DNA of 64,000 bases from a virus. The DNA is taken from the IMG/VR virus record IMGVR_UViG_3300027759_000006, positions 1-64,000 of that record. One strand, written 5' to 3'. Positions 1-64,000 of the stretch are shown here, one piece after another. The notes beneath the pieces are model-generated. The model made no database searches. It had not been told where the DNA came from and saw only the letters and a program-made list of their open reading frames with translations. Numbering within the stretch: position 1 is the stretch's first letter; the number at the start of each line of letters is the position of its first letter. Both the position numbers and the translations under genes were made by a program.

Positions 1-861
1 AACACAGGCGTTGGACATGGTACTTTAGGCTCTAACACAACAGGCTCAACCAACACAGCCGTTGGTCGTGATGCACTCCAAGCCAACACCACAGCCTCTA
101 ACAACACTGCTGTAGGTTATCAGGCGGGGTATACAGGGTCAACAAACTGCGGTAACTCAACATTAATCGGCTACCAAGCGGGTTATACACAAAACAACGG
201 AATTGTTGGAGCATCAGAAAACACTTTTGTCGGATACAAAGCTGGCTATGGGGTAACCACTGGTGTTAAAAATACCTTTATTGGCGGTGGTGTTGGTGGC
301 GGTGTGGGTGCTGGCGGCGCAGTAACTACTGGATATAACAACACCATCATTGGAACTTACACAGGCAACCAAGGCGGCTTAGACATTCGCACAGCAAACA
401 ACTACATCGTGCTGTCTGATGGGGATGGGAATCCTAGGCTAATCATAAATGGCTCTACTGGATATTTTCAAACTGGACTTGGTGCATCGTCTCCATATAA
501 CGCAACAACTGCATCAGCGGCAAATGTAAATATTTTTTCAGATGGCGCTCTTTATCGCTCCACTTCTGCATTGAAGTACAAGCAAGATATACGAGATATT
601 GAGTCTATTGACATTAATCTTTTGCGTGGTGTCCGCTATAAATCAAAATGTAAAGGCGATGACCAAACTAAAGACTATTTTGGTATTGTTGCGGATGAAG
701 TTGATGCCGCAGGAATTAAAGAATTGGTCAGCTATGGCGCAGAAGGTGAAGTTGAAGGATTCCAATACGAACGCCTGACCGTGGTATTGCTCAAAGCAAT
801 ACAGACACTCAAAGCAGAGCTTGACAGCCTCAAAGCCCAAATCAACGGAGCATCAGCATGA
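1..861 (+). CDS. tail fibre protein with C-terminal S74-type auto-processing domain (5' end outside window)
   Basis: The frame is open from base 1, so the start lies outside the window. The visible part opens with glycine/asparagine-rich repeats of the form NTAVGYQAGY, typical of beta-helical fibres and YadA-like heads. The last ~100 residues (ALKYKQDIRDI onward) resemble the Peptidase_S74 intramolecular chaperone, which folds the fibre trimer and then cleaves itself off; a Ser lies a few residues before the Lys of ALKYK, as expected for the Ser/Lys dyad. The protein ends in a coiled coil (LKAIQTLKAELDSLKAQ). The stop overlaps the next ATG. Likely role: host recognition. Confidence 0.85.
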   Translation, partial: NTGVGHGTLGSNTTGSTNTAVGRDALQANTTASNNTAVGYQAGYTGSTNCGNSTLIGYQAGYTQNNGIVGASENTFVGYKAGYGVTTGVKNTFIGGGVGGGVGAGGAVTTGYNNTIIGTYTGNQGGLDIRTANNYIVLSDGDGNPRLIINGSTGYFQTGLGASSPYNATTASAANVNIFSDGALYRSTSALKYKQDIRDIESIDINLLRGVRYKSKCKGDDQTKDYFGIVADEVDAAGIKELVSYGAEGEVEGFQYERLTVVLLKAIQTLKAELDSLKAQINGASA

Positions 862-1172
862 CCACCTTCACCACGACCATCACGGCCATGTACACCTTGC
901 AACAGCCTGATCCCAACTATGTGGTCAATGTGCTGTGGCAAGTCACGGGCGTGGACGGGGAGTACACCGCCAGCATCGGCGGCAACACCACCTTTGATTC
1001 CAATCAGGCCGAAACATTCATTCCGTATGCAGACCTGACAGAAGCCATCGTCATTGGCTGGATTCCAGAACAAGCTACGGCAAGCGCACAAGCCTGTGTG
1101 CAGGGCCAGATCGACAGCATGATCACACCGCCTGTTAGTCCACAGAACACCCCTCTTCCTTGGAGCGCATAA
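858..1172 (+). CDS. small virion-associated protein of the fibre locus
   Basis: 104 residues; ATGA overlap with the fibre gene upstream. It begins with a Thr-rich stretch (MTTFTTTITAMYTL) and has a beta-rich, trypsin-inhibitor-like composition. No catalytic motif is visible. Small proteins of this look accompany S74 fibres in aquatic phages, but I do not recognise a named function. The position between two fibre genes suggests a fibre accessory or assembly role, which is inference. Confidence 0.7.
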   Translation: MTTFTTTITAMYTLQQPDPNYVVNVLWQVTGVDGEYTASIGGNTTFDSNQAETFIPYADLTEAIVIGWIPEQATASAQACVQGQIDSMITPPVSPQNTPLPWSA

Positions 1173-1967
1173 ATGACCACGACCATCAATGCCAGCACCA
1201 CGGCTGGCTTAGTTCAAACTGCTGACACCAGCGGCGTGTTGGCGCTTCAAACTGCGGGGACTACGGCGGTTACTGTAAATGCTTCACAGAATGTGGGTGT
1301 TGGTACTGCTTCGCCTAGCTCAAGGCTGACAACCTCTGGGACAACGGGCACTGCTAACGGGCTTACGATTATTGATACAGACTACAGCAACGACACGCAT
1401 CAAATTTACGGAAACAACTCACTGCATCTTTCCGCAGGCACAGGAGGTGCGGGGGCAATTTTATTTAGAACGGCTGGCACAGAACGAGCACGTTTTAACT
1501 CCACGGGCGCACTTGTTCTTGCTGGTGGTACAACTACGGCAAATGGTATCGGCATCACCTTCCCCGCAACTCAATCAGCATCAACCAACGCAAACACTTT
1601 GGATGATTATGAAGAGGGGACTTATACCGTAACGGCATCATCTAACTCTGGTTCTATAACCTCTTACACGGCTTATGGAACTTATACAAAAATTGGCAGA
1701 CAAGTATTTTTATCGGCAAATGTGAATGTTATTACTGCTGGAACCGCTAGTGGGGCTTTAATTATTTCCATACCGTTTACAGCCCCAAACACTGCGTATC
1801 AATATTTCTATGGAGTGGGGTCTGAAACACAATTAACAGGGAATGGATACCAAGTATATATAGCTCCAAATTCTACAAATGCAGTCATGGTAACTTATGC
1901 CGGTCTTGGTATTACATACGCAAACGGCACAAGTTATGCTTTTAGCATGAACTATTTTGTATCTTAA
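1173..1967 (+). CDS. tail fibre protein
   Basis: 264 residues, starting directly after the stop of the previous gene. The N-terminal ~120 residues are Thr/Gly/Ala-rich with short fibre-type repeats (TAGTTAVTVNASQNVGVGT). The C-terminal part, from NTLDDYEEGTYT to the end, is a compact beta-domain of the kind often found at the tip of phage fibres and is a candidate receptor-binding head. Unlike its neighbours it has no S74 signature. Confidence 0.75.
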   Translation: MTTTINASTTAGLVQTADTSGVLALQTAGTTAVTVNASQNVGVGTASPSSRLTTSGTTGTANGLTIIDTDYSNDTHQIYGNNSLHLSAGTGGAGAILFRTAGTERARFNSTGALVLAGGTTTANGIGITFPATQSASTNANTLDDYEEGTYTVTASSNSGSITSYTAYGTYTKIGRQVFLSANVNVITAGTASGALIISIPFTAPNTAYQYFYGVGSETQLTGNGYQVYIAPNSTNAVMVTYAGLGITYANGTSYAFSMNYFVS

Positions 1968-1980
1968 TAAGGAAACAACA

Positions 1981-2235
1981 ATGTCACTCACCAAATCAAC
2001 CACCATCGACCAAATCACTGTCACTGAGAACGGCATCGTGCTGTACCGTGAAGCCACACGCATCATGGAAGACGGCAACGAACTGAGCCAAACCTACCAT
2101 CGTTCAAGCCTCACGCCGGGGCAAGACTTGACGGGCATCCCCGCCAATGTCGTTGCACATTGCAATGTGGCTTGGACTGCTGAAGTCATTGCGGCGTATC
2201 AAGCACAAGTGGCCGCACAACAAGCTGGAGCATAA
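1981..2235 (+). CDS. small protein of the fibre locus
   Basis: 84 residues (MSLTKSTTIDQITV). The ATG at 1981 is chosen because an AAGGA site (1969-1974) lies at proper spacing; an in-frame upstream ATG at 1957 would overlap the previous gene and lacks such a site. The middle (YREATRIMEDGNELSQTYHRSSLTPG) resembles short phage proteins encoded next to fibres. The end is Ala/Gln-rich. Function unknown. Confidence 0.7.
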   Translation: MSLTKSTTIDQITVTENGIVLYREATRIMEDGNELSQTYHRSSLTPGQDLTGIPANVVAHCNVAWTAEVIAAYQAQVAAQQAGA

Positions 2236-2237
2236 CC

Positions 2238-3455
2238 ATGTCACTGATTCTTTCTGGAACAGACGGGCTGTCGGATGTTGACGGCACTGCCGCAACCCCT
2301 GCTATCAGGGGAACGGACGCAAACACAGGCATCTTCTTCCCTGCGGCTGACACCATTGCCTTTGCTGAAGGTGGTGTAGAGGCCGCAAGGTTTGATAGCT
2401 CTGGTAACTTTGGCTTGGGTGTTACGCCTAGTGCTTGGCAAGTAAACAATCGGGCAATACAGTTGCTTGAAGGTTATGCAAGTATTTCTTCCAACAATTC
2501 CCAAGGTTGCTGTGATGTTGCTTTTAACTGTTTTAACGCAGGTTCTGCGGCTACTTCAGGTTGGAAATATACAAACACAGGAGTTGCCGTTTCTTTATTT
2601 CAACAGCAAGCGGGAGCATTTAAGTTTCTTACAGCAGCCTCTGGCACAGCAGGTAACGCCATCACCTTCACCCAAGCAATGACGCTTAATGCTTCTTCGC
2701 AGTTGTCTATTGGAACTACGAATGCTGACGGGCGTTTGTGTTTGCAAGAGACTGCTGCTGGCGCTGGTGCTACTTTCTACAGCACCGCAGGAAACTCTGG
2801 TGGTCAGATTGGAACAACCAACGAATCTGGCGCTAATAACGGCGTTGAAATTAATGCTTATCGCGGTAGTGGCAAGATTATTTTTAAGACAAACAATGCG
2901 GAAGTCGGCAGATTTGATAGCTCCGGTAACTTGCTGGTGGGGGCAACTGCAACTGCCGCATATTTTGACGGAAAAGTTAATTCTTATTCGGCATCATCTG
3001 TTCCTTCTTTTGCGGGTAAACAAGGTGCTGCAACTGCCGCTGTTAATGTTGCATGGAATGCCGCAACATCTGGGGATAATATTTTTGAGTATTTTGTAAC
3101 TGAAGCAAGCCCAACAGTACGAGGCGGTATTAATTACAACCGAGCAGCAGGTCTTGTTGTTTACGCCACAACTTCTGATTATCGAGCTAAAGAAATTAGC
3201 GGCCCTGTTGTTAATAGTGGTGTATTGATTGATTCAGTACCTGTTTACATGGGCACAATGAAAGGCGCAACACAAGAGCGCCCAATGTTCATTGCTCACG
3301 AAACCCCAGCTTACGCACACTCTGGCGAAAAAGATGCTGTTGATAAAGATGGCAATCCTGTTTATCAGCAAATGGATACATCGGCACTTGTACCTATTTT
3401 GTGGGCTGAAATTCAATCCCTTCGTAAACGCCTTGCGGCACTGGAGTCAGCATGA
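2238..3455 (+). CDS. tail fibre protein with S74-like C-terminus
   Basis: 405 residues. The N-terminus (SGTDGLSDVDGTAATPAI) and repeated phrases such as GRFDSSGNLLVG are characteristic of phage fibres. The C-terminus has the S74 layout: a Ser/Lys-containing turn (SDYRAKEI), a strand-rich core, and a final helix (LWAEIQSLRKRLAALES) that probably trimerises. It is the second S74-type fibre in the locus, so the virion may carry more than one fibre or alternative receptor-binding proteins. ATGA overlap with the next gene. Confidence 0.8.
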   Translation: MSLILSGTDGLSDVDGTAATPAIRGTDANTGIFFPAADTIAFAEGGVEAARFDSSGNFGLGVTPSAWQVNNRAIQLLEGYASISSNNSQGCCDVAFNCFNAGSAATSGWKYTNTGVAVSLFQQQAGAFKFLTAASGTAGNAITFTQAMTLNASSQLSIGTTNADGRLCLQETAAGAGATFYSTAGNSGGQIGTTNESGANNGVEINAYRGSGKIIFKTNNAEVGRFDSSGNLLVGATATAAYFDGKVNSYSASSVPSFAGKQGAATAAVNVAWNAATSGDNIFEYFVTEASPTVRGGINYNRAAGLVVYATTSDYRAKEISGPVVNSGVLIDSVPVYMGTMKGATQERPMFIAHETPAYAHSGEKDAVDKDGNPVYQQMDTSALVPILWAEIQSLRKRLAALESA

Positions 3456-3613
3456 TTAAACTGGAACTGCCAATTGACGCTGTAAACATGATCCTTGGGG
3501 CTTTGGGGGAACTCCCAGCCAAGACCAATGCAATGGCGCTGATGTTGCTCATCAAAGAGCAGGCCGACCCCCAAGTGCCTCCTGAGACTGTGGAGCAGCC
3601 ATTGACCCAGTAA
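3452..3613 (+). CDS. small hypothetical protein
   Basis: 53 residues (MIKLELPIDAVNMIL...EQPLTQ), found by following the ATGA overlap with the fibre gene. The sequence forms one long amphipathic helix with an acidic, proline-containing tail. Its 3' end overlaps the open frame of the next coding region, which has no ATG of its own there (see the next entry). Function unknown; it may be translationally coupled to the downstream gene. Confidence 0.65.
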   Translation: MIKLELPIDAVNMILGALGELPAKTNAMALMLLIKEQADPQVPPETVEQPLTQ

Positions 3614-4170
3614 CGGCCTTTGCCCTGTGCAAAGGGGCATATGAAGGAATCAAGGGCTGCATCAGCGTTTACCAAGACCTGAAAAAGACAGGCAACGATC
3701 TGACAAAGATCACGGGTGAAGTTGGTACAGCCCTTTCAAGTTTCTTCAAGGGCCACGCAGAATTGGAGGCCAGCCATGAGAAGGCCGAGGCCCAGCGGGA
3801 AGACAACCAGAAAAAGGGGATTAAAGACAACCTTGCCACACAAGCCATAGACAATGTGATGTATCTGCGGCAGACCAAGCAGTTTTACGCCGATCTTGAG
3901 AAAATGGTGCGCTGGGAGATGGGAATGCCTGATATGTGGCGTGACATCGTAGAAGAGTACCAGCGGCTCTTAGACCAGAAATCGGAACAGGCGGCCCTGG
4001 AACTGTACCAAAAGCGGGTGAAAGCATGGCGGCGACAAAGGTTAAAAAATCAGATACTGGACAGGGTGCTGGAAACGCTGGTGGTGGTTTTCGTAATCGG
4101 ATACCTGATATGCCTAATGTGGATAATCAGTCTTCATCATCGGGGTCGTTTGGATACCTTTTTGTCCTGA
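3601..4170 (+). CDS. coiled-coil protein with C-terminal membrane segment; non-ATG start
   Basis: The frame is open from 3586, and its upstream part (DPVTAFALCKGAYEGIKG) looks clearly coding, but no ATG, GTG or usable TTG occurs until 3763. I place the start at ATT 3601, which has GGAG at 3592-3595. An alternative is a -1 frameshift out of the small gene ending at 3613. The product (~189 residues) is helical and charged, with one membrane segment near the C-terminus (VLETLVVVFVIGYLICLMW). The position before the holin and lysozyme suggests a lysis or membrane role. Confidence 0.6.
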   Translation: MDPVTAFALCKGAYEGIKGCISVYQDLKKTGNDLTKITGEVGTALSSFFKGHAELEASHEKAEAQREDNQKKGIKDNLATQAIDNVMYLRQTKQFYADLEKMVRWEMGMPDMWRDIVEEYQRLLDQKSEQAALELYQKRVKAWRRQRLKNQILDRVLETLVVVFVIGYLICLMWIISLHHRGRLDTFLS

Positions 4171-4352
4171 CACTGTTTGCACTGGTCTTTGTGCTGATGA
4201 TCCCTTTGGTGGGGATGCTATATGTAGATACCATGGTTGTGAAACGGGAGGCCCGAGCGCAAATGGAAAAAACCGAAAAACTGCGAAAGCAGATTGAAGA
4301 CGAAAGAAAAAAAGATGACGGAAAAACTGGAAGCCAAGTCGGCCCTCATTGA
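4026..4352 (+). CDS. single-pass membrane protein, overlapping the previous gene by 145 bp
   Basis: 108 residues in a different frame from the preceding gene. The N-terminal 42 residues are polar and Gly/Ser-rich, residues 43-67 form a membrane helix (FVLTLFALVFVLMIPLVG), and the rest is a charged coiled coil. The shape is like an inner-membrane spanin subunit, and the overlap with a neighbouring frame recalls Rz/Rz1 pairs, but no lipobox is visible, so this is only a suggestion. It sits in the lysis block. Confidence 0.65.
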   Translation: MAATKVKKSDTGQGAGNAGGGFRNRIPDMPNVDNQSSSSGSFGYLFVLTLFALVFVLMIPLVGMLYVDTMVVKREARAQMEKTEKLRKQIEDERKKDDGKTGSQVGPH

Positions 4353-4644
4353 AAAGGTGGCGTTTGCCCTGCTGCCAATCCTGTTCACTTGCGTGGTCTA
4401 CCTGATGAACGCCTTGTCCACTTTGTCGCATGAAGTGACCATTCTGAACAACAAGATCAGCTTGGTGGTGACCTCAGACAACAAGCAGGCCAGCAACACT
4501 GGGGCAGAGCTTGCCCGTGAGAAGCTGCGCCAAGACTTGGAAAAAGAAGTGCAAAAGAACCGGGATGACATTCAAGTCAACCGGATGCACATCGCCATTC
4601 TTGAAGAAAAAATTGGTGTCACTCAACGCATAAAAGGAAAATAA
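4315..4644 (+). CDS. small membrane protein with coiled coil (lysis block)
   Basis: 109 residues from ATG 4315; a TTG at 4294 is a weaker alternative. After a short charged N-terminus there is one membrane segment (FALLPILFTCVVYLMNAL), followed by a long charged helix (AREKLRQDLEKEVQKN) to the C-terminus. This is the third consecutive small membrane protein before the holin-like gene. Candidate spanin or holin regulator; not identified. Confidence 0.65.
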   Translation: MTEKLEAKSALIEKVAFALLPILFTCVVYLMNALSTLSHEVTILNNKISLVVTSDNKQASNTGAELAREKLRQDLEKEVQKNRDDIQVNRMHIAILEEKIGVTQRIKGK

Positions 4645-5147
4645 TGCTCACTCTGTTCTCATCCCTCATCAGCTTTCTCATGGGCGGCTTGCCCAAGATT
4701 CTGGAATTCTTCCAAGACCGGGCCGACAAGAAGCATGAAATTGCCCTTGCCGCCATGCAGACCGAGCGGGAACTGGCGCTCAAGAAAGCTGGCCTGGAAG
4801 CGCAAGAGCGTATTGAACACATCCAGACTGAGCAGATTCAGATCAACGCAGAAGTAACCAACGCCCAGACTGCCATGCAGGAGCGCCAAGCTCTGTATGC
4901 ACACGACATAGCCTTGGGCCAAGGGGCCAGCACCTGGGTCATCAATATGCGTGCGGCAACCCGCAGCGTCATTACCTACGGCATGTTTGCCATGTTTATG
5001 TTCGTGGAAATCTTTGGCTTCTATTACGCATGGCACACAAACGTGGAATTCACCGTGGCGCTGGACAACCTGTGGGACGATGAAACTCAGATCATCTGGG
5101 CGTGTATCGTGAGCTTCTGGTTTGGCGGTCAGGCGTTTAAGAAATGA
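4644..5147 (+). CDS. holin-like protein, three-TM type
   Basis: 167 residues. There is an N-terminal hydrophobic helix (LFSSLISFLMGGL), a long charged helical middle (DKKHEIALAAMQTERELAL), then two membrane helices after NMRAATRSVITYG. This layout resembles the three-TM holin family first described in gene transfer agents (GTA_holin_3TM). It precedes the lysozyme with an ATGA overlap, the classic holin-endolysin order. Likely role: forming the inner-membrane lesion that lets lysozyme reach the cell wall. The family call is from memory. Confidence 0.7.
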   Translation: MLTLFSSLISFLMGGLPKILEFFQDRADKKHEIALAAMQTERELALKKAGLEAQERIEHIQTEQIQINAEVTNAQTAMQERQALYAHDIALGQGASTWVINMRAATRSVITYGMFAMFMFVEIFGFYYAWHTNVEFTVALDNLWDDETQIIWACIVSFWFGGQAFKK

Positions 5148-5620
5148 ATCTCAGCCCAGAGGCCATCAAGGTCATCTGCCACCATGAGGGCATTCGGTTT
5201 AAACCATACCGCTGCCCAGCACAGCTTTGGACAATAGGAGTTGGACATGTACTTTACCCAGATCAAGGCAAGCTACCAATGGATCAAAGAGGCGCTTACC
5301 CGCTTCGCTCAGAAGATAACCGGGTTTTTTCAAAGGATGAAGTAGATGGGATTCTCAGAAGCGATCTTGCAAGGTTTGAGCGTGGAGTGGCTCAGTTCTG
5401 CCCCGTTCCCCTTACACAAGGTATGTATGATAGCCTTGTTAGCTTTAGTTTTAATGTCGGTCTTGGAACACTCCAGCGTTCAACGCTTCGTCAAAAGCTG
5501 CTTCGGGGCGATAAAGCGGGTGCTGCGGAAGAACTATTGAAGTATTGCATGGCTGGTGGGAAAATACTCAAAGGGCTGCAAAATCGGCGTATCGATGAAC
5601 GAGCCATGTTCTTGTCATAA
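5144..5620 (+). CDS. endolysin, GH24 (T4-type) lysozyme
   Basis: 158 residues, full length for a single-domain phage lysozyme. The active site follows E-x8-(D/C)-x5-T: E15 (HHEGIRFKPY), C24 and T30 (LWTIGVGH). Cys replaces the usual Asp, a variant known in other phage endolysins. The later conserved helix pair (QGMYDSLVSFSFNVG) is present. No signal peptide is seen, so export probably depends on the adjacent holin. It hydrolyses peptidoglycan between MurNAc and GlcNAc. Confidence 0.93.
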   Translation: MNLSPEAIKVICHHEGIRFKPYRCPAQLWTIGVGHVLYPDQGKLPMDQRGAYPLRSEDNRVFSKDEVDGILRSDLARFERGVAQFCPVPLTQGMYDSLVSFSFNVGLGTLQRSTLRQKLLRGDKAGAAEELLKYCMAGGKILKGLQNRRIDERAMFLS

Positions 5621-5628
5621 GGTAGACC

Positions 5629-7755
5629 ATGCCACTCAAAAAAATTCAACTCAAGCCCGGTGTAAACAGAGAAAACACACGCTACACCAGTGAGAATGGG
5701 TGGTATGACTGCGACAAGATTCGCTTTCGCCAGGGTACGCCAGAGAAGATTGGTGGCTGGCAACAAATCTCTGCAACTACATTTCTTGGGTTTTGCCGCT
5801 CTCTGTGGGCCTGGGTGACTCTGGGCAATTTAAACCTGCTGGGTGTTGGCACAAACCTGAAGTTCTACATTGAGCGGGGCGGTGTTTATAACGACATCAC
5901 CCCAATCCGTGAAACGGTAACCCTGACCAACCCGTTTACAGCAACAAATGGCTCCACCACCATTGCGGTGGCTGACACAGCCCACGGGTGCATTACGGGT
6001 GACTACGTCACCTACAGTGGCGCAGGTATAACCAGCCTTGGCGGGACTATCACAGCCGCAGTCCTAAAGGGTGAGTTCCAGGTTACGGTCATTGACATAA
6101 ACAACTACACCATCACTGCATCAGTTGCGGCCAATGCCACAGATGCGGCTGGCTCTCCCGGTGGCGGTACAGTCGTTACCCAGTACCAGATCAACACTGG
6201 GCCTTCATTCACCGTTCCGCTGACAGGCTGGGGCACTGGGCCTTGGGGCTATGGGACATGGGGTAACGGCCAAGTACAGACCGATGCTATGCGGTTGTGG
6301 AGTCAAGTTAACTTTGGTCAGGACTTAATATTTGGCCCACGGGTTGGGGCTATTTATTATTGGAACGCCAACCTTGGCGTGGCGGCTTCAGAGTTCACAG
6401 TGACCATCGCAAACCCTGCGGTTGTAACTTTTGCCTCTTTGAGCGGAATTCCCAATGGAACAGCAATCCAACTCACCACTACGGGTGCTTTGCCAACTGG
6501 CTTGGCTGTGGGCACGGTCTACTATGTGGCTGGCTCCTCTGGGGCAACCTGTAATCTGACCGCCACCTTTGGCGGTGTAAACATTATCACCACCGGGACA
6601 CAGTCTGGCACTCATTCTGTCTCTCCACGGGGCATAAACATCGTCAGTTTGGCAAGCGCTTCTGCTTGCCCAATCATCCAAAACTACATTACGGTGTCTG
6701 ATACAAGCCGGTTCGTGTTTGCTTTTGGAACCAACGATTACGGCTCAACCACCCAAGACCCCATGCTGATCCGCTGGTCTGATCAAGAGTCTGTGGTGAA
6801 CTGGACACCTGCTGCCACCAATCAGGCGGGTAGCCTTCGCCTGTCACATGGCTCTGAGATCATTACAGCCATGCAGGCCCGTCAAGAGGTGCTGGTCTGG
6901 ACGGACTCATCCTTGTATTCCCTGCAATATGTTGGTGCGCCCGTTGTGTGGGGTTCTCAGCTTGTGGGCGACAACGTTTCCATAGCATCTGAAAACTCAG
7001 TGGCATATGCCAACGGCGTGGCCTACTGGATGGGCGTGGACAAGTTCTACAAGTACCAGGGAACAACCCAGACTCTGAACTGTGACCTGTGGCAGTATGT
7101 CTTCCAAGACATCAACAAGCAGCAGTTTGATCAAGTGTTTGCCGGGACAAATGAAGGCTTCAATGAAATCTGGTGGTTCTACTGCTCTGGCACAAGCACC
7201 ACGGTGGACAGCTATGTAATCTTCAACTACGCAGAAAACCAAGGCCAGGGGTGCTGGTATTACGGCTCTTTGGCCCGTACAGCATGGCTGGATTCTGGCT
7301 TGAGGGACTACCCCCTTGCCGCCACCTATGAGAAAAATCTGGTTGACCATGAGGTTGGTGTGGATGACAACACCACAGGAACGGCTGTGGCAATGGAGTC
7401 CTTCATTACCTCCGCAGAGTTTGATGTGGAAGACGGGGACAAGTTTGGCTTTATCTGGCGTGTGTTGCCTGATGTGAAGTTTGTTGGATCAACCGCAGCA
7501 AACCCACAGATTACGATGTATCTCAAGCCCATGCAGAACTCAGGCTCTGGGTACAACGTACCTCCATCTCTGGCCGGGTCAGACAACGCCACTGTCACTC
7601 GCACGGCAACAGTTCCAATTGAAGAGTTTACAGGTCAGGTGTACATCAGGGTTCGTGGCCGTCAGATAGCCATGGAGTACCGATCAACTACGCTTGGGGT
7701 TCAGTGGCAAGCTGGCTCACCCCGTATCGACATTCGCCAGGACGGCAGACGATGA
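5629..7755 (+). CDS. large virion structural protein (tail/hub type)
   Basis: 708 residues. The N-terminus (MPLKKIQLKPGVNRENTRYT...NGWYDCDKIRFR) starts like the stabilisation and tail-hub proteins of P22-type podoviruses; the rest is beta-rich with many aromatic-glycine turns (GWGTGPWGYGTWG) and Thr-rich strands. Residues ~220-260 and ~380-500 (FGTNDYGSTTQDPMLIRWSDQE, MGVDKFYKYQG) resemble a propeller-like fold. The next virion gene overlaps by ATGA. Likely part of the short tail; the exact role is not certain. Confidence 0.75.
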   Translation: MPLKKIQLKPGVNRENTRYTSENGWYDCDKIRFRQGTPEKIGGWQQISATTFLGFCRSLWAWVTLGNLNLLGVGTNLKFYIERGGVYNDITPIRETVTLTNPFTATNGSTTIAVADTAHGCITGDYVTYSGAGITSLGGTITAAVLKGEFQVTVIDINNYTITASVAANATDAAGSPGGGTVVTQYQINTGPSFTVPLTGWGTGPWGYGTWGNGQVQTDAMRLWSQVNFGQDLIFGPRVGAIYYWNANLGVAASEFTVTIANPAVVTFASLSGIPNGTAIQLTTTGALPTGLAVGTVYYVAGSSGATCNLTATFGGVNIITTGTQSGTHSVSPRGINIVSLASASACPIIQNYITVSDTSRFVFAFGTNDYGSTTQDPMLIRWSDQESVVNWTPAATNQAGSLRLSHGSEIITAMQARQEVLVWTDSSLYSLQYVGAPVVWGSQLVGDNVSIASENSVAYANGVAYWMGVDKFYKYQGTTQTLNCDLWQYVFQDINKQQFDQVFAGTNEGFNEIWWFYCSGTSTTVDSYVIFNYAENQGQGCWYYGSLARTAWLDSGLRDYPLAATYEKNLVDHEVGVDDNTTGTAVAMESFITSAEFDVEDGDKFGFIWRVLPDVKFVGSTAANPQITMYLKPMQNSGSGYNVPPSLAGSDNATVTRTATVPIEEFTGQVYIRVRGRQIAMEYRSTTLGVQWQAGSPRIDIRQDGRR

Positions 7756-8075
7756 CTGACATTCGCAAGTTTGTAGCGCCTGCGCTATCAACTGTACCGC
7801 TTGCGTATGAGAAGCTGAACGAAGATTTGTTCCGCAACATGTTGCGCCTGTACTTTAACCAGATTGATGGCGCGGCTCAGCAATTGATCACAAATAACAA
7901 CCTGCTATATTCTGTTTACACAGTGGCTACGCTGCCCAGTGCAGCTACCAGCGGCACGGGCGCTAGGACATTTGTGTCTGATGCCTTAGCTCCAGTGTTT
8001 GGAGCAACCGTGGCAACCGGCGGGGCAATAGCCACCCCTGTGTATTCAGACGGCACGAATTGGAAGGTGGGCTGA
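7752..8075 (+). CDS. small structural protein
   Basis: 107 residues from ATG 7752, which overlaps the previous stop. The first half is helical (LRLYFNQIDGAAQQLI). The second half (GARTFVSDALAPVFGATVATGG...YSDGTNWKVG) matches a short beta-module repeatedly found in phage fibre and neck proteins. It is probably virion-associated. Confidence 0.7.
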   Translation: MTDIRKFVAPALSTVPLAYEKLNEDLFRNMLRLYFNQIDGAAQQLITNNNLLYSVYTVATLPSAATSGTGARTFVSDALAPVFGATVATGGAIATPVYSDGTNWKVG

Positions 8076-8076
8076 C

Positions 8077-8472
8077 ATGGAGCAAATGACCGTCAAAGAA
8101 ATCCTTGCCATTGATCTGGCAAAGAACTACAAAGATGAAAATGCCACCGTGGATGAATACTATGACGGGTTGCAGAATGTGCTTAAACAAGACAAAACGC
8201 TTGAGCAAGTCGGCAATACGTTGTATATACAGAAACAAGTTGCCCCAGACGTAATGGAATTTCATTGTGCAAATGCTGACTCAAAGGCCAACTTTATCAA
8301 GAACGGCGCAGAGTATTTGCAGAAACTCCAAAATCAAAATTACAAAAAAGCCTACACCACCTATGATGACCCACGGTGTGAAGATTTTTTAAAAGGCTTT
8401 GGTTTTCCCTATGAGATACAAAAAATAGATCAAGGGAAAAATGCAACATATAAAGCGGAAGTGAGCTTGTAA
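8077..8472 (+). CDS. hypothetical protein, possibly acetyltransferase-like
   Basis: 131 residues. The core (DVMEFHCANADSKANFIKNGAEYLQKLQNQNYKKAYTTYDD) has the strand-helix rhythm of GNAT-like small proteins found beside internal virion genes in aquatic podoviruses, but I cannot see a clear acetyl-CoA-binding loop. The stop overlaps the next start by 1 bp. Function unproven. Confidence 0.65.
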   Translation: MEQMTVKEILAIDLAKNYKDENATVDEYYDGLQNVLKQDKTLEQVGNTLYIQKQVAPDVMEFHCANADSKANFIKNGAEYLQKLQNQNYKKAYTTYDDPRCEDFLKGFGFPYEIQKIDQGKNATYKAEVSL

Positions 8473-10631
8473 TGGGATTCCTCCAACAGATAACAGGCGG
8501 CGGGAACATCATTCCCGGCGTAGATAACCCATTTCAAAGCGGCCAGACAGTTTGGTTACCCGGCGCTGGCGGTTTAAACCCGCTCAACTCACAATCAGCG
8601 GTTGGGCAACTGACCAAAGACCTTGGTGCTTTAAACCCATATAACCCTGATTCCGTTGCTGGCAAAGTTGTTGACAATATTGGCAAGGACATGGCCGCAG
8701 ACCCAGCCAAATGGGTTGCTATTGCGGCGGCTGTGGCAACAGGTCAATTGTGGGCTATTCCTTATATCAATGGAGTGGCGGCGCTTACCAAAAAGAACAG
8801 TACCCCTGAGGAGTGGCTTACAGAGGGCATAAAAGCCGCCGCCATTCAATATGGTGGAGAGTGGGTTTCCGAAAACGTTGCGGGGTCTGCGGGGTATGTG
8901 GATTACGACACAATGGATTGGGTTCCCGGCACGGGAGTCACGGGCGCAACCGGATCAGCCGCTGTTGGAGCAACTTCGGCAAACATTGCCCGGAACATCT
9001 TTGCCACTGCCGCCCGACAAGGCAGCACAGACATTAATAGCGCTCAAATTGTCACCGGGGCAATTACCAGCGAAGCGTTGAATGAAGCATTTAAATACAT
9101 GCCTGGGTTTGATGGGCTCACCAAGGGTGAGCAGTCGGCTACTGTCAACGCTTTTAAGGTTGCTTTTAACAAAGACAGCAATGCCGCCTATCAATTGTTT
9201 AACCAGGGTTTTGATGCCACTATAAAAGGGTTGAACAAAGCCGCAGTATCCGCAGGATACAAAGATATAAACGAGCGGAATGCGGTAAACAATTTTGTCA
9301 TGGCGGGCGGTAGCAAGGAAGACATTGACGCATTAACCCAAAGAGAAAAAGCCTCAGAAGATGCGCAAAATGCTTATGTGCCAGAACTTGAAAAGTACAA
9401 CACTTGGAATGACAAGGTTGCCAAATATAACGAAGGACTGGCCCGGTACAGCCAAGTCATGCCTTATGGCGAAAAAGTTGCGTTGTATAAATCGTTAAAC
9501 GCTGATTGGGCTTGGATGCAAGATGCCAAAAATCAGCCTATGGCATACAACGAGCTATATAGCCTGTGGGAGAACTCCGACAAAGTCTGGAATGAATCGT
9601 ATGCCTACACAAGAAACCTGAAGACCTTGCAAGATGAGGGTTGGGATACTTTGGCCCAGCAAAAAGAAGCAGCGGACCTGGGGTTTATAACTCCTCGTGA
9701 TTATGATGTTTACCTGACCGATCAGAAGATTGCCCAAATTGCAAAAGATAATGGTTTTGATAGCGTAGAACAGATGCGAGAGGCGGGAGCCGTTGGCATC
9801 TCAACCCGCGCAGCTTACGACACATGGCTGGCAGAGGAAGAAGAGCGGCGCAGGGAAGCAGAGCCTGAACCTGAGCCTACCCCGGACCCAGAACCTGAGC
9901 CTACCCCGGACCCCATACTGGACCCCATACTGGACCCAGAGCCTGAGCCTACCCCGGACCCAGAGCCTGATCCCACACCGGACCCAGAGCCTGAACCTGA
10001 TGTCTGTGCCGAAGGTTGGCATTGGGACGGCAGCATGTGCGTGCCCGACGATGAGGAGCCGCCTGAAAAGCCTGAAGACTGCCAAGAGGGCTACGTATAT
10101 GATTTTGCGTCTGGAGCATGCGTTCCAATAGACGGCAAAGAACCAATAGAAGGCCCGGAAGACTGCGCCGAAGGTTGGCATTGGGACGGCAGCAAGTGCG
10201 TATTGGACGACGATGTAGGGGAACCCACTGACTGCCCTGAGGGCTATCTGTACAACATGGAGACCCGGAGTTGTGAGTCAATCAGCGACCCAACGCTCCC
10301 CAAGGTTCCTACAATAAGGCTCCCCAAAACGCCGACGACGCCCAAAACACCGACGACGACGCCCAAAACGCCGACGACCCCAGTTACAACTCCGACGACC
10401 CCGACGGCTACCGACCCCAACCAAAATAATATGGCGCTATTTGCATTGATGGCGTCTTTGGGAGATCAACCGGCGGCAACCCCCGCTCCGGCGGTGGACA
10501 ACACTCCGTCAGAGCCGTTTGACTTCACCAGCGAGTTTGAAGTAAACCCTTTTGCAAAAGGGCAATCCGCATCTAAAATGGCCCATGGCGGGTCGGTGGA
10601 TGAATTGTTAGAAATTCTGAGAAGGAATTGA
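8472..10631 (+). CDS. internal/structural virion protein with Pro-Glu-Asp repeats and Cys-rich modules
   Basis: 719 residues. Residues ~1-230 are Gly/Ala-rich and amphipathic, and ~270-460 are helical and charged. Next comes an acidic proline tract (PEPEPTPDP repeats), then four short Cys modules alternating two types: C-x2-GW-x-WDG-x2-C and C-x2-GY-x-Y-x4/5-C. A Thr-Pro stretch (TPKTPTTTPKTPTT) and a short tail ending GGSVDELLEILRRN follow. The low-complexity spacers look like extended linkers displaying the Cys modules. It is followed by two other large virion proteins. Role unknown; possibly a surface-exposed or ejected protein. Confidence 0.75.
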   Translation: MGFLQQITGGGNIIPGVDNPFQSGQTVWLPGAGGLNPLNSQSAVGQLTKDLGALNPYNPDSVAGKVVDNIGKDMAADPAKWVAIAAAVATGQLWAIPYINGVAALTKKNSTPEEWLTEGIKAAAIQYGGEWVSENVAGSAGYVDYDTMDWVPGTGVTGATGSAAVGATSANIARNIFATAARQGSTDINSAQIVTGAITSEALNEAFKYMPGFDGLTKGEQSATVNAFKVAFNKDSNAAYQLFNQGFDATIKGLNKAAVSAGYKDINERNAVNNFVMAGGSKEDIDALTQREKASEDAQNAYVPELEKYNTWNDKVAKYNEGLARYSQVMPYGEKVALYKSLNADWAWMQDAKNQPMAYNELYSLWENSDKVWNESYAYTRNLKTLQDEGWDTLAQQKEAADLGFITPRDYDVYLTDQKIAQIAKDNGFDSVEQMREAGAVGISTRAAYDTWLAEEEERRREAEPEPEPTPDPEPEPTPDPILDPILDPEPEPTPDPEPDPTPDPEPEPDVCAEGWHWDGSMCVPDDEEPPEKPEDCQEGYVYDFASGACVPIDGKEPIEGPEDCAEGWHWDGSKCVLDDDVGEPTDCPEGYLYNMETRSCESISDPTLPKVPTIRLPKTPTTPKTPTTTPKTPTTPVTTPTTPTATDPNQNNMALFALMASLGDQPAATPAPAVDNTPSEPFDFTSEFEVNPFAKGQSASKMAHGGSVDELLEILRRN
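9861..9999 (+). repeat. tandem repeats encoding the PEPEPTPDP tract
   Basis: Within the 719-residue protein, 9-18 bp units of the form CCTGAGCCTACCCCGGACC recur in tandem, encoding Pro-Glu and Pro-Asp pairs with an inserted PILDPILDP. The unit copies are almost identical at DNA level, so copy number may vary between isolates by slippage. Confidence 0.8.
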
Positions 10632-10632
10632 T

Positions 10633-12639
10633 ATGGCGCTGTTTATAAACGAATATGGGGACTACGAAGATGACGGCATGGGCGACCCCAATGACTTCAC
10701 AATCATAGACCCCGGCGTTTTTACTGGCGGAGCGGACCCCGGAGACCCAGGAGACCCGGCAGACCCCGGTACATTTACTGGGGGAGTGGACCCAGGAGAC
10801 CCAGGCCCCACCCCTGGGGATTACGGCGATGTCGCCAATGAAGATTGGGACAAATATCGTGCCCGGATTGAAGTCCTTCGGCCCGGTGCAACTATTGATG
10901 ACCAAAAAGAATTTAATACTTGGGCCAAAGCCAAAGGTATTGCACAAAGTACTATAGATAGCCTCAAGACCGCGTTCAAAAAGCCTGACGGGTCCATCAA
11001 TTGGTCTGCGCTTGGCGGTGTCGCCGGGGCCTTGTCGTCTGTGACTGGGCTAGGCCAACAGAAAGTTACTGGCGGGTATGCCGGGAGCATCCCAAACTAC
11101 GCCGTATCCAAGGCAGCTATTAACTACAACGACCCAAACCGTCGGCCTGGGGCTTCAGGGCGCGACTACTTTACCGCCCCCAGGTATGCAACAAACCAAG
11201 CGGATTTGAATGCCGCAAACACGGCCACTGCCGCAGACGCGCAAGGCATTTTGAGCGGGTACAAAAAGACCACGGCAGACGAAGCTGCAAACCCATATAC
11301 CAAAGCAGGCGTTACGGCGTTGGCAACACCTTGGGCTAAAACAAGCACCGCCACGGAGGCTGCACCTACTACCACTGCGGGCGCATCTAGCGTAAAGTCC
11401 ATGCTGCCTACCCCGGAAGATGCAATCGCGTGGTACAAGCAAAACTCACCTTACAACGGACCTAAAACTATGGCAAGCGGCGGCATATTGAACATGGCAA
11501 AAGGGCGTTATTTGCAGGGCCCCACTGATGGCATGGCAGATAAACTGCCTGCGCACATTGACAATGACCAGCCTGCGGCTTTGAGCCATGGCGAGTTTGT
11601 GGTTCCTGCGGATGTCGTGTCTCACTTGGGCAACGGCAACAGCGACGCTGGTGCAAAGAAGTTGTACCAAATGATGGACCGCATCCGCGAAGCCCGCACA
11701 GGTACTAAAAAGCAGGGTAAGCAGATCAATCCGGACAAATTTATGCCCGGCGGAATCGTAGGCTACTCTTCTGGCGGGGGCGTTCAGCGCTTTGTTGGGG
11801 GTGGTACTCCTACCGCTGCCGATACTTCGACTGCTTCCACGCTGTCGCCTTGGGTTGGGGACTATGTAACCAGCACCCTGGGCAAAGCGCAATCGCTGGC
11901 TGACCAGCCATACCAAGCGTACAAAGGGCCCCTGACTGCCGGACCTTCTGATCTGCAACAACAAGCGTTTGCAGGTGCCAGCAACTTGGCCACTACTGGG
12001 TACACCCCAACGACCTACACAGGCGGTATTTTTGACGCTAACGCGGCAAAACAGTACATGAACCCATACTTGTCGTCGGCGCTCAACCCACAACTGCAAG
12101 AGCAACAGCGGGTGGCGGACATTGCCCGGGTAGCTGATGCTGGCCGGTTGACTCAAGCTGGGGCCTATGGCGGCGGGCGGCAGGCAATCATGGAGTCTGA
12201 GGGTCGCCGTAACTTGCTGGACAAGCAATCTTCACTGATCGGCCAGGGATACAACACGGCCTACGACAAAGCCATGGCTCAGTACAACGCAGACCAGCAA
12301 CGCCGGTTGGACGCAGAGAAGTCCGGTGAAGCTTCACGCCAATATAGCGCTAACTACGGGCGCGATACGCTCAAGGATTTGGCTGGGCTGGGTGCCACGC
12401 AGCGCGACATTGAGCAGCAAGGCATTACCGCCGACGAGAAAGAGTTTGAGAAGCAGCGCGACTGGGACAAGCAGATGCAGCAATACAAGTTGTCACTGCT
12501 GGACAAGCTGCCGATTTCCACGGCGGTCAATACGGCCAATACCAACCCCCTGCTGAGTTTGATTCAGTCCAGCACGGGCACCGCTGACTTCTTGAAGAAG
12601 TGGAATGAAATCTTTAACCCTACGCCCCCAGCTAAGTAA
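10633..12639 (+). CDS. large internal virion protein
   Basis: 668 residues; start supported by AAGGA just upstream. The N-terminus is acidic with Gly-Asp-Pro repeats (DPGDPGDPADPG). The middle carries a Gly-rich block with the phrase GEFVVPADVVSHLGNG and the helix AGAKKLYQMMDRIREARTG, a motif I associate with internal (ejection) proteins of marine and freshwater podoviruses. The C-terminal half is helical, with many Gln/Ala (LQQQAFAGASNLA, REARTG). Likely an ejected core protein that helps DNA cross the envelope. Confidence 0.75.
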   Translation: MALFINEYGDYEDDGMGDPNDFTIIDPGVFTGGADPGDPGDPADPGTFTGGVDPGDPGPTPGDYGDVANEDWDKYRARIEVLRPGATIDDQKEFNTWAKAKGIAQSTIDSLKTAFKKPDGSINWSALGGVAGALSSVTGLGQQKVTGGYAGSIPNYAVSKAAINYNDPNRRPGASGRDYFTAPRYATNQADLNAANTATAADAQGILSGYKKTTADEAANPYTKAGVTALATPWAKTSTATEAAPTTTAGASSVKSMLPTPEDAIAWYKQNSPYNGPKTMASGGILNMAKGRYLQGPTDGMADKLPAHIDNDQPAALSHGEFVVPADVVSHLGNGNSDAGAKKLYQMMDRIREARTGTKKQGKQINPDKFMPGGIVGYSSGGGVQRFVGGGTPTAADTSTASTLSPWVGDYVTSTLGKAQSLADQPYQAYKGPLTAGPSDLQQQAFAGASNLATTGYTPTTYTGGIFDANAAKQYMNPYLSSALNPQLQEQQRVADIARVADAGRLTQAGAYGGGRQAIMESEGRRNLLDKQSSLIGQGYNTAYDKAMAQYNADQQRRLDAEKSGEASRQYSANYGRDTLKDLAGLGATQRDIEQQGITADEKEFEKQRDWDKQMQQYKLSLLDKLPISTAVNTANTNPLLSLIQSSTGTADFLKKWNEIFNPTPPAK

Positions 12640-12648
12640 GGACCAACA

Positions 12649-14655
12649 ATGAACCTCGACCACCTTGACGAATTGTTGCAGTATGTGCCTGAGCCGATGC
12701 TGGATGCGTACTCTAAAGGCAAGAACCCCAGAGTAGTTCCGCCTTGGGCGGCTGCGGCAGCTTTGAGTGAGAAAGTAGCTGAGAAGCAGGCTAACACTGT
12801 TGCGCAGGGCGCAGCCCAAGGCCCCCAGCCAAGCGTTATGGACCAGCTTCGCCAAAAAGCCGCTACGCTTAATACTCAGGCGCAGATGCAACAGAGCCAA
12901 GGCCAAGGCGGACTGCCCGGGATGCTCCCCCAACCCCGTATGCAGCCACAAGCAGAACCCGACGTTCAGATGGCCGCATCGGGCGGCTTGATGGGTGTGC
13001 CTGTGCGCGGTGATATGTTTGGCATGGCCGGTGGCGGCATTGTCAGTTTTGAGGCTGGCGGTAGCAGCGCGGACGCCATTCTGCGTGCGTATTTAAAAGA
13101 AAAAGGGATAACTACGGGGGAGTTTGCTAACTTGTCGCCCGACGAGCAACGCGCCGAGCGGGTAAAAGCTGGGGCTGTGCTTCCTGAAACTGCGCCATCC
13201 GACTCGACAAAACCCAAAACTGCCAGGGCTCCCACCATGACGGAGCGTGGCATCAGAGGCATAAGTTCTGCTGGTAGTGCTGTAAATACGGGCGCTAATG
13301 CAGCAAGCGGAATGTTGAATAAAGCCGCAGGACCGTTAGCCGCCGCTTCGCTTTTGCCTGAGTTGTACGGCACATCTCCAGAAGAAGTGGCAACGCTTAA
13401 AGCAGCGGAAAAACCCAACGCTGTTGGGAGAGACACCCCTGACCAAAACATGGTTGAGCGGCTTATTACTGGTCTGTTTTCTCCCAAAAAGGTTGAGCGC
13501 CCGCCTGTTGATTACGGGAATACTGGCAACTACGGCAATGAAGGCCGCGCATACCCACAACCCAACGTGAGTGCTGGGGAGGGCGCAAAGCAAGCGGAGT
13601 ACGCACGGCTGATTAAGCAAGGTATGCCCCCTGAGATGGCAGCAAAAGCGGCGGGTATGTCTACCGCTACGCCAGCAGCCGCCGCTCCAAAAACCGGGTT
13701 GCCCGGAATGCTTCAGCAACGTCCTGTTGCCGCTGGTCCCAGCGCTGGCCCTGCCGCTACTGGTGGTTCTGGTGCCTTGGATACCTACAACAAAGACCCG
13801 GCAGTTGCATTTGCTCGGAACTACTTGTCTGAGTCCCCAACGCTTCCCGCTGTGACCAAAGACTTTGGGGAGTATCAACAGCAACAGGAAGCCAAGCTGC
13901 GTCAGGCAGGCGTCAAGCCTGGGGAGGCTCCGTGGGAGCTTGCCCAAAAAGACATGGCTGAGATTCAAGCCCGTCGCGCCAAAGAAGATGCCGCACGGGA
14001 AAAGACCAAAGAAGGCCGCTCTTGGGATGAACTCATGGAGTTTTCTTCTGGCTTGACTGGCAGCAACTTCGGTGCTGGCATGGCCCGTGGTAGCAAGGCT
14101 TCGCGTGAGTTGCGCCAGAAGTTCCAAGCGGACGACGAGTCATATGCCAAGATGCGCGATGAGCAAGACACGAAGCTCAAAGAGATGAACCGTCTGGCCA
14201 TGGGTGCCAAGTTCGATCTGGCCAATGGTCGCATCAAAGAGCACGACCAGAAACTGGCTAAACGTGACGAACTCATGGCGGACTACAGGAAGAACCAAGC
14301 TACTCTGGCTGGAAGCATATCCACTGGGGCAGCTACGGCTGCGGCGGCAGATCAAACTGCGGCAGGACAACGGTACGCAGCTCAGCTTCAGGCGATCACC
14401 AGCAGAGAAGCCAACACCCGGGCGGACAAAAGGTTGCAAGTGGATAGCCTTAAAGCGCTGGAGTCCAACCTTCTGACTGAGCTAAACAAATATGGCACGT
14501 TACTTCCCGCCGACAAAAAACAACGCGCTGCTTTGCAGCCTCTACTGGACGACATTCGTAGGTCCCTTGCCGCAGTAGGCGGATATACAATGCCCCAGAC
14601 CCCCGGCGCAGGACGCCCCGGCGGCGCAAAATTCTTAAACTACGAGACGAAATAG
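12649..14655 (+). CDS. large internal virion protein
   Basis: 668 residues. It starts with a compact helical segment (LDELLQYVPEPMLDAYSKG), followed by Gln-rich stretches and glycine patches (GMAGGGIVSFEAGG) like those in the upstream gene. The C-terminal ~200 residues are strongly helical and charged (ELRQKFQADDESYAKMRDEQDTKLKEMNR). Same gene order and composition as ejection-protein blocks of podoviruses. No enzyme motif was found. Confidence 0.72.
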   Translation: MNLDHLDELLQYVPEPMLDAYSKGKNPRVVPPWAAAAALSEKVAEKQANTVAQGAAQGPQPSVMDQLRQKAATLNTQAQMQQSQGQGGLPGMLPQPRMQPQAEPDVQMAASGGLMGVPVRGDMFGMAGGGIVSFEAGGSSADAILRAYLKEKGITTGEFANLSPDEQRAERVKAGAVLPETAPSDSTKPKTARAPTMTERGIRGISSAGSAVNTGANAASGMLNKAAGPLAAASLLPELYGTSPEEVATLKAAEKPNAVGRDTPDQNMVERLITGLFSPKKVERPPVDYGNTGNYGNEGRAYPQPNVSAGEGAKQAEYARLIKQGMPPEMAAKAAGMSTATPAAAAPKTGLPGMLQQRPVAAGPSAGPAATGGSGALDTYNKDPAVAFARNYLSESPTLPAVTKDFGEYQQQQEAKLRQAGVKPGEAPWELAQKDMAEIQARRAKEDAAREKTKEGRSWDELMEFSSGLTGSNFGAGMARGSKASRELRQKFQADDESYAKMRDEQDTKLKEMNRLAMGAKFDLANGRIKEHDQKLAKRDELMADYRKNQATLAGSISTGAATAAAADQTAAGQRYAAQLQAITSREANTRADKRLQVDSLKALESNLLTELNKYGTLLPADKKQRAALQPLLDDIRRSLAAVGGYTMPQTPGAGRPGGAKFLNYETK

Positions 14656-14656
14656 C

Positions 14657-17600
14657 ATGCCAATTGCTCGATTTCAAATGCCCGATGGGCGGATAGCGCG
14701 GTTTGAAATCCCTGCGGGCCTAAGCCCAGAGCAAGCGGAAGCGCTGATACAAGCGGAAATACCCAACATTCCGCCTTCCGCAAAGCAATCCTCGTTCTTC
14801 GGGGAGTTGCAACGCGGCATTGAGCAGCCGATATCCTCAATACGCACTGCGTTTGGTTCACTTACCTCCCCCGAAGAAGCCGCCACTGCCGGGGTGGAGC
14901 GCAGCCAAGCTATAGCCGAAAAGACAGGCGAAGGGCCGTCCTTGGAGGCAGTCAAACGTGCGTATGCTGACAAAGGGCTATTGAGTGCAGCGGGGGAAGT
15001 TGTTTCCCAAATACCTAAGGCTATTGCTGGACAAGGCGGTACGTTTGCAACTGCTGCTGGCGGGGCTCGTTTAGGTGCTGCGGCGGGCAGGCCGCTGGGC
15101 CGCATGGGATCGCTTGTTGGCGGGGGGCTCGGGGCTGCTACGGCGCTCATGCCCCAGATGTTTGGCTCAATGCAAGAACGCCAAGCCGCTGAGCAACAGG
15201 AGCGCGGAGAGCCGGTAAGCATCGACCAAAGTAAAGCGGCAGTAGCCGCTGTTGGGCAATCTGCTTTGGAAGGTGCTGGGCAGGCTTTGGTATTGGGTAA
15301 GGGGATTGTCAAGGGCATTCTTGGTATTACCGATGATGCCGCCCTTATGACTGCCAAAGCGCAGGCTAAGTTGGTCCAAGAAGCTGAGCGTTCTCTGGCC
15401 GCAGCCACAGGGCGTGGAGTTGCGCGAGGCGCTACAGAAATGCCCATTGAAGTTGGCCAAGCTATTTTGGAACGGTGGCAGGCAGGCTTGCCGCTCACCG
15501 GGGATGACGCATACAAAGAGTACGCTGAGAACGCCTACGGCGCGGCAATCGTTGGGGGCCCAATTGGCGGAGCCACCGGGGCATTGTCCAGAGGGCAAGC
15601 CCGAGACCAACTGTTGGCCAAACCTGAAAAAGCTCCGGGGGGTTTACCCCCACCCCCTCCAAATATATCGCCTGAAGCTCCCCCGGGAACCCAAGGCGAA
15701 TTGTTCACTCCAGAGCAGCTTGCGGGTGTGGAGCGCGGCAAGGCCGCTGGGATAGCGCCAACAGACATCCCGCCCCAAAGCGCCCGCCCTGCGGAAGTTG
15801 AGCCTACAGGTGAGCAGTTGGGTCTGGGGCTTGAGGGCACCCGTGAGTATGCTGATCTGGTCAAAGAGCGTGAGCGCTTGAAGCGCATGCCAAAAACTCC
15901 AGAAGTCCGGGCCCGCATTGACGACCTGACTGAGCAACTCAAAGGCCGCAACCTGTACGAGATTGACCAAATCCGTGCCCGGCAGGAAGAAGACGCAGCA
16001 GCCCGAAAGGAGTTCCCCGGGTTGGCAGAGACTGCGCCTATCGTGCCCCGTGGGCAGGCCGACTTGTTCACCGAGGAAGAAGCCCCCGTGCCGACAGACC
16101 GTGCACAGGGTCCAACACAAGAGCCGATTGCCGAACCCACCCTGCGGGAAAAAGGCCCCAAGCAGCTTACCCTGCCACTGCGGCGCACCCCAGAAGGCCA
16201 ACCCACTACGTTTGGCCAGCCCGAACCCACCATTACCGCCGAAGAGATCATGCTCACGGCCATTCCTTTGCAGCCCGGACCGGCAGCATGGGTTATGAAA
16301 AACGTTGCGGGAACCACCCGGTCACAGCTTGCAGACCTTGTAAAGCGCCAACCTGACCTCATCCAAGGTCCTGGTAGTCGCGCTCGTTTGTTGCGCACAC
16401 TGCTTGCAACTGATGTACCTGCTTTTGAAGAGGCCCCCCGTGTACGTACCCCAAATCGCCCGAAACCTGCAACTCAGCCAGTCGTTGAGCCCGGAGTTAG
16501 TGAGCCAAGCGTGGGAGTTCCTAGTGAGCCTGCCGCTGGACCATCCGCAAATCCACCTCGCGTTGCCCGACCCCCCAGAAAACTTGCGACACCTGTCGGC
16601 GGCAGACTGGCTGCTACTGGACAACCTGTTAGCCCGAGAGTTGAACCTCAAGGACCACAGCCCGGTGCATTGACTGAACCGGACATTGAAGAGGCAGACC
16701 GCAAAGCGGAAGCCGAGCGCATGCGCATCGCCATGGCGGGGGCGGCAAAGCCAAGCCGCCCAACTCCGCAGACACCCGCAGAACCCCGCCGCACAGCGCA
16801 GCCCACCCGTGAACTGCCTGAGCGCATGAGAGAGCCGATCGGCGCGTCTGACTTTGGTATGGAGGAGGGTGAGGTTGATATCACCCGTGGCCCACAGGGC
16901 ATGCTGTTCCCCATGACCAAGGCAGAAGAAGCTGCCTACGGCAGAAAGAAACAAGCCGAGCGTGATGCTGAGATCACCGCAGAGGAAGAGACCACGCCCG
17001 CCCCAGAAAAAGACGAACGGCAGGGCGAATTGGACTTGCGTGAGCGCGAAGAAGCGCCCACTCCGCCCAAAGAAGAACCAAAGCGCATCAGGACTGCGCT
17101 GTCTATGGTCAAAGACATTGACGGCAAGAATTTGATTGACGTTGCCGAGTGGGCAGTCACTAATATGCCTGATGCAGACCAGCGAATCATTGCGCAACGA
17201 ATTGCGGACACTTTGCGGGAGTTGCAGAAAGTCGGGGTAAAGATTGGCAACCTTACAGTTCGTCCACCGACCAGTCCAATTCCCGGGACCTATAGCGGCG
17301 GAGCCCGAGGCCGCGCTTCGCTAACCCAAAACAAAGGAATGACTGTATCGTCCGAAGTTGAAGTTGAAGTCAACCATCCAGATACTGATCCAGAAGGAAA
17401 ATACAACGGCGTTAAGCCGGAAGTTATTTTGCACGAGCTTGTGCACGCCGCCACAATGAGTTCATTGAGAGTTGGTAATTTCCGTTCCGCCGCTAACACC
17501 GCTTTAGGCAAGCATGTGTCCGATATGTACGACTTGGCCCAGGCCATATTCAATCATGTGGATGCCAAGCACGCGCGGGGCGAAACGTTGAATGCCACAG

Positions 17601-20476
17601 AGAAGTTACTGCGTACCCGCTACATGCGTGATGTTGACGAGGTGTTGGCGTGGGGCATGACCAACCGGGATATGCAGGACTACATGGAGACGGTGCCGTA
17701 CAAAGGCTCCAACATGTGGGACAAGTTTGTCACCCTTATTCGTGACATCTTGGGGATACCCGCCAAGGCAGACACGGCGCTGTCCGAACTGCTGCGCATC
17801 GGCGGAGCCCTCACTGGGCTGAAAGGTGCCGAGTTGGGCGAGGCTACCAAAGCATCAGGCAAACAGTTCTCCCTGGCCCCCAGCACCGAAGCCTTGGTGG
17901 ATGCCATGGGCCCGCTGGACGGACAACAGAAGTCTGGTTTGACCAACCTCATCAACGGGTTTAAGCAACAGGGCGCTGAGCCAAGCTTGGGTACCAAATT
18001 CCGCACACAGACGGCAGACATTGCTGCCACCATCGAGAGCCGTATCTCCAATCAGTTCAATGGCGCGGTGCGCGATTCGTTGGGCAAACTCAACCCCATG
18101 GGGTTGTACCGGCAAGCACAGGACTACACCAAGATGCTGCTGTCCTACTTGCAGCGCGGTGGCTTTGTGAAAGACCCGATCACTGGCCTGTGGGTTGTGA
18201 GCAATGTGCCTGGAGTGCGCCCGCCTGCGGATATCTACAAGATGATTGGCGATTGGGGCAAGCGCAACGGCTACTCACAGGAAAAAGCCACGCAATACGC
18301 CAGCCGCGTCCTGGAGGCAGTGCGTTTGGACCAACTGCTCAAAGCGGACCCAGACTTCCCCAGCCACATGGACGCGCAGACCAGGGCCGCGCTTGTAGCG
18401 GAATACAGCGCAGACCCGGCATTCAAAGCCATGAACAAGCTCATGGACGAAGCGCGTATTGCCATGGTGGACAACTTGGTTGCCGTGGGCAGGCTCTCCC
18501 CCGAAAAAGGTAAGGAGTGGAAGGACGTGGTTGGGTATGTGCCGTTCGATCGCATCGATGACTTTGCAGAAAAGTTTAGCAAGTCCAAGCGCACCACCGG
18601 GCGTTCTCCCCTAATGCTTACCAAAGACCCTGAGCTTCGCGGCTCCCTGTCTCGTCCGGTCGGCAATGTGTTCGACAACTACATGAACACCCTGGGATGG
18701 ATGGTTGGCCAGACCGTCAACAACGATGCCCGGACGCAAACACTGCGCACCCTGGAGGATATGGGTCAGGCCAAGTTCCTGCATCGCAGCCCACAAGGCA
18801 AAGCAAACACTGCCAGCGCATATGTGGATGGGGAACTCAACTACTGGGAACTGCCAAGCAAGTACGACGTGCTGGCATTCAAAGACCTCAACGCGCCCAA
18901 GGCGGCATGGTTGCAGAACTTGGGAGCCTTCTCCAATGTGCTGCGCACCACCGTGACGGCCATGCCTCCGTTTGCGCTCAAGCAGTTGACAGACGATATT
19001 CAGCGGGCGATCGTTACCTCCGGGGTGAAGAGCCCAGGGGCGCTCCTGTACATGTCGCTGACCAACTTCCCCAAGCTGGCGTTCGCCGCTCTGCGCGGCA
19101 TCAAGCACCCGGTCGAGAAAGAACTGGGGGCTATGGGCATAGCGGGCGCATATGACTTTGTACAGGGCAAGCCCGCAGCTTCATTGCTGTCTGAGTTGGG
19201 CTACAAGCCACGCGGCTTTGTCAAAGAACTTTTGCACAGACTCAACGAGTTCACCCAGGCATCTGACTTGGCAGTGCGCAAGGCCATCTACGACCAGACC
19301 ATCAAAGAGAGCGGCGACCAACTGTTGGCGCAGACTCGGGCCCGTGAGTTCATCAACTTCCGCCGCCGTGGAGCCAGCGACTTTGTTGGGGCCATGGTCA
19401 CCACCATTCCCTTCTTCAACGCATATGTGCAGGGTATGGACGTGCTGTACCGCGCCGCATCAGGCGCAGACTCAAGTTCCTCAGTGGGCCGGGCCGAGGC
19501 CCGCAAACTGTTCTGGAACCGGGCGGCAGTGGTCACTGCACTCAGCGCCATGTATGCCCTGGGTAAGGACGAGGACGATGAGGATTACGCCGAAGCTGAC
19601 CTGCGTACCCGCGACAGCAACTGGTTCATTGGGGGCCAGAAGCTATCTGTGCCGGGCGAACTGGGCGCTATCTTCAAGGTCATCCCCGAGCGTGTTGTGG
19701 AGTACTACAAACGCCAGGGCACACCTGAGGAGCAGGAAGCCTTTGAGGCTATGCGCACTGGCCTGACGTTCATATTTGAGCAGTACGTTGGCCGGGTAAC
19801 TCCCATACCGCAGGCAGTTAAGCCCTTGCTGGAAGCATTCACCAACCACTCGTTCCTCACTGGGCGCGAACTGGAAGGTACCCACCACAAGCAGATGCTG
19901 CCAAGCCAACGCCGGTCTGCGGGCACAAGTGAGTTGGCCATCCAATTGGCTGAGTTTGCTAAGAACAACGTGGGTGTTGAGGTGTCCCCCATCATGCTGG
20001 ACAACGCCATGCGCGGGTACTTCGGGTCAACGGCGGCACTGGTTACTGCAACAACCGACAGCTTGCTCAATCCATCCAGAGTGGACCGCCCCTTGCACAA
20101 GTGGGCCTTGCTCAGCAACTACATGATCGACCCCGTGGGCACTCGGCGTATCACTGAGTTCTACGAGGAGCGTGAGCGCGTTGGGAAGTTGCAGACGACC
20201 CTTAACGACTTGGCCAAGACCGACATGGCGGCGGCAGAGAGGTTTGTGGCTGAGCATGAGCAAGCCCTGGCACTCAACCCGTACATCAACTCCACCCTGG
20301 AGCAGCTTGAGAAGACCCGGGCCTACCGCAAGTATCTCAACAGTGCCGATGGTGCCCAGGAAATGTCCAAAGAAGATCGGGCACAGGAGCTTGAGGAAGT
20401 ACGCAAGTATGAGGTGGAGTTGACCAAGTGGTTGCGCGAAGCCAAGACTGAGATTCGCAAACAGTATCCTAAGTAA
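14657..20476 (+). CDS. giant internal virion protein with zinc-metalloprotease motif
   Basis: 1939 residues. The N-terminal ~330 residues have glycine-alanine helices that could insert in membranes (GGGLGAATALMPQMFG). Residues ~330-820 are a Pro/Glu/Gln-rich spacer. A zincin-type motif follows: HELVH at 926-930, with a candidate third ligand E995 in DVDEVLAWGMTNRDM, as in other phage polyvalent proteins. The remaining ~900 residues are helical; the end resembles a large-polyvalent-protein-associated domain (LPD38-like, from memory). It is last in the late operon and converges on the leftward genes at 20469. Likely ejected, like T7 gp16, possibly cutting host or virion proteins. Confidence 0.8.
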   Translation: MPIARFQMPDGRIARFEIPAGLSPEQAEALIQAEIPNIPPSAKQSSFFGELQRGIEQPISSIRTAFGSLTSPEEAATAGVERSQAIAEKTGEGPSLEAVKRAYADKGLLSAAGEVVSQIPKAIAGQGGTFATAAGGARLGAAAGRPLGRMGSLVGGGLGAATALMPQMFGSMQERQAAEQQERGEPVSIDQSKAAVAAVGQSALEGAGQALVLGKGIVKGILGITDDAALMTAKAQAKLVQEAERSLAAATGRGVARGATEMPIEVGQAILERWQAGLPLTGDDAYKEYAENAYGAAIVGGPIGGATGALSRGQARDQLLAKPEKAPGGLPPPPPNISPEAPPGTQGELFTPEQLAGVERGKAAGIAPTDIPPQSARPAEVEPTGEQLGLGLEGTREYADLVKERERLKRMPKTPEVRARIDDLTEQLKGRNLYEIDQIRARQEEDAAARKEFPGLAETAPIVPRGQADLFTEEEAPVPTDRAQGPTQEPIAEPTLREKGPKQLTLPLRRTPEGQPTTFGQPEPTITAEEIMLTAIPLQPGPAAWVMKNVAGTTRSQLADLVKRQPDLIQGPGSRARLLRTLLATDVPAFEEAPRVRTPNRPKPATQPVVEPGVSEPSVGVPSEPAAGPSANPPRVARPPRKLATPVGGRLAATGQPVSPRVEPQGPQPGALTEPDIEEADRKAEAERMRIAMAGAAKPSRPTPQTPAEPRRTAQPTRELPERMREPIGASDFGMEEGEVDITRGPQGMLFPMTKAEEAAYGRKKQAERDAEITAEEETTPAPEKDERQGELDLREREEAPTPPKEEPKRIRTALSMVKDIDGKNLIDVAEWAVTNMPDADQRIIAQRIADTLRELQKVGVKIGNLTVRPPTSPIPGTYSGGARGRASLTQNKGMTVSSEVEVEVNHPDTDPEGKYNGVKPEVILHELVHAATMSSLRVGNFRSAANTALGKHVSDMYDLAQAIFNHVDAKHARGETLNATEKLLRTRYMRDVDEVLAWGMTNRDMQDYMETVPYKGSNMWDKFVTLIRDILGIPAKADTALSELLRIGGALTGLKGAELGEATKASGKQFSLAPSTEALVDAMGPLDGQQKSGLTNLINGFKQQGAEPSLGTKFRTQTADIAATIESRISNQFNGAVRDSLGKLNPMGLYRQAQDYTKMLLSYLQRGGFVKDPITGLWVVSNVPGVRPPADIYKMIGDWGKRNGYSQEKATQYASRVLEAVRLDQLLKADPDFPSHMDAQTRAALVAEYSADPAFKAMNKLMDEARIAMVDNLVAVGRLSPEKGKEWKDVVGYVPFDRIDDFAEKFSKSKRTTGRSPLMLTKDPELRGSLSRPVGNVFDNYMNTLGWMVGQTVNNDARTQTLRTLEDMGQAKFLHRSPQGKANTASAYVDGELNYWELPSKYDVLAFKDLNAPKAAWLQNLGAFSNVLRTTVTAMPPFALKQLTDDIQRAIVTSGVKSPGALLYMSLTNFPKLAFAALRGIKHPVEKELGAMGIAGAYDFVQGKPAASLLSELGYKPRGFVKELLHRLNEFTQASDLAVRKAIYDQTIKESGDQLLAQTRAREFINFRRRGASDFVGAMVTTIPFFNAYVQGMDVLYRAASGADSSSSVGRAEARKLFWNRAAVVTALSAMYALGKDEDDEDYAEADLRTRDSNWFIGGQKLSVPGELGAIFKVIPERVVEYYKRQGTPEEQEAFEAMRTGLTFIFEQYVGRVTPIPQAVKPLLEAFTNHSFLTGRELEGTHHKQMLPSQRRSAGTSELAIQLAEFAKNNVGVEVSPIMLDNAMRGYFGSTAALVTATTDSLLNPSRVDRPLHKWALLSNYMIDPVGTRRITEFYEERERVGKLQTTLNDLAKTDMAAAERFVAEHEQALALNPYINSTLEQLEKTRAYRKYLNSADGAQEMSKEDRAQELEEVRKYEVELTKWLREAKTEIRKQYPK

Positions 20477-20711
20477 CGCGCCAGACCCGCACCCCATACC
20501 GCCCGTATTCACAACGGGCGCGTAGCTCCACCTCATAGCCAAGTGACCGCAGGGCGGGGCCCAGAGAAAGCTTTACCTGCCTGGGAGTTGCAGTGGTGGG
20601 CAGGAAAAACGATGCCCCCACGTTCAGCTTGTCCCAGTACACAAAGTACTCAACGCCGTGGACGACTATGACACGCGGGTCAGACTGCAAGGTCAGAGAA
20701 TGCGGTTTCAT
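20469..20711 (-). CDS. hypothetical protein ending the leftward operon
   Basis: 80 residues (MKPHSLTLQSDPRVIVVHGVEYFVYWDKLNVG). Its start overlaps the 3' end of the primase-helicase gene, and its stop overlaps the convergent giant virion gene by 8 bp. A short fold with strands around VIVVHGVEYFVYWDKL and a basic C-terminus (RRSLGYEVELRARCEYGRYGVRVWR-like) suggests nucleic-acid binding, but this is only composition. Confidence 0.65.
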   Translation of the reverse strand: MKPHSLTLQSDPRVIVVHGVEYFVYWDKLNVGASFFLPTTATPRQVKLSLGPALRSLGYEVELRARCEYGRYGVRVWRVT

Positions 20712-23568
20712 TTAATCCTATGGCCTCACCGTCAAAACAGTAGCACCGCACGTTAAGCCCAGACAGCCCGCCGATTGCTCCCGCACCGATGCGCTTGGTA
20801 GTGGCAAGACCGTTGTGCTTAATGATTCCTGCCTTGGCCAGATTCCGCACGGCCTCGCGCACGTCCACCTGACGCTTGGCAAAGAAGGCCCGGAACTCCT
20901 GGGCGGTGATGAACAACTCTTTGGTGTCGGGCTCATACCGCTGGCGCAGTGGGCCCCTGGGGTTGGTAATTGGGGCGGGGGGCACGGACCCTTTAATATG
21001 GCTATTGATAACCAGGGCGTTGTTAACATTCTCGTTAATGAATGCGGATAGCGTCTCCTGAGCAATTAGCAGGGGACTGCCAATACTGCCGATCTGGGCT
21101 TCCCTGTTGCTGGCGACTACCTCCAGAGCGTATTTGTACACACGCGATATCTCAATGCTGTGAAGCCCGCAACGTTCGGCAATGATGGCCCCCACAAACG
21201 CGCACGCCAAAATGCAGGAATAGAACCGATCGGTTTGATTCAACACCAGCCGATCATCAATCTTCTTTTGCATCTCCGCCAGCATACTCCTGACTTCATC
21301 CATGTTATTTAAAACGTATTGCATGAAGATGGGGCCCGCTATGCCGTAGTGCTCACCCAACGTGCTGAAGACTTCATCAATGTCCGATTTGGTCACGTTT
21401 TGCAATGTGGGTACATCAATCTCCAAGAGGCGCTTGAGTTCGCCGTCCGATGTGCTTTTTAATTGGCTAAGTTTGTCGATGAGGGACGAATTGGCAGACG
21501 TGATAGTGATGTTGCACCACGATGTATTGTTGACCCGCATCTTGTTTGCTGATGCCTCCATGCGGTGCCGGGCCCGGCCTGTGGTCACCCCGTATGCGGT
21601 ATCCGATAGCTCTTCATCGGTTGTGTTGGTGATCTCGTCCATGGTGAATGCAATGCTGTTGAGCATGCCGATGCGGTGCATCTTGGAAGCGTAGGTGTCG
21701 TCCTTGGTCATCAATAACTCAGTGGGATTACCGAAGATCGAATTGACCACCAACTGCGCCGTGGTTTTGCCTGAGCCGGATGCGTTGGACTTGAGGTGTA
21801 CCAGCGCTCCCTTGACTACTGTGCCGCCAATAAATTTAAGCAGGGGTGCGCCAAACCCGAAGAACAAAGCCAATGCGTGGGGCTCCAGCCCGGGGCGGTT
21901 GTAGAAGTCCACAATCTTTTTCCACCCCTCCAGATTGCCGCGCGGCACGAACGCTGGGGCCAGTTGCCGGGTTCCGCTTGAAGGCGGGGCCAGCTTGTTG
22001 CCTGCGGCTGAGTACTCCACCTCCCCAACTACAAACCCCTGCATGTCTGGGGTCCAGCCCATCTGACTGCGGGTCTTGTTTGCTGAAAACTGCGCTTGCA
22101 GTTTGCGTATGCTTGTCGAGAAGTAGGCCATGATTGGGTCCAGTTGTTTTCCATATGCCATTACGCCATTTTTAATCACGGTGTCCCGCATCTTGTCTTT
22201 GGAGAACAAGTCGGCCACCGGGGCGTAGAACCGGCGGATACCATCGCGTTGCATGTGCAGGTCAATGCTGACCATTTCCCCTAGGCCATCTCCAAACTCC
22301 TCAGAGTCAAAGAACCGCCCTGTTATATACAGGTCGCGGGAATAAACTTCAATCTCAACTTCCTCGCCTGATTCAGTTTTGACACGCTTGAACACGCCAC
22401 CCCTGGGCCCCCGGAAGAACGGGTAGGGGTATGGCGGTATCTCCACTGTGATACGCGGGCCTTCGCCCTCGTCTGCATCCCCATACGAAGTTTCCACAAT
22501 AAACGCCTGTGAGGCAGGGGGTGCATTGGGTACTGCAACCGTCACTGCGGCGGTCTCGGCGGGCATCTCCACACGCTTGCCGACCAGTATGGGGCTGGAT
22601 ATCCGCTGAGTACATCCGGCACACCCTGCCGAGTAGTTGGTGCGGTACCAATCGCAGGTGTATGGCCCCTTGGTCTCCGCAGCCTTGGCCTCTGTGGAGT
22701 GAGCGCTGTACCCTGGGTGGCCTTTGGATAACTTGTGGATAGCCTGTTGACCGTCCTCACACCGCACAGCGACCGACAGCGCGGCCCGCCACAGCGGCTC
22801 TTCAAGCGTTGCCACCTCGGTGATGGCCTTGGTCATCTGGGCGCACCCATTGCCTGACAAGCTGCGCTGGACAATCCTTAGGAAGTCACAGGTAGGGTAG
22901 TCCCCCACGGCCAGATTGCGGGTCGTCTCATCCATACCAAACTGTTTGGCGGCAGTCAGGTCAACTGGTGCGGGCGGCAGACACTTCTCAATGTCTTCAA
23001 CAGCAACTGGTAGGCCAGCATTCACGATGCGCACCGGGCGCGGCGTAGCTTCCTTGTAGTTGTTTGTCCCAGGCACTCGCAGGATGCGGGCAGCATCCGC
23101 AGTTACCGCTGGGTCGGCATGTAGGTTGTTTTCACGGCATAACGTTTTGAGGCGCTTGGCCATGCCCAGCCATTTGTCTGCCTCCAAGTCCTCAAGGAGC
23201 GGCCAGTACACATGGACGCCACCCCCAGACAGGACAATCGTGGGCTCGGGCATACCCGTAGTCCGCACAAAGATACCTAGTTCGCTGCAAGCCTGGGCCG
23301 GGTCGTTGTACGGCTTGCCAGTGCCGCAATCCAAATCGAGAAAAAAAGCACGTAGGTAGGCTGCGTTATCTGCCTTGCGCCCCAACGCGGGGTCGGCAAA
23401 GCTTGCGAGTGCGTAGTAAGCATCAACGCCACGGGCATCCAGCCCAACCGCAACCGCATCAATATCCGCAACAGTGTCGTGAAACGACTGCTTTACCAGC
23501 TTGCTTTTAATCCCGACTGCACAGTAGGTGCCCTGAGTGGGCAACACGGAGTCGAGAAAATTGTTCAC
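20680..23568 (-). CDS. bifunctional primase-helicase (AEP primase + DUF927/SF3-like helicase)
   Basis: 962 residues from GTG 23568. The N-terminal domain has archaeo-eukaryotic-type primase features: FFLDLD (D78, D80), SGGGVHVYW (114-122) and a later DPAVTADAARILRVPGT block. A Cys cluster (CAGCTQR) links it to a C-terminal ATPase with Walker A SGSGKTT (~residues 598-604) and Walker B FTMDEIT (~640), as in DUF927/SF3 helicases. Likely unwinds the fork and lays primers for PolA. It lies in an operon with the ssDNA-binding protein and is driven by the promoter at 25256. Confidence 0.85.
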   Translation of the reverse strand: MNNFLDSVLPTQGTYCAVGIKSKLVKQSFHDTVADIDAVAVGLDARGVDAYYALASFADPALGRKADNAAYLRAFFLDLDCGTGKPYNDPAQACSELGIFVRTTGMPEPTIVLSGGGVHVYWPLLEDLEADKWLGMAKRLKTLCRENNLHADPAVTADAARILRVPGTNNYKEATPRPVRIVNAGLPVAVEDIEKCLPPAPVDLTAAKQFGMDETTRNLAVGDYPTCDFLRIVQRSLSGNGCAQMTKAITEVATLEEPLWRAALSVAVRCEDGQQAIHKLSKGHPGYSAHSTEAKAAETKGPYTCDWYRTNYSAGCAGCTQRISSPILVGKRVEMPAETAAVTVAVPNAPPASQAFIVETSYGDADEGEGPRITVEIPPYPYPFFRGPRGGVFKRVKTESGEEVEIEVYSRDLYITGRFFDSEEFGDGLGEMVSIDLHMQRDGIRRFYAPVADLFSKDKMRDTVIKNGVMAYGKQLDPIMAYFSTSIRKLQAQFSANKTRSQMGWTPDMQGFVVGEVEYSAAGNKLAPPSSGTRQLAPAFVPRGNLEGWKKIVDFYNRPGLEPHALALFFGFGAPLLKFIGGTVVKGALVHLKSNASGSGKTTAQLVVNSIFGNPTELLMTKDDTYASKMHRIGMLNSIAFTMDEITNTTDEELSDTAYGVTTGRARHRMEASANKMRVNNTSWCNITITSANSSLIDKLSQLKSTSDGELKRLLEIDVPTLQNVTKSDIDEVFSTLGEHYGIAGPIFMQYVLNNMDEVRSMLAEMQKKIDDRLVLNQTDRFYSCILACAFVGAIIAERCGLHSIEISRVYKYALEVVASNREAQIGSIGSPLLIAQETLSAFINENVNNALVINSHIKGSVPPAPITNPRGPLRQRYEPDTKELFITAQEFRAFFAKRQVDVREAVRNLAKAGIIKHNGLATTKRIGAGAIGGLSGLNVRCYCFDGEAIGLNETAFSDLAV

Positions 23569-23581
23569 ATGTCCTCACCGC

Positions 23582-23842
23582 TCAACCACGCCGAAGCGCT
23601 TTGGCTTCGTAGCGTTTTGAAAGTTTCCTGATTGAATCAATGTGTCGGGCCCGTGGGGTCGCTTTACCTGTGAACCAGTTATACACAGTTGCGCGGGTGA
23701 CACCAAGCCGCAAGGCAATGGATGCGATCGGCATTTCCCGGTCGATACAAAGCCTTGCGAACTGGATGACGGGCAGAGTTTGATCTGCCCCCTCCACTTT
23801 ACGGACAAAGAGGGTGGTGTACCCCCTTGTGACTTCAGTCAT
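23582..23842 (-). CDS. helix-turn-helix DNA-binding protein
   Basis: 86 residues from ATG 23842, which overlaps the upstream stop. The core, SIALRLGVTRATVYNWFTGKATPRARH, is a helix-turn-helix of the XRE/Cro kind with the recognition helix ATVYNWFTG. It lies between the ssDNA-binding protein and the primase-helicase, so it is a candidate regulator of the replication operon or a fork-associated DNA-binding protein. Confidence 0.75.
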   Translation of the reverse strand: MTEVTRGYTTLFVRKVEGADQTLPVIQFARLCIDREMPIASIALRLGVTRATVYNWFTGKATPRARHIDSIRKLSKRYEAKALRRG

Positions 23843-24725
23843 CCGTGCCCCAGTCAGCAAGCACAGAGGCTACGTCTTTGGGGGGAGGTGGAGGCGCGTC
23901 TGCGGCTTTCTTGCTGGCGCGTTTGACAGGCTCAGTCGTGGCGGTGGGAGCCTCGGTAAGCATCGGTGCTTCCTTGAACGTTTCGGGCAGGGCGACAGGG
24001 GTACCCGTCTCTGCTCTTGACGGAACCATCTTGAATTCAATGGCCATCTTGGCGTCATCGGTCAGGCTTTGGGCCTTGGCGATTTCCCACTCGTCTTGGG
24101 TCAGCGGGCGCACTGCGCGGAACTTCAACACAGGCACAGCCTCCGAGGTGTCAAAGCGGGCCTCAGTCACCAAGCCAGTGATTGGGATGCCGTGACCAGC
24201 CAGGAACTTGCCGTAGGCTTGCAGGGGCATCTTCTCGCCGTCTGCCTTACCGAAGTAAGACTTGGCGGGCACTGACAGGCGGTACACGTTGCCGCTGATA
24301 TCGTTTTCCACGGTCACAGCCAAACGCTTGCTAAATCGACATGCGCGGGACTTGCCCTCACCAGAGCCCTCAATGTTTTGCTGGCAGGTAGCGCATGCCG
24401 AACTTTGCGGTTCGGGGACTTCGGCGTTGGGCACAACGCCTTCCGCTGACCAGCAGGCGGGCTTGATATCTTTGCCTTCCTCATATTTGCCTGCGTAGAA
24501 GGTGCGGGTGATGCCCTTGCCGCTGGCGACCACCACAAAGTTCATGGAGCGGTCTTCGTTCTTGGCAACCTCTTCGCCGCCTACGACCATACGCCACACG
24601 CCTCCTTTGATGGAGATTTGTTTGCCGCCAGAGCTACCAGCAATATCGCGGGTAGTTGCATCAGGAGCGTTACGCAGGTAGTCGGGGATGTGTGAGCCAG
24701 ATTTGAAGAGAGAGATGTTACTCAT
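23835..24725 (-). CDS. single-stranded DNA-binding protein (putative)
   Basis: 296 residues. A beta-rich N-terminal core (GVWRMVVGGEEV...MNFVVVASGKG) contains a Cys pattern (CWSAEG, CATCQQN, CRFSKR) that could bind zinc. The C-terminus is a low-complexity linker with Ala/Pro and Lys, ending in the acidic tail DWGTDD, the classic feature by which phage SSBs recruit replication partners. It is encoded next to the primase-helicase. Family not recognised, so the call rests on context and the tail. Confidence 0.7.
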   Translation of the reverse strand: MSNISLFKSGSHIPDYLRNAPDATTRDIAGSSGGKQISIKGGVWRMVVGGEEVAKNEDRSMNFVVVASGKGITRTFYAGKYEEGKDIKPACWSAEGVVPNAEVPEPQSSACATCQQNIEGSGEGKSRACRFSKRLAVTVENDISGNVYRLSVPAKSYFGKADGEKMPLQAYGKFLAGHGIPITGLVTEARFDTSEAVPVLKFRAVRPLTQDEWEIAKAQSLTDDAKMAIEFKMVPSRAETGTPVALPETFKEAPMLTEAPTATTEPVKRASKKAADAPPPPPKDVASVLADWGTDD

Positions 24726-24743
24726 TTGATTTCCTTAGGTTGA

Positions 24744-25130
24744 TTAACGTGCACGACGAACGGTGACCGAATACTTTGAATCCACATTCATGCCGGTTGG
24801 CAGTTTGTCAGGGTTGGCTTGCAAGAATTCCTTGAAGTTACCCTGGTGAATGCGGCGCTCAAGCAACTCGGGCGCACTGTGCTCTTTGATAAGCCGATAA
24901 ACGCTGTCCCAGTCGGACGGCCAATACCGGGTTTTGACGGCGCGTCGAAACGAGCCGTACTGTGTGGACCCACCGTCTTGACCGGTGGTCTTGCATATTT
25001 CCAAGAGTTCTGCCTCTATGAGTTCAAGTTGCGCTTCAAGGGCGGCAACTTCCTCTTCCATTTGTTTTTGTTTGATGTCTTTGGCATCGCGTATTTTTAT
25101 GTATACCCTTACCAGTTGGTTTGCATCCAT
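24744..25130 (-). CDS. coiled-coil early protein next to SSB
   Basis: 128 residues. The N-terminal ~45 residues form a coiled coil (QMEEEVAALEAQLELIEAELLE); the second half has the block FRRAVKTRYWPSDWDSVYRLIKE followed by a basic end (SVTVRRAR). It has a good AAAGGA ribosome site. It is the first gene behind the strong promoter at 25256. Resembles small phage proteins encoded with recombination or replication genes; function unknown. Confidence 0.7.
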   Translation of the reverse strand: MDANQLVRVYIKIRDAKDIKQKQMEEEVAALEAQLELIEAELLEICKTTGQDGGSTQYGSFRRAVKTRYWPSDWDSVYRLIKEHSAPELLERRIHQGNFKEFLQANPDKLPTGMNVDSKYSVTVRRAR

Positions 25131-25158
25131 ATGATTCCTTTGATTTGCGTTGAATGGT

Positions 25159-25248
25159 GTGGGGGGTTGACTTCACATAAAGCAGTGTGTGTTCAACTAA
25201 ACAAGGAGTACAACACGATGGCGCTAACCCATCGCACCAACCCCCCAC
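25159..25248 (-). promoter_or_regulatory. structured 5' leader of the replication operon
   Basis: Between the promoter and the first gene, the leftward transcript contains a perfect 11-bp inverted repeat GTGGGGGGTTG / CAACCCCCCAC (arms 25159-25169 and 25238-25248). Inside it lies a second hairpin CGATGG/CCATCG (25216-25221, 25229-25234) and a weaker CACA/TGTG stem. The result would be a three-way junction with a G-rich outer stem. Possible roles: mRNA stabiliser, attenuator or protein-binding site. Confidence 0.55.
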
Positions 25249-25255
25249 GAAACAA

Positions 25256-25283
25256 ATTATACAGTGTCAAATTACGCTGTCAA
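25256..25283 (-). promoter_or_regulatory. consensus sigma-70 promoter for replication operon
   Basis: On the minus strand: -35 TTGACA (25278-25283), 16-bp spacer, -10 TATAAT (25256-25261). Both hexamers match the consensus perfectly. The -35 box overlaps the stop of the helicase gene. Transcription would begin near 25249 and run through the SSB, HTH and primase-helicase genes. Confidence 0.85.
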
Positions 25284-26830
25284 GCGATTTCTTGTCTGTA
25301 CAACTCAACAAGGTCCAAGTGCATGTCAATCTTGCTCTGGAGCATGATGTACATCCTGCGCTCAACCGGACTCCCTTGCAGGTGAGTGACGGTTACCTTG
25401 TTGGTTTGGCCCGCCCGGTGTGCCCGGGAGTTGGCTTGCATATAGATTTCTGTTGATGCTACAGGCCCCCACCAGACAACTTGGTCTGCGCGGGTTAGGG
25501 TTATCCCGTGAGCAGTCGCTTGGGGTATCAGTAATAACACTCGGGGGTCATCTTCGGTCTGGAACCTTTTGATTATTTCCCCGCGTTTGGATGCCGGTAT
25601 GTCGCCGTGTATGGACTCAGTTGTGATGGACCGCTTGGCAAGTTCTTCTTCCAAGATATTGAGCGAGTGCCGGAATGGTATGAAAACAATTACCTTGTTG
25701 GAGGTCTCGTCAATCACATCCAACAGCGCGTTGAGCCTGTTGCTTACATCAAACTCAACCACGTCCCTATTGTCCGTATAGGCCGCGCCTTGAGATATCT
25801 GCAACAGCTTGTTGAGCAGTGCCGCTGCATTGGGCGCGGTGATCTCTTCGCCTGCGGCGACCATCATCATTTGCTTGCGGATGGCCTCGTAGTATTTGTG
25901 CTGTTGCGCTGTCAGCGGAACCTCTCGGGTTGTGAACAGCATGTCGGGTAGGTCCAGGCACTCTTCTTTGGTGAAGCGTATAGCCGGTTGCAATACCTTG
26001 TGCACTGTGTCTCTGGCATCATGCTTGGGGGCCCACTTGTACTGAGTGATCTTGTTCATCACCTTGTCGCGGAATGACCCAAAGAACAGCGGCACAGAAC
26101 TGGGGTTGACCAGCTTGGCCAGACCATACGCATCTACGGGCGACTGCGCCGCAGGGGTACCCGTCATAAGCCACAGCCGCGTGTTGGCCTTGACAAGACT
26201 TGCAAGCATCTTCCAACGATCGGTCTGCACACTCTTGATGGCGTTGGCCTCGTCCACAATAATCAGATCGAAGCCGCCGTTCCTAAGTTCTTCTGCAACA
26301 ACCTTCACGCCGTCAAAGTTGATGATTACAAACTCGTAGTCTCCGGTCACGATTGCTTGTCGTTGCTTCTTGGTGCCCTGGGCGATCGCCACTGTGCGGT
26401 GCATCACCGTGCGGAATAAGTCAGCCCGCCATGCTGTCTCCATGATTGACACTGGGCACACCACCAACACTCGATTGACCCGGCCATGGGTTATCAAATA
26501 GTCCGCTGCCCATGCCGCCGCACTGGTCTTGCCTGTGCCTGCCTCGTTGAACACAAAGCATCTCGGATGCAGGGTGAGAAAGTCGGCGGTCGTTCGTTGG
26601 TGCTCGAACGGCACATACACCCCAGGCCAGTTGTACCGCCCGAGGATGGGGCTTGGCGCGTCTTTGATGCCCAGGTTGCGTAGCAGTTGTACCTCGTCAA
26701 AGTCCCAGTTGACCAGCACCTGGGATTCTCCGTCTTGCTCGGACATGACCTTGCTTTTGGGGATGAGTGCCGTTATTTGTTCAGCATTGCGCGTATTAAA
26801 CAGGAGCGCCCTGTCTTGGATGATTTGCAT
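25280..26830 (-). CDS. SNF2/DEAD-type DNA helicase
   Basis: 516 residues from ATG 26830 (a TTG at 26851 is in frame but sits in a terminator U-tract). Superfamily-2 motifs in order: Q-like region FEHQRTTADF, Walker A EAGTGKTSA, Walker B DEAN, motif III TGTPAA, and motif VI QANSRAHRAGQ with RAHRAGQ typical of SNF2 enzymes. Such phage helicases are thought to remodel forks or act in recombination-dependent replication. A terminator lies 20 bp upstream of the start; no promoter is obvious between them. Confidence 0.88.
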   Translation of the reverse strand: MQIIQDRALLFNTRNAEQITALIPKSKVMSEQDGESQVLVNWDFDEVQLLRNLGIKDAPSPILGRYNWPGVYVPFEHQRTTADFLTLHPRCFVFNEAGTGKTSAAAWAADYLITHGRVNRVLVVCPVSIMETAWRADLFRTVMHRTVAIAQGTKKQRQAIVTGDYEFVIINFDGVKVVAEELRNGGFDLIIVDEANAIKSVQTDRWKMLASLVKANTRLWLMTGTPAAQSPVDAYGLAKLVNPSSVPLFFGSFRDKVMNKITQYKWAPKHDARDTVHKVLQPAIRFTKEECLDLPDMLFTTREVPLTAQQHKYYEAIRKQMMMVAAGEEITAPNAAALLNKLLQISQGAAYTDNRDVVEFDVSNRLNALLDVIDETSNKVIVFIPFRHSLNILEEELAKRSITTESIHGDIPASKRGEIIKRFQTEDDPRVLLLIPQATAHGITLTRADQVVWWGPVASTEIYMQANSRAHRAGQTNKVTVTHLQGSPVERRMYIMLQSKIDMHLDLVELYRQEIA

Positions 26831-26849
26831 AGCGTTGATTTGTGGTGAC

Positions 26850-26880
26850 AAAAAGAGCCGGGTAGAGTGAACTACCCGGC
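26850..26880 (-). terminator. Rho-independent terminator upstream of the helicase gene
   Basis: On the minus strand a 9-bp stem GCCGGGTAG/CTACCCGGC (26857-26865 with 26872-26880, 6-nt loop) is followed by TCTTTTT. It lies between the HNH gene and the SNF2 helicase and would end or attenuate the long early transcript that starts near 44.5 kb. Confidence 0.85.
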
Positions 26881-26934
26881 AAAACTAGAGGAGAACGTGC
26901 TTGACAACTGCTCATCAAGCAACAAAATAATAGC

Positions 26935-27216
26935 TTACTTTTTCCTTTCGCGTTTGGAAGTTTCAGACTTCAACCCGTTTGTTTTTGTTCGGGCAAAACT
27001 GCGGTTGGCTTCCTTGGGGGTAGCCTTTAAGTTGCGCAGTGCAACCGGGTCGCCGCCCTTGGACAAAGCGCGTTTGTGGTCCACATCCACAGTGCCCGGC
27101 AGGTCGCCGTTTGCCTTCTCAAAGACCCGGCGGGCCTTGTTTCGGTTGCTTCTATTCTTGATCTGGTCGGGAGTACCCTGGTACTTTTTGTACTCCGCCG
27201 CGTAGTCTCTAGCCAT
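26935..27216 (-). CDS. small HNH-type nuclease
   Basis: 93 residues. The basic N-terminal helix (MARDYAAEYKKYQGTPDQIKNRSNRNKARR) is followed by VDVDHKRALSKGG, which supplies the first metal-binding His and Asp, and RNLKATPKEANRSF, which supplies the Asn. This is the compact arrangement of single-domain phage HNH proteins. It sits upstream of the terminator and next to a Cas4-like nuclease, so a role in recombination or replication rather than homing is plausible. Confidence 0.75.
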   Translation of the reverse strand: MARDYAAEYKKYQGTPDQIKNRSNRNKARRVFEKANGDLPGTVDVDHKRALSKGGDPVALRNLKATPKEANRSFARTKTNGLKSETSKRERKK

Positions 27217-27224
27217 ATGGCCTC

Positions 27225-27881
27225 CTAGTTATAAGCACAAGTCTTTACAGGGCAGAACTTGCATAAGCCACTGGTGCTGGGATTCCATACCCCATTCTCC
27301 AGTGCCTGCTCGATACGTCCGGCCCGGCCTGCCCACTTCGACCAGATTTCGGACAGCGCATCGCGCTTGAACTCAGACTTGATTACATCGCTTGCCACGA
27401 CAAAAAGCAAGGCTCCCTTGACGGTGTTGACCTCGGGGTGGTGCGCCATAATCATTGCGGACATGAGTTCAAGCTGGCCTGAGTCGGCATACCTACTTGA
27501 CTTCCCGGTCTTGTAGTCGGCCACTCGGGCAACGCCTCGCTCTCGGTTGATGGCAAGGTAGTCGGGGATGCCCCGGAACCATACATCTTTGTCAAAAAAG
27601 CCACACGGGCTAAAGTCAACTCGGATACCCAGTTTTTCTTCGCATCGAATGTCCCCTCCAAGGTTAGCAAGGGGCTCAATGAAATGCTTGAACTGTTCAA
27701 ACTGTGGGGGTAGTGGGGTCTTGTCTTTGATGTAGTCTTCAAATGCTTTGTGCACCGCTGTGCCATATAACGTGGCATCGGTGTTCTCCTGTTTAAAATT
27801 TTTGAGTATGCGGACTTCATGGTATTTTCGTGCGCAGTTTTCAAAGTCTTTGATTGCTGAATAGGAATGTGCGAGTGCCAT
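27225..27881 (-). CDS. Cas4-like PD-(D/E)XK nuclease with Fe-S cluster
   Basis: 218 residues. PD-(D/E)XK residues: H44 (GTAVH), D107 (GIPDYLA), D122 and K124 (ADYKTGK), Q136. Four cysteines fit the AddB/Cas4-type 4Fe-4S clasp: C16 near the N-terminus and C207, C210, C215 at the C-terminus. Such phage enzymes trim DNA ends for recombination-dependent replication. It is followed by the HNH gene and preceded by PolA. Confidence 0.85.
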   Translation of the reverse strand: MALAHSYSAIKDFENCARKYHEVRILKNFKQENTDATLYGTAVHKAFEDYIKDKTPLPPQFEQFKHFIEPLANLGGDIRCEEKLGIRVDFSPCGFFDKDVWFRGIPDYLAINRERGVARVADYKTGKSSRYADSGQLELMSAMIMAHHPEVNTVKGALLFVVASDVIKSEFKRDALSEIWSKWAGRAGRIEQALENGVWNPSTSGLCKFCPVKTCAYN

Positions 27882-27886
27882 GGGAG

Positions 27887-28192
27887 TTAATCAAGTTGTA
27901 GATTTTGAGCCCCATAGTGTACGTCGTATCTGCACAATCTATCATCAAATTGCATGACCAGCATCCACCCAAGAGTAGTGGCAGACATGTTGTGCGCCTC
28001 GGCTAATTGTGTATGCCCGGCCCCGCATCTCCACATAGCATACAGCGCATCAAACGTCTCTTTGTCTATGGGCACAGACACGGAGGCTCGCTCAAAAATC
28101 TCCGGCACCGCATACACAAGCCCGGTGTCAGAATCCTCAATAAAACGGCGACCGACAGGGCCGTTAAGGCACCAAGGCTCAACAGTCGCCAT
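27887..28192 (-). CDS. hypothetical protein downstream of PolA
   Basis: 101 residues from ATG 28192, overlapping the polymerase stop by 14 bp; longer upstream frames only overlap polymerase codons. Sequence features: MATVEPWCLNGPVGRRFIED, then AYMWRCGAGHTQLAEAHNMSATTLG, which could form a short HTH-like helix pair. Not recognised. Confidence 0.65.
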   Translation of the reverse strand: MATVEPWCLNGPVGRRFIEDSDTGLVYAVPEIFERASVSVPIDKETFDALYAMWRCGAGHTQLAEAHNMSATTLGWMLVMQFDDRLCRYDVHYGAQNLQLD

Positions 28193-30065
28193 AGCTTGCT
28201 CCCATGCCGGACTCGCATGCCAACGGTAAACCCTGCGCCCAGGTCGGACGCCAGGACATGCACTCCTCGACAAACCTCCGGGCTTCCTTGGCCTCGTCAA
28301 CAGGTGCGATACAGGCAATGGCATCGTGCACCGTCAACACCACCTTGTACCGACTGCTGATCTTTAACATCTGTTCGCCCACAATGCACCGGGCCACAGC
28401 TTGGCAAAAGTTCTCCACGATCAGCCCGCCGTACACCTTGGTCGTCATGCCTTTGGATTGGTACGTCCACTGCGGCTTGCCGTCAGCCCACACCCGCTCC
28501 AGCCCAGGGTACTGGATGTGCAACCCGCTTGGTAGGGTAATCCCTTTGGGTGTGGCATGGACAAGGCCGTGCACGTCAATCTGGGTTGTGTGCCCGCTGG
28601 CAAGCGCTATCAACGCATTGTCTGCCCGCCGCCACAACTCGGGTATCCGCGAGTATGTATATCGGTACGTGTTGATGATGCGCTGGGCCTCGTCCACAGA
28701 CACATCCACCCCTGCCACAGTCTTGAGAAACATCTTTAGCTTAGCGTGACCTACCCCATACCCGGCACCCAGGATGACGGTCTTGCCCACCTGCCGCTGA
28801 CTCTTTGCCCCGGTGGTGACTTGATCTACGGGGATGCCATAAATCTTTGCCGCCATGATGGAGTACACATCCTCCTTGTTGTCAAACGCCGTCACCAAGT
28901 CATCTTGCCCAGACAGCCACGCCAGCGTCCGCGCTTCGATCTGCGAGGAGTCGCAGTCAATCACAACGTACCCCTTGGGAGCCAGGATGGCGCGTTTGAT
29001 CTCGTTGGCATCCACGCCCCGGCTTGGTAGGTTCTGGAGGTTGATCTTGTCCTGGCCAGACCAGCGCCCTGAGTGCGCTCCGTAGTACCGCAGGGGTACC
29101 GGGAACGCCCCACGACTTGCCATGGATATGAACCGCTCGGTGCGGGTCTCCTCCAGGGTGGTCTTGTTGCCCACTCGCGCCGCCACCAGTGCCTGTACCC
29201 GCAGGTCCGGGTGCTCCTCCAGGGCTTTCATGGCCTCGTCCGTCTTGGCAAACGCATAGGCCATCCGGCCCGTGGTCGGGCTTAGCTTGAGCGGAGGCTC
29301 CACGTCAAACAAACGCAGGGCTTCGGCAAATTTCTCGTTGGACATGAGCAACTTCTTGATGCCTGCGGTGCCCTCGGAGAAAATCATATGCACAAAGTCA
29401 GGCTGCATGTCGGCCAGCATCTGGTCGCGTACCTTGTCCAGCAGGTCTTGCTTGCGCTCCTTCACATCCTCCAGGTGCTTGACCAGTCGCGCCTTGTTCA
29501 ACTCCAGCACGGGCTCAATAAACATACGCAGGGTCAGATCAATCAGCTTGCTCTCCAGCTTGGGAAAACTCGGCGCGTAGATGTTGAACAACTGGTATGC
29601 AAGGTTGGTGTCATGGGCGCAGTACACCCCGTAACTCACCAACTCCTCAGGGGAGAAGTCCGCGTACCGCTTGCCCTTGGCGCGTAGCACCTCGTCTCCC
29701 TTGGCCTCAAGGCCAGCGCGTTCGGCTTGCGCCGCCAGGGAGTGTGACTTCTCGTGCGGGAACAGTGCCCTCGACATGCTCAGGGTGTCCAGCCACATCT
29801 TGGGATTCACCCCATACCTCCAGTTGAGGATGGCCCCATCAAACGCCGTGTTCTGAGCCAGCACTGCCGCATTGCTCCAGTTGATCTGGGCCACTGCATC
29901 CTTTACCTGGGGCTGTGGGTACCACTGCACCTGCCCATCGCCTTGCTTGATGCTGAGGCCGATCGTCTCAAACTGCGGGGAGCGGATGTACTCCTCGGTG
30001 GTCAGCTTGGACAGGCTGAATTCCTGGTCGTAGTAGGACTCAAAGTCCAACGTAATGAGGTTCAT
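28179..30065 (-). CDS. polA: DNA polymerase, family A, with 3'-5' exonuclease
   Basis: 628 residues. Exonuclease: D7 and E9 (LDFES), D76 (NTAFD) and Y148-x3-D152. Polymerase motif A: D372 and E377 in DSSQIEAR. Motif B: R424, K428, L432 and Y436, so the residue equivalent to E. coli Phe762 is Leu. Motif C: H580-D581, with Ala in place of the usual Glu883. Primary phage replicase, working with the primase-helicase and SSB. The position-762 residue has been linked in viral ecology studies to phage lifestyle (established idea, not tested here). Confidence 0.95.
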   Translation of the reverse strand: MNLITLDFESYYDQEFSLSKLTTEEYIRSPQFETIGLSIKQGDGQVQWYPQPQVKDAVAQINWSNAAVLAQNTAFDGAILNWRYGVNPKMWLDTLSMSRALFPHEKSHSLAAQAERAGLEAKGDEVLRAKGKRYADFSPEELVSYGVYCAHDTNLAYQLFNIYAPSFPKLESKLIDLTLRMFIEPVLELNKARLVKHLEDVKERKQDLLDKVRDQMLADMQPDFVHMIFSEGTAGIKKLLMSNEKFAEALRLFDVEPPLKLSPTTGRMAYAFAKTDEAMKALEEHPDLRVQALVAARVGNKTTLEETRTERFISMASRGAFPVPLRYYGAHSGRWSGQDKINLQNLPSRGVDANEIKRAILAPKGYVVIDCDSSQIEARTLAWLSGQDDLVTAFDNKEDVYSIMAAKIYGIPVDQVTTGAKSQRQVGKTVILGAGYGVGHAKLKMFLKTVAGVDVSVDEAQRIINTYRYTYSRIPELWRRADNALIALASGHTTQIDVHGLVHATPKGITLPSGLHIQYPGLERVWADGKPQWTYQSKGMTTKVYGGLIVENFCQAVARCIVGEQMLKISSRYKVVLTVHDAIACIAPVDEAKEARRFVEECMSWRPTWAQGLPLACESGMGASYGDC

Positions 30066-30199
30066 TGATTAGGGGATTTCTTTAATTGTTTGCGTTCGCG
30101 GTCGCGCTCTCGCCGCTGAATGATCTTGCGCTCGGCCTCACTCACTTTGCGCTTCGACTGCAAAAATGTGGTAATTGGATTGGGCGTGTTTGATGTCAT
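30062..30199 (-). CDS. small basic protein upstream of PolA
   Basis: 45 residues from ATG 30199; the longer in-frame reading would lie inside the upstream nuclease frame. Very basic and helical (KRKVSEAERKIIQRRERDRERKQLKK). Its stop overlaps the PolA start by ATGA and its 5' part overlaps the VRR-NUC gene. Possibly DNA- or polymerase-binding; no family recognised. Confidence 0.6.
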   Translation of the reverse strand: MTSNTPNPITTFLQSKRKVSEAERKIIQRRERDRERKQLKKSPNQ

Positions 30200-30479
30200 T
30201 GAGGGATTCCTCCAGGTAGGCAAGATTATCTTCGTTGATGACCAGCGCCAACCCACCGGCCTTGGCAATGTCGCGCAAGTTTTTAATCTGCAAGGCAGTG
30301 GGCACCCCGCGTCCCGCCTTGCACTCTATGCCAATGAAGAACCCACTAAGGCAGGCCAATATATCTGGGGTGCCGTTGTTGGCATACTGCCCGCCGATGT
30401 AGTTCACTGCGTAGGCACCGTGTTCTTTGAGCATGGCATGCACTTTCTTTTTGACTTTGGATTCAGGGGTGGTGGCCAT
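30138..30479 (-). CDS. VRR-NUC domain nuclease
   Basis: 113 residues, the usual length for phage stand-alone VRR-NUC proteins. Motifs: GTPDILACLSG (D39), FIGIECKAG (E52, K54) and TALQ (Q64), with a helical C-terminus. The family has holiday-junction or flap-cleaving members. It lies between PolA and the helix-turn-helix gene; with Cas4-like and HNH proteins it completes a three-nuclease set. Confidence 0.88.
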   Translation of the reverse strand: MATTPESKVKKKVHAMLKEHGAYAVNYIGGQYANNGTPDILACLSGFFIGIECKAGRGVPTALQIKNLRDIAKAGGLALVINEDNLAYLEESLNDIKHAQSNYHIFAVEAQSE

Positions 30480-30651
30480 GCGTGTCCTTTGATTGGCGGT
30501 TTATAAGCACCCGGTACGCATCAATGGCAACCCGCAGGTCGTCTTGAAGCTGGGCAATTTGTTTGTCTTGGGCATCCATTTTTACCTGCGCGTCTTGCGC
30601 AAACCTTACAAGATTGGTTGGATGCCATGAGGCAAAGTCAACGCTGGGCAT
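30463..30651 (-). CDS. small hypothetical protein
   Basis: 62 residues (MPSVDFASWHPTNLVRFAQDAQVKMDAQDKQIAQLQDDLRVAIDAYRVL). A short N-terminal segment is followed by one long helix with coiled-coil spacing. It overlaps both neighbours. A similar WHPxNLVxFA protein recurs beside VRR-NUC genes in related phages as I remember; function unknown. Confidence 0.68.
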   Translation of the reverse strand: MPSVDFASWHPTNLVRFAQDAQVKMDAQDKQIAQLQDDLRVAIDAYRVLINRQSKDTHGHHP

Positions 30652-30820
30652 TGGTGAATCGCTTTCGTTTTTTAAAAAAGTATTTGATTACCTGGAGGCT
30701 AACACCGAACCGCTCGGCAATCTCCCGCATTGACACGCCTTGCTCGTGCAACACAAGTGTTCGGCGCTCATCAATAAGAGTAGGCTTGCGCCCACTCCCC
30801 GGTCTTGCGCCACCTTTCAT
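30638..30820 (-). CDS. helix-turn-helix protein
   Basis: 60 residues. A Gly/Arg-rich N-terminus (GGARPGSGRKP) precedes LHEQGVSMREIAERFGVSLQVIKYFFKKRKR, a Hin/resolvase-like helix-turn-helix. It is a small DNA-binding protein at the head of the polymerase gene group; possible early regulator. Confidence 0.72.
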   Translation of the reverse strand: MKGGARPGSGRKPTLIDERRTLVLHEQGVSMREIAERFGVSLQVIKYFFKKRKRFTNAQR

Positions 30821-30972
30821 GTGTTCTTCTCCTTGAGTTGTTGCATCAATTCTTTCTCTTGCGCTGTCCAGACAAACGCGTTTCCATATTTTTCATTCCA
30901 GTTTTCTGGCGGCGACAAATACCAATCCCACCATGATTGGCAGGGGCGAGGTGCTGGTTTTTCATCAGTCAT
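30817..30972 (-). CDS. small hypothetical protein (coupled-array member)
   Basis: 51 residues from ATG 30972 with GGAGAA upstream. Trp/Tyr-rich middle (CQSWWDWYLSPPENWNEKYG). It ends in EKNT, encoded by the ribosome site of the next gene, exactly as in its upstream neighbour. Function unknown. Confidence 0.65.
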   Translation of the reverse strand: MTDEKPAPRPCQSWWDWYLSPPENWNEKYGNAFVWTAQEKELMQQLKEKNT

Positions 30973-31136
30973 GTGTTCTTCTCCAATATGCTTTCCAAGC
31001 AAACGACAAAGCCTTCATATGTGCCCACAAACTGATGCGGGTCGCCTACTTCTTTGGCTCGTTCAATTTCTTTTTTGTAGTGACTGATTGAGGCCTCTAT
31101 TTTTTGCTCAATGGTTTTTTGTGACCACGGTGTCAT
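30969..31136 (-). CDS. small hypothetical protein (coupled-array member)
   Basis: 55 residues (MTPWSQKTIEQKIEASISHY...LEKNT), read through ATGA overlaps with both neighbours. Charged helix followed by GDPHQFVGTYEGFVVCLESI. The C-terminal EKNT duplicates that of the next gene because both junctions carry the same GGAGAAGAACACATGA sequence. Confidence 0.65.
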   Translation of the reverse strand: MTPWSQKTIEQKIEASISHYKKEIERAKEVGDPHQFVGTYEGFVVCLESILEKNT

Positions 31137-31666
31137 ATCTTCTCCTCAATGTCTTTAACCAAAATGTCAAACCACTCATGCGTGGTCTTGCCTTTGCCCA
31201 GCCCATCCATCGGCTTGATGGCGGGGCGCAGTTCCTTGATGAGTTGCAGGATGCGTTCTTTATCGGTGCTTAAATACAACGCCCACACCTGCCCCAGCGG
31301 TGTAAACAAGGGAGAGTCTCTGTCTGTACTTACCACGCCATTAGATGGGTCATACCATGCTGTTGGTTTCCCGCCGTTGTTCTCGGGCATTGCTTCTGGC
31401 TCAAAGCCCTTGTACACACTCATCGGGTCGATGCGTTCTCCACCCCTGCTCCAGGCGCTGCCCATGGTCGAAACATCTTGCAGCATGTCTTGGACCCTCT
31501 TCGGGTCATAGAACTGCTCCCACGCCACAGGCTCTTGCTCTGACTGTGCCAATCGTTCTTTGAGGGCGGCGACTAATGCGTGTCGGTCGATGTGCCCTAC
31601 GCTGTCTCTGTCATCAGGAACATTTTCAATATAGTCAACTGCCTGCTCCAGTAATTTGTCCTTCAT
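31133..31666 (-). CDS. hypothetical protein
   Basis: 177 residues from ATG 31666, fixed by the ATGA overlap with the gene upstream. The N-terminus is helical (DKLLEQAVDYIENVPDDRD), then RLAQSEQEPVAWEQFYDP. This QEPVAW hinge is common in phage proteins that fuse a short coiled coil to a small C-terminal domain. The rest (QVWALYLSTDKERILQLIKE...THEWFDILVKDIEE) is helical. Function unknown. Confidence 0.7.
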   Translation of the reverse strand: MKDKLLEQAVDYIENVPDDRDSVGHIDRHALVAALKERLAQSEQEPVAWEQFYDPKRVQDMLQDVSTMGSAWSRGGERIDPMSVYKGFEPEAMPENNGGKPTAWYDPSNGVVSTDRDSPLFTPLGQVWALYLSTDKERILQLIKELRPAIKPMDGLGKGKTTHEWFDILVKDIEEKI

Positions 31667-31794
31667 ATCCACCCCAATCCTTTGAAAGCGGCAACAAATA
31701 AATTGATTGAGCCGACAACAACTCCAAGCCGCATATCGCAGTGTGGCGCTATATAAATTGTGCCAACTAGCACCAGCATTTGTGTTTCAGTCAT
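31663..31794 (-). CDS. small membrane peptide
   Basis: 43 residues (MTETQMLVLVGTIYIAPHCDMRLGVVVGSINLFVAAFKGLGWI) with ATGA overlaps on both sides, which fix the frame. Two short hydrophobic segments could form a hairpin in the inner membrane. Unknown function. Confidence 0.6.
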   Translation of the reverse strand: MTETQMLVLVGTIYIAPHCDMRLGVVVGSINLFVAAFKGLGWI

Positions 31795-32012
31795 GCTTGT
31801 CCCCTTGCTCTGATGGCATCACGGTTGTCAATGCAAGCCGCCCATGCCGACTGCGTTGTTGGACTTTGTTCAAGCCCCGCATACACATCAGCGTGTTTCT
31901 TGCAAACTTCAGCACACGCCTCACGCTCGGCCAAGACGGCTTCTTCAATCGCCATTTGAACTACGCCCCACAGGTCTGATGCAAATTTTTTGGATGTAAT
32001 TGGTTTGTTCAT
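31791..32012 (-). CDS. hypothetical helical protein
   Basis: 73 residues. Mostly helical with the pattern AIEEAVLAEREACAEVCKKHADVYAG, a Cys-bearing helix repeatedly found in small early phage proteins. Array member joined by ATGA junctions. Confidence 0.65.
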   Translation of the reverse strand: MNKPITSKKFASDLWGVVQMAIEEAVLAEREACAEVCKKHADVYAGLEQSPTTQSAWAACIDNRDAIRARGQA

Positions 32013-32155
32013 AGCTTCACTCCTTCATACCAACCATCGACATACATCTCGTGAAAGGCCCAGGCCACGAGCCACGTCCAACTGAGCTTCTCATCGCGGG
32101 GAAAATTGATCTTTGCCATCATCAGGCACAGTTCTTTACTGGGTGGGGGCATCAT
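32009..32155 (-). CDS. small hypothetical protein
   Basis: 48 residues from ATG 32155 with GGAAG upstream (MMPPPSKELCLMMAKINFPRDEKLSWTWLVAWAFHEM...). Aromatic-rich C-terminal half. Frame supported by ATGA overlaps at both ends. Confidence 0.6.
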   Translation of the reverse strand: MMPPPSKELCLMMAKINFPRDEKLSWTWLVAWAFHEMYVDGWYEGVKL

Positions 32156-32247
32156 TTCTTCCCCCAATTTGCAATGCAAGCGCCCAGCCAAACAGCTAGC
32201 CACCACAACGCCCAGAAATGGGACTCCAAAAATTCAATGGTGGTCAT
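32152..32247 (-). CDS. 31-residue membrane peptide
   Basis: MTTIEFLESHFWALWWLAVWLGACIANWGKK: one Trp-rich membrane helix with a Lys-Lys end. The ATGA overlaps on both sides support translation. Candidate for inner-membrane modification early in infection. Confidence 0.55.
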   Translation of the reverse strand: MTTIEFLESHFWALWWLAVWLGACIANWGKK

Positions 32248-32495
32248 CGCTTCATCCCCCTGATGTACGCTACAAAACTCTGCACCGTATCACGACCGAA
32301 CGGCATGGTGAACTTTGTCTCCAACTCCACAGCCACCTCTTCAATGGTGTCGTTGCGGTGCAGGTGGACAAACTCTGCGGGGTGGCTATGCACATCCATG
32401 TGTGCAATTTGTTTCTTGCGCCAGCCGCTGGTGTGTTCCCAGCTACCTTGCTTTAAAGATAGCTGTTCAAATGCTTCGTCTTCCGGGTCTTTCAT
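32244..32495 (-). CDS. hypothetical protein
   Basis: 83 residues (MKDPEDEAFEQLSLKQGSWEHTSGWRKKQIAHMDVHSHPAEFVHLHRNDTIEEV). A Trp-Lys and His-rich middle and an acidic start. Array member; its start directly follows a GAGAGAGCATG junction. Function unknown. Confidence 0.65.
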   Translation of the reverse strand: MKDPEDEAFEQLSLKQGSWEHTSGWRKKQIAHMDVHSHPAEFVHLHRNDTIEEVAVELETKFTMPFGRDTVQSFVAYIRGMKR

Positions 32496-32857
32496 GCTCT
32501 CTCCTCCAATGCAATAGCGTGTGGGAAAAATGGGTTGGCAATGACGGCCTCCAGCTTCTTTGCGTTGTGCAGTTTCTGCAAGCGTGTTTCCAAAAACTCA
32601 GCCTTGTAAAAGTCACCCTTCATCAAGTCCTCAACCCACATGGATACCGACAAGTCAACGCACCACTTGCCATAAGCAAAGCCGTTCCTGCTCTTGTCCA
32701 CGCTACCAATGCCACGGGATTCCCAATCGTGCAACTCCCGCAACGCATCCTCTGTGAACGCAAGGCCAGCCACCGCTTGGCCCCTGGCAACTCGCCTGTA
32801 CTGCGCCGCTCTCAACGCATACTTTTTCGATATGCCCTTCAATTTAAACAGCTTCAT
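32492..32857 (-). CDS. hypothetical protein
   Basis: 121 residues from ATG 32857 with AAGGAGAG upstream. Basic N-terminus (MKLFKLKGISKKYALRAAQYRRVARGQ), then helices (EFLETRLQKLHNAKKLEAVIANPFFPHAIALEERA). The final E-R-A is encoded by the next gene's ribosome site. Confidence 0.65.
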   Translation of the reverse strand: MKLFKLKGISKKYALRAAQYRRVARGQAVAGLAFTEDALRELHDWESRGIGSVDKSRNGFAYGKWCVDLSVSMWVEDLMKGDFYKAEFLETRLQKLHNAKKLEAVIANPFFPHAIALEERA

Positions 32858-33015
32858 GTTCTCTCCTTGATTTTTTGAAACACTTCGTCCAATGTTGGGA
32901 ACCAAGCCGACCATCGGTTATAGGACGTGCCCATCACATGCCACCAGACACTCTCTGGTATGCCCTGGTAAAACAGAAAATAACCATCCCCGCTTGGTTG
33001 AATCTTCCAAATCAT
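32854..33015 (-). CDS. small hypothetical protein
   Basis: 53 residues (MIWKIQPSGDGYFLFYQGIPESVWWHVMGTSYNRWSAWFPTLDEVFQKIKERT). Trp/Tyr-rich beta-type sequence; a similar shape is seen in other small early phage proteins. Ends in E-R-T through the shared junction. Frame fixed by the ATGA overlaps. Confidence 0.65.
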   Translation of the reverse strand: MIWKIQPSGDGYFLFYQGIPESVWWHVMGTSYNRWSAWFPTLDEVFQKIKERT

Positions 33016-33215
33016 GTTCTCTCCTGTGTGATCTTTGGTTTCCTACGCAGAACATACAGCCAATACTTGAATGACTTGTGCCCCGCCCTCCACGCACCGA
33101 TGTTGAGTCGGATGGCATACAAGAACACGCCCCACTTGTACGCCCGTGCAAGTTCTTTTTGCATTGAATCCCAGTCAGCGTAGTGGCCATTGCTGTATGT
33201 GATTCGGTATCTCAT
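33012..33215 (-). CDS. small basic protein
   Basis: 67 residues from ATG 33215 (MRYRITYSNGHYADWDSMQKELARAYKWG...). The C-terminal half (FKYWLYVLRRKPKITQERT) is basic. Ends in Q-E-R-T. Array member. Confidence 0.65.
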   Translation of the reverse strand: MRYRITYSNGHYADWDSMQKELARAYKWGVFLYAIRLNIGAWRAGHKSFKYWLYVLRRKPKITQERT

Positions 33216-33373
33216 GTTCTCTCCCATTTGCCGCTTAAATATTGATACGCAGGTTTAGGTGCGGCACCTACAACCGTAACCATCCACATCAGCTTTTGCG
33301 TATCAAAAAACAATATGCCGCCTGATCTTCTTATGCGGCTGTTGGTCTCCGCAAGTTTTTCATCAATGTTCAT
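33212..33373 (-). CDS. small hypothetical protein
   Basis: 53 residues (MNIDEKLAETNSRIRRSGGILFFDTQKLMWMVTVVGAAPKPAYQYLSGKWERT). Helical start, then a strand-rich middle. Frame fixed by ATGA overlaps on both sides; ends in W-E-R-T. Confidence 0.62.
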   Translation of the reverse strand: MNIDEKLAETNSRIRRSGGILFFDTQKLMWMVTVVGAAPKPAYQYLSGKWERT

Positions 33374-33558
33374 GTTCTCTCCTGTGGTGTAGCGTGTACC
33401 ACTGCTTCAAGGTACTTCCATTCAGTAGGTGTCATTGGTCGTCCATGCTCCTGTTTGAATTGATGTAGATAACTGCCCAGCCGAATTGAACGATCAAACA
33501 ATTCACCTACGTCAGCACATCCAGTTGCTTTTATCAGGGCTTCAATTTTTGGGCTCAT
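33370..33558 (-). CDS. small hypothetical protein
   Basis: 62 residues (MSPKIEALIKATGCADVGELFDRSIRLGSYLHQFKQEHGRPMTPTEW). The N-terminal part resembles a short helical DNA-binding or dimer domain; the rest is polar. Ends in Q-E-R-T. Confidence 0.65.
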   Translation of the reverse strand: MSPKIEALIKATGCADVGELFDRSIRLGSYLHQFKQEHGRPMTPTEWKYLEAVVHATPQERT

Positions 33559-33773
33559 GCTCTCTCCTTGAATGGGTCAGTTGTAAATTCAGTGTTTCCT
33601 GTTGCAACCCAATAGCCTTCTCTGTAACCCTCGTAGTGAGCAAGCCACTTGCCATTTAATGCCTCTTCGCTCATGGGTTCAACTTGTTTTTTATCCATAG
33701 CTTCGATGTAAGCAAGTTTTCGGTTAGTCGCATACTTTGCGGCATCTTTATGTAATAGTTCATCGGGCGTCAT
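33555..33773 (-). CDS. hypothetical protein
   Basis: 72 residues from ATG 33773 (MTPDELLHKDAAKYATNRKLAYIEAMDKK...). Lys-rich helix followed by YEGYREGYWVATGNTEFTTDP. A sequence of this general kind is frequent in phage early regions. Ends in K-E-R-A. Confidence 0.65.
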   Translation of the reverse strand: MTPDELLHKDAAKYATNRKLAYIEAMDKKQVEPMSEEALNGKWLAHYEGYREGYWVATGNTEFTTDPFKERA

Positions 33774-33874
33774 GTTTTCTTGTCCTTTACCCACGCTGAA
33801 ATAAAACCGTACAAAAATGCCACTGATGCGGGAATCAAAACCCCACAAGCCATACCAAGAAAAAAGTCCGTCAT
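33770..33874 (-). CDS. 34-residue membrane peptide
   Basis: MTDFFLGMACGVLIPASVAFLYGFISAWVKDKKT, with one hydrophobic helix ending in basic residues. It starts from the GAGAGAGCATG junction and overlaps both neighbours by ATGA. Unknown function. Confidence 0.6.
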   Translation of the reverse strand: MTDFFLGMACGVLIPASVAFLYGFISAWVKDKKT

Positions 33875-34104
33875 GCTCTCTCCTTCATCCGTTTAATCCG
33901 TGCCAATCGTTTCTCATACGCCGTTACATACACGACATACTCCATGTATGAATACACCCCATCCCAGTAGGTTCCCTTTGCCATTGCTGGTGCGTCCATA
34001 ACGCCGTTGTCGGCATCCTGTCTGGCCTTGGCTTCAATGACCCTCATCCGCGCATCCCCTACAACTTCCTTGCAAGTGTCAATGTCAAAACTCTTGGGGG
34101 TCAT
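33871..34104 (-). CDS. hypothetical protein
   Basis: 77 residues (MTPKSFDIDTCKEVVGDARMRVIEAKARQDADNGVMDAPAMAKGTYWDGVYSYMEYVVYV). Shares Tyr-rich GTYWDGVYSYMEYVVYV with no recognised family. Ends in K-E-R-A. Confidence 0.65.
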   Translation of the reverse strand: MTPKSFDIDTCKEVVGDARMRVIEAKARQDADNGVMDAPAMAKGTYWDGVYSYMEYVVYVTAYEKRLARIKRMKERA

Positions 34105-34382
34105 AGCTTCTCCTTCAAATAAAACTCCATTGCAATGCGGTATGGGTTAAGCAATGGAAGCAAGCGATTGGGTTGGTGTTTTGGGTCATCAGAGTAGTAA
34201 TAGTATTTTGGCTTGCTCTCATCTACGCTGGTAACAACTGTCCCATCAACAACGTGGTGATACCTTGTTTCTTCAACTCGAATGGCGTAGCCCTCTGCCC
34301 TTGCCACCGCCAGCTTCAACTCAAGGCTACCAATGGGAACCCAGTTCTTGATGGTGTCGTATTTCCCGATCAGATTATTCAT
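34101..34382 (-). CDS. hypothetical protein
   Basis: 93 residues from ATG 34382 with GGGGGAA upstream. (MNNLIGKYDTIKNWVPIGSLELKLAVARAEGYAIRVEETRYHHVVDG). Strands with a Tyr-rich loop (PKYYYYSDDPKHQPNR). Array member; function unknown. Confidence 0.65.
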   Translation of the reverse strand: MNNLIGKYDTIKNWVPIGSLELKLAVARAEGYAIRVEETRYHHVVDGTVVTSVDESKPKYYYYSDDPKHQPNRLLPLLNPYRIAMEFYLKEKL

Positions 34383-34573
34383 GTTTCCCCCGCTTTCACC
34401 GCTTTCAGTTTTGAGTCTGCATCCTTGTCTGACAAATACCTCTCGCTCCTTGTCCATGCAAGGTGGGCATAAATCACTGACCAAGGCAAGAACTTACCGC
34501 AGCCACAGCACCACACCCATTGCTTGTCTTTGCCCAAACGCCACAGTGAGCAGTCCTCAAGTAACCAAATCAT
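34379..34573 (-). CDS. small Cys-containing protein
   Basis: 64 residues (MIWLLEDCSLWRLGKDKQWVWCCGCGKFLPWS). Cys residues at C8, C22, C23 and C25 could form a small zinc or disulfide centre. Ends in G-E-T through the overlap with the next start. Confidence 0.6.
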   Translation of the reverse strand: MIWLLEDCSLWRLGKDKQWVWCCGCGKFLPWSVIYAHLAWTRSERYLSDKDADSKLKAVKAGET

Positions 34574-34692
34574 CTGTCCCTCCGCTCGTTCTCATCCATC
34601 CAGAACCACAAGCGCATCAGTGCTACCAGCACAAGGCCAGCAACCACCACACCTATGAACCCCAACAGAATTGTTGTAAAAATAGTCTCCAT
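34570..34692 (-). CDS. 40-residue membrane protein
   Basis: METIFTTILLGFIGVVVAGLVLVALMRLWFWMDENERRDR: one long membrane helix with a charged, Asp/Glu/Arg-rich cytoplasmic tail. Frame fixed by the overlaps. Candidate membrane regulator; unidentified. Confidence 0.6.
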   Translation of the reverse strand: METIFTTILLGFIGVVVAGLVLVALMRLWFWMDENERRDR

Positions 34693-34895
34693 CACTCCTC
34701 CCCGCATTCGTTTAAAGCCGTGTTGGTCAGTTCCCTAACTTTCTCCAGGACATCCCTGGGGTCCGCGTCATGTTTAAAGTGACTGCGGACCGCCATCTGA
34801 ATGTCAATCAGTGCGCTGATAGCGCGGCTACCGTTAAGGGCATGCCGCAACTTGTCCTGATCTTCGGGGTATGTGAATTCCAATATGGCTTTCAT
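34692..34895 (-). CDS. conserved early phage protein
   Basis: 67 residues from ATG 34895. The start MKAILEFTYPEDQDKLRHALNGSRAISALIDIQMAVR and the helix SHFKHDADPRDVLEKVRELTNTAL match a small protein family I have seen in many T4-like and aquatic phages (from memory). Unknown role. Confidence 0.72.
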   Translation of the reverse strand: MKAILEFTYPEDQDKLRHALNGSRAISALIDIQMAVRSHFKHDADPRDVLEKVRELTNTALNECGEE

Positions 34896-34896
34896 G

Positions 34897-35391
34897 TCAC
34901 CCACCAAAAATCTGCTTGAGTTCATCGTACAAAGCCCGTGCATCTTTGATGTTCATGGTAGCTAGCAGATCGGTTTGCTTAGGCACTGGGGCTACCGCTT
35001 GCGGCGCATCTTGCTTGGACGTTTTGGAAACTTTCTTGGCTCGGGGCATCTTTATATGCCGCTTCAACGGCACATACTCCTTGACCACTGTAAAGAGTTT
35101 GCGGTCTGCCTCTCGCTTGATTTGTCCGTGAGCGACCAACTGAGAAAGGATGGACGAGATTGACCCCGCGTTAAACCCTTGCGCCACAAGCGCTTTGGTT
35201 GCGTCCACAGCGGTGGTACCTGGGTTGGCGTGAATGTAGTCGAACGTGGCGCGGGTCACGTTGTTGGTCGGCGCAAATTTAATGAGATGTGCGTGTTTGG
35301 TTGATTGAAGTGTGTTCACGGGTTTGGCTTTCGATTGAGGTTGATTCCAACTGTTTAATACGTTTGTGAGTGCTGTTTGCATATCAGGCAT
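34897..35391 (-). CDS. winged-helix DNA-binding protein (candidate regulator)
   Basis: 164 residues. Residues ~45-95 (VTRATFDYIHANPGTTAVDATKALVAQGFNAGSISSILSQLVAHGQIKREADRKL) form a winged-helix motif of the MarR/ArsR kind. The rest has Lys/Gln-rich linkers and a helical end. The TCTAATATTAGA palindrome at 35403 lies 12 bp upstream of its ATG, so it is a leading candidate for autoregulation through that element. Confidence 0.72.
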   Translation of the reverse strand: MPDMQTALTNVLNSWNQPQSKAKPVNTLQSTKHAHLIKFAPTNNVTRATFDYIHANPGTTAVDATKALVAQGFNAGSISSILSQLVAHGQIKREADRKLFTVVKEYVPLKRHIKMPRAKKVSKTSKQDAPQAVAPVPKQTDLLATMNIKDARALYDELKQIFGG

Positions 35392-35402
35392 GTTGTGCTC
35401 CG

Positions 35403-35414
35403 TCTAATATTAGA
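35403..35414. repeat. TCTAATATTAGA palindrome, copy 1
   Basis: Perfect 12-bp palindrome in the gap between the wHTH gene start (35391) and the upstream gene. It overlaps the wHTH gene's ribosome-site region. Confidence 0.85.
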
Positions 35415-35420
35415 TGGGGG

Positions 35421-35603
35421 TTAGAACAAGCGCATCTGCGCGGGATTGTTGTCGTCCTTGGGCAGTCGCTTGCCAAGCGCATGTTCAAGTTCCTCGATGT
35501 CTCTCAAGCGCATCTCAAGACGTTCAGCGAGGACTTTGGTAAGCCCCGTCATGCCGTCAACATGGCGTAAGAGTTCTTGGTCGGTCAGGTTGTCGTATGT
35601 CAT
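35421..35603 (-). CDS. small helical protein
   Basis: 60 residues from ATG 35603 (MTYDNLTDQELLRHVDGMTGLTKVLAERLEMRLRDIEELEHALGKRLPKD). Two amphipathic helices, typical of small coiled dimerising proteins. Follows the preceding gene by an ATGA-like gap and ends just before the palindrome. Confidence 0.65.
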   Translation of the reverse strand: MTYDNLTDQELLRHVDGMTGLTKVLAERLEMRLRDIEELEHALGKRLPKDDNNPAQMRLF

Positions 35604-35604
35604 T

Positions 35605-35937
35605 TCATTCCAGTTCAATAAACTCGGTGAGTGCGCCGGATGCAGTGGTGCGAAACCAGCAAATAAAATCTGGCGGAGGTTCCTTGACTCGCTTCGCCGA
35701 CCCGTTGATCTTCGCCACAGCGAGAATTGGCGCAAGCCACGCTGGGCGCTCGTGATAGTGGCCTCTGGTCGTAGTCTCCCGACCGTCATGCCAGCACTTG
35801 AGGAGAAACCCCCCATCGCGTTCTTCGTATCTGTACTCTCGTTCATCATCTTTCATCGTGTCCTTTCTTCTATGACACCAGTTGTCAATTTGCCTGCCTG
35901 CATCAAGCATTTCCCAATACTTGACCCGAATCTTCAT
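35605..35937 (-). CDS. hypothetical protein, start uncertain
   Basis: 110 residues from ATG 35937 (AGGGAC site upstream, overlapping the DUF3150-like gene by 35 bp). An internal ATG at 35856 with AGGA would give 83 residues (MKDDEREYRYEERDGG...). The middle, CWHDGRETTTRGHYHERPAWLAPILAVAK, and FICWFRTTASGALTEFIELE are the recognisable core. Function unknown. Confidence 0.6.
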   Translation of the reverse strand: MKIRVKYWEMLDAGRQIDNWCHRRKDTMKDDEREYRYEERDGGFLLKCWHDGRETTTRGHYHERPAWLAPILAVAKINGSAKRVKEPPPDFICWFRTTASGALTEFIELE

Positions 35938-36829
35938 CGTCCCTACCATCGTCTACTCCCCAATCAAAGGCACCCAGGATTTCATCGACCTTCTGCTTGA
36001 CCAAGATGCGGGTGCCATCTTCTTCACGCAACTCTTTAGGCGTTACCCCGGACAATACCTCCTCTAACTTACGCCGAGCTTTCTCAAGCGCAGGGTCTTT
36101 GGTTATGTTCATCTGGGTCAACAACTCGCACAACTCAACCGCACCAGTCACCATCGTGTCGTGGAACTTGCGCTTCTTGCCATCCTCCTCAACCACCAAG
36201 CGGTCACTCAGGCGGTGCAACGCATCGTGCAGTCGGCTCCACGAATCCTGGGCGGCGGCTTGCAACTGAACCTCCAGGCGCTTCTCGTACTGGCGTATGA
36301 GGTCACGCTGTACTTCGTTCTCAACATCTAAGCGAAAGTCACCAGAGGTAGGCAATGGTGTGTATGACACATCCATGCGGAACTTGCGGGCTACCTGCAC
36401 ACGGCTTGGGTACTCGTCGCGGTTGAACAGTGAGCCCAACTGGAACGCGGCGGCGGCAACCAGCAGGTCGTACTTGTTGAGGAACACATCTACCAAGCGA
36501 TCAAACTCCACACGATAGTGGTCGATCGTCTTGCTGTAGTCCTGCAACAGTGCGGTGGGCAACAGTCGCGCACCATAGTCATTCCAAGGTTGGGTCAAGC
36601 GGTAGTGCTCAGTGCGGGCCCGTGCTTGGAACTTGGTGATCTCGTCCAACTCTTTGCACTCGGCAAACAGGTTCTTGTACACAGAGGCGGCGCGTTTAGA
36701 CCCCGACCCCTTGGAGGTGGTCACCTCGTCTTGTGTGCGCTTGTCCTGCTTCTTGCCCGAGTAGATCGAGATTTGCAGGTCAACCAACATTGCGGCGCGT
36801 GCCACGCCAGCCATTACGTTATCAGTCAT
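35903..36829 (-). CDS. DUF3150-like protein (MoxR/VWA module member)
   Basis: 308 residues from ATG 36829 with AAGGAG. Helical throughout: IYSGKKQDKRTQDEV, then KNLFAECKELDEITKFQARARTEHYRLTQPWNDYGARLLPTALLQDY, which fits DUF3150-type proteins found with MoxR AAA+ ATPases in phages. The C-terminal part is long and charged (LVVEEDGKKRKFHDTMVTGAVELCELLTQ). Probable partner of the MoxR ATPase at 41257 and the VWA protein at 39204. The family call is from recollection. Confidence 0.65.
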   Translation of the reverse strand: MTDNVMAGVARAAMLVDLQISIYSGKKQDKRTQDEVTTSKGSGSKRAASVYKNLFAECKELDEITKFQARARTEHYRLTQPWNDYGARLLPTALLQDYSKTIDHYRVEFDRLVDVFLNKYDLLVAAAAFQLGSLFNRDEYPSRVQVARKFRMDVSYTPLPTSGDFRLDVENEVQRDLIRQYEKRLEVQLQAAAQDSWSRLHDALHRLSDRLVVEEDGKKRKFHDTMVTGAVELCELLTQMNITKDPALEKARRKLEEVLSGVTPKELREEDGTRILVKQKVDEILGAFDWGVDDGRDDEDSGQVLGNA

Positions 36830-37082
36830 TTTTAACTCCTTGTGCAGTGATGAATTTAATTGCGCCGTAGGTGGTCTCGTCCAACACATTTGCGCGGATG
36901 GCAGTGGAGGGCAAGGTGCCAATGTGGTGGATGTACTCCATGCTATACCCGTGGGTTCCGGTGCCTTTGTCTACTCTGTGGTCAATCAGCATTTCGGCTC
37001 CCGCAAGGGCATTCATAAACACCTCCAACTGCGCCTCGTTCAAGATGATTTGATGGTCTTCAAACTTAATTACAAACTTCAT
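36822..37082 (-). CDS. conserved small hypothetical protein
   Basis: 86 residues (MKFVIKFEDHQIILNEAQLEVFMNALAGAEMLIDHRVDKGTGTHGYSMEYIHHIG). Strand-helix start followed by a polar middle. It overlaps the DUF3150-like gene by ATGA, so it may be part of the same functional group. Confidence 0.65.
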   Translation of the reverse strand: MKFVIKFEDHQIILNEAQLEVFMNALAGAEMLIDHRVDKGTGTHGYSMEYIHHIGTLPSTAIRANVLDETTYGAIKFITAQGVKND

Positions 37083-37692
37083 CGTCGTTCTCCAGGTTAA
37101 AAGTTACTTCGTTGCACTCACATGACTCAAGGAATGATTCCTCACTCGTCAAGTGCTCGTACTCGTCTTGCAGTTGCTTGAACAACTTGTTGTTCTTTGA
37201 TTCAATAAACCATCTAATATTAGATTCCCGGTTTGATGCGTCATCTTGCTGTACAACCAACTCATGCCATGCGTCCTCGTCAAGATGTTGGAATATCCCA
37301 GTTGGCTGAGTCTGGTCAAACGCCGCCTCAAAACTGAGGCTTGCGTTGCCCCTGTGAGTTGAACTCACAAATACTGTTGACCTGTCTTGTTCAGCGGCCA
37401 AATACAGCGCAGGGAATGCCTCGGCATAGGTCTGCCCATCGTCATAGATCTCAGTTGCCATCCACTTGTGAACATTGATCTTGCCGTCAAAGCAAGCGTA
37501 ACTACCCTGCGAATAGAACCCGTTGAACGCTATCCTGTCCACCTGGACGCCATGTGCCGCCATCTCATCGGTAAACTCTTGTTCTATAGTTTCATACCAT
37601 TCATCCCACAGGCAATGCTCTTGCCACCTGTATAACTCTCGCTCGAACCGCTTGGGGTCGAGTTCTTTAAGTTGTTGTGCAGTTAATTCCAT
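37066..37692 (-). CDS. conserved phage protein (GFxxQG family)
   Basis: 208 residues from ATG 37692. The N-terminus (ELTAQQLKELDPKRFERELYRWQEH) and the block IAFNGFYSQGSYACFDGKI match a widespread phage family sometimes labelled antitoxin-like; that label is weak. The C-terminal ~60 residues are acidic and helical. One palindrome copy (37213) lies inside it, encoding ESNIRW. Confidence 0.7.
   Translation of the reverse strand: MELTAQQLKELDPKRFERELYRWQEHCLWDEWYETIEQEFTDEMAAHGVQVDRIAFNGFYSQGSYACFDGKINVHKWMATEIYDDGQTYAEAFPALYLAAEQDRSTVFVSSTHRGNASLSFEAAFDQTQPTGIFQHLDEDAWHELVVQQDDASNRESNIRWFIESKNNKLFKQLQDEYEHLTSEESFLESCECNEVTFNLENDDEVCN
37213..37224. repeat. TCTAATATTAGA palindrome, copy 2
   Basis: Perfect palindrome inside the coding region 37066-37692; flanked as ATCTAATATTAGAT. 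Confidence 0.8.
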
Positions 37693-37702
37693 GATGTGCC
37701 TT

Positions 37703-38098
37703 TCATATATCAATCCGAACTATTGTTTCCACTTGAAGCAACCCAAGGGCGTGGGAAGACGCGTGTGTCTCTATGTCATCGTGGTTTTCTCCGACACGAG
37801 CAAACTCAAACTCAAACCCACAGCGTTCAACTTCTTGTAGAAGAAACGTCTCAAACGCCTCTATGTCTTTGTCGTGGTCGTACCACTTGATATCATCAAC
37901 TTTGAATACGAGCAATCCATCTTTGTCGTACCACTTTAGATGATTACCCCACATCTCTGTGATGTCTTTGAATGTCGTGTTCATCAAAGTCTTGAGTAGG
38001 GGGTATTTATTTTCCTTGTCGAGCGCGTAGAAGCTGTCTACGCCAAATGGTTTGTGTGTCGAATAGACGATCGCCGTTACATCTGATCTGTATCCCAT
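37703..38098 (-). CDS. conserved hypothetical protein
   Basis: 131 residues from ATG 38098 (MGYRSDVTAIVYSTHKPFGVDSFYALDKENK). The MGYRSDV start and the later KWYDKDGLLVFKVDDIKWY are typical of a family in T4-like and aquatic phages. Strand-rich; function unknown. Confidence 0.7.
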   Translation of the reverse strand: MGYRSDVTAIVYSTHKPFGVDSFYALDKENKYPLLKTLMNTTFKDITEMWGNHLKWYDKDGLLVFKVDDIKWYDHDKDIEAFETFLLQEVERCGFEFEFARVGENHDDIETHASSHALGLLQVETIVRIDI

Positions 38099-38099
38099 G

Positions 38100-38378
38100 T
38101 CATTCTCCTGTGGCAATCAATAGCCTGAGCATGTTGATTGCATCTTCTTTGGTGTTGAACTCCCCCAGAAATTCACGCCTTACGCGCCATGCGTTCGGGT
38201 CATTGGTTCTGCGGTCAACGATGTATGTGGTCTGGTCTTTATCCGGGTATTGGTGAAACGATACGCGGTACCCTACCCTGGATGCGGCGGAAATTACCTC
38301 CGCGCCCTCATGGCCAAATTTCATGTACAGCCATACGCTGTCCCTGCCCGTGGTGGTTATAGTCCAGGACGTACTCAT
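38100..38378 (-). CDS. hypothetical protein, paralogue of 38661-38885
   Basis: 92 residues (MSTSWTITTTGRDSVWLYMKFGHEGAEVISAASRVGYRV). The C-terminus FNTKEDAINMLRLLIATGE resembles FDSKEEAISFLTLLVGAGN of the gene at 38661, suggesting duplication. ATGA overlap with its upstream neighbour. Confidence 0.65.
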   Translation of the reverse strand: MSTSWTITTTGRDSVWLYMKFGHEGAEVISAASRVGYRVSFHQYPDKDQTTYIVDRRTNDPNAWRVRREFLGEFNTKEDAINMLRLLIATGE

Positions 38379-38650
38379 TCCCCGACCTCCCCTGGCGGTA
38401 TGTGCGTCATGTGAAGCATGGCCGTCATAAACGATGGGGGAAATACATTCTCCTCAATGTATATTTTTTCGGATGAAGGGTCGCGGTTCATGTTGCCAAT
38501 ACGCACAAACCAAGCAGCGTTTTTAGCGCGTTTGGCATACGCTACAAGGATTGGTTCCAGTCCCTTTTCTCTGCGCTGGAACATCGCCCAGCATGGTTCG
38601 CTGTGTGTACCCATTTCAAACCGCCAAAATAAAGTACCGCTAGTACTCAT
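38375..38650 (-). CDS. hypothetical protein
   Basis: 91 residues (MSTSGTLFWRFEMGTHSEPCWAMFQRREKGLEPILVAYAKRAKNAAWFVRIGN). Begins MSTS like the next gene, and contains a basic stretch. It lies between the two paralogues. Function unknown. Confidence 0.65.
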   Translation of the reverse strand: MSTSGTLFWRFEMGTHSEPCWAMFQRREKGLEPILVAYAKRAKNAAWFVRIGNMNRDPSSEKIYIEENVFPPSFMTAMLHMTHIPPGEVGE

Positions 38651-38660
38651 GGTGTTCTCC

Positions 38661-38885
38661 TCAATTTCCTGCGCCTACGAGCAGGGTTAAAAATGATATT
38701 GCTTCCTCTTTTGAATCAAAGTCCGCGCGTATTCCTTGTGAGGTACGCGCCACCCAGTTGCCATCGACACACAACACCCACCCGGCGGGTAAATACTCGG
38801 GGGGCTTAGCCGGGGCGATATAGGCATAGCAGATGCGGTCTTTCGACTCGTGGTCGTAGGTAGTCACCCAATACACACCGCTCAC
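38661..38885 (-). CDS. hypothetical protein, paralogue of 38100-38378
   Basis: 74 residues (MSGVYWVTTYDHESKDRICYAYIAPAKPPEYLPAGWVLCVDGNWVARTSQG). Shares the terminal helix pattern with the 38100 gene. Likely a tandem duplicate that diverged. Confidence 0.65.
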   Translation of the reverse strand: MSGVYWVTTYDHESKDRICYAYIAPAKPPEYLPAGWVLCVDGNWVARTSQGIRADFDSKEEAISFLTLLVGAGN

Positions 38886-39202
38886 TCGGAGCCGCCCTCT
38901 CTGCCATTCATAAGCACCAGCACAGTGGATAGGGCGTCTACCAAGGCCTCGTCCTCCCTAATCAGGTATACGCAGTGCTCGTGTTCATCCGGCCCGTTGG
39001 GGTTGTACTTAAATCTTCGGAACTCGATGTATTGCCCATTCAGCGCTTCGTGTATTGAGAATGTGCGGACAGGGACTTGGTTTTCCCCCATGGAGGGACT
39101 AGCAGAATTAAGCATCGCCCCTGCTTCTTTTTGTTTTGCTTCCCGCACTCTGTCCCATGAGGCTTGAAGCACTGAGTCGATCATTCGTGTAAATAGTCCC
39201 AT
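38882..39202 (-). CDS. hypothetical protein
   Basis: 106 residues (MGLFTRMIDSVLQASWDRVREAKQKEAG). N-terminal amphipathic helix followed by EHEHCVYLIREDEALVDALSTVLVLMNG, a small strand-helix domain. It lies directly downstream of the VWA protein gene. Confidence 0.65.
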   Translation of the reverse strand: MGLFTRMIDSVLQASWDRVREAKQKEAGAMLNSASPSMGENQVPVRTFSIHEALNGQYIEFRRFKYNPNGPDEHEHCVYLIREDEALVDALSTVLVLMNGREGGSE

Positions 39203-39203
39203 G

Positions 39204-40379
39204 TCAATCTCCCAATGAAATGTTTACGCCATAGGGCGCTTGCTCGTTAGTGGTGATGGCCCACAGCGTAGGCCAATCCGACCGACCCCAGCTACCGACA
39301 TACCCATCGGTGAACTGAATGACAGCTTGCGGGTTCATGCGCTTCTCACGCAGGTAGTCGAACAACACCGCGCCATCGGTGCCCCCACCCCCCTTGATCT
39401 TGAGGTCTTGCACAGCAAACTGACCACCCTCGAATGTCTGGTGCCCGGCAATGCTCGTGTCCCAATAGATCACATGGGTCTTAGCTGGCTTGACTTGCTC
39501 GATGATGGCCGCGATCTCAGACACAAACATGGTCATTTCCTCACCGCCAAAGACAGACCCGGATGTGTCAAACCCGACCACCAACTCGTTGAGCGTCACG
39601 CCAATCATGGATGGCATGTAGATATCGTCAGCCAGGAACCTGCGGTTGGGTCTGCGCCATGAGGACTCGTCACGCCCTGCACAAGTCTCTTGGACAAACT
39701 CACGCAACACCTTGCGCCAGTCAACCTTGGGTGCCAGCAAGTCACCGAACACACCATCCCTATCGCCAACGCCCTTGCCAGCCAGCTTGCGCCGCAACAT
39801 CTCACCCTGACGCACAGCCCTTGCGATCTCCTCGGCTTGCTTGACTTGCTGTTCCTGGGTTTGCTCAGTAGCGTCACCCCACATATGGTCATCGATACCA
39901 TCGCCACCCTCGCCGCCTTGACCCTGACCGCCGGACTTCTGTTGCTGTTGCTTGAGGTCATCAAAGATTTGCTTGACCGACCAGCCCCGATACTTCTCAT
40001 TGGGCATCACACCCATCGAGAGCATCTTCACGAACCCCTCGCCAGCATCGGTATCGACCAGGGACAGGTTGACAAACTGGTCAGCGGCTTGGTTAGCCAG
40101 CATGTGGTTTTCGTCGTGGAGTGTTTGCCACAAGTGGAGGTGCCGATACGCCTTGTGTGTAGCTTCGTGCAGTACAAGGAACCGCAACTCGGGGTCACTC
40201 GGGCACAACGACTGCACAAAGTCGGGGTTGTAGTACACGTTCCAACCATCGGTTGCGGCGGTGGGCAGGTCTTTGCGTACCTCTACCTTGCCACAAGCCA
40301 ACACGCCAGAGTAGGCGCAGAACTTTTTGTGTTGCATGATGGCGATGTGCGCCTTCTTGATTCGATCTGATACTTCCAT
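39204..40379 (-). CDS. VWA-domain protein with N-terminal HExxH metallopeptidase-like domain
   Basis: 391 residues from ATG 40379 with GGAGA. N-terminal part: helical, with HEATH at 71-75 (VLHEATHKAYRHL), the DUF2201_N-type metallopeptidase motif. A Gln/Gly/Glu-rich linker follows at ~145-200. C-terminal part: VWA-like domain with a MIDAS, D271-x-S273-x-S275 (GFDTSGSV), T334 (GGGTD) and D358 (FTDGY). This resembles the CobT/ViaA-type VWA partners of MoxR ATPases. Likely the metal-dependent partner of the MoxR ATPase at 41257. Confidence 0.85.
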   Translation of the reverse strand: MEVSDRIKKAHIAIMQHKKFCAYSGVLACGKVEVRKDLPTAATDGWNVYYNPDFVQSLCPSDPELRFLVLHEATHKAYRHLHLWQTLHDENHMLANQAADQFVNLSLVDTDAGEGFVKMLSMGVMPNEKYRGWSVKQIFDDLKQQQQKSGGQGQGGEGGDGIDDHMWGDATEQTQEQQVKQAEEIARAVRQGEMLRRKLAGKGVGDRDGVFGDLLAPKVDWRKVLREFVQETCAGRDESSWRRPNRRFLADDIYMPSMIGVTLNELVVGFDTSGSVFGGEEMTMFVSEIAAIIEQVKPAKTHVIYWDTSIAGHQTFEGGQFAVQDLKIKGGGGTDGAVLFDYLREKRMNPQAVIQFTDGYVGSWGRSDWPTLWAITTNEQAPYGVNISLGD

Positions 40380-40380
40380 G

Positions 40381-40974
40381 TCATTCTCCGTTGTAGTTAG
40401 TGATGTAGATACGCTCGGTCGAGTCAAGCATTGCCGCGAGTGCATTGGCTTGCTCGATCTGTGCAGGGGTGCGGGTTGCCGTCACCAAGTCAACCGCTTG
40501 CATGGCAAAGTCATCTTGCCAAAACGTAAATTGGCTGTTGAACGCCGAGATTGTTTTTGTGGCGTCCCACTTCTCAAGATACCTTAATTGGTTAGCGAGG
40601 TACCCATACCGACTGTCTTCAGTTGGGTTGTTGATTTTGTACACCGCCAAGTCAGCCCGCAAAAGGGCAACCAGTTCAGTGGCAACCTCGATGGACACGT
40701 TGTAGTTGTGAAGAGTGACTGTCCCTCCGTACCACGTCGAACTGCCGCCGGGGCTCAAGCGGCGAGAGGTTATGAACGGCGGGTACTTGGCTGTATCCCG
40801 CACAAGCTTCGCCAACTGCAATGTCCTGCTACTCCAACTACCTTGGTACACCCCACCACGCAACATACGCTGTGCACCCAGCTTGGTGCGCCTAGATATG
40901 GTTGAGGGGCTAATGTACACATCGGCAGATACGCCGGGGGTCTTCAATAATCTTGCTGTGTCGTACATACTCAT
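40381..40974 (-). CDS. hypothetical protein in the MoxR/VWA cluster
   Basis: 197 residues from ATG 40974 with GGAGAA upstream. N-terminal region (SPSTISRRTKLGAQRMLRGGVYQGSW) is basic; then two to three strand-helix units, the last with QIEQANALAAMLDSTERIYITNYNG. It lies between the VWA gene and a small membrane peptide, so it may act with the ATPase module; no family recognised. Confidence 0.65.
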   Translation of the reverse strand: MSMYDTARLLKTPGVSADVYISPSTISRRTKLGAQRMLRGGVYQGSWSSRTLQLAKLVRDTAKYPPFITSRRLSPGGSSTWYGGTVTLHNYNVSIEVATELVALLRADLAVYKINNPTEDSRYGYLANQLRYLEKWDATKTISAFNSQFTFWQDDFAMQAVDLVTATRTPAQIEQANALAAMLDSTERIYITNYNGE

Positions 40975-40975
40975 G

Positions 40976-41056
40976 TCAGTTTCTCCAAAGTAAAACATCT
41001 AACGCCACCACGATGATGGCAACCAAGAAAACAATACGCAACAGAGGGGCGTCCAT
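40976..41056 (-). CDS. 26-residue membrane peptide
   Basis: MDAPLLRIVFLVAIIVVALDVLLWRN: one hydrophobic helix bounded by Arg residues. GGAGG ribosome site; the start codon overlaps the stop of the upstream gene (TGATG). Palindrome copy 3 is 11 bp upstream. Confidence 0.5.
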   Translation of the reverse strand: MDAPLLRIVFLVAIIVVALDVLLWRN

Positions 41057-41247
41057 CAAAACCTCCGTCTAATATTAGATGCGCCATACCGCTCGTTGAG
41101 CAGTCCTACCTGCAACATCTCAGCATAGCGAGAATCCAAGTTGTTCTGCGGTGGGGGTGTGTACGCCTTGCCTATGCGGCTTGGGTTCCAGTCTTTGTGT
41201 AAGCGCACAACTGTGCGCCCATCTGAGGTTCGTTCAGTGATTAACAT
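41056..41247 (-). CDS. small hypothetical protein
   Basis: 63 residues (MLITERTSDGRTVVRLHKDWNPSRIGKAYTPPPQNNLDSRYAEMLQVGLLNERYGASNIRRRF). Basic with an internal loop of prolines. Its last codons contain the palindrome (ASNIRRR). Adjacent to the MoxR ATPase gene. Confidence 0.62.
   Translation of the reverse strand: MLITERTSDGRTVVRLHKDWNPSRIGKAYTPPPQNNLDSRYAEMLQVGLLNERYGASNIRRRF
41068..41079. repeat. TCTAATATTAGA palindrome, copy 3
   Basis: Perfect palindrome in the 3' end of the gene at 41056-41247, just before the ribosome site of the membrane peptide gene. Confidence 0.82.
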
Positions 41248-41256
41248 CGTGACTCC

Positions 41257-42336
41257 TTAGAAGTACTTGCCGAGTTTTGCGGCGGCTTCGGTGAACTTGC
41301 GATTGCGACACGCCATACCTACCTTGGACTTGTTGGACGCCAAGGTGGAGATGAACAACGCATTGGCCTCGAATGACTTCCAACGCGCCGTGTAGGTCAT
41401 CACCGCGTCCATGCTGTCCGCATTGACACGCCCAGCCAACATGAAGGACAGGATGAACAACGCACCCACGCTGTCGGTGTCTGGCACCTTGGTCTTGTGT
41501 GGGTCACGCACAATGTTCTCGAACAGTGGCAACTGGTCAGCCAAATGCACCAGGGCATCAAGCAAACGCGCCGCAGGTTCGCCGATCGTACCGGCCAGTG
41601 CTGGCAGGGTAGCGTCACCCAACACGTTGCGTTGTTTGACAATGTTGCTGGCCTTTGCCATCGAACGCAACGAACAGAACGCTCGGGTGTTGCCATTCAA
41701 TGGGTTGAAGATGTAGGGGTTCTTCTCGTTCTTGCCCAGCGTTGTGTAGCACTGGAACACCTCGGGGTTCTGCTTGGCGAACGCCATGATCTCAGGGGCA
41801 ATGTCGTTGTCTGCCGCCCAGATTAGCCAGTCATCGCACATAACATCTACCTCCACCTCAGTCATGCGGTTGTAGGCATGGCCTGGGATGTTGTCACCCA
41901 CGCCGTCAGTGTCGAGGTTGGTGGTTGCAAACACGATAGACCCGGTGGGCAGGGGCACATCGCCGATGCGATGCTCCAAGATGGTAGGCAACAACATATT
42001 GAGCACAGGGCGGGACGCCTTGCCCAACTCGTCTAACATTAGACAGACAGGGCGCGTCTGACCACGGCCAATACCGAACCTCGCATTGGGTGCGTAGTTG
42101 GTAATCATCGCTTCCTTGTCGATCACAGGCATACCCAGGTCGCCGAGGTCGAGGTTGGCCACGTCGATGTAGCACATCTGGTAGTCCGGCAGGTCTTTGG
42201 CCAGCATCGAGAGGATGCTTGACTTGCCGATACCGGGCCGACCCCGCAGGATGATAGTGTTGCTTGAGCCAACATGGCGAATGAGATTCGCGGCTTGGTT
42301 GAGGGACAAACGCATGGTTGATTTAGTGACTGACAT
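41257..42336 (-). CDS. MoxR-family AAA+ ATPase
   Basis: 359 residues. Walker A GRPGIGKS (32-39), Walker B LMLDEL (99-104; D102, E103), sensor 1 ATTN (137-140) and a later arginine-finger-like ...NRM. The C-terminal domain is helical, typical of MoxR/CobS ATPases that remodel partner proteins. An AAGGAAA site precedes the ATG. The variant palindrome at 42031 falls within the Walker B codons. Acts as a chaperone-like ATPase, presumably with the VWA protein at 39204 and the DUF3150-like protein. Confidence 0.87.
   Translation of the reverse strand: MSVTKSTMRLSLNQAANLIRHVGSSNTIILRGRPGIGKSSILSMLAKDLPDYQMCYIDVANLDLGDLGMPVIDKEAMITNYAPNARFGIGRGQTRPVCLMLDELGKASRPVLNMLLPTILEHRIGDVPLPTGSIVFATTNLDTDGVGDNIPGHAYNRMTEVEVDVMCDDWLIWAADNDIAPEIMAFAKQNPEVFQCYTTLGKNEKNPYIFNPLNGNTRAFCSLRSMAKASNIVKQRNVLGDATLPALAGTIGEPAARLLDALVHLADQLPLFENIVRDPHKTKVPDTDSVGALFILSFMLAGRVNADSMDAVMTYTARWKSFEANALFISTLASNKSKVGMACRNRKFTEAAAKLGKYF
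42031..42044. repeat. variant palindrome GTCTAACATTAGAC (coding)
   Basis: 14-bp palindrome-like element in the Walker B region of the MoxR gene. On the minus strand it reads GTCTAATGTTAGAC, identical to the variant upstream of the promoter at 46389. The coding constraint means chance cannot be excluded. Confidence 0.5.
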
Positions 42337-42390
42337 GATTTAAATTTCCTTGATTGATTGATTTACTTGTGCATCAACCCTTTGCAGGGT

Positions 42391-42402
42391 TCTAATATTA
42401 GA
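42391..42402. repeat. TCTAATATTAGA palindrome, copy 4
   Basis: Perfect palindrome in the 72-bp gap between the MoxR gene and the upstream gene. It abuts a hairpin AACCCT/AGGGTT with a four-base loop (42376-42391). Confidence 0.83.
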
Positions 42403-42408
42403 TGCGGG

Positions 42409-43155
42409 TTACAGGGGGATGCTTGTTATGTCTGTGATTGATGTTGCCATGAACTCCTTTCGTAGATCTGACATGAGCCGGGCCCATGTTTGTTTGACTG
42501 GTAATCTCTCCGACTCCTTAGGCCAATGAGTGCGTAGGAATGCGTAGCGGGACACGATCTCAGGCCAATCGTTGGCATGGCACTCTTGCGTGATGGCCTT
42601 GACGATCGTGCTTGGGTTCCATATACCTCGGTTGTTGTGGTCTTCAACATTAGCGGCAAGCACAGGGAACACCGCCTTGAACCCTGACTCCACTATGTCC
42701 TCACGAAACCCCTCGATCTCGTGCTTGTCTATGTGCCGCGCATCGAATGCGTGCAGGTCGCTGAGGATGTTGCCCTCGCCATCCAACTCGATCTCGTCAA
42801 AGTATTTATACAGCGTTCGGTTGACACGCAAGGCGGTCTGGTTAAGACTCTTGACACTCCACGAACCAATGCCGATGTGAAACGGCACGAACCCAAACGC
42901 CTCGTTGAGTCTCGCCTTCGTAGTGGGTCGGTCGTACCAGCCCCGTGTGTCGATCACAATGCGCCCATCCTCATAGGCAGTCAGTATGTCGGTGGAGTAC
43001 ATGCGTACCACCATTGCGTTGTCGTTGCGCCGTAGCACCCTGACATGGTTGCGTTGCCGCTTGCGCCCATCCAAAGGCGCGGCGTTCTTGTACATCCCGC
43101 GCTTGTACTTGTGGCGTTCAAGGTGCAGGGCTAGGTTTGTGTGTGTTGTTTTCAT
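42409..43155 (-). CDS. conserved hypothetical protein
   Basis: 248 residues from ATG 43155 with AGAGGACAAC. Strand-rich core: MKTTHTNLALHLERHKYKRGMYKNAAPLDGRKRQRNHVRVLRRNDNAMVVRMYSTDILTAYEDGRIVIDTRGW. The C-terminal half is helical (LRKEFMATSITDITSIPL at the end). A recognisable aquatic-phage protein, but without known function. First gene of the block upstream of the MoxR ATPase. Confidence 0.7.
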   Translation of the reverse strand: MKTTHTNLALHLERHKYKRGMYKNAAPLDGRKRQRNHVRVLRRNDNAMVVRMYSTDILTAYEDGRIVIDTRGWYDRPTTKARLNEAFGFVPFHIGIGSWSVKSLNQTALRVNRTLYKYFDEIELDGEGNILSDLHAFDARHIDKHEIEGFREDIVESGFKAVFPVLAANVEDHNNRGIWNPSTIVKAITQECHANDWPEIVSRYAFLRTHWPKESERLPVKQTWARLMSDLRKEFMATSITDITSIPL

Positions 43156-43364
43156 GTTGTCCTCTTTGGGTTGAGTTGTTTCAAAATGGTGGGGTCGGTG
43201 ATAAGCACGTAGTTTGATTTGTTCAAGGGTGCGATGGTGTGTCGCACTGCCCTTGCTTCGGTCTCGCCACACCCAGCACAGGTGGGGCGCTTGAGGTATC
43301 GGCGGGCGGGCTCGACACGCACGGCATAGCACGCCATGCAGATCGGCAGGTGGTAGTCTTCCAT
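43152..43364 (-). CDS. small zinc-ribbon protein
   Basis: 70 residues from ATG 43364 with AGGAGA. Two Cys pairs, C-x2-C at the start (CMACYAVRV) and C-x2-C further on (PTCAGCGE), fit a zinc ribbon, followed by HTIAPLNKSNYVLITDP. ATGA overlap with the next gene. Possible regulator or RNA-binding protein. Confidence 0.68.
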   Translation of the reverse strand: MEDYHLPICMACYAVRVEPARRYLKRPTCAGCGETEARAVRHTIAPLNKSNYVLITDPTILKQLNPKRTT

Positions 43365-43378
43365 GGTTAGTCTCCTTC

Positions 43379-43708
43379 CTACCAATCTTTACAGTTACAA
43401 AGTTTCTCAACGCCTGTTTTGTATGCGTGGCAACTCATCATATGCACGGGCTTGATGCCGTGGTACAGGTAGTCGTCAATCGCACTAGCGCAGTCGGTCA
43501 GCTTCTGCGTCACGCTTGTGTATAGCTTCGCCGCCATTGCCAACTGCTCGGGCGTGGATTGCGGGTTCTCCATCAGCTTGAGCAGGGTTTCTTCCATGTG
43601 CACCACATTCATGCGGATGCCATTCCACTGACGCATGAGGATGTTGATCTTTGGGTCGCGCATGCCAAATCTCCATGCGGTCGGTTGTGTTTCACTGGTT
43701 TTCATCAT
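43379..43708 (-). CDS. hypothetical helical protein
   Basis: 109 residues (MMKTSETQPTAWRFGMRDPKINILMRQWNGIRMNVVHMEETLLKLMENPQ). Two long helices and a Cys-rich end (KLCNCKDW). Overlaps the upstream gene's stop by ATGA. Unknown role. Confidence 0.66.
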   Translation of the reverse strand: MMKTSETQPTAWRFGMRDPKINILMRQWNGIRMNVVHMEETLLKLMENPQSTPEQLAMAAKLYTSVTQKLTDCASAIDDYLYHGIKPVHMMSCHAYKTGVEKLCNCKDW

Positions 43709-43887
43709 TCGCCCCTTGTGTAATCTTCGAGGGCCAGGGCATGCCCGGCAGTCTCGGTGTCGTGGTTGGCCAGCGCCACGGCGCGTAGTTCGTCTGCGGA
43801 TTCGGTGTCGTACACCTGATACCCCCAGTACTCCAGGTACATCACCAGTTCCCAGCGGTCAGCGTTTTGCAATTGGTTACGTGTCAT
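43705..43887 (-). CDS. small helical protein
   Basis: 60 residues from ATG 43887 with AAGGAAA. MTRNQLQNADRWELVMYLEYWGYQVYDTESADELRAVALANHDTETAGHALALEDYTRGE: helix-turn pattern with a strong acidic end. First confident gene of the long early operon driven from 44484. Confidence 0.68.
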   Translation of the reverse strand: MTRNQLQNADRWELVMYLEYWGYQVYDTESADELRAVALANHDTETAGHALALEDYTRGE

Positions 43888-44078
43888 GTTTGATTTCCTT
43901 TGAATAGAAGGTTTGGTGAACAACTCACCCGATAGGCCACGATTACATGGCCTACCAGTTGGTCTGTCCAGACAGCCGTGAGGCGTCTATATCCAACGGG
44001 GGCAGATCGTGCCCCTGGGTACGATAGGGTTTGTCGGTGCGATTTACTGGCATCTAATATTAGATTGCCATCCCGCAT
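43884..44078 (-). CDS. possible small ORF in the early leader
   Basis: 64 residues, ending by ATGA overlap with the gene at 43887 as most genes here do. The sequence (MRDGNLILDASKSHRQTLSYPGARSAPVG...) is low-quality and the start has no good ribosome site. Palindrome copy 5 lies inside it. Could be a leader peptide or a spurious frame. Confidence 0.3.
   Translation of the reverse strand: MRDGNLILDASKSHRQTLSYPGARSAPVGYRRLTAVWTDQLVGHVIVAYRVSCSPNLLFKGNQT
44053..44064. repeat. TCTAATATTAGA palindrome, copy 5
   Basis: Perfect palindrome in the leader of the leftward early operon, about 420 bp downstream of the promoter at 44484. Confidence 0.84.
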
Positions 44079-44483
44079 CCCGAGGGTTCATTGGGGTTGG
44101 CCAAGAGGAACACGCCCATTTAGGTACATAGCGTATTGATTGCATCCTGCTATCGGGTTCGGTGCTTGGGTATGCGTTAACACCCCATTGATTGCACACT
44201 ACTACTTACACCACATGATGCGCCGACTGGCTACGGCACGCCTTTTCACCTAGGGAGGGGTCATCCAGATATGTGTCTCTTGGTTCGCTTGCTAGCGTTC
44301 GTTTGCAATCTGGTTCTGCCTATAGGTTTCTCGTATACATTACTTCCGAGCGGCGGTTTGATGCGTCTAATATTAGATGGTTAGATCTACGTATAGACTG
44401 GCCTGTATTGATTTTTAATGAACGTGGGGCGCATAAGGGGAAGGCTACCCGTAACTCAGAGCGATATCCGAGTCGATGGGTCT
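44079..44483 (-). other. untranslated leader of the early leftward operon
   Basis: About 400 bp without a convincing gene. It holds palindrome copy 6 and the short repeats ATTGATTGCA near 44135 and 44188, each followed by a similar stretch. Local hairpins are possible, but I see no terminator. It may set RNA stability or host an antitermination site. Confidence 0.45.
44366..44377. repeat. TCTAATATTAGA palindrome, copy 6
   Basis: Perfect palindrome about 110 bp downstream of the expected start site of the promoter at 44484. Confidence 0.84.
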
Positions 44484-44512
44484 ATTGTACCAGATATATA
44501 GATCTTTGTCAA
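44484..44512 (-). promoter_or_regulatory. strong sigma-70 promoter of the early leftward operon
   Basis: On the minus strand: -35 TTGACA (44507-44512), 17-bp spacer, -10 TACAAT (44484-44489). Perfect -35 and five of six matches in -10. Transcription would begin near 44477 and continue through the early genes to the terminator at 26850. Confidence 0.82.
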
Positions 44513-44548
44513 TAGTCTGGGGGGCCTGTTCCGGCCCTGCACAGGTGT

Positions 44549-45055
44549 CTATTTCTCCTTCTTCACAGCATTCTCTCGGCGTGCTTCCTCTGCAAAATAC
44601 AGCTTCTCAGCCATGATCGCCGTGATGTTGAATCGCTTGGCGGTGGCGTGCAGGTCGGCATTTTCGTAGATGTCTTGGTACACATCGGCGGCGAGGTGTG
44701 GGTTGGTTGCAGTGATGACGCTGAGTTCGTCTGAGGTGTCCGCGCCCCAGTCTTTGAGGATTTCTTTTTCGCGGTCGGTCAGGGGTTTGGCTTGCGGGGC
44801 TTGGGCCTTGGTTTTGGGCAGAGTGATAGTATTGCCGCGCATGATCTGGTTGATGCGGTCGATGGATATGCGGTACTCGTTGGCCAGGGCACGTCGGGTT
44901 TCCCCTGAGTTCACGCGCAAGATGATGTCGGCATCGCGTGTGGCATTGGGGCCTGTGGGGGATTCGGGGACAAGCATGAGGGCGCGGATTGCGGCTTGAA
45001 CGCGGGGGGATATGGCAAGCAGGGCTAGGAATTCATCTTCAAATGCTGGGGACAT
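44549..45055 (-). CDS. HTH-containing DNA-binding protein (candidate regulator)
   Basis: 168 residues. Central segment ETRRALANEYRISIDRINQIMRG is a helix-turn-helix very like the sigma-70 region 4 recognition helices (YGISRERVRQI); the N-terminus is helical and the C-terminus is charged (ENAVKKEK). It lies between two promoters and near palindrome copy 7, so it may control them. Function inferred. Confidence 0.65.
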   Translation of the reverse strand: MSPAFEDEFLALLAISPRVQAAIRALMLVPESPTGPNATRDADIILRVNSGETRRALANEYRISIDRINQIMRGNTITLPKTKAQAPQAKPLTDREKEILKDWGADTSDELSVITATNPHLAADVYQDIYENADLHATAKRFNITAIMAEKLYFAEEARRENAVKKEK

Positions 45056-45106
45056 TGGGGGCTCCGGGTGGTTGGTGTAGTAAGGCTTGTAATTGTAGCA
45101 TGGGCA
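45056..45106 (-). promoter_or_regulatory. possible promoter for the 44549-45055 gene
   Basis: A TACAAT hexamer on the minus strand (45092-45097) stands upstream of the ATG, but there is no good -35 at 16-18 bp; that space is occupied by the palindrome at 45107-45118. This is the arrangement expected for an activator- or repressor-controlled promoter. Confidence 0.4.
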
Positions 45107-45118
45107 TCTAATATTAGA
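45107..45118. repeat. TCTAATATTAGA palindrome, copy 7
   Basis: Perfect palindrome in the intergenic region between the HTH gene and the origin-like locus. It overlaps where a -35 would lie for TACAAT at 45092. Confidence 0.86.
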
Positions 45119-45413
45119 CGGGGGATTACCATTACTACAACTACTACTGAGGGTGATTGGGGTTTACCAGTAGAAATGGTGTACGTGAAAAGTTCGCTTG
45201 TAACGAAAAGGGGGGGCTTGTAACGCTCGTGTAACTTTTTGAAGTGGCGCGGAAAGTGGCGTGGGTGCTGGGTTCACCTTGACGTGTAACGTTGTAGCGT
45301 GGTTTTTGGAGAATTCACGGGAAAACACCCTCAGTGTAGTAGTAGTAATGGTAATGACGCTACAACTCCTACTACTACACTTGTGGAATATTTCCCAGCC
45401 ACTCAGTTAAACA

Positions 45414-45431
45414 GCGTTACAGCGTTACACG
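45414..45431 (+). repeat. iteron pair, first direct-repeat copy
   Basis: GCGTTACAGCGTTACACG, containing two CGTTACA units 8 bp apart, directly before the (TA)10 tract. Confidence 0.85.
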
Positions 45432-45487
45432 TCTCTATATATATATATATATATATTTATTTATTATTAGTATTAGGGGGGATTTCA

Positions 45488-45499
45488 TCTAATATTAGA
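45488..45499. repeat. TCTAATATTAGA palindrome, copy 8
   Basis: Perfect palindrome between the A/T-rich tract and the second iteron pair. Confidence 0.85.
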
Positions 45500-45565
45500 T
45501 GCTTTTCGAGAACCTTATGCTTACAGTTGTAATGTAACGTAAACTGCATATTTTGCGTAACATTT

Positions 45566-45583
45566 GCGTTACAGCGTTACACG
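45566..45583 (+). repeat. iteron pair, second direct-repeat copy
   Basis: Exact repeat of the 18 bp at 45414-45431. It follows palindrome copy 8 by 66 bp. Confidence 0.85.
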
Positions 45584-45624
45584 CTTTTTGCCGCTCGGTG
45601 ATAGTGTTTGCCACGCCAGCGGCG

Positions 45625-45636
45625 TCTAATATTAGA
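45625..45636. repeat. TCTAATATTAGA palindrome, copy 9
   Basis: Perfect palindrome at the right edge of the origin-like region. Confidence 0.85.
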
Positions 45637-45752
45637 TCCCATGCTGGGCCCGGCGGCGAGGTCTCTCCCGCACACGCATTCTCCCACGCGGTCCGACTAC
45701 TATCACGCAAAGCGTGCGCATGATACGCACGCAGGTGGAGAAAAATGAGGGC

Positions 45753-45777
45753 GAAAAAAAGCCCGCCGAAGCGGGCT
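45753..45777 (-). terminator. Rho-independent terminator after the 45794-46324 gene
   Basis: On the minus strand: stem AGCCCGC / GCGGGCT with a TTCG tetraloop (45760-45777), followed by a run of T. It stands 16 bp beyond the stop of the gene and shields the origin-like region from that transcript. Confidence 0.9.
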
Positions 45778-45793
45778 GGAGGGGCGAGAAAAT

Positions 45794-46324
45794 TTACTCT
45801 GCGATTTCTTTGAACCCATCGAGGGATTCAATCGCAAGGTCAACCATTGACGCACTGAATTCAGACAAGCCAAGTATGCGGGCCTGCGCGATGGCTTTGG
45901 ATATTGTTTTGTCCAATTCTTCACGCGTGGTTGATTGAACCTTACCTGCTTTGGCCGTTGCAGGGGTGGATTTTTTGGAGAATGGCAATTTTTTGGTGTC
46001 ATCATTTTTCAATGATGGGGTGAATTCAACCCCATAATGCAAGGCACGCATGGCAGACTGAGCGTATTCAGTAAAGGTTTTGCGCTCCATTTGACCCGTG
46101 GCGCATGCGTCAACCACTACCTGAGAATCCCGGATGGCTTTGCCCATGGCCTTTACGGCCTTTTCATCTTTGCCGACCTGAACCAACCAAGTATCAACAA
46201 AGCGTTGCATGGTTGTGCAAACCACAGAGGACAACTTGTCCTGAGCATTGTCGAAAGATTTCCAACCCCGAATGATGGATTTTGCATGGGTATCGAAAGA
46301 GGGGAGAGTGATGACGTTTGTCAT
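45794..46324 (-). CDS. monocistronic early protein, unidentified
   Basis: 176 residues (MTNVITLPSFDTHAKSIIRGWKSFDNAQDKLSSVVCTTMQRFVDTWLVQVGKDEKAVKAMGKAIRDSQVVVD...). Helical throughout, with Ser/Thr-Lys linkers (KKSTPATAKAGKV) and a last helix (ASMVDLAIESLDGFKEIAE). AAGGAAA site. It has its own sigma-70 promoter (46389) and its own terminator (45753), so it is a separately expressed early transcript next to the origin. Possibly a replication or host-takeover factor; no family recognised. Confidence 0.72.
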   Translation of the reverse strand: MTNVITLPSFDTHAKSIIRGWKSFDNAQDKLSSVVCTTMQRFVDTWLVQVGKDEKAVKAMGKAIRDSQVVVDACATGQMERKTFTEYAQSAMRALHYGVEFTPSLKNDDTKKLPFSKKSTPATAKAGKVQSTTREELDKTISKAIAQARILGLSEFSASMVDLAIESLDGFKEIAE

Positions 46325-46388
46325 TTTGATTTCCTTGAGTTGCGTTGATGAAATGCCGGGTTAGAGTGATTTCCAAACCGACAAATGA

Positions 46389-46417
46389 ACTGTAACGCAA
46401 AGCGCCCGACTTGTCAA
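46389..46417 (-). promoter_or_regulatory. sigma-70 promoter for the 45794-46324 gene
   Basis: On the minus strand: -35 TTGACA (46412-46417), 17-bp spacer, -10 TACAGT (46389-46394). Expected start near 46382. A TGTAACG 7-mer overlaps the -10 region. Confidence 0.75.
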
Positions 46418-46435
46418 GTGTTTGTTTAGATGTTT

Positions 46436-46449
46436 GTCTAATGTTAGAC
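46436..46449. repeat. variant palindrome GTCTAATGTTAGAC
   Basis: 14-bp perfect-arm palindrome centred about 61 bp upstream of the expected start of the 46389 promoter, the position typical of class I activator sites. Differs from the consensus only in the central two bases and flanks. Confidence 0.75.
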
Positions 46450-46536
46450 CTTCAAAAATCCGGCCCTGTTGACCCCACCCGGCCCCGACCCCCACTTATG
46501 GCTTTGGGACTCCGCCCGCGCCGCTTACGCTGAGTG

Positions 46537-46565
46537 TTGCATTCGCTACTATTAACAGGCATAAT
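46537..46565 (+). promoter_or_regulatory. sigma-70 promoter of the rightward late operon
   Basis: -35 TTGCAT (46537-46542), 17-bp spacer, -10 CATAAT (46560-46565). Expected start near 46572, 27 bp before the HNH gene. With the 46389 promoter it forms a divergent pair separated by about 120 bp. Confidence 0.7.
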
Positions 46566-46598
46566 CCCCACCATACCGTAGTCATTAGTGGGGGTCCC

Positions 46599-47132
46599 AT
46601 GGAGAACAAACGATTTGGCCGCTTGGTAGTACAACAGCTACGCAGCAAAGATAAAAATTACAATAAACGCTGGGTCTGCCTTTGCGACTGCGGAAACACA
46701 ACCGTTGTCTTGGGTGATAAGTTACGTAGTGGAAATACACAATCTTGTGGCTGCTACCGCGTAGAGTTTCGGGAAACTCTTGTCCGCACTGCTGACGAAG
46801 AACGCCGGATGTATACCAAAAAATCATATCAAGCCATGATGGGCCGGTGCTACAACGAAACCTACCCGTCGTATATACGGTACGGGGGGCGAGGAGTGAG
46901 TGTTTGCAATCGGTGGCGGTATGGGGAAGATGGCAAAACAGGCTGGCTGTGCTTTTTTGAGGATATGGGACCCAAACCTACCGGCCACTCTATTGACCGC
47001 ATAGACAACGAGAAGAACTACACCCCAGACAATTGCAGGTGGGCCACAATCCAACAACAGGCGCAAAACCGCAGACCTTGGGGATCGCTACGTACCCCCC
47101 TTCTCCCAAAAACACCCCCACCCCAAAAATAA
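46599..47132 (+). CDS. HNH homing-type endonuclease
   Basis: 177 residues. The N-terminus has a zinc-binding pattern: C-x-C-x-C within WVCLCDCG and SCGC further on. The core (RCYNETYPSYIRYGGRGVSVCNRW) and the HNH block GHSIDRIDNEKNYTPDNCRWATIQQQAQN carry the typical His, Asp and Asn. The protein resembles the AP2/HNH mobile nucleases of phages. It lies between the late promoter and the small terminase gene, so it could be a mobile insertion. Start supported by a GGGGG/GGG site. Confidence 0.82.
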   Translation: MENKRFGRLVVQQLRSKDKNYNKRWVCLCDCGNTTVVLGDKLRSGNTQSCGCYRVEFRETLVRTADEERRMYTKKSYQAMMGRCYNETYPSYIRYGGRGVSVCNRWRYGEDGKTGWLCFFEDMGPKPTGHSIDRIDNEKNYTPDNCRWATIQQQAQNRRPWGSLRTPLLPKTPPPQK

Positions 47133-47205
47133 AACACACCTGTGAAAAATTACACTATACTTACCATTGAAGACTCATTGCAACACAACGGCTGCGTAAC
47201 ACGCC

Positions 47206-47757
47206 ATGTACACACCGGTCATCGATTACGACGTACCACTTGCAGACTATGCACCCACCTTCCAAGACTTGAGGGACCGGGTAGCTTCCGCCGTTGCGGC
47301 GCTGGAAGATTTGGACTACCTGCCGGAGCCAACAGAAGAAGATCGCCGGGTGAGCCGGGCAATTTTCGCTGGGGAGCAAGGAGCCACGGACACAGACCTG
47401 TCCAGCCCCGGGGTAATCGTGCATGTGGCTGCATTACTCAATGAATATGACCGCACCGTGGTCAAAAGTGCTGCACAACTGCGGACCTACGTCACAAACA
47501 AGCTGATTTTGGAGTCCGACAACCAAGACCCACGCATCAGGATCAAGTCACTGGAGTTACTGGGCAAGATTTCAGACGTTGGGTTGTTCACAGACAAGAC
47601 AGAAATCACCATGCGGCACCGTCCCACCGAGGAATTGGAGCAAATGCTGCGCGAAAGGCTCACCCGGGTCATCGAAGGCGACGTTTTCGAGGTGTCCAAC
47701 CCCGACAAACTGGCCGAACGGCCCAAAATGGACGTTTCTGAGGTGCTTGGCGAGTGA
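47206..47757 (+). CDS. terminase small subunit (putative)
   Basis: 183 residues immediately before the large subunit (1-4 bp overlap). Central helices (LRTYVTNKLILESDNQDPRIRIKSLELLGKISDVGLF) and the end (HRPTEELEQMLRERLTRV) are typical of small terminase proteins that bind DNA and load the large subunit. No obvious ribosome site; translation may be coupled to the preceding region. Packaging role is inferred from position. Confidence 0.78.
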   Translation: MYTPVIDYDVPLADYAPTFQDLRDRVASAVAALEDLDYLPEPTEEDRRVSRAIFAGEQGATDTDLSSPGVIVHVAALLNEYDRTVVKSAAQLRTYVTNKLILESDNQDPRIRIKSLELLGKISDVGLFTDKTEITMRHRPTEELEQMLRERLTRVIEGDVFEVSNPDKLAERPKMDVSEVLGE

Positions 47758-49280
47758 TTACCGACGATGTGCTGACCCCAGAGCGCGTAAATCGCATCGT
47801 GAAGAGCCTGCCGTCGGCAGAAGCAGCGGAATTGCTGGCTTTGATGGACGAATTGCAGGGCCGCAAGCGTATTGACATGTGTCAACTGGACTTTTTGGCG
47901 TTTATTGCGGCCATGGACCCCACATATAAGTTCGGAGTCCACTTAAAACGGCTGGGAAACCTGCTGATGGATGTGGAGAAGAACATCAAAAACCGCATTG
48001 CGGTGTCAATGGCCCCCAGGATGGGCAAATCGCAGATGATTTCCATCTACTACCCGGCTTGGTACCTCGGTTTGCACCCCGATCACAAGGTAATTGTGGC
48101 CTCCCACACGGCTGATTTGGCTGTTGTGATGGCCAGAAAAGTGCGAAATCTCATCAATACGCCCGAGTACAAGGCCATATTTCCCAACACGGCGATCGCC
48201 GCAGATGCCAAAGCAGCGGCCCAATGGAACACCACAAAGGGCGGAGAGTACTTCGCCATCGGTGTGGGCGGCGCGTTGGCCGGTCGCGGAGCGCACTTAA
48301 TCATTGCCGACGATCCGTTGTCGGAGCAGGACATCAAGGCGGGCAATACTTCATCACTGGACTCCACATATGAGTGGTTCTCTGCGGGATTGCGCACTCG
48401 TCTGATGCCGGACGGAAAGATATGCGTGCTGCACACAAGGTGGCACCAGCGGGACTTGATTGGGCGGTTGGTAAAAGACTCGGCCATGAACGAAGGCGGG
48501 GACAAATACGAGACGTTTGAGTTCCCTGCCATCCTCAATGAGAACACCGACAACGAGAAATCTATTTGGCCAGAACAGTGGACAATTGAAGCGCTGCAAC
48601 AAACCCGGGCGTCAATGCACCACATCATGTGGCAATGGTTTGCTCAGTACCAGCAAAACCCCACGGCGTCGGAAGCAGCCATCATCAAGCGAGAGTGGAT
48701 CAAGTGGTGGACAAAGGATGACCCACCTGCGGTTGATTTCATCGTGCAGTCCTACGATACGGCGCTCACCACCAAGCAGCGGTCAGACTTCTCTGTGTGT
48801 CATACATGGGGCGTGTGGAAGAACGAGGAAGATGTTGACAACGTGATCTTGCTCAACCGGGTCAAGGGCAAGTACGAGTTCCCTGAACTCAAAGTCATGG
48901 CCCACGAGCAGTTTAAAAACTGGGAGCCGGACAGCGTTATCGTGGAGGCCAAAGCGTCTGGCCAACCGCTTATTGACGAAATGCGCCGCTCGGGTATATT
49001 TGTGCAGGACTTCAGCCCCGGCAAGGGACAAGACAAGATCGCGCGGCTCAATGCTGTGGCAGACATGTTTGCCTCTGGTCAGGTATGGTTTCCTGAGACT
49101 TCTTGGGCAGCGTCAACGGTCGAGGAAATTCTGGCTTTCCCAGCGGGCGAAAACGACGACGAGGTTGATGCAATGACACTGGCCCTGATGCGTATTAGAA
49201 AAGGCGGGCTATTGCGGTTGCAGACCGACCACGAGGATAATGAACCCTTCTACCGGGCCCGTCGGCCTGCGTACTACTAA
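47754..49280 (+). CDS. terL: terminase large subunit
   Basis: 508 residues. ATPase: Walker A APRMGKS (87-93) and Walker B LIIADDPL (182-189, D186 and D187). The arginine/coupling region GALAGRGAHLIIADD is conserved. Nuclease: DTALT, EAKASGQ and DDEVDAMTLAL supply the RNase H-like acidic triad. It packages DNA into the head through the portal, cutting the concatemer. Length and motif order are normal. Confidence 0.95.
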   Translation: MITDDVLTPERVNRIVKSLPSAEAAELLALMDELQGRKRIDMCQLDFLAFIAAMDPTYKFGVHLKRLGNLLMDVEKNIKNRIAVSMAPRMGKSQMISIYYPAWYLGLHPDHKVIVASHTADLAVVMARKVRNLINTPEYKAIFPNTAIAADAKAAAQWNTTKGGEYFAIGVGGALAGRGAHLIIADDPLSEQDIKAGNTSSLDSTYEWFSAGLRTRLMPDGKICVLHTRWHQRDLIGRLVKDSAMNEGGDKYETFEFPAILNENTDNEKSIWPEQWTIEALQQTRASMHHIMWQWFAQYQQNPTASEAAIIKREWIKWWTKDDPPAVDFIVQSYDTALTTKQRSDFSVCHTWGVWKNEEDVDNVILLNRVKGKYEFPELKVMAHEQFKNWEPDSVIVEAKASGQPLIDEMRRSGIFVQDFSPGKGQDKIARLNAVADMFASGQVWFPETSWAASTVEEILAFPAGENDDEVDAMTLALMRIRKGGLLRLQTDHEDNEPFYRARRPAYY

Positions 49281-49289
49281 GGATCAGAA

Positions 49290-51845
49290 ATGGAAAAAGG
49301 TATTTACGCCGCCCCCCTGGGGCTTGATTCAATGGGCACCGACGACGAGGCGCTGGAGATCGACATTGAGGACCCCGAGTCAGTAACTCTGAGCGACGGC
49401 AGCATGGAGATTACTCTGATGCCGGACTCGGACAAGAGCGAAGACTTCGATGCCAACTTGGCCGAAGAGATGGACGAGGGGGCACTGCAAACAGTAGCGA
49501 GTGATCTGTTGGAGTTAGTTGACGCTGACATCAACAGCCGCAAAGACTGGGTGGACATGTACGTCAAGGGCCTTGAAGTGCTGGGCATGAAGTACGAGGA
49601 GCGCACCGAGCCGTGGAACGGCGCATGCGGGGTGTACTCCACAGTGCTGACTGAGGCGGCAATCCGGTTCCAGTCAGAGACCATCATCGAGACATTCCCG
49701 TCCGCCGGGCCCGTGAAGACGGAGATCATCGGTGCCATTGACCGCTACAAAACTGAGGCAGCGGAGCGAGTTCGTGAGGACATGAACTACCAGTTGACCG
49801 AGGAAATGCCTGAGTACCGTCCTGAGCATGAGCGGTTGCTGTACTCCCTGGGGTTGGCCGGAGCGGCATTTAAAAAGGTGTACTACGACCCGGCGATGCG
49901 CCGCCAAGTGGCAATCTTTATTCCGGCTGAGGACATCATCCTGCCGTATGCCGCGTCGAGCGCCCGCTCCGCAGAACGTCTTACGCACACCATGCGCAAG
50001 ACCAAGAACGACATTAAAAAGCTGCAAGTCAGTGGGTTTTATCGGGATGTGGACTTGGGCGAACCCACCACAATCCACACCGACATCGAGAAGAAAAAGG
50101 CTGAAGACCAAGGGTATTCCCTTACCGATGACGAGCGGTACCAGATATATGAAATTCACGTTGACTACGATCTGCCGGGCTACGAGGACGACGATGGGAT
50201 TGCACTGCCTTATGTCATCACCATTGACCGCAGCACCCAGGAAGTTCTGGCTATCCGACGCAACTGGGACCCGGAAGATGAGCGCCGCTTAAAGCGCCAG
50301 CACTTCGTACAGTACACGTACATACCAGGAAGTGGTTCCTACGGCTTGGGGCTGATCCATTTGATTGGCGGGTACGCACGAGCGGGCACCATGCTCATCC
50401 GTCAGTTGGTCGATGCGGGCACACTCAGTAACCTGCCCGGCGGGTTGAAGGCCAGAGGGTTGCGGGTCAAGGGCGACGACACGCCCATCGCCCCGGGAGA
50501 GTTCCGCGATGTGGACGTGCCAAGCGGCAGCATCAAAGACAACATCATGGCCCTGCCGTACAAAGAGCCAAGCCAAGTGCTGGCCGGGCTGTTGGAGAAA
50601 ATCACCGACGAGGGTCGCCGTCTGGGCTCTATCGCGGACATGAACGTCAGCGACATGAGCGCTAATGCTCCGGTGGGTACCACGTTGGCGTTGCTCGAGC
50701 GGCAGCTTAAAGTGATGTCGGCTGTACAGGCGCGGGTGCACTACAGCATGAAGGAGGAGTTCAAGCTCCTCAAGGACATCATCCGCGACTACGCGCCGGA
50801 GGACTACGAGTACGACCCCGCCAGCGGCGACCGTCAAGTCAAGCAGTCGGACTACGACATGGTGGACGTGATCCCTGTGTCGGACCCCAACAGCAGCACG
50901 ATGGCCCAGAGGATCATGCAGTACCAAGCTGTCATGCAGATGGCTCAAGGGGCTCCGCAAATTTATGACTTGCCTTACTTGCACCGCCAGATGATTGAGG
51001 TGTTGGGCATCAAGAACGGCGAGAAGCTTGTGCCCATGGCCGAGGACATGAAGCCACGGGACCCTGTGTCAGAGAACATGGCGTTCCTGAATGGGGAGCC
51101 CACCAAGGCGTTTATCTACCAAGATCACGATGCGCACATCGCTGTGCACACAGCCATGATGCAGGACCCGCTGATCATGGCGCAGATTGGCCAGAACCCA
51201 CAAGCGCAGAAGATGCAGAGCGAGATCATGGCCCACATCAGTGAGCACTTGGCCTTTGCATATCGTCGCAAGGTTGAGGAGCAGCTTGGCGTTGAGATGC
51301 CTGCACCCAACGAAGAGATTCCCAAAGAGTTGGAAGTGCAGTTGTCCCGCTTGGTGGCCCAGGCCGCACAGCAAGTGTTGGCCCAGAGCAAGTCCCAGGC
51401 GGCGCAGCAACAAGCCCAGCAAGCTGCGCAAGACCCGATCGTCCAGATGCAGCAAGCTGAGTTGCAGATCAAGAAGCAGGAAGCTGACACTAAGGCCAAG
51501 AAGGTTGAGGGTGACTTGTTGCTCAAGCAAGCTGAGATCGAGCTCAAGGCGCAAGCACAAGGAAGCCAGAACCCAGACCCAGTTATGTTGGCCGAGCAAC
51601 ACCGTCAAGAGATGGAGATGCAGAGCCAACGGCATGCCATGGAGATGGCCCAGGCGCAACAGTCACAACAACTTGACGCACAGAAGCAACAGCAGGGCAT
51701 GGCGCAGGCACAACAGATGCACACACAACAGATGGCGCATGGCGGGCAGGTGCACAACCAGAAGCTCACTCATGCACAAGAGCAAGCAAGAATAAAAGCG
51801 GAGTTGATGCGCAATCAACCCAAGCCAGGGAATAAAGGAGAGTAA
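49290..51845 (+). CDS. portal protein, P22-type
   Basis: 851 residues. The N-terminus is acidic (EIDIEDPESVTLSDGSMEI). The body has portal features: a Trp/Asn-rich clip region (TEPWNGACGVYSTV), a crown and long helices, a repeated acidic ring (YDPAMRRQVAIFIPAEDIILPYAASSARS), and a Gln-rich helical C-terminus (QAAQQVLAQSKSQAAQQQAQQ). The length and the Gln-rich barrel fit P22-like portals. It forms the dodecameric DNA channel. Ends 1 bp into the next gene. Confidence 0.88.
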   Translation: MEKGIYAAPLGLDSMGTDDEALEIDIEDPESVTLSDGSMEITLMPDSDKSEDFDANLAEEMDEGALQTVASDLLELVDADINSRKDWVDMYVKGLEVLGMKYEERTEPWNGACGVYSTVLTEAAIRFQSETIIETFPSAGPVKTEIIGAIDRYKTEAAERVREDMNYQLTEEMPEYRPEHERLLYSLGLAGAAFKKVYYDPAMRRQVAIFIPAEDIILPYAASSARSAERLTHTMRKTKNDIKKLQVSGFYRDVDLGEPTTIHTDIEKKKAEDQGYSLTDDERYQIYEIHVDYDLPGYEDDDGIALPYVITIDRSTQEVLAIRRNWDPEDERRLKRQHFVQYTYIPGSGSYGLGLIHLIGGYARAGTMLIRQLVDAGTLSNLPGGLKARGLRVKGDDTPIAPGEFRDVDVPSGSIKDNIMALPYKEPSQVLAGLLEKITDEGRRLGSIADMNVSDMSANAPVGTTLALLERQLKVMSAVQARVHYSMKEEFKLLKDIIRDYAPEDYEYDPASGDRQVKQSDYDMVDVIPVSDPNSSTMAQRIMQYQAVMQMAQGAPQIYDLPYLHRQMIEVLGIKNGEKLVPMAEDMKPRDPVSENMAFLNGEPTKAFIYQDHDAHIAVHTAMMQDPLIMAQIGQNPQAQKMQSEIMAHISEHLAFAYRRKVEEQLGVEMPAPNEEIPKELEVQLSRLVAQAAQQVLAQSKSQAAQQQAQQAAQDPIVQMQQAELQIKKQEADTKAKKVEGDLLLKQAEIELKAQAQGSQNPDPVMLAEQHRQEMEMQSQRHAMEMAQAQQSQQLDAQKQQQGMAQAQQMHTQQMAHGGQVHNQKLTHAQEQARIKAELMRNQPKPGNKGE

Positions 51846-52042
51846 TGGACAACCACGTATTGGAGCTGCTGAATTCCAAATTGGAAGAGCGCAAAGTTGG
51901 ACTCATCGAAGTTTTGAGTGATGGCGGGGCATCGTCCTACGATCACTACAAAGAATTGTGCGGGACTATCCGAGGTCTCCTGACCGCACAGTTAGAAATA
52001 GGTGACCTCGTGCGTAGACTAAAGGAAAATGACGATGACTGA
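51845..52042 (+). CDS. small helical protein after portal
   Basis: 65 residues (MDNHVLELLNSKLEERKVGLIEVLSDGGASSYDHYKELCGTIRGLLTAQLEIGDLVRRLKENDDD). Two charged helices with an acidic end; overlaps both neighbours. Conserved position between portal and GroES-like gene in related phages, function unknown. Confidence 0.7.
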   Translation: MDNHVLELLNSKLEERKVGLIEVLSDGGASSYDHYKELCGTIRGLLTAQLEIGDLVRRLKENDDD

Positions 52043-52433
52043 ATTTGACGTTGCGGCAGTAGACCTGTCGGGTATTTTGAACGCGCCAGCGGAGGAGAAG
52101 GCAAAACAAGTGCCGGACCCTGCCACGTTCCACTTACTGTGTGTTCTCCCTGATATTGATGAGTCCTATGAAAGCGGCTTAGTGAAAGCTGGCCAGACGA
52201 TGCACTACGAGGAGGTCCTATCTCCCGTGCTGTACGTCGTCAAAGTGGGCCCCGACGCTTATAAAGACGAAAAACGCTTCCCCAGCGGTGCGTCTTGTAA
52301 AGCGGGTGACTTTGTGTTGGTTCGCCCCAACACTGGTACACGGATCAAGATTCACGGCAAAGAGTTCCGGATCATCAATGATGACTCGGTTGAAGCTGTG
52401 GTCCAAGACCCCCGTGGCATTTCCCGCGCATAA
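52035..52433 (+). CDS. GroES-like (Cpn10-fold) co-chaperonin
   Basis: 132 residues from ATG 52035; an ATG at 52029 is too close to the AAAGGAAA site. The sequence follows the Cpn10 pattern: mobile-loop-like ESGLVKAGQTMHYEEV, then YVVKVGPDAYKDEKRFPSGASCKAGDFVLVRPNTGTRIKIHGKEFRIINDDSVEAVV. This resembles T4 gp31 and bacterial GroES C-terminal halves. It likely helps the host GroEL fold capsid proteins. Located just before scaffold and capsid. Confidence 0.75.
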   Translation: MTEFDVAAVDLSGILNAPAEEKAKQVPDPATFHLLCVLPDIDESYESGLVKAGQTMHYEEVLSPVLYVVKVGPDAYKDEKRFPSGASCKAGDFVLVRPNTGTRIKIHGKEFRIINDDSVEAVVQDPRGISRA

Positions 52434-52443
52434 GGAGTAACTC

Positions 52444-53409
52444 ATGCCTGAATTTGAAAAAACCACATTTGAGTTCCCTGACGAAAAGGAACAAGCGGAA
52501 TCCACGGCCACCAAGGAATTGGCTCCGCCAAAGTCTGCGGCCAGAGATGAAACTGAGATAGAGATCATCGATGATACCCCTCCGGCGGATCGCAATCGTA
52601 AGCCTATGGCCGAAGCGCCAAAGGATATGACCGAGGAAGAGCTTGATAAATACGATGAAAGTGTTAAAAAACGTATTCAGCACTTCACCAAGGGCTACCA
52701 TGAGGAGCGCCGTGCCAAGGATTCAGCCCTGCGTGAGCGGGAGGAAGCTGTCCGGATGGCCCAAGCACTTGTTGAAGAGAACAAGAAGCTCAAGGGCTCT
52801 CTGTCCCAAGGCCAGACGGCGCTGCTGGAGCAGGCCAAAAAAGTTGTAGCCAACGACTTGGAGCAGGCAAAGCGCCGGTACCGGGAAGCCTATGAAGCCG
52901 GGGACTCGGAGGCTTTGGCCAACGCCCAGGAGGAAATGACCGCCGTCAAGATAAAAGCGGAGCGCGTAAATAATTTTAAGCCTACCTCTTTACAAGACGA
53001 TCAAGTTGAGGTACAAACGCCTAAATCTCCCCCCGAGCAGCGCAGCGATCCACGCGCAGATGATTGGCGGGATTCCAATCCTTGGTTTGGCACTAACCGT
53101 AAAATGACGGCTTATGCGATTGCCTTACACGAGGACTTGGTACAAGATGAACGTGTATCTCCAGCTAGCGAAGATTATTTTCGTCGCATAGATGAAGAGA
53201 TGCGGTCCAGATTTCCAGATCAGTTTGAGTCTGAGAGATCCGCTGATGCGTCACCTCAGCGCCAGAAATCGAACGTCGTCGCCCCAGCAACGCGGAGTAC
53301 TGCGCCCCGAAAGGTCGTACTTACCAAATCGCAGGTCGAAATCGCCAAACGGCTTAATGTCCCTTTGGAACTTTATGCCCGTAAGGTTGCGGAAGAAATG
53401 AGGAAATAA
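52444..53409 (+). CDS. scaffolding protein
   Basis: 321 residues. Acidic N-terminus (FEFPDEKEQAESTATKE), then extended coiled coils (SVKKRIQHFTKGYHEERRAKDSALREREEAVRMAQAL, EQAKRRYREAYEAGDSEALA) and a basic C-terminal helix (KSQVEIAKRLNVPLELYARKVAEEMRK) for capsid binding. Position before the capsid gene and this composition are typical of internal scaffolds. Confidence 0.85.
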   Translation: MPEFEKTTFEFPDEKEQAESTATKELAPPKSAARDETEIEIIDDTPPADRNRKPMAEAPKDMTEEELDKYDESVKKRIQHFTKGYHEERRAKDSALREREEAVRMAQALVEENKKLKGSLSQGQTALLEQAKKVVANDLEQAKRRYREAYEAGDSEALANAQEEMTAVKIKAERVNNFKPTSLQDDQVEVQTPKSPPEQRSDPRADDWRDSNPWFGTNRKMTAYAIALHEDLVQDERVSPASEDYFRRIDEEMRSRFPDQFESERSADASPQRQKSNVVAPATRSTAPRKVVLTKSQVEIAKRLNVPLELYARKVAEEMRK

Positions 53410-53411
53410 TC

Positions 53412-53879
53412 ATGGCAGAACAGAACAAACTTAATCGTGAACTCGAATCCCGCGCTCGTGAAGTGCGCCCAGTAACCAAATGGGCACCTGCTCAACTTCT
53501 ACCCGAAGTTGACGAAGAGCCGGGGTATGCGTTCCGCTGGATTCGCACCAGCATGATGGGTGCTCCCGATGCCAGAAATATAACCTCAAAGTTCCGTGAG
53601 GGATGGGAGCCTGTAAAGGCCTCTGACCACCCCGAAGCGCAAGTCTTTGCTGAGCCCAACAGCCGGTATAAGGATGCGATTGAAGTGGGTGGACTCATCC
53701 TGTGCAAAACTCCGGTGGAGTTTATCGGTCAACGTAGTGAGCACTTCCAAAAGATTGCTGATTCACAGATGACTTCGGTAGATAACACCTATATGCGCGA
53801 GAGTGATTCCCGCATGCCGCTGTTCAATGAGCGCCGCTCAACAGTGACTAAGGGACGAGCTTTCGGTTCTGGTTCTTAA
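53412..53879 (+). CDS. head-associated protein
   Basis: 155 residues, translationally linked to the scaffold gene. YAFRWIRTSMMGAPDARNITSKFREGWEPVKASDHPEAQVFAEPNSRYKDAIEVGGLILCKTP is a strand-rich domain, with a basic C-terminal tail. Conserved gene in this position in related phages; not assigned. Confidence 0.72.
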   Translation: MAEQNKLNRELESRAREVRPVTKWAPAQLLPEVDEEPGYAFRWIRTSMMGAPDARNITSKFREGWEPVKASDHPEAQVFAEPNSRYKDAIEVGGLILCKTPVEFIGQRSEHFQKIADSQMTSVDNTYMRESDSRMPLFNERRSTVTKGRAFGSGS

Positions 53880-53897
53880 TTTTCAGGAGTCTTTTCA

Positions 53898-54494
53898 ATG
53901 GCTTACCCCACTGTCTCCGCACCATATGGTCTAAAGCCTGTCAATCGCATTGACGGCATGCCCTATGCTGGTGCCCTACGACAGATTCCCGTTGCAGCCG
54001 CTTTTGGCACTGCTATCTTCTTTGGAGATACGGTCCAGATTAACTCTGACGGTTATCTGATTCTCTCAACCACCACCAACTCCGGTGCGATTGTCGGCGT
54101 CTGTGTCGGCGGTCAATACGTGAACTCCAGCGGCCAAACCGTTCAGGGTCAGTATTTGCCTGCTTCCATCAGCACTGCTACCAATCTGGCTTATGCGTAT
54201 GTTGTGGATGACCCCATGGCCCTGTTCAAGGTCGCCGTTGTGTCTTCTGGCACTACCATGAGTTCCGCTGGGCGGGCTGTTGTCGGTACTAACTTGGCTC
54301 TGGTTCTCAACGCGGGCAACACCACCACTGGTGACTCTGCCTTTGCTGTGACCCTGACCGGTGCTGGTACGACTGCAACCATCCCAATCCGTGTGATCGA
54401 CGTTGTGCCTGAGACCGCCACTGCTGCCGACACTTACACTGAACTCTTGGTGAAGATCAACACTCACCAATACAACAACACCACTGGTGTTTAA
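53898..54494 (+). CDS. capsid decoration-like protein
   Basis: 198 residues (MAYPTVSAPYGLKPVNRIDGMPYAGALRQIPVAAAFGTAIFFGDTVQINSDGY). Predominantly beta with Gly/Thr-rich loops, as for capsid cement proteins. Position directly before the major capsid gene supports a decoration or stabilising role. Start has GGAG upstream. Confidence 0.72.
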   Translation: MAYPTVSAPYGLKPVNRIDGMPYAGALRQIPVAAAFGTAIFFGDTVQINSDGYLILSTTTNSGAIVGVCVGGQYVNSSGQTVQGQYLPASISTATNLAYAYVVDDPMALFKVAVVSSGTTMSSAGRAVVGTNLALVLNAGNTTTGDSAFAVTLTGAGTTATIPIRVIDVVPETATAADTYTELLVKINTHQYNNTTGV

Positions 54495-54504
54495 GGAGTA
54501 AGAA

Positions 54505-55413
54505 ATGGCAATTTCACGCGCACAACTACTTAAAGAACTGCTCCCTGGCCTGAACGCTTTGTTTGGCTTGCAGTATGCGACCTACCCTGAAGAGCACAAA
54601 GAAATCTACGAAACCGAGACTTCTGAGCGTTCCTTTGAGGAAGAGACCAAACTGGCTGGCTTCTCTGCTGCACCGGTCAAGAACGAAGGTTCTGCGATCC
54701 AGTATGACAACGCTCAGGAAGCTTGGACTGCTCGTTACAACCACGAAACCATTGCAATGGGTTTTTCAATCACTGAAGAAGCGATTGAAGACAATTTGTA
54801 CGACAGCTTGTCTGCGCGCTACACCAAATCGCTGGCTCGTGGTATGGCTTACACCAAGCAGGTCAAAGCTGCCTTTGTGTTGAACAATGCGTTCAGCACT
54901 ACGGTGACTTACGGTGACGGAGTGAGCTTGTGCTCTACCGCCCACCCGTTGATCTCTGGTGGAACCAACAGCAATCGCCCGGCTACCGCCGCTGACTTGA
55001 ATGAGACTTCGTTGGAAAACGCAGTCATTCAGATCGCTGCCTGGACGGACGAGCGTGGCCTGTTGATCGCAGCCAAGCCCAAGAAGTTAATTGTTCCTCC
55101 TGCTCTGATGTTCGTTGCAACTCGTCTCCTGGAGACCGAATTGCGTGTTGGCACGACCGACAACGACATCAACGCGTTGAAGAACAACGGCTCTATTCCC
55201 CAGGGCTACTGTGTCAACCACTACCTGACTGACACCAATGCTTGGTTCCTGTCTACCGATGTGCCTAACGGGCTGAAGCACTTTGTGCGTATGCCCCTGG
55301 ACACAAAAATGGATGGTGATTTTGACACCGGAAACGTCCGCTATAAAGCTCGTGAGCGTTATAGCTTCGGCGTGTCAGACCCCTTGGGTATCTTCGGGTC
55401 CCCTGGCGCTTGA
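54505..55413 (+). CDS. major capsid protein (Mu gpT-like)
   Basis: 302 residues. The N-terminal part (LNALFGLQYATYPEEHKEIYETETSERSFEEETKLAGFSAAPVKNEGSAIQYD) resembles Mu-type major head subunits; the middle (HETIAMGFSITEEAIEDNLYDSLSARYTKSLARGMAYTKQVKAAFVLNNAF) and the end (VRYKARERYSFGVSDPLGIFGSPGA) complete an HK97-like fold. Strong GGAG site. Followed at once by a strong terminator, as expected for the most highly expressed late gene. Confidence 0.85.
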   Translation: MAISRAQLLKELLPGLNALFGLQYATYPEEHKEIYETETSERSFEEETKLAGFSAAPVKNEGSAIQYDNAQEAWTARYNHETIAMGFSITEEAIEDNLYDSLSARYTKSLARGMAYTKQVKAAFVLNNAFSTTVTYGDGVSLCSTAHPLISGGTNSNRPATAADLNETSLENAVIQIAAWTDERGLLIAAKPKKLIVPPALMFVATRLLETELRVGTTDNDINALKNNGSIPQGYCVNHYLTDTNAWFLSTDVPNGLKHFVRMPLDTKMDGDFDTGNVRYKARERYSFGVSDPLGIFGSPGA

Positions 55414-55450
55414 TAGGTTCAGTACGGTAGAGGTGACTGGCCTGCCACTA

Positions 55451-55477
55451 GGGCCCCTTCGGGGGCCCTTTTTATTT
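55451..55477 (+). terminator. Rho-independent terminator after the capsid gene
   Basis: Stem GGGCCCC / GGGGCCC (55451-55457, 55462-55468) with a TTCG loop, then TTTTTATTT. Ends the high-level capsid transcript. Confidence 0.92.
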
Positions 55478-55478
55478 G

Positions 55479-55507
55479 TTGCGCCCCACCAAAAACCATG
55501 ATATATT
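55479..55507 (+). promoter_or_regulatory. possible promoter after the capsid terminator
   Basis: -35-like TTGCGC (55479-55484), 17-bp spacer and -10-like TATATT (55502-55507). Expected start near 55514, just before the structured leader. It would restart transcription of the downstream virion genes. Confidence 0.5.
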
Positions 55508-55516
55508 GACCCCAAT

Positions 55517-55574
55517 CCGGGAAAACCGGTGTATCAAACAGTCCCGGCTGACTGTCATGCAAGATTGATACACC
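55517..55574 (+). promoter_or_regulatory. structured RNA leader (nested hairpins)
   Basis: A perfect 10-bp inverted repeat GGTGTATCAA/TTGATACACC (55528-55537, 55565-55574) encloses ACAGTC/GACTGT (55538-55543, 55550-55555). A small hairpin CCGG-GAAAA-CCGG (55517-55529) shares GG 55528-55529 with the outer stem, so the two cannot form at once. It ends 21 bp before the downstream gene's ATG. Possible regulatory RNA. Confidence 0.55.
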
Positions 55575-55595
55575 TTAACGCATGGAGAATTGATT

Positions 55596-56114
55596 ATGGG
55601 TTTCGCTACTCACCTTGGCCCTTGGTTGTTGGGCACTGTCCGTAACACCACTGGCACGACTGTCGGCACGATTGAAAACTGCGGCGCAACCGTTGTTTCT
55701 CAAACCTTCAAAAAGAATTACGCCGGTCAAGCTGCTTCAGCTACCACCGACACCGTTTGCGTGTTGCCCGCTGGCGCACAAATCCTGGAAATCTATGTTG
55801 ATACGCTGGTTGCCTTCACAGGCTCTACCGCAGCCAACATGACCCTGGGCGATGGCACAACTGCCAATAAGTATTGGACAACCACCGACATCACCACCGC
55901 AGGCCGCTTGGCTACAACCAATGCCGTCTTGTCTGCATGGTGCGGAGCCACCTCCACCGCCTCTCCCAACGGGATCGGTATTGGCCCAACCGATGTGAAA
56001 TTGATTGCAACCTTGACCCCAACTGTGGCGGCTGTCACCGTTGGTACGGTTCAATACACTGTGGTGTACGTTGTTGCTGACTCTAACGGTTCGCAGTTCC
56101 CAGCATCCGCTTAA
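55596..56114 (+). CDS. virion protein, beta-rich
   Basis: 172 residues from ATG 55596 (TTG at 55590 also in frame; the GGAGA at 55583-55587 fits the ATG). Beta-rich, Thr/Ala/Gly-rich (TTGTTVGTIENCGATVVSQTFKK...). Together with its neighbour it looks like a head-decoration or fibre-type protein; not identified. Confidence 0.65.
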   Translation: MGFATHLGPWLLGTVRNTTGTTVGTIENCGATVVSQTFKKNYAGQAASATTDTVCVLPAGAQILEIYVDTLVAFTGSTAANMTLGDGTTANKYWTTTDITTAGRLATTNAVLSAWCGATSTASPNGIGIGPTDVKLIATLTPTVAAVTVGTVQYTVVYVVADSNGSQFPASA

Positions 56115-56122
56115 TTGATCTT

Positions 56123-56138
56123 GGGGGCTTCGGCCCCC
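56123..56138 (+). terminator. weak terminator-like hairpin
   Basis: Stem GGGGGC/GCCCCC with TTCG loop, but followed by GCTTCTTAAAG rather than a T run. Possibly only a processing or stabilising hairpin. Confidence 0.4.
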
Positions 56139-56157
56139 GCTTCTTAAAGGATTGATT

Positions 56158-56664
56158 ATGAATCAGACCAATGTAAAGCAAGCGCACCTAAACGGTAGCG
56201 GCTTTTTGGTAATGGGGCGCAACAGGGTCAAGGCCATTTCTTTTACCGGCACAGCAACCGCAGGTTTTGTGGCGTTGTTTGATACGACAACTGCACCTGT
56301 GACTACGGCAACTTATGGTCGCTCTGGCACAACTGTTACGGTTTCAGCAACAGCGCATGGGCTTGTGACGGGCGACGTGATCGGTATTGACTTTGCTGCC
56401 GGAACAGGCGGCACTGCAACCAATGGAAACTACCCAATCACCCGGGTAGACGCAAACTCTTTCACGCTCACAGACATCAACACAGGGTCTATCACCGCTG
56501 GTGCATCAATGGTGTATTCAAATCGCTGGTTGATGACCTACGATGTGAGTGCCAGTGACACGTTCAATAACGCGCCGATCATTCCCCAAGATGGCGTGTT
56601 GGCAGTCAATGGTGTATACGTATACATGCTCAACGTAACTTCATGTAACATTTACTATGGCTGA
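56158..56664 (+). CDS. virion protein, beta-rich
   Basis: 168 residues from ATG 56158 (MNQTNVKQAHLNGSGFLVMGRNRVKAISFTGTATAGFVALFDTTT). Contains the hinge GHGLVTGDVIGIDFAAG...NYPITRVDANSFTLTDINTG, a small beta module also seen in other virion proteins. Follows a hairpin and shares gene order with the upstream beta protein. Confidence 0.68.
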   Translation: MNQTNVKQAHLNGSGFLVMGRNRVKAISFTGTATAGFVALFDTTTAPVTTATYGRSGTTVTVSATAHGLVTGDVIGIDFAAGTGGTATNGNYPITRVDANSFTLTDINTGSITAGASMVYSNRWLMTYDVSASDTFNNAPIIPQDGVLAVNGVYVYMLNVTSCNIYYG

Positions 56665-57400
56665 TAAGAGCTTCAACTTGGTGGGACGCAAGCTTATGAT
56701 TGCGATCCCTTGTTATGACGGCAAGGTCAACATCAAGACCTGTTTTGCCATAGCGCAACTCGTCCCCAAGTTGGACAAGATGGGTGTCCAGATTCATCTG
56801 GTGCACCTGTCTGGCTGCTCAATCATCACCAAGGCTCGGAACAAGCTGGTGATGAACTTCATGGACTCAGACTGCACTGACCTGCTGTTTGTGGACGCTG
56901 ATGTGGTCATCAATGTTGAGGCTGTGACCCGCCTGTTGGCCCTGTCTACGGACAAAGACGTTGTAGCTGGTACGTACCCCCGCAGAGCGGCAGATGCCAA
57001 GTTCTTCTTGGACTTCTACCTGGATGAGAACAACCAGTTGGAGTTTGATGAGAATGGCCTGATGCGCGTGGAGAGCGTGGCCACTGGGTTCATGCTGATC
57101 CGCCGCCATGTCATTGAGTCCATGATTGCTGCCCACCCTGAGTGGAAATACAAAGGCGACGGCGAGGGCACAGATGAATACGCTGTGTTTGACTTTGCCA
57201 TCGTGGACGGCAACTACATCGGGGAAGACTACCTGTTCTGCCGCAGGGCCAGAGAGCACGGGTACAAGATTTACCTCGACCCCATGATAAGCTTGCCGCA
57301 CATCGGCACGCAAGAATTCACCCGTAACTTTGAGCAAGACGCTTTGCAACCACTCCTCAAGGAGCATGCAAAACCGCACTTGAAAGTGGCAAATGGCTAA
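56657..57400 (+). CDS. glycosyltransferase, GT-A fold
   Basis: 247 residues. N-terminal GRKLMIAIPCYDGKVNIKTC, then D80-A81-D82 (LFVDADVV) for nucleotide-sugar/metal binding, RRAADAKFFLDF, and a downstream GED (E190-D191, IGEDYLFCRRARE) typical of GT2/Anp1-type enzymes. It overlaps the previous gene. Phage-encoded enzymes of this kind may glycosylate virion proteins or host surface polysaccharides; substrate unknown. Confidence 0.82.
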   Translation: MADKSFNLVGRKLMIAIPCYDGKVNIKTCFAIAQLVPKLDKMGVQIHLVHLSGCSIITKARNKLVMNFMDSDCTDLLFVDADVVINVEAVTRLLALSTDKDVVAGTYPRRAADAKFFLDFYLDENNQLEFDENGLMRVESVATGFMLIRRHVIESMIAAHPEWKYKGDGEGTDEYAVFDFAIVDGNYIGEDYLFCRRAREHGYKIYLDPMISLPHIGTQEFTRNFEQDALQPLLKEHAKPHLKVANG

Positions 57401-57650
57401 GAAAAAAGGTCCCTCCCTTGCGATCGGTCGTGGGGAAAAGTTACCTGCTTCTAAGGGAGCGGGTTTGACGGCCAAGGGCCGTGCCAAGTACAACGCAGCA
57501 ACAGGAAGCAACTTAAAAGCCCCGCAACCACAAGGCGGCAAGCGCAAGGACTCGTTCTGCGCACGCATGAGTGGTATGCCCGGCCCCATGAAAGACGAGA
57601 AGGGCAAGCCAACTCGGAAAGCCGCTTCACTAGCAAGATGGAAATGTTGA
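57393..57650 (+). CDS. small basic virion protein
   Basis: 85 residues with the characteristic blocks LTAKGRAKYNAATGSNLKAPQPQGGKRKDSFCARMSGMPGPMKDEKGKPTRKAASLARWKC. I recognise this as a widespread aquatic-phage family (DUF6321-like), mapped from memory. Lys/Gly-rich; possibly a DNA- or capsid-binding protein. Confidence 0.75.
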   Translation: MAKKKGPSLAIGRGEKLPASKGAGLTAKGRAKYNAATGSNLKAPQPQGGKRKDSFCARMSGMPGPMKDEKGKPTRKAASLARWKC

Positions 57651-57651
57651 C

Positions 57652-57870
57652 ATGAACCACGACGTAAAAACAATGACTGATGGCGCTGCCGTAGTAATGG
57701 GCCTTGGGGGTTTCTTGGGATGGATGACGCCCGTAGTAACGCTAATTGGCGGCGTGTTGACCATTGTGTGGATGGTTATTCGCATCTGGGAAACTGATAC
57801 CGTACAACGGTGGGCATATCAAGATGCCGTCAACCGCAAGAAAGCCGACGATGAAGACAAAAAAGTTTGA
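57652..57870 (+). CDS. holin-like small membrane protein
   Basis: 72 residues. Two hydrophobic segments (GAAVVMGLGGFLGWMTP, VVTLIGGVLTIVWMVIRIW) with TDTVQRW and a charged end. The second segment resembles holins of T7-like and pelagic podoviruses. It lies far from the lysozyme in the listed order but would be upstream of it on a circular map. A second holin candidate. Confidence 0.6.
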   Translation: MNHDVKTMTDGAAVVMGLGGFLGWMTPVVTLIGGVLTIVWMVIRIWETDTVQRWAYQDAVNRKKADDEDKKV

Positions 57871-58165
57871 TGCTGGTGGCTTGACTGGTGGCGGGGCCAA
57901 AGGTGCTCTGGATCAGGTTGGCCAATCTTTGGACCAAATCAGCAACGCGCTCAACGGCGGGCAGAAGTCCTCTTTTGGTTTTGCCCCAAATGCGTCGCCT
58001 GGATTGCCCGGCCCCAACACATCACCGGGACTGCCTACTGCCACTGAAGCAATGAGCAAACTGTCCCCGGGTAGCACTTTTAAAAAGGGCGGCAAGGTAT
58101 CTAAAAGCGCTAAGCGCGGCGATGGTATTGCCCAGCGCGGTAGGACGCGCGGAAGGTACATGTAA
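57851..58165 (+). CDS. small basic protein with DGIAQRG motif
   Basis: 104 residues from ATG 57851, overlapping the holin-like gene by 20 bp. Gly/Ser/Pro-rich middle (LPGPNTSPGLPTATEAMSKLSPGSTFKKGG), then KSAKRGDGIAQRGRTRGRYM. The C-terminal motif recurs in the next gene. Probably a nucleic-acid-binding virion protein. Confidence 0.65.
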   Translation: MKTKKFDAGGLTGGGAKGALDQVGQSLDQISNALNGGQKSSFGFAPNASPGLPGPNTSPGLPTATEAMSKLSPGSTFKKGGKVSKSAKRGDGIAQRGRTRGRYM

Positions 58166-58566
58166 TGCCCAGCGGCAGCGCCAAGCAGCACAAGTTCATG
58201 GAGGCGGTGGCCCACAGCCCATCGTTTGCCAAGAAGGTAGGGGTCCCACAGTCCGTGGGCAAAGATTTCAGCAACGCCGACAAAGGCAAAACTTTTAAAA
58301 GAGGTGGTGATATGGCAGGCAAAATGAATCCCGGTTTTATGGCAATGATGGCCAAGAAAAAAGGCATGCAAGAAGGCTCTAAAGCCGACATGGCATCTGA
58401 CAAAAAGCAAATGATGGGCATGAAAAAAGGCGGGGCTGCTAAAAAGATGATGGGTGGCGGCATGGCTTACGCCAAAGGCGGCTCTGCATCCTCAAGGGCT
58501 GATGGTATTGCTCAGCGTGGCAAGACCAAAGGCAAAATGATGGCCAAGGGCGGCAAGGCCTGCTAA
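58165..58566 (+). CDS. basic virion protein (DGIAQRG family)
   Basis: 133 residues. N-terminus SGSAKQHKFMEAVAHSPSFAKKVGVPQSVGKDF, Met/Lys/Gly-rich repeats (KMNPGFMAMMAKKKG), and C-terminus ADGIAQRGKTKGKMMAKGGKAC. Shares the DGIAQRG(K/R)T(K/R)GK block with the previous protein. The start overlaps the upstream stop (TAATG). Similar small proteins are known from several aquatic phages. Confidence 0.7.
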   Translation: MPSGSAKQHKFMEAVAHSPSFAKKVGVPQSVGKDFSNADKGKTFKRGGDMAGKMNPGFMAMMAKKKGMQEGSKADMASDKKQMMGMKKGGAAKKMMGGGMAYAKGGSASSRADGIAQRGKTKGKMMAKGGKAC

Positions 58567-58576
58567 GGACCACAGT

Positions 58577-58852
58577 ATGAAAGCCAGCCGGGGGATGGGG
58601 GCTATCCTGCCCTCCAAAATGCCCAAAGGCGTCCGCAAGGCACGCCGGGACGACACTGACTTCACTGAGTACGCCGAAGGCGGGACGGTGAATGCGGCTG
58701 GGAATTACACTAAGCCGAGTATGCGCAAACGGATTGTGTCCCAGGTAAAGGCTGCGGCTACACAGGGAACAGGCGCAGGTCAGTGGTCAGCCCGTAAGGC
58801 ACAACTTGTGGCTAAGAAGTACAAGGCTGCTGGTGGGGGATACAAAGATTGA
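58577..58852 (+). CDS. basic protein with KPSMRKRIV...GQWSARKAQ block
   Basis: 91 residues: KMPKGVRKARRDDTDFTEYAEGGTVNAAGNYTKPSMRKRIVSQVKAAATQGTGAGQWSARKAQLVAKKYKAAGGGYKD. The GNYTKPSMRKRI and GQWSARKAQLVAKKYK phrases also occur in small basic proteins of other phages and of algal giant viruses as I remember. Likely DNA-binding; role unproven. Confidence 0.68.
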   Translation: MKASRGMGAILPSKMPKGVRKARRDDTDFTEYAEGGTVNAAGNYTKPSMRKRIVSQVKAAATQGTGAGQWSARKAQLVAKKYKAAGGGYKD

Positions 58853-59082
58853 AAGCACCGCAGACTTCCCTTAAAAACTGGGGCGACCAGAAATGGCGTA
58901 CCAAGTCGGGGAAGCCTTCGTCCAAGACGGGGGAGCGGTACCTCCCAGAAGCTGCGATCAAGTCTTTGTCCTCTGCTGAATACGCAGCAACCACCAAGGC
59001 CAAACGCGCGGGTAAGGCGGCAGGTAAACAGTTTGTGGCGCAACCCAAATCAATAGCAAAGAAAACGGCAGGATTTAGATGA
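58849..59082 (+). CDS. basic protein with WRTKSGKPSSKTGERYLP block
   Basis: 77 residues (MKAPQTSLKNWGDQKWRTKSGKPSSKTGERYLPEAAIKSLSSAEYAATTKAKRAGKAAGKQFVAQPK). Basic helix-rich; the TGERYLP phrase recurs in related small proteins of phages and giant viruses. Fourth member of the run of small basic genes; overlaps its neighbours. Confidence 0.68.
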   Translation: MKAPQTSLKNWGDQKWRTKSGKPSSKTGERYLPEAAIKSLSSAEYAATTKAKRAGKAAGKQFVAQPKSIAKKTAGFR

Positions 59083-60011
59083 CCACAACCGGCGCTACAT
59101 CGTTTAACCCTGACTTCACGGAGATTGCCGAGGAAGCATGGGAGAGGGCTGGCCGTGAGATGCGTTCTGGCTACGACCTGCGCACTGCCCGCAGGTCCAT
59201 GAACTTGATGACCATCGAGTGGGCCAATCGTGGTCTGAACATGTGGACGATTGAGGCTGGGTCTTTCCCGCTGGTGCAGGGATTGAATACTTATCCGCTG
59301 CCATTGGATACTATTGACCTGCTGGATCATGTGATCCGCACGGGCGGCAACAGCGCCACCACTCAAGCTGACTTGTCCATCACGCGTATTAGTGTTTCTA
59401 CCTACGCCACAATCCCCAACAAGTTAACCCAAGCCCGGCCTATTCAGGTCTGGATTCAGCGTTTGTCTGGTGAAACCAGCACGACCACTTTGACGTTGGC
59501 AAGCACTATCACCAGCACAGCCACCACACTTACCCTAAGTTCGACTGTGGGACTAGCATCATCTGGCTACATCAAGCTGGACAATGAGACCATGTACTAC
59601 GGCTACATTGACGGAAACACTTTAAACAGCATATTTCGCGGGCAAAACAACACCACGGCAGCGGCTCACACCGCCGCAACAGCCGTCTATGTGCCCCAGC
59701 TACCCGCTGTAACTGTGTGGCCGACTCCGGATGGGTCCACCTCCTATGAATTTGTCTACTACCGCATGCGGCGTGTTCAAGATGCTGGCGCGGGTGTGGA
59801 GACTGCGGACATGAACTTCCGCTTCCTCCCAGCGGTGACCGCCGGGTTGGCGTACTATATTGCGATGAAGGTCCCTGAACTGCAAGGACGCATGGAGATG
59901 CTCAAAGCGGTCTACGACGAGCAGTTTGGCCTTGCCGCAGGTGAAGATCACGAGAAAGCCGCGTTGCGCCTTGTGCCAAGGCAGTCCTTCATCGGGGGGA
60001 GCACTCCGTAA
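59079..60011 (+). CDS. head-tail connector / adaptor protein
   Basis: 310 residues. Helical N-terminal part (FTEIAEEAWERAGREMRSGYDLRTARRSMNLMTIEWANRGLNMW) resembles the gp4-like tail accessory factors of P22-type phages. Then a beta insertion (ETMYYGYIDGNTLNSIFRGQN) and a C-terminal helical end. It lies just after the basic protein cluster and before another connector. Confidence 0.72.
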   Translation: MTTTGATSFNPDFTEIAEEAWERAGREMRSGYDLRTARRSMNLMTIEWANRGLNMWTIEAGSFPLVQGLNTYPLPLDTIDLLDHVIRTGGNSATTQADLSITRISVSTYATIPNKLTQARPIQVWIQRLSGETSTTTLTLASTITSTATTLTLSSTVGLASSGYIKLDNETMYYGYIDGNTLNSIFRGQNNTTAAAHTAATAVYVPQLPAVTVWPTPDGSTSYEFVYYRMRRVQDAGAGVETADMNFRFLPAVTAGLAYYIAMKVPELQGRMEMLKAVYDEQFGLAAGEDHEKAALRLVPRQSFIGGSTP

Positions 60012-60400
60012 TGGGTAATCGGTTCTCCTCTGGCAAGTTTTCAATTGCCGAGTGCGATCGGTGCGGGCAACGCTTTAAACTCAAACAGCTTAAAAACGAG
60101 GTCATCAAGACCAAGCTGTTCCAGATCAAGGTGTGCCCAGAGTGCTGGGACCCAGACCAACCGCAGTTACAGTTGGGCATGTATCCGGTGGATGATCCTC
60201 AAGCGGTTCGTCAACCCAGGCCAGATACAACTTATGTGACTTCGGGTATCAACGCGGGCGGGTTTCCGTCTGGCGGGTCAAGGGATATTCAGTGGGGCTG
60301 GAGACCGGTAGGCGGGTCCAGCTTTTTTGATGTGGATTTAACGCCAAACTACTTGGTGGCAACCACAAGTGTTGGTACAGTAACGGTAAGCGTAACTTAG
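60011..60400 (+). CDS. zinc-ribbon connector-like protein
   Basis: 129 residues. C-x2-C pairs CDRCGQRF and CPECWD indicate a zinc ribbon, with KLKQLKNEV between them. The C-terminal part is beta-rich (SSFFDVDLTPNYLVATTSVGTVTVSVT). A conserved head-completion protein in related podoviruses, by position. Confidence 0.7.
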   Translation: MGNRFSSGKFSIAECDRCGQRFKLKQLKNEVIKTKLFQIKVCPECWDPDQPQLQLGMYPVDDPQAVRQPRPDTTYVTSGINAGGFPSGGSRDIQWGWRPVGGSSFFDVDLTPNYLVATTSVGTVTVSVT

Positions 60401-60408
60401 GAGCAGAC

Positions 60409-60600
60409 ATGGACAAGAAAGATATGGCACAAGACAAGGCTATGATCAAAAAAGCCTTCTCACAGCACGATGCCCAAAAACACAAGGGTGGCAAGGGTAC
60501 TGCCTTGAAACTTAAAAAAGGTGGGCCTACCAGTATGGATCGTAAGACGTATGGGAAGAACCTCTCCCGTGCAATGAACCAGAAATCTGGGAGCAAATAA
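60409..60600 (+). CDS. small basic protein
   Basis: 63 residues (MDKKDMAQDKAMIKKAFSQHDAQKHKGGKGTALKLKKGG). Highly Lys-rich; probably binds DNA or capsid interior. AGGAG site. Precedes another small protein. Confidence 0.68.
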   Translation: MDKKDMAQDKAMIKKAFSQHDAQKHKGGKGTALKLKKGGPTSMDRKTYGKNLSRAMNQKSGSK

Positions 60601-60851
60601 TGGCTACATTCAGCAAAAAAGTGATGGGTAAAGAAGTCGGCTCCGCCAGCGTCTACGCCGCACCGCACACCATGGACGGTAAGCCCGGCGTGGCTATGCG
60701 CCCCAAAGCAGCCATGCCCCGTAAAGCCGATTGGACCCCCATGGATGGCGTGAGCATCGGTAACAACGATGAAGTCAAGACCAGTGGCATCAAGATGCGC
60801 GGTACTGGCGCGGCCACCAAAGGTGTGATGTCCAGAGGCCCGATGGGTTGA
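60600..60851 (+). CDS. small virion protein with KMRGTGAATKG motif
   Basis: 83 residues (MATFSKKVMGKEVGSASVYAAPHTMDGKPGVAMRPKAAMPRK). The end, TSGIKMRGTGAATKGVMSRGPMG, is shared with other aquatic-phage proteins as I remember. Start overlaps the previous stop. Confidence 0.68.
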   Translation: MATFSKKVMGKEVGSASVYAAPHTMDGKPGVAMRPKAAMPRKADWTPMDGVSIGNNDEVKTSGIKMRGTGAATKGVMSRGPMG

Positions 60852-60858
60852 GGTTTTT

Positions 60859-61518
60859 ATGGCAATGACTTATGCCCAGCTTGTAGTCGCTGTCAGCGAT
60901 TATTGTGAAAACACGTTCAATACAACGGACATGAACACGATGATCAAGCAGGCGGAGCAGCGCATCTACAACACGGTCCAGATTGCGAACTTGCGCAAGA
61001 ACGTGACCGGAACGCTCACGGCTAGTAATAAGTACTTGTCATGCCCAGACGATTTCTTGTCTGTGTATTCGCTGGCTATCTATCCAAGCGGCGGGGGGAG
61101 CTACATCTATTTGCTCAACAAGGATGTGAACTTCATGCGGGATGCGTATCCCAACCCCACCACAACGGGTACACCCAAGCATTACGCCATTTTTGGCCCT
61201 CAGTCTACCAATGTGAACGAGTTGTCGTTTATTGTTGGCCCAACACCAAACAGCGCTTACGGCGCTGAACTGCATTACTACTATTACCCGGAGTCCATTG
61301 TGACGGCCTCGACCACTTGGCTGGGCGACAACTTTGACTCTGCACTTCTGTATGGGACGTTGCTTGAAGCCATCACCTACATGAAGGGTGAGAAGGACTT
61401 AGTTGAACTCTATCAAGCGCAGTATTTGCAAGCAATTACTTTGCTCAAGAACTTGGGTGACGGCAAGCAGCGCATGGATGCGTATCGGGATGGGCAGACT
61501 AGGATCAAGGTAAATTAA
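60859..61518 (+). CDS. phage adaptor/connector protein
   Basis: 219 residues (MAMTYAQLVVAVSDYCENTFNTTDMNTMIKQAEQRIYNTVQI). The N-terminal helical bundle and following beta insertion fit the phage adaptor family (HK97 gp6/P22 gp4-like). C-terminal helices (YLQAITLLKNLGDGKQRMDAYRDG). Likely joins the portal and the tail. Confidence 0.7.
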   Translation: MAMTYAQLVVAVSDYCENTFNTTDMNTMIKQAEQRIYNTVQIANLRKNVTGTLTASNKYLSCPDDFLSVYSLAIYPSGGGSYIYLLNKDVNFMRDAYPNPTTTGTPKHYAIFGPQSTNVNELSFIVGPTPNSAYGAELHYYYYPESIVTASTTWLGDNFDSALLYGTLLEAITYMKGEKDLVELYQAQYLQAITLLKNLGDGKQRMDAYRDGQTRIKVN

Positions 61519-61937
61519 TGTCCATTGTCCAAACCCAAACCACCAGCTTCAAAGCGGAGCTTTATCAGGGCATCCATGACTTGACCACGGATGTGATCAA
61601 GATCGCCCTGTATACAGCCAACGCAAGTTTAAACGAAGGCACAACGGTGTATTCGGCAACCAATGAAGTGGTGGCTACAGGCACTTATGTGGCTGGCGGG
61701 GCAACAATGACCGGCATCACGGTTAGCACATCTGGCTATACGGCCTATGTAGGGTTTGACAATGTATCCTGGACAGCGGCCCTGACGGCCCGATGCGCCT
61801 TGATCTACAACTCAACCCAGGGCAACAAATCGGTGGCCGTGTTGGACTTTGGGTCTGACAAAACATCGGTCACCACGTTCTTAATCACGATGCCATCCAA
61901 CACATCAACCACAGCATTGATCAGGAGTTCAAATTGA
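61518..61937 (+). CDS. virion protein, paralogue of 62139-62615
   Basis: 139 residues (MSIVQTQTTSFKAELYQGIHDLTTDVIKIALYTANASLNEGTTVYSATNEVVATGTYVAGG). Beta-strand and glycine/threonine turns, plus the ending LITMPSNTSTTALIRSSN, matched by TLTMPSNTTSTALLRLATT in the next copy. A fibre- or decoration-type protein, duplicated. Confidence 0.7.
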   Translation: MSIVQTQTTSFKAELYQGIHDLTTDVIKIALYTANASLNEGTTVYSATNEVVATGTYVAGGATMTGITVSTSGYTAYVGFDNVSWTAALTARCALIYNSTQGNKSVAVLDFGSDKTSVTTFLITMPSNTSTTALIRSSN

Positions 61938-62128
61938 TAGTCACAACCACCAAAGGCGAGATGGATGATTCCTTGCTTGAGAAGCGGGAAGGAACCGTGG
62001 ACAATGACAATGAACTGACCACTTGGGTTGAGTATTGGCTGGAGGGCGAACTTGTACATCGTTCTGCCCATGTCCAGTTGAAGAAAATGCCGGTTTTTGC
62101 CGGTGCTGAAGCCGCATCAATAGGTTAA
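61934..62128 (+). CDS. small hypothetical protein (TTG start)
   Basis: 64 residues (MIVTTTKGEMDDSLLEKREGTVDNDNELTTWVEYWLEGELVHRSAHVQLKKMP). A TTG at 61934 is the start: AGGAG (61923-61927) lies 6 bp upstream and the TGA of the previous gene overlaps it. A charged, mixed alpha/beta protein between the paralogous pair; function unknown. Confidence 0.65.
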   Translation: MIVTTTKGEMDDSLLEKREGTVDNDNELTTWVEYWLEGELVHRSAHVQLKKMPVFAGAEAASIG

Positions 62129-62138
62129 AGGAAACATC

Positions 62139-62615
62139 ATGGCAAACACACAATCAATGACCACTTCGTTTATGGGTGAGTTGCTGACAGCAACGCACAA
62201 CTTTGGCACTGCTCCCACACGGGGCACTAGCGCTACTGACACGTTTAAAGCTGCGCTGTATCTAACTTCAGCCACTTACAATGCCGCAACTACGGCATAT
62301 TCCGCTACTGGGGAAGTGTCAGGTACTGGGTATACAGCGGGTGGAGTAGCCGTAACGGCTGCAACTCCTCCTACGGCAACCAATAGTTCTGCAACCGCTG
62401 GCGTAGCCTTCTTCACTCCTTCGGCTTCAATCACCTATACCACGGTAACTTTGACCACGGCGTTTGATGCGGTGTTGATCTATAACTCAACACAGAGTAA
62501 CAAGGCGGTCAGTGTCCACACCTTTGGCTCCCAGACGATCACGGCTGGAACCTTCACCTTGACGATGCCCTCCAACACCACATCAACCGCTTTGTTGCGC
62601 TTGGCTACCACCTAA
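62139..62615 (+). CDS. virion protein, paralogue of 61518-61937
   Basis: 158 residues; same pattern of beta turns and the same terminal phrase, MPSNTTSTALLRLATT, as the 61518 gene, with extra Thr-rich strands. ATG with AAAGGA upstream. Confidence 0.7.
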   Translation: MANTQSMTTSFMGELLTATHNFGTAPTRGTSATDTFKAALYLTSATYNAATTAYSATGEVSGTGYTAGGVAVTAATPPTATNSSATAGVAFFTPSASITYTTVTLTTAFDAVLIYNSTQSNKAVSVHTFGSQTITAGTFTLTMPSNTTSTALLRLATT

Positions 62616-62625
62616 GAGGTAGTTC

Positions 62626-63453
62626 ATGTCTCTTGGCTGGGGTGACGGTACATGGAGTAGCGGCCCTTGGGGTGGAGGGACGGTATATCCAACAGGCAAT
62701 GAGGCAAATGGCTCTGTTGGATCAGTCTCGCCTGATCGGATTCTTGCCCTCACGGGCGTGTCAGCTTCTGGTGCAGTTGGGACGATGGCTCCCAGTACAT
62801 CAGAAGGTGAAGATGGAGATGTAGCTTTTGGTGAGGTTGGCAGTGTAGGGACAGCCCTAGAGATTGCCCTGTTTGGTGTTACTGCGGCTGGGGCGGTTGG
62901 AACGGTTGACCACGGCAAAGAAATTGCCCTGAGTGGCAACTTGGCTACCGGCGATGACGGGACTGTGGCGGTAGGGACTCGTTCTCTGGCGTTGACGGGC
63001 AATGCAGCATCTGGGGCTGTTGGAGCCGTTATTGGGGGCGCAAGCAAGGCTCTGACCGGGGTTTCAGCATCTGGGGCGGTTGGCACGGTTGTCCAGAGCG
63101 CACAAGTTGAACTGACTGGGAGTTTTGCATCTGGCTTCCCCGGCGGGGTCATTGTTCCGCTGAACAGCAACCAAGCGGATGGATCGGTTGGAACCGTTGT
63201 CAAAGAGGTGTCGATTTCCCTGACAGGCGTTTCAGCAAGTGCGGCGGTTGGAACAATGTCGATTGCGGCAAGGACATTTGCCCTGACAGGTGTAAACGCA
63301 ACAGGATCGGTGGGCAGTGTGATTGCCGTCTACTGGAAGATCATAGATGACACGCAGATACCTTCGTGGCAAAATATCAACAACCCGCAGACACCGGGCT
63401 GGGGAGATGTATCAGATGTACAGACTCCAGCTTGGGAAGAAGTCGTAACTTGA
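62626..63453 (+). CDS. repeat-rich tail or fibre protein
   Basis: 275 residues. Start MSLGWGDGTWSSGPWGGGT. Six to eight copies of a ~20-residue unit with core LTGVSASGAVGTV run through it (LSGNLATGDDGTV, LTGNAASGAVGAV, LTGVSASAAVGTM). The C-terminus has the PSWQNINNPQTPGWGDV...QTPAWEEV repeat. Looks like a beta-solenoid fibre or sheath-type protein; also seen in other aquatic phages. Confidence 0.7.
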   Translation: MSLGWGDGTWSSGPWGGGTVYPTGNEANGSVGSVSPDRILALTGVSASGAVGTMAPSTSEGEDGDVAFGEVGSVGTALEIALFGVTAAGAVGTVDHGKEIALSGNLATGDDGTVAVGTRSLALTGNAASGAVGAVIGGASKALTGVSASGAVGTVVQSAQVELTGSFASGFPGGVIVPLNSNQADGSVGTVVKEVSISLTGVSASAAVGTMSIAARTFALTGVNATGSVGSVIAVYWKIIDDTQIPSWQNINNPQTPGWGDVSDVQTPAWEEVVT

Positions 63454-63463
63454 GGTTTAAACA

Positions 63464-64000
63464 TGGCAACAGCAGCAACATCACTATTGGGTTTGGCCCT
63501 TCCGGTCACGGGAGAGCTAAGTGGCACATGGGGCGACACGGTCAACAACAGCATCACGGCGCTGTTGGACACGGCTATTGCAGGCACAACCACCATCACC
63601 TCTGATGCGGATGTAACGCTCACCACTACAACCCTTGCGGCCAACACATCACGGCAGGCTGTTCTCCTGTGGACGGCCAGCGGGACAGCTACCCGCACCA
63701 TCACGGCCCCGGCTCAGTCCAAGATATACATCGTCATTAACAAGACAGGTAGCACCCAGAGCATCAAGCTGGTGGGCGTAGGCCCAACCACCGGGGTCAC
63801 CATTGTTGCCAATGAATACGCAGTTTGTGCATGGAACGGCACTGACTTCATTAAGATCAGCAACACCAACGGGGCGGTATCGTTTACCACCCTGACCGCA
63901 ACGGCTGACTCCAGCTTTACCTCCACGGGTGCGTTGACGATCAGCAAGGGAACGACTGGGCAACAGCCCGGCTCGCCTGTAACGGGCATGATGCGGTACA
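63464..64000 (+). CDS. tail fibre protein, N-terminal part (3' end outside window)
   Basis: 179 residues visible: MATAATSLLGLALPVTGELSGTWGDTVNNSITALLDTAIAGTTTI. The PVTGELSGTWGDTVN start and Ala/Thr-rich body are typical of podovirus fibres. The frame is open at 64000. It may be continuous with the left-edge fibre on a circular map, or a neighbouring fibre. Confidence 0.82.

Follow-up and report, generated by a model that had tools for sequence, protein, structure and literature searches.

A probable iteron-type replication origin in a clade of uncultured freshwater tailed phages

The analysis presented here points to a very likely phage replication origin in a stretch of 400-600 bp near 45.4 kb of the window, that is, of the whole 64-kb piece of DNA analysed out of a 65,164-bp IMG/VR virus record of an uncultured freshwater tailed phage. 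The case is built on results obtained by computation, namely the architecture, uniqueness and conservation of the locus, a concerted change of its iterons in one relative and the kinship of a phage-encoded protein with iteron-binding initiators. The earlier note had proposed either an origin or a packaging or recombination site; the first part of that proposal is supported over the second. In this genome, the replication genes (family-A DNA polymerase, exonuclease, SNF2-type helicase and primase-helicase) form a leftward block between about 46.3 kb and 20.7 kb, while the structural genes (HNH endonuclease, TerL, portal and head) begin at about 46.6 kb and are read rightward. The candidate origin lies within 738 bp of non-coding DNA between the leftward genes 44549-45055 and 45794-46324, in agreement with the non-coding status and leftward neighbours reported earlier. 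Small ORFs overlap the region, which is nevertheless regarded as non-coding because its DNA is conserved in close relatives no less than that of the genes on either side, and because distant relatives retain its motifs and not its reading frames. On the right side, a terminator-like hairpin of gene 45794-46324 (45760-45777, minus strand) closes or insulates the candidate origin. A reading as an RNA element was rejected, since no Rfam family reached the gathering threshold in 44000-47300.

As in iteron-type origins generally, a short specific repeat is present at the locus in multiple copies clustered at one place of the replicon. About nine TGTAACG/CGTTACA 7-mers had been claimed for less than 400 bp; the clustering holds and the count is corrected to eight exact copies in 45199-45581 (383 bp), the 6-mer TGTAAC being the unit that occurs nine times. 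Across the 64 kb, TGTAACG/CGTTACA is found 14 times versus 5.6 ± 2.3 expected, a number reached in none of 100 shuffles. In a de novo scan of all 6-mers and 7-mers over the 65,164-bp record, this motif also formed the top-scoring 700-bp cluster, and the cluster is therefore not a product of where one chose to look. The iterons sit in both orientations and on both flanks of a 34-bp A/T-only tract. The left group (45199-45291, plus strand) comprises TGTAACG at 45199-45205, 45219-45225 and 45285-45291 and TGTAAC at 45230-45235, and iterons stand at similar distances in four relatives (G001-G004). The central tandem pair, GCGTTACAGCGTTACACG on the minus strand at 45414-45431, ends 4 bp from the tract and is repeated exactly at 45566-45583, just as the duplicated 18-bp iteron pair had been described. 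This second tandem pair (minus strand) and a TGTAACG at 45533-45539 (plus strand) make up the right group (45533-45583); right-hand iterons are located at +89 to +162 in G001-G004.

The A/T-only tract itself was found exactly as described, at 45436-45469 and with an alternating TA run, and is likely to be a DNA unwinding element, judging from its presence at the same place in nearly all relatives. An A/T-rich element thus stands beside the iterons here and in most relatives, where a (CT)n tract that is lacking in the window usually comes next. To the left of the tract, the long inverted repeat reported earlier (45125-45355) was also recovered, with arms at 45125-45158 and 45323-45355 that are about 33-34 nt long, 91% complementary and 164 bp apart. 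Besides these, a third arm at 45361-45381, belonging to a hairpin absent from the earlier note, pairs locally with 45333-45353. The resulting hairpin-forming repeat (45333-45381; 21-nt arms, 86% complementary, 7-nt loop) lies inside an imperfect dyad (45281-45433; arms 45281-45305 and 45409-45433, 84% complementary) that carries an iteron site at each end, and an HMM of the central pair detects a weaker reverse-strand copy just to its left in many relatives. The sequence of the hairpin repeat is not conserved, and the stem-forming potential at its position is modestly raised (mean z of -1.46 versus -0.37 in control windows, with 11 of 36 relatives below -2). Consensus folding of 13 relatives yielded seven pairs, two of them with two-sided changes. 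Given so few covarying pairs and the modest excess in z, a conserved RNA or single-stranded DNA structure is not claimed, and the element is retained as a dyad whose hairpin potential is weakly suggested. The long inverted repeat, kept in the two closest contigs and not apparent in those distant relatives whose sequence was read, is lineage-specific and no feature of the family; the family features are the two-sided iterons, the pair adjoining the A/T tract and the tract. A resemblance to the nonanucleotide of rolling-circle viruses was also considered, since main-clade TTAGTATTAC resembles TAGTATTAC, but it was rejected: the window reads TTAGTATTAGG, and no HUH-type Rep was found among the proteins tested.

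Conservation was assessed at two phylogenetic depths. The close relatives are two contigs, L094 and L095, that align across the whole non-coding region, and the core (45190-45590) is 98.0% and 95.3% identical in them, respectively, compared with 96.8% and 90.5% for the left flanking gene and 91.9% and 88.1% for the right one. Both retain the iterons, the A/T tract, both tandem pairs and the long inverted repeat, with clear indels only to the right of the module. The earlier note had named iteron conservation in close relatives as a check, and the iterons pass it; the module is, moreover, kept across the wider clade, defined by contigs encoding a TerL 83-99% identical. There it is found about 2.3 kb upstream of TerL as an ordered series of AAAAAG, iteron pair, A/T tract (16-42 nt in most contigs), usually CTATCTCTCTCT, and further iterons. 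The central pair is inverted, GTTACAATGTAACA, in main-clade relatives and direct in G004 and L079; across the clade GTTACAATGTAACA predominates, and some contigs have direct repeats such as CGTTACATGCGTTACA. An HMM scan recovered the module, once per genome, in each of the 22 TerL loci preceded by 2.9 kb or more of sequence, including L016, L050, L054, L057, L077 and L078, which were no part of the seed, so that both position and architecture are conserved wherever the sequence reaches that far. Searched against all IMG/VR contigs, two independent patterns, for the left and right halves of the module, match 21 and 24 stretches, respectively, once each and largely in the same contigs. Five near-complete genomes present 6-12 TGTAAC sites within 400 bp of the tract, against a maximum of 2-5 in any other 800 bp. 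The module is not rigid, for TATC repeats replace the pure A/T tract in G013 and only degenerate iterons are present in G014; a weaker A-rich stretch takes the place of the tract in L057. The group is sizeable, one scan returning 217 TerL-encoding stretches, and has no isolate in the phage collection searched, where the nearest isolate TerL is about 45% identical. The nearest isolates by TerL (HTVC023P, HTVC027P and DSL-LC04) show no such module near TerL, and a DNA-level search of the collection with 44001-52000 returned nothing useful. A single TerL match in an Armatimonadetes bin, on a 5.7-kb contig, was deemed too weak to name Armatimonadetes as host. In Planktothrix phage Pag-Yong1 (L102, about 10130-10520), a 400-bp stretch between genes upstream of TerL contains nine copies of GTATGAC, possibly an unrelated iteron array.

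Two further elements were mapped around the module. A single-copy conserved block of 34 nt (45675-45708; family consensus approximately CTCTCCCGCACGGTCAGACTACTATGACG) is followed by a variable hairpin; each of the five near-complete genomes contains a single strong match to the block, on the right side of the central iteron pair and about 240-310 bp from it. Blocks resembling CTCTCCCGCACGGTCAGACTACTATGACG occur in most modules, and in many relatives a C/G-rich alternating sequence precedes them. Of 44 modules, 10 carry an exact IHF consensus 34-43 bp after the tract start, against a background of 0.006 per module, which speaks for the origin reading; no such site was found in the window or in the main clade, which speaks against it. 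With the site restricted to those 10 modules, IHF was rejected as a general origin component. Strand asymmetry, also named as a check in the earlier note, was analysed as well. The GC-skew minimum falls within about 5.4 kb of the module in four of five genomes (G000, the window's own, to G003), G004 not fitting. The purine skew reaches its minimum on the right side of the module in G001-G004, at a distance of 1.1-1.7 kb, and on the left side in G000, about 0.6 kb away; it turns again near the far switch in gene direction. Because gene direction switches at these same places, skew neither proves nor refutes an origin: GC skew is compatible with one but confounded by gene direction.

A single clear candidate for the initiator emerged, the 962-aa product of 20680-23568 (minus strand), which is a fusion of an AEP primase and a DUF927 helicase (Pfam DUF927, 1.6e-22) with a C-terminal winged-helix-like domain. 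By sequence it matches only two PDB entries, 8tch, which is listed there under the name of a pathogenicity island protein, and 5dgk, an active helicase. The AlphaFold model of the full protein is of low confidence (pLDDT 66, pTM 0.39), and Foldseek places SaPIbov1 Rep and SCCmec Cch at the top of its matches, followed by the S-2L primase-polymerase and the RepB' primase. When the C-terminal 234 residues were modelled alone (pLDDT 79.5), Cch and SaPIbov1 Rep were the only significant Foldseek matches. SaPI Rep helicases recognise iteron origins via their C-terminal domain (PMC7581432), and it seems reasonably probable, by homology, that the primase-helicase reads the iterons. The left-hand gene 44549-45055 was rejected as an initiator, its relatives being found only in the two closest contigs. 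In the contig L091, six copies of TGCAAC/GTTGCA replace TGTAAC around the A/T tract, which is followed by a (GA)n repeat. This joint switch may be taken as a sign of one sequence-specific binder, because most sites are expected to change together if a single protein reads them all. The L091 primase-helicase is 67% identical to that of the window, and its C-terminal domain presents no obvious change matching that of the iterons, so that the binder could be another protein. For the binding partner, the melting at the tract and the direction and timing of replication, we infer the following scheme. A phage initiator, most likely the 20680-23568 fusion, would bind the TGTAAC(G) iterons via its C-terminal domain, assemble on both flanks of the A/T tract and melt it, and would then load itself as a ring helicase; its own AEP domain would prime, and the phage family-A DNA polymerase would then copy outward.

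The foremost alternative is control of transcription, with the TGTAACG sites binding a phage regulator and the A/T tract forming part of leftward early-gene promoters. A leftward gene does lie downstream of the locus, which also contains operator-like palindromes, copies 7-9 of which had been placed at its edges or within it and are found there, as TCTAATATTAGA at 45107-45118, 45488-45499 and 45625-45636. It is these palindromes, however, and not the iterons, that are dispersed as operators would be: nine exact copies are all contained in the leftward block 35403-45636, and counting two copies with one mismatch the set spans 35403-46448, being confined to the leftward early block and the DNA immediately upstream. 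In relatives, the palindromes differ by lineage (TCTAAGCTTAGA, TCTAACGTTAGA, CTTAAGCTTAAG and AGTTATAAnnTTATAACT). Because of this dispersal and their lineage-specific sequence, they are read as likely operators of the early genes, probably separate from origin function, and the set looks like a lineage-switching operator system. TGTAAC, by contrast, forms a cluster at this locus alone and none at the other early promoters, the module yielded no sigma-70-like promoter, and it is kept across the clade whereas relatives of the left-hand gene are found only in the closest contigs. Taken together, these observations make transcription control an unlikely account of the locus.

That the terminase recognises the locus as a packaging (pac) or recombination start site is less probable still, and appears quite doubtful. 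The module is about 2.3 kb from TerL, and the contigs of many relatives break off in its vicinity, at about 1.75-2.3 kb upstream of TerL (as seen at the TerL loci and in L232, 1-40), with G015 starting inside the A/T tract. In the five near-complete genomes, however, gene order fits a single circular map on which the contig ends are scattered, and the ends near the module are probably assembly breaks at low-complexity or variable DNA, which would account for them; virion ends or replication intermediates are a less likely source. To our knowledge, two-sided iterons around an A/T tract are also not the usual design of pac sites. A partition (centromere) site of a plasmid-like phage would explain repeated, binding-site-like motifs in non-coding DNA, but it is the least credible reading, since a centromere needs no A/T melting tract and no ParA/ParB-type protein was found among the proteins tested.

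The replication origin favoured here was compared with known systems. The closest design is that of the PICI/SaPI pri-rep-ori modules (SaPIbov1, EcCICFT073; PMC6092414, PMC7581432), which likewise rely on a DUF927-type initiator helicase with a C-terminal DNA-recognition domain and a fused or adjacent primase. In E. coli PICIs, the origin invariably consists of an AT-rich region between two sets of iterons (PMC6092414), and rep-ori sustains the replication of a plasmid. The phage module shares this two-sided arrangement, and the candidate initiator helicase of the phage is of the same SaPIbov1 Rep/Cch (DUF927) kind. SaPI origins, however, lie directly downstream of rep, whereas the phage origin (45.4 kb) is about 22 kb from the primase-helicase gene (20.7-23.6 kb), and the two are apart in near-complete relatives too. 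The phage locus further differs in having iterons in both orientations, usually a (CT)n tract in the family, a separate single-copy block at the right and a 65-kb phage as its replicon. It would therefore work like a PICI-type origin without warranting the label of a PICI replicon. The lambda origin (PMC7466680) also places iterons beside an AT-rich tract, of which the two closest to the tract are enough in vitro (PMC7466680), but it is embedded in the O gene and has iterons on one side only. No lambda O or P homologue was found among the proteins tested. Satellite P4, with its ori/crr sites and alpha protein, shares with this phage a primase-helicase fusion as initiator and short iterons; the P4 helicase belongs to another family, and P4 relies on two separated sites, whereas only one iteron cluster was found here.

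Among annotated phages, a search with the primase-helicase returned four Rhizobium phages and, at 27.8% identity, Pseudomonas phage Rollin. Rollin encodes homologous replication proteins in the same order, and the non-coding gap at its divergent junction (OR577172) contains TATGCAA eight times in 260-679 and once elsewhere in the genome. Three tandem copies adjoin an A/T tract, with an IHF-consensus site and palindromic AAAAGGTAG repeats nearby, and the whole unannotated region (about 61262-700) appears origin-like. Rollin thus resembles the window in its homologous replication block, in its two-sided iterons at an A/T tract beside the divergent junction and in its palindromic repeats, and differs in the iteron (TATGCAA and not TGTAACG), in the AAAAGGTAG-type palindromes and in the IHF-consensus site, of which the window has none. 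On these motifs, it would represent the same design with an unrelated iteron in a cultured phage. Rhizobium phage RHph_TM3_14A offers no convincing counterpart: close to where its early block starts, an intergenic A/T-rich stretch shows weak repetition of ATTATG/TCATAA. The DUF927 primase-helicase relative of that phage (MN988472, 42239-45322) is annotated as 'putative integrase protein', which is probably a misannotation. Two other leftward genes of the window (39204-40445 and 41257-42336) encode a DUF2201 (metallopeptidase-like/VWA-like) protein and a match to a phage ATPase family (phrog_1297), and an annotated pair of ATPase and metallopeptidase domain proteins in the Rhizobium phage resembles them.

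At its broadest, the analysis tentatively suggests a widespread uncultured freshwater clade in which a satellite-style, SaPI-Rep-like initiator acts on a remote origin, iteron specificity switches as a set between lineages, and pairs flip between direct and inverted arrangements at a fixed position; the single-copy block might in that case be a second, undescribed cis element of initiation. The natural iteron variants (TGTAAC, TGCAAC and the TATGCAA of Rollin), each beside homologous initiators, offer a ready set for the study of DNA recognition. For a phage group without an isolate in the collection searched, the locus and the fusion protein provide a candidate origin and a candidate initiator, and would tie replication of the group to the initiator family of pathogenicity islands.
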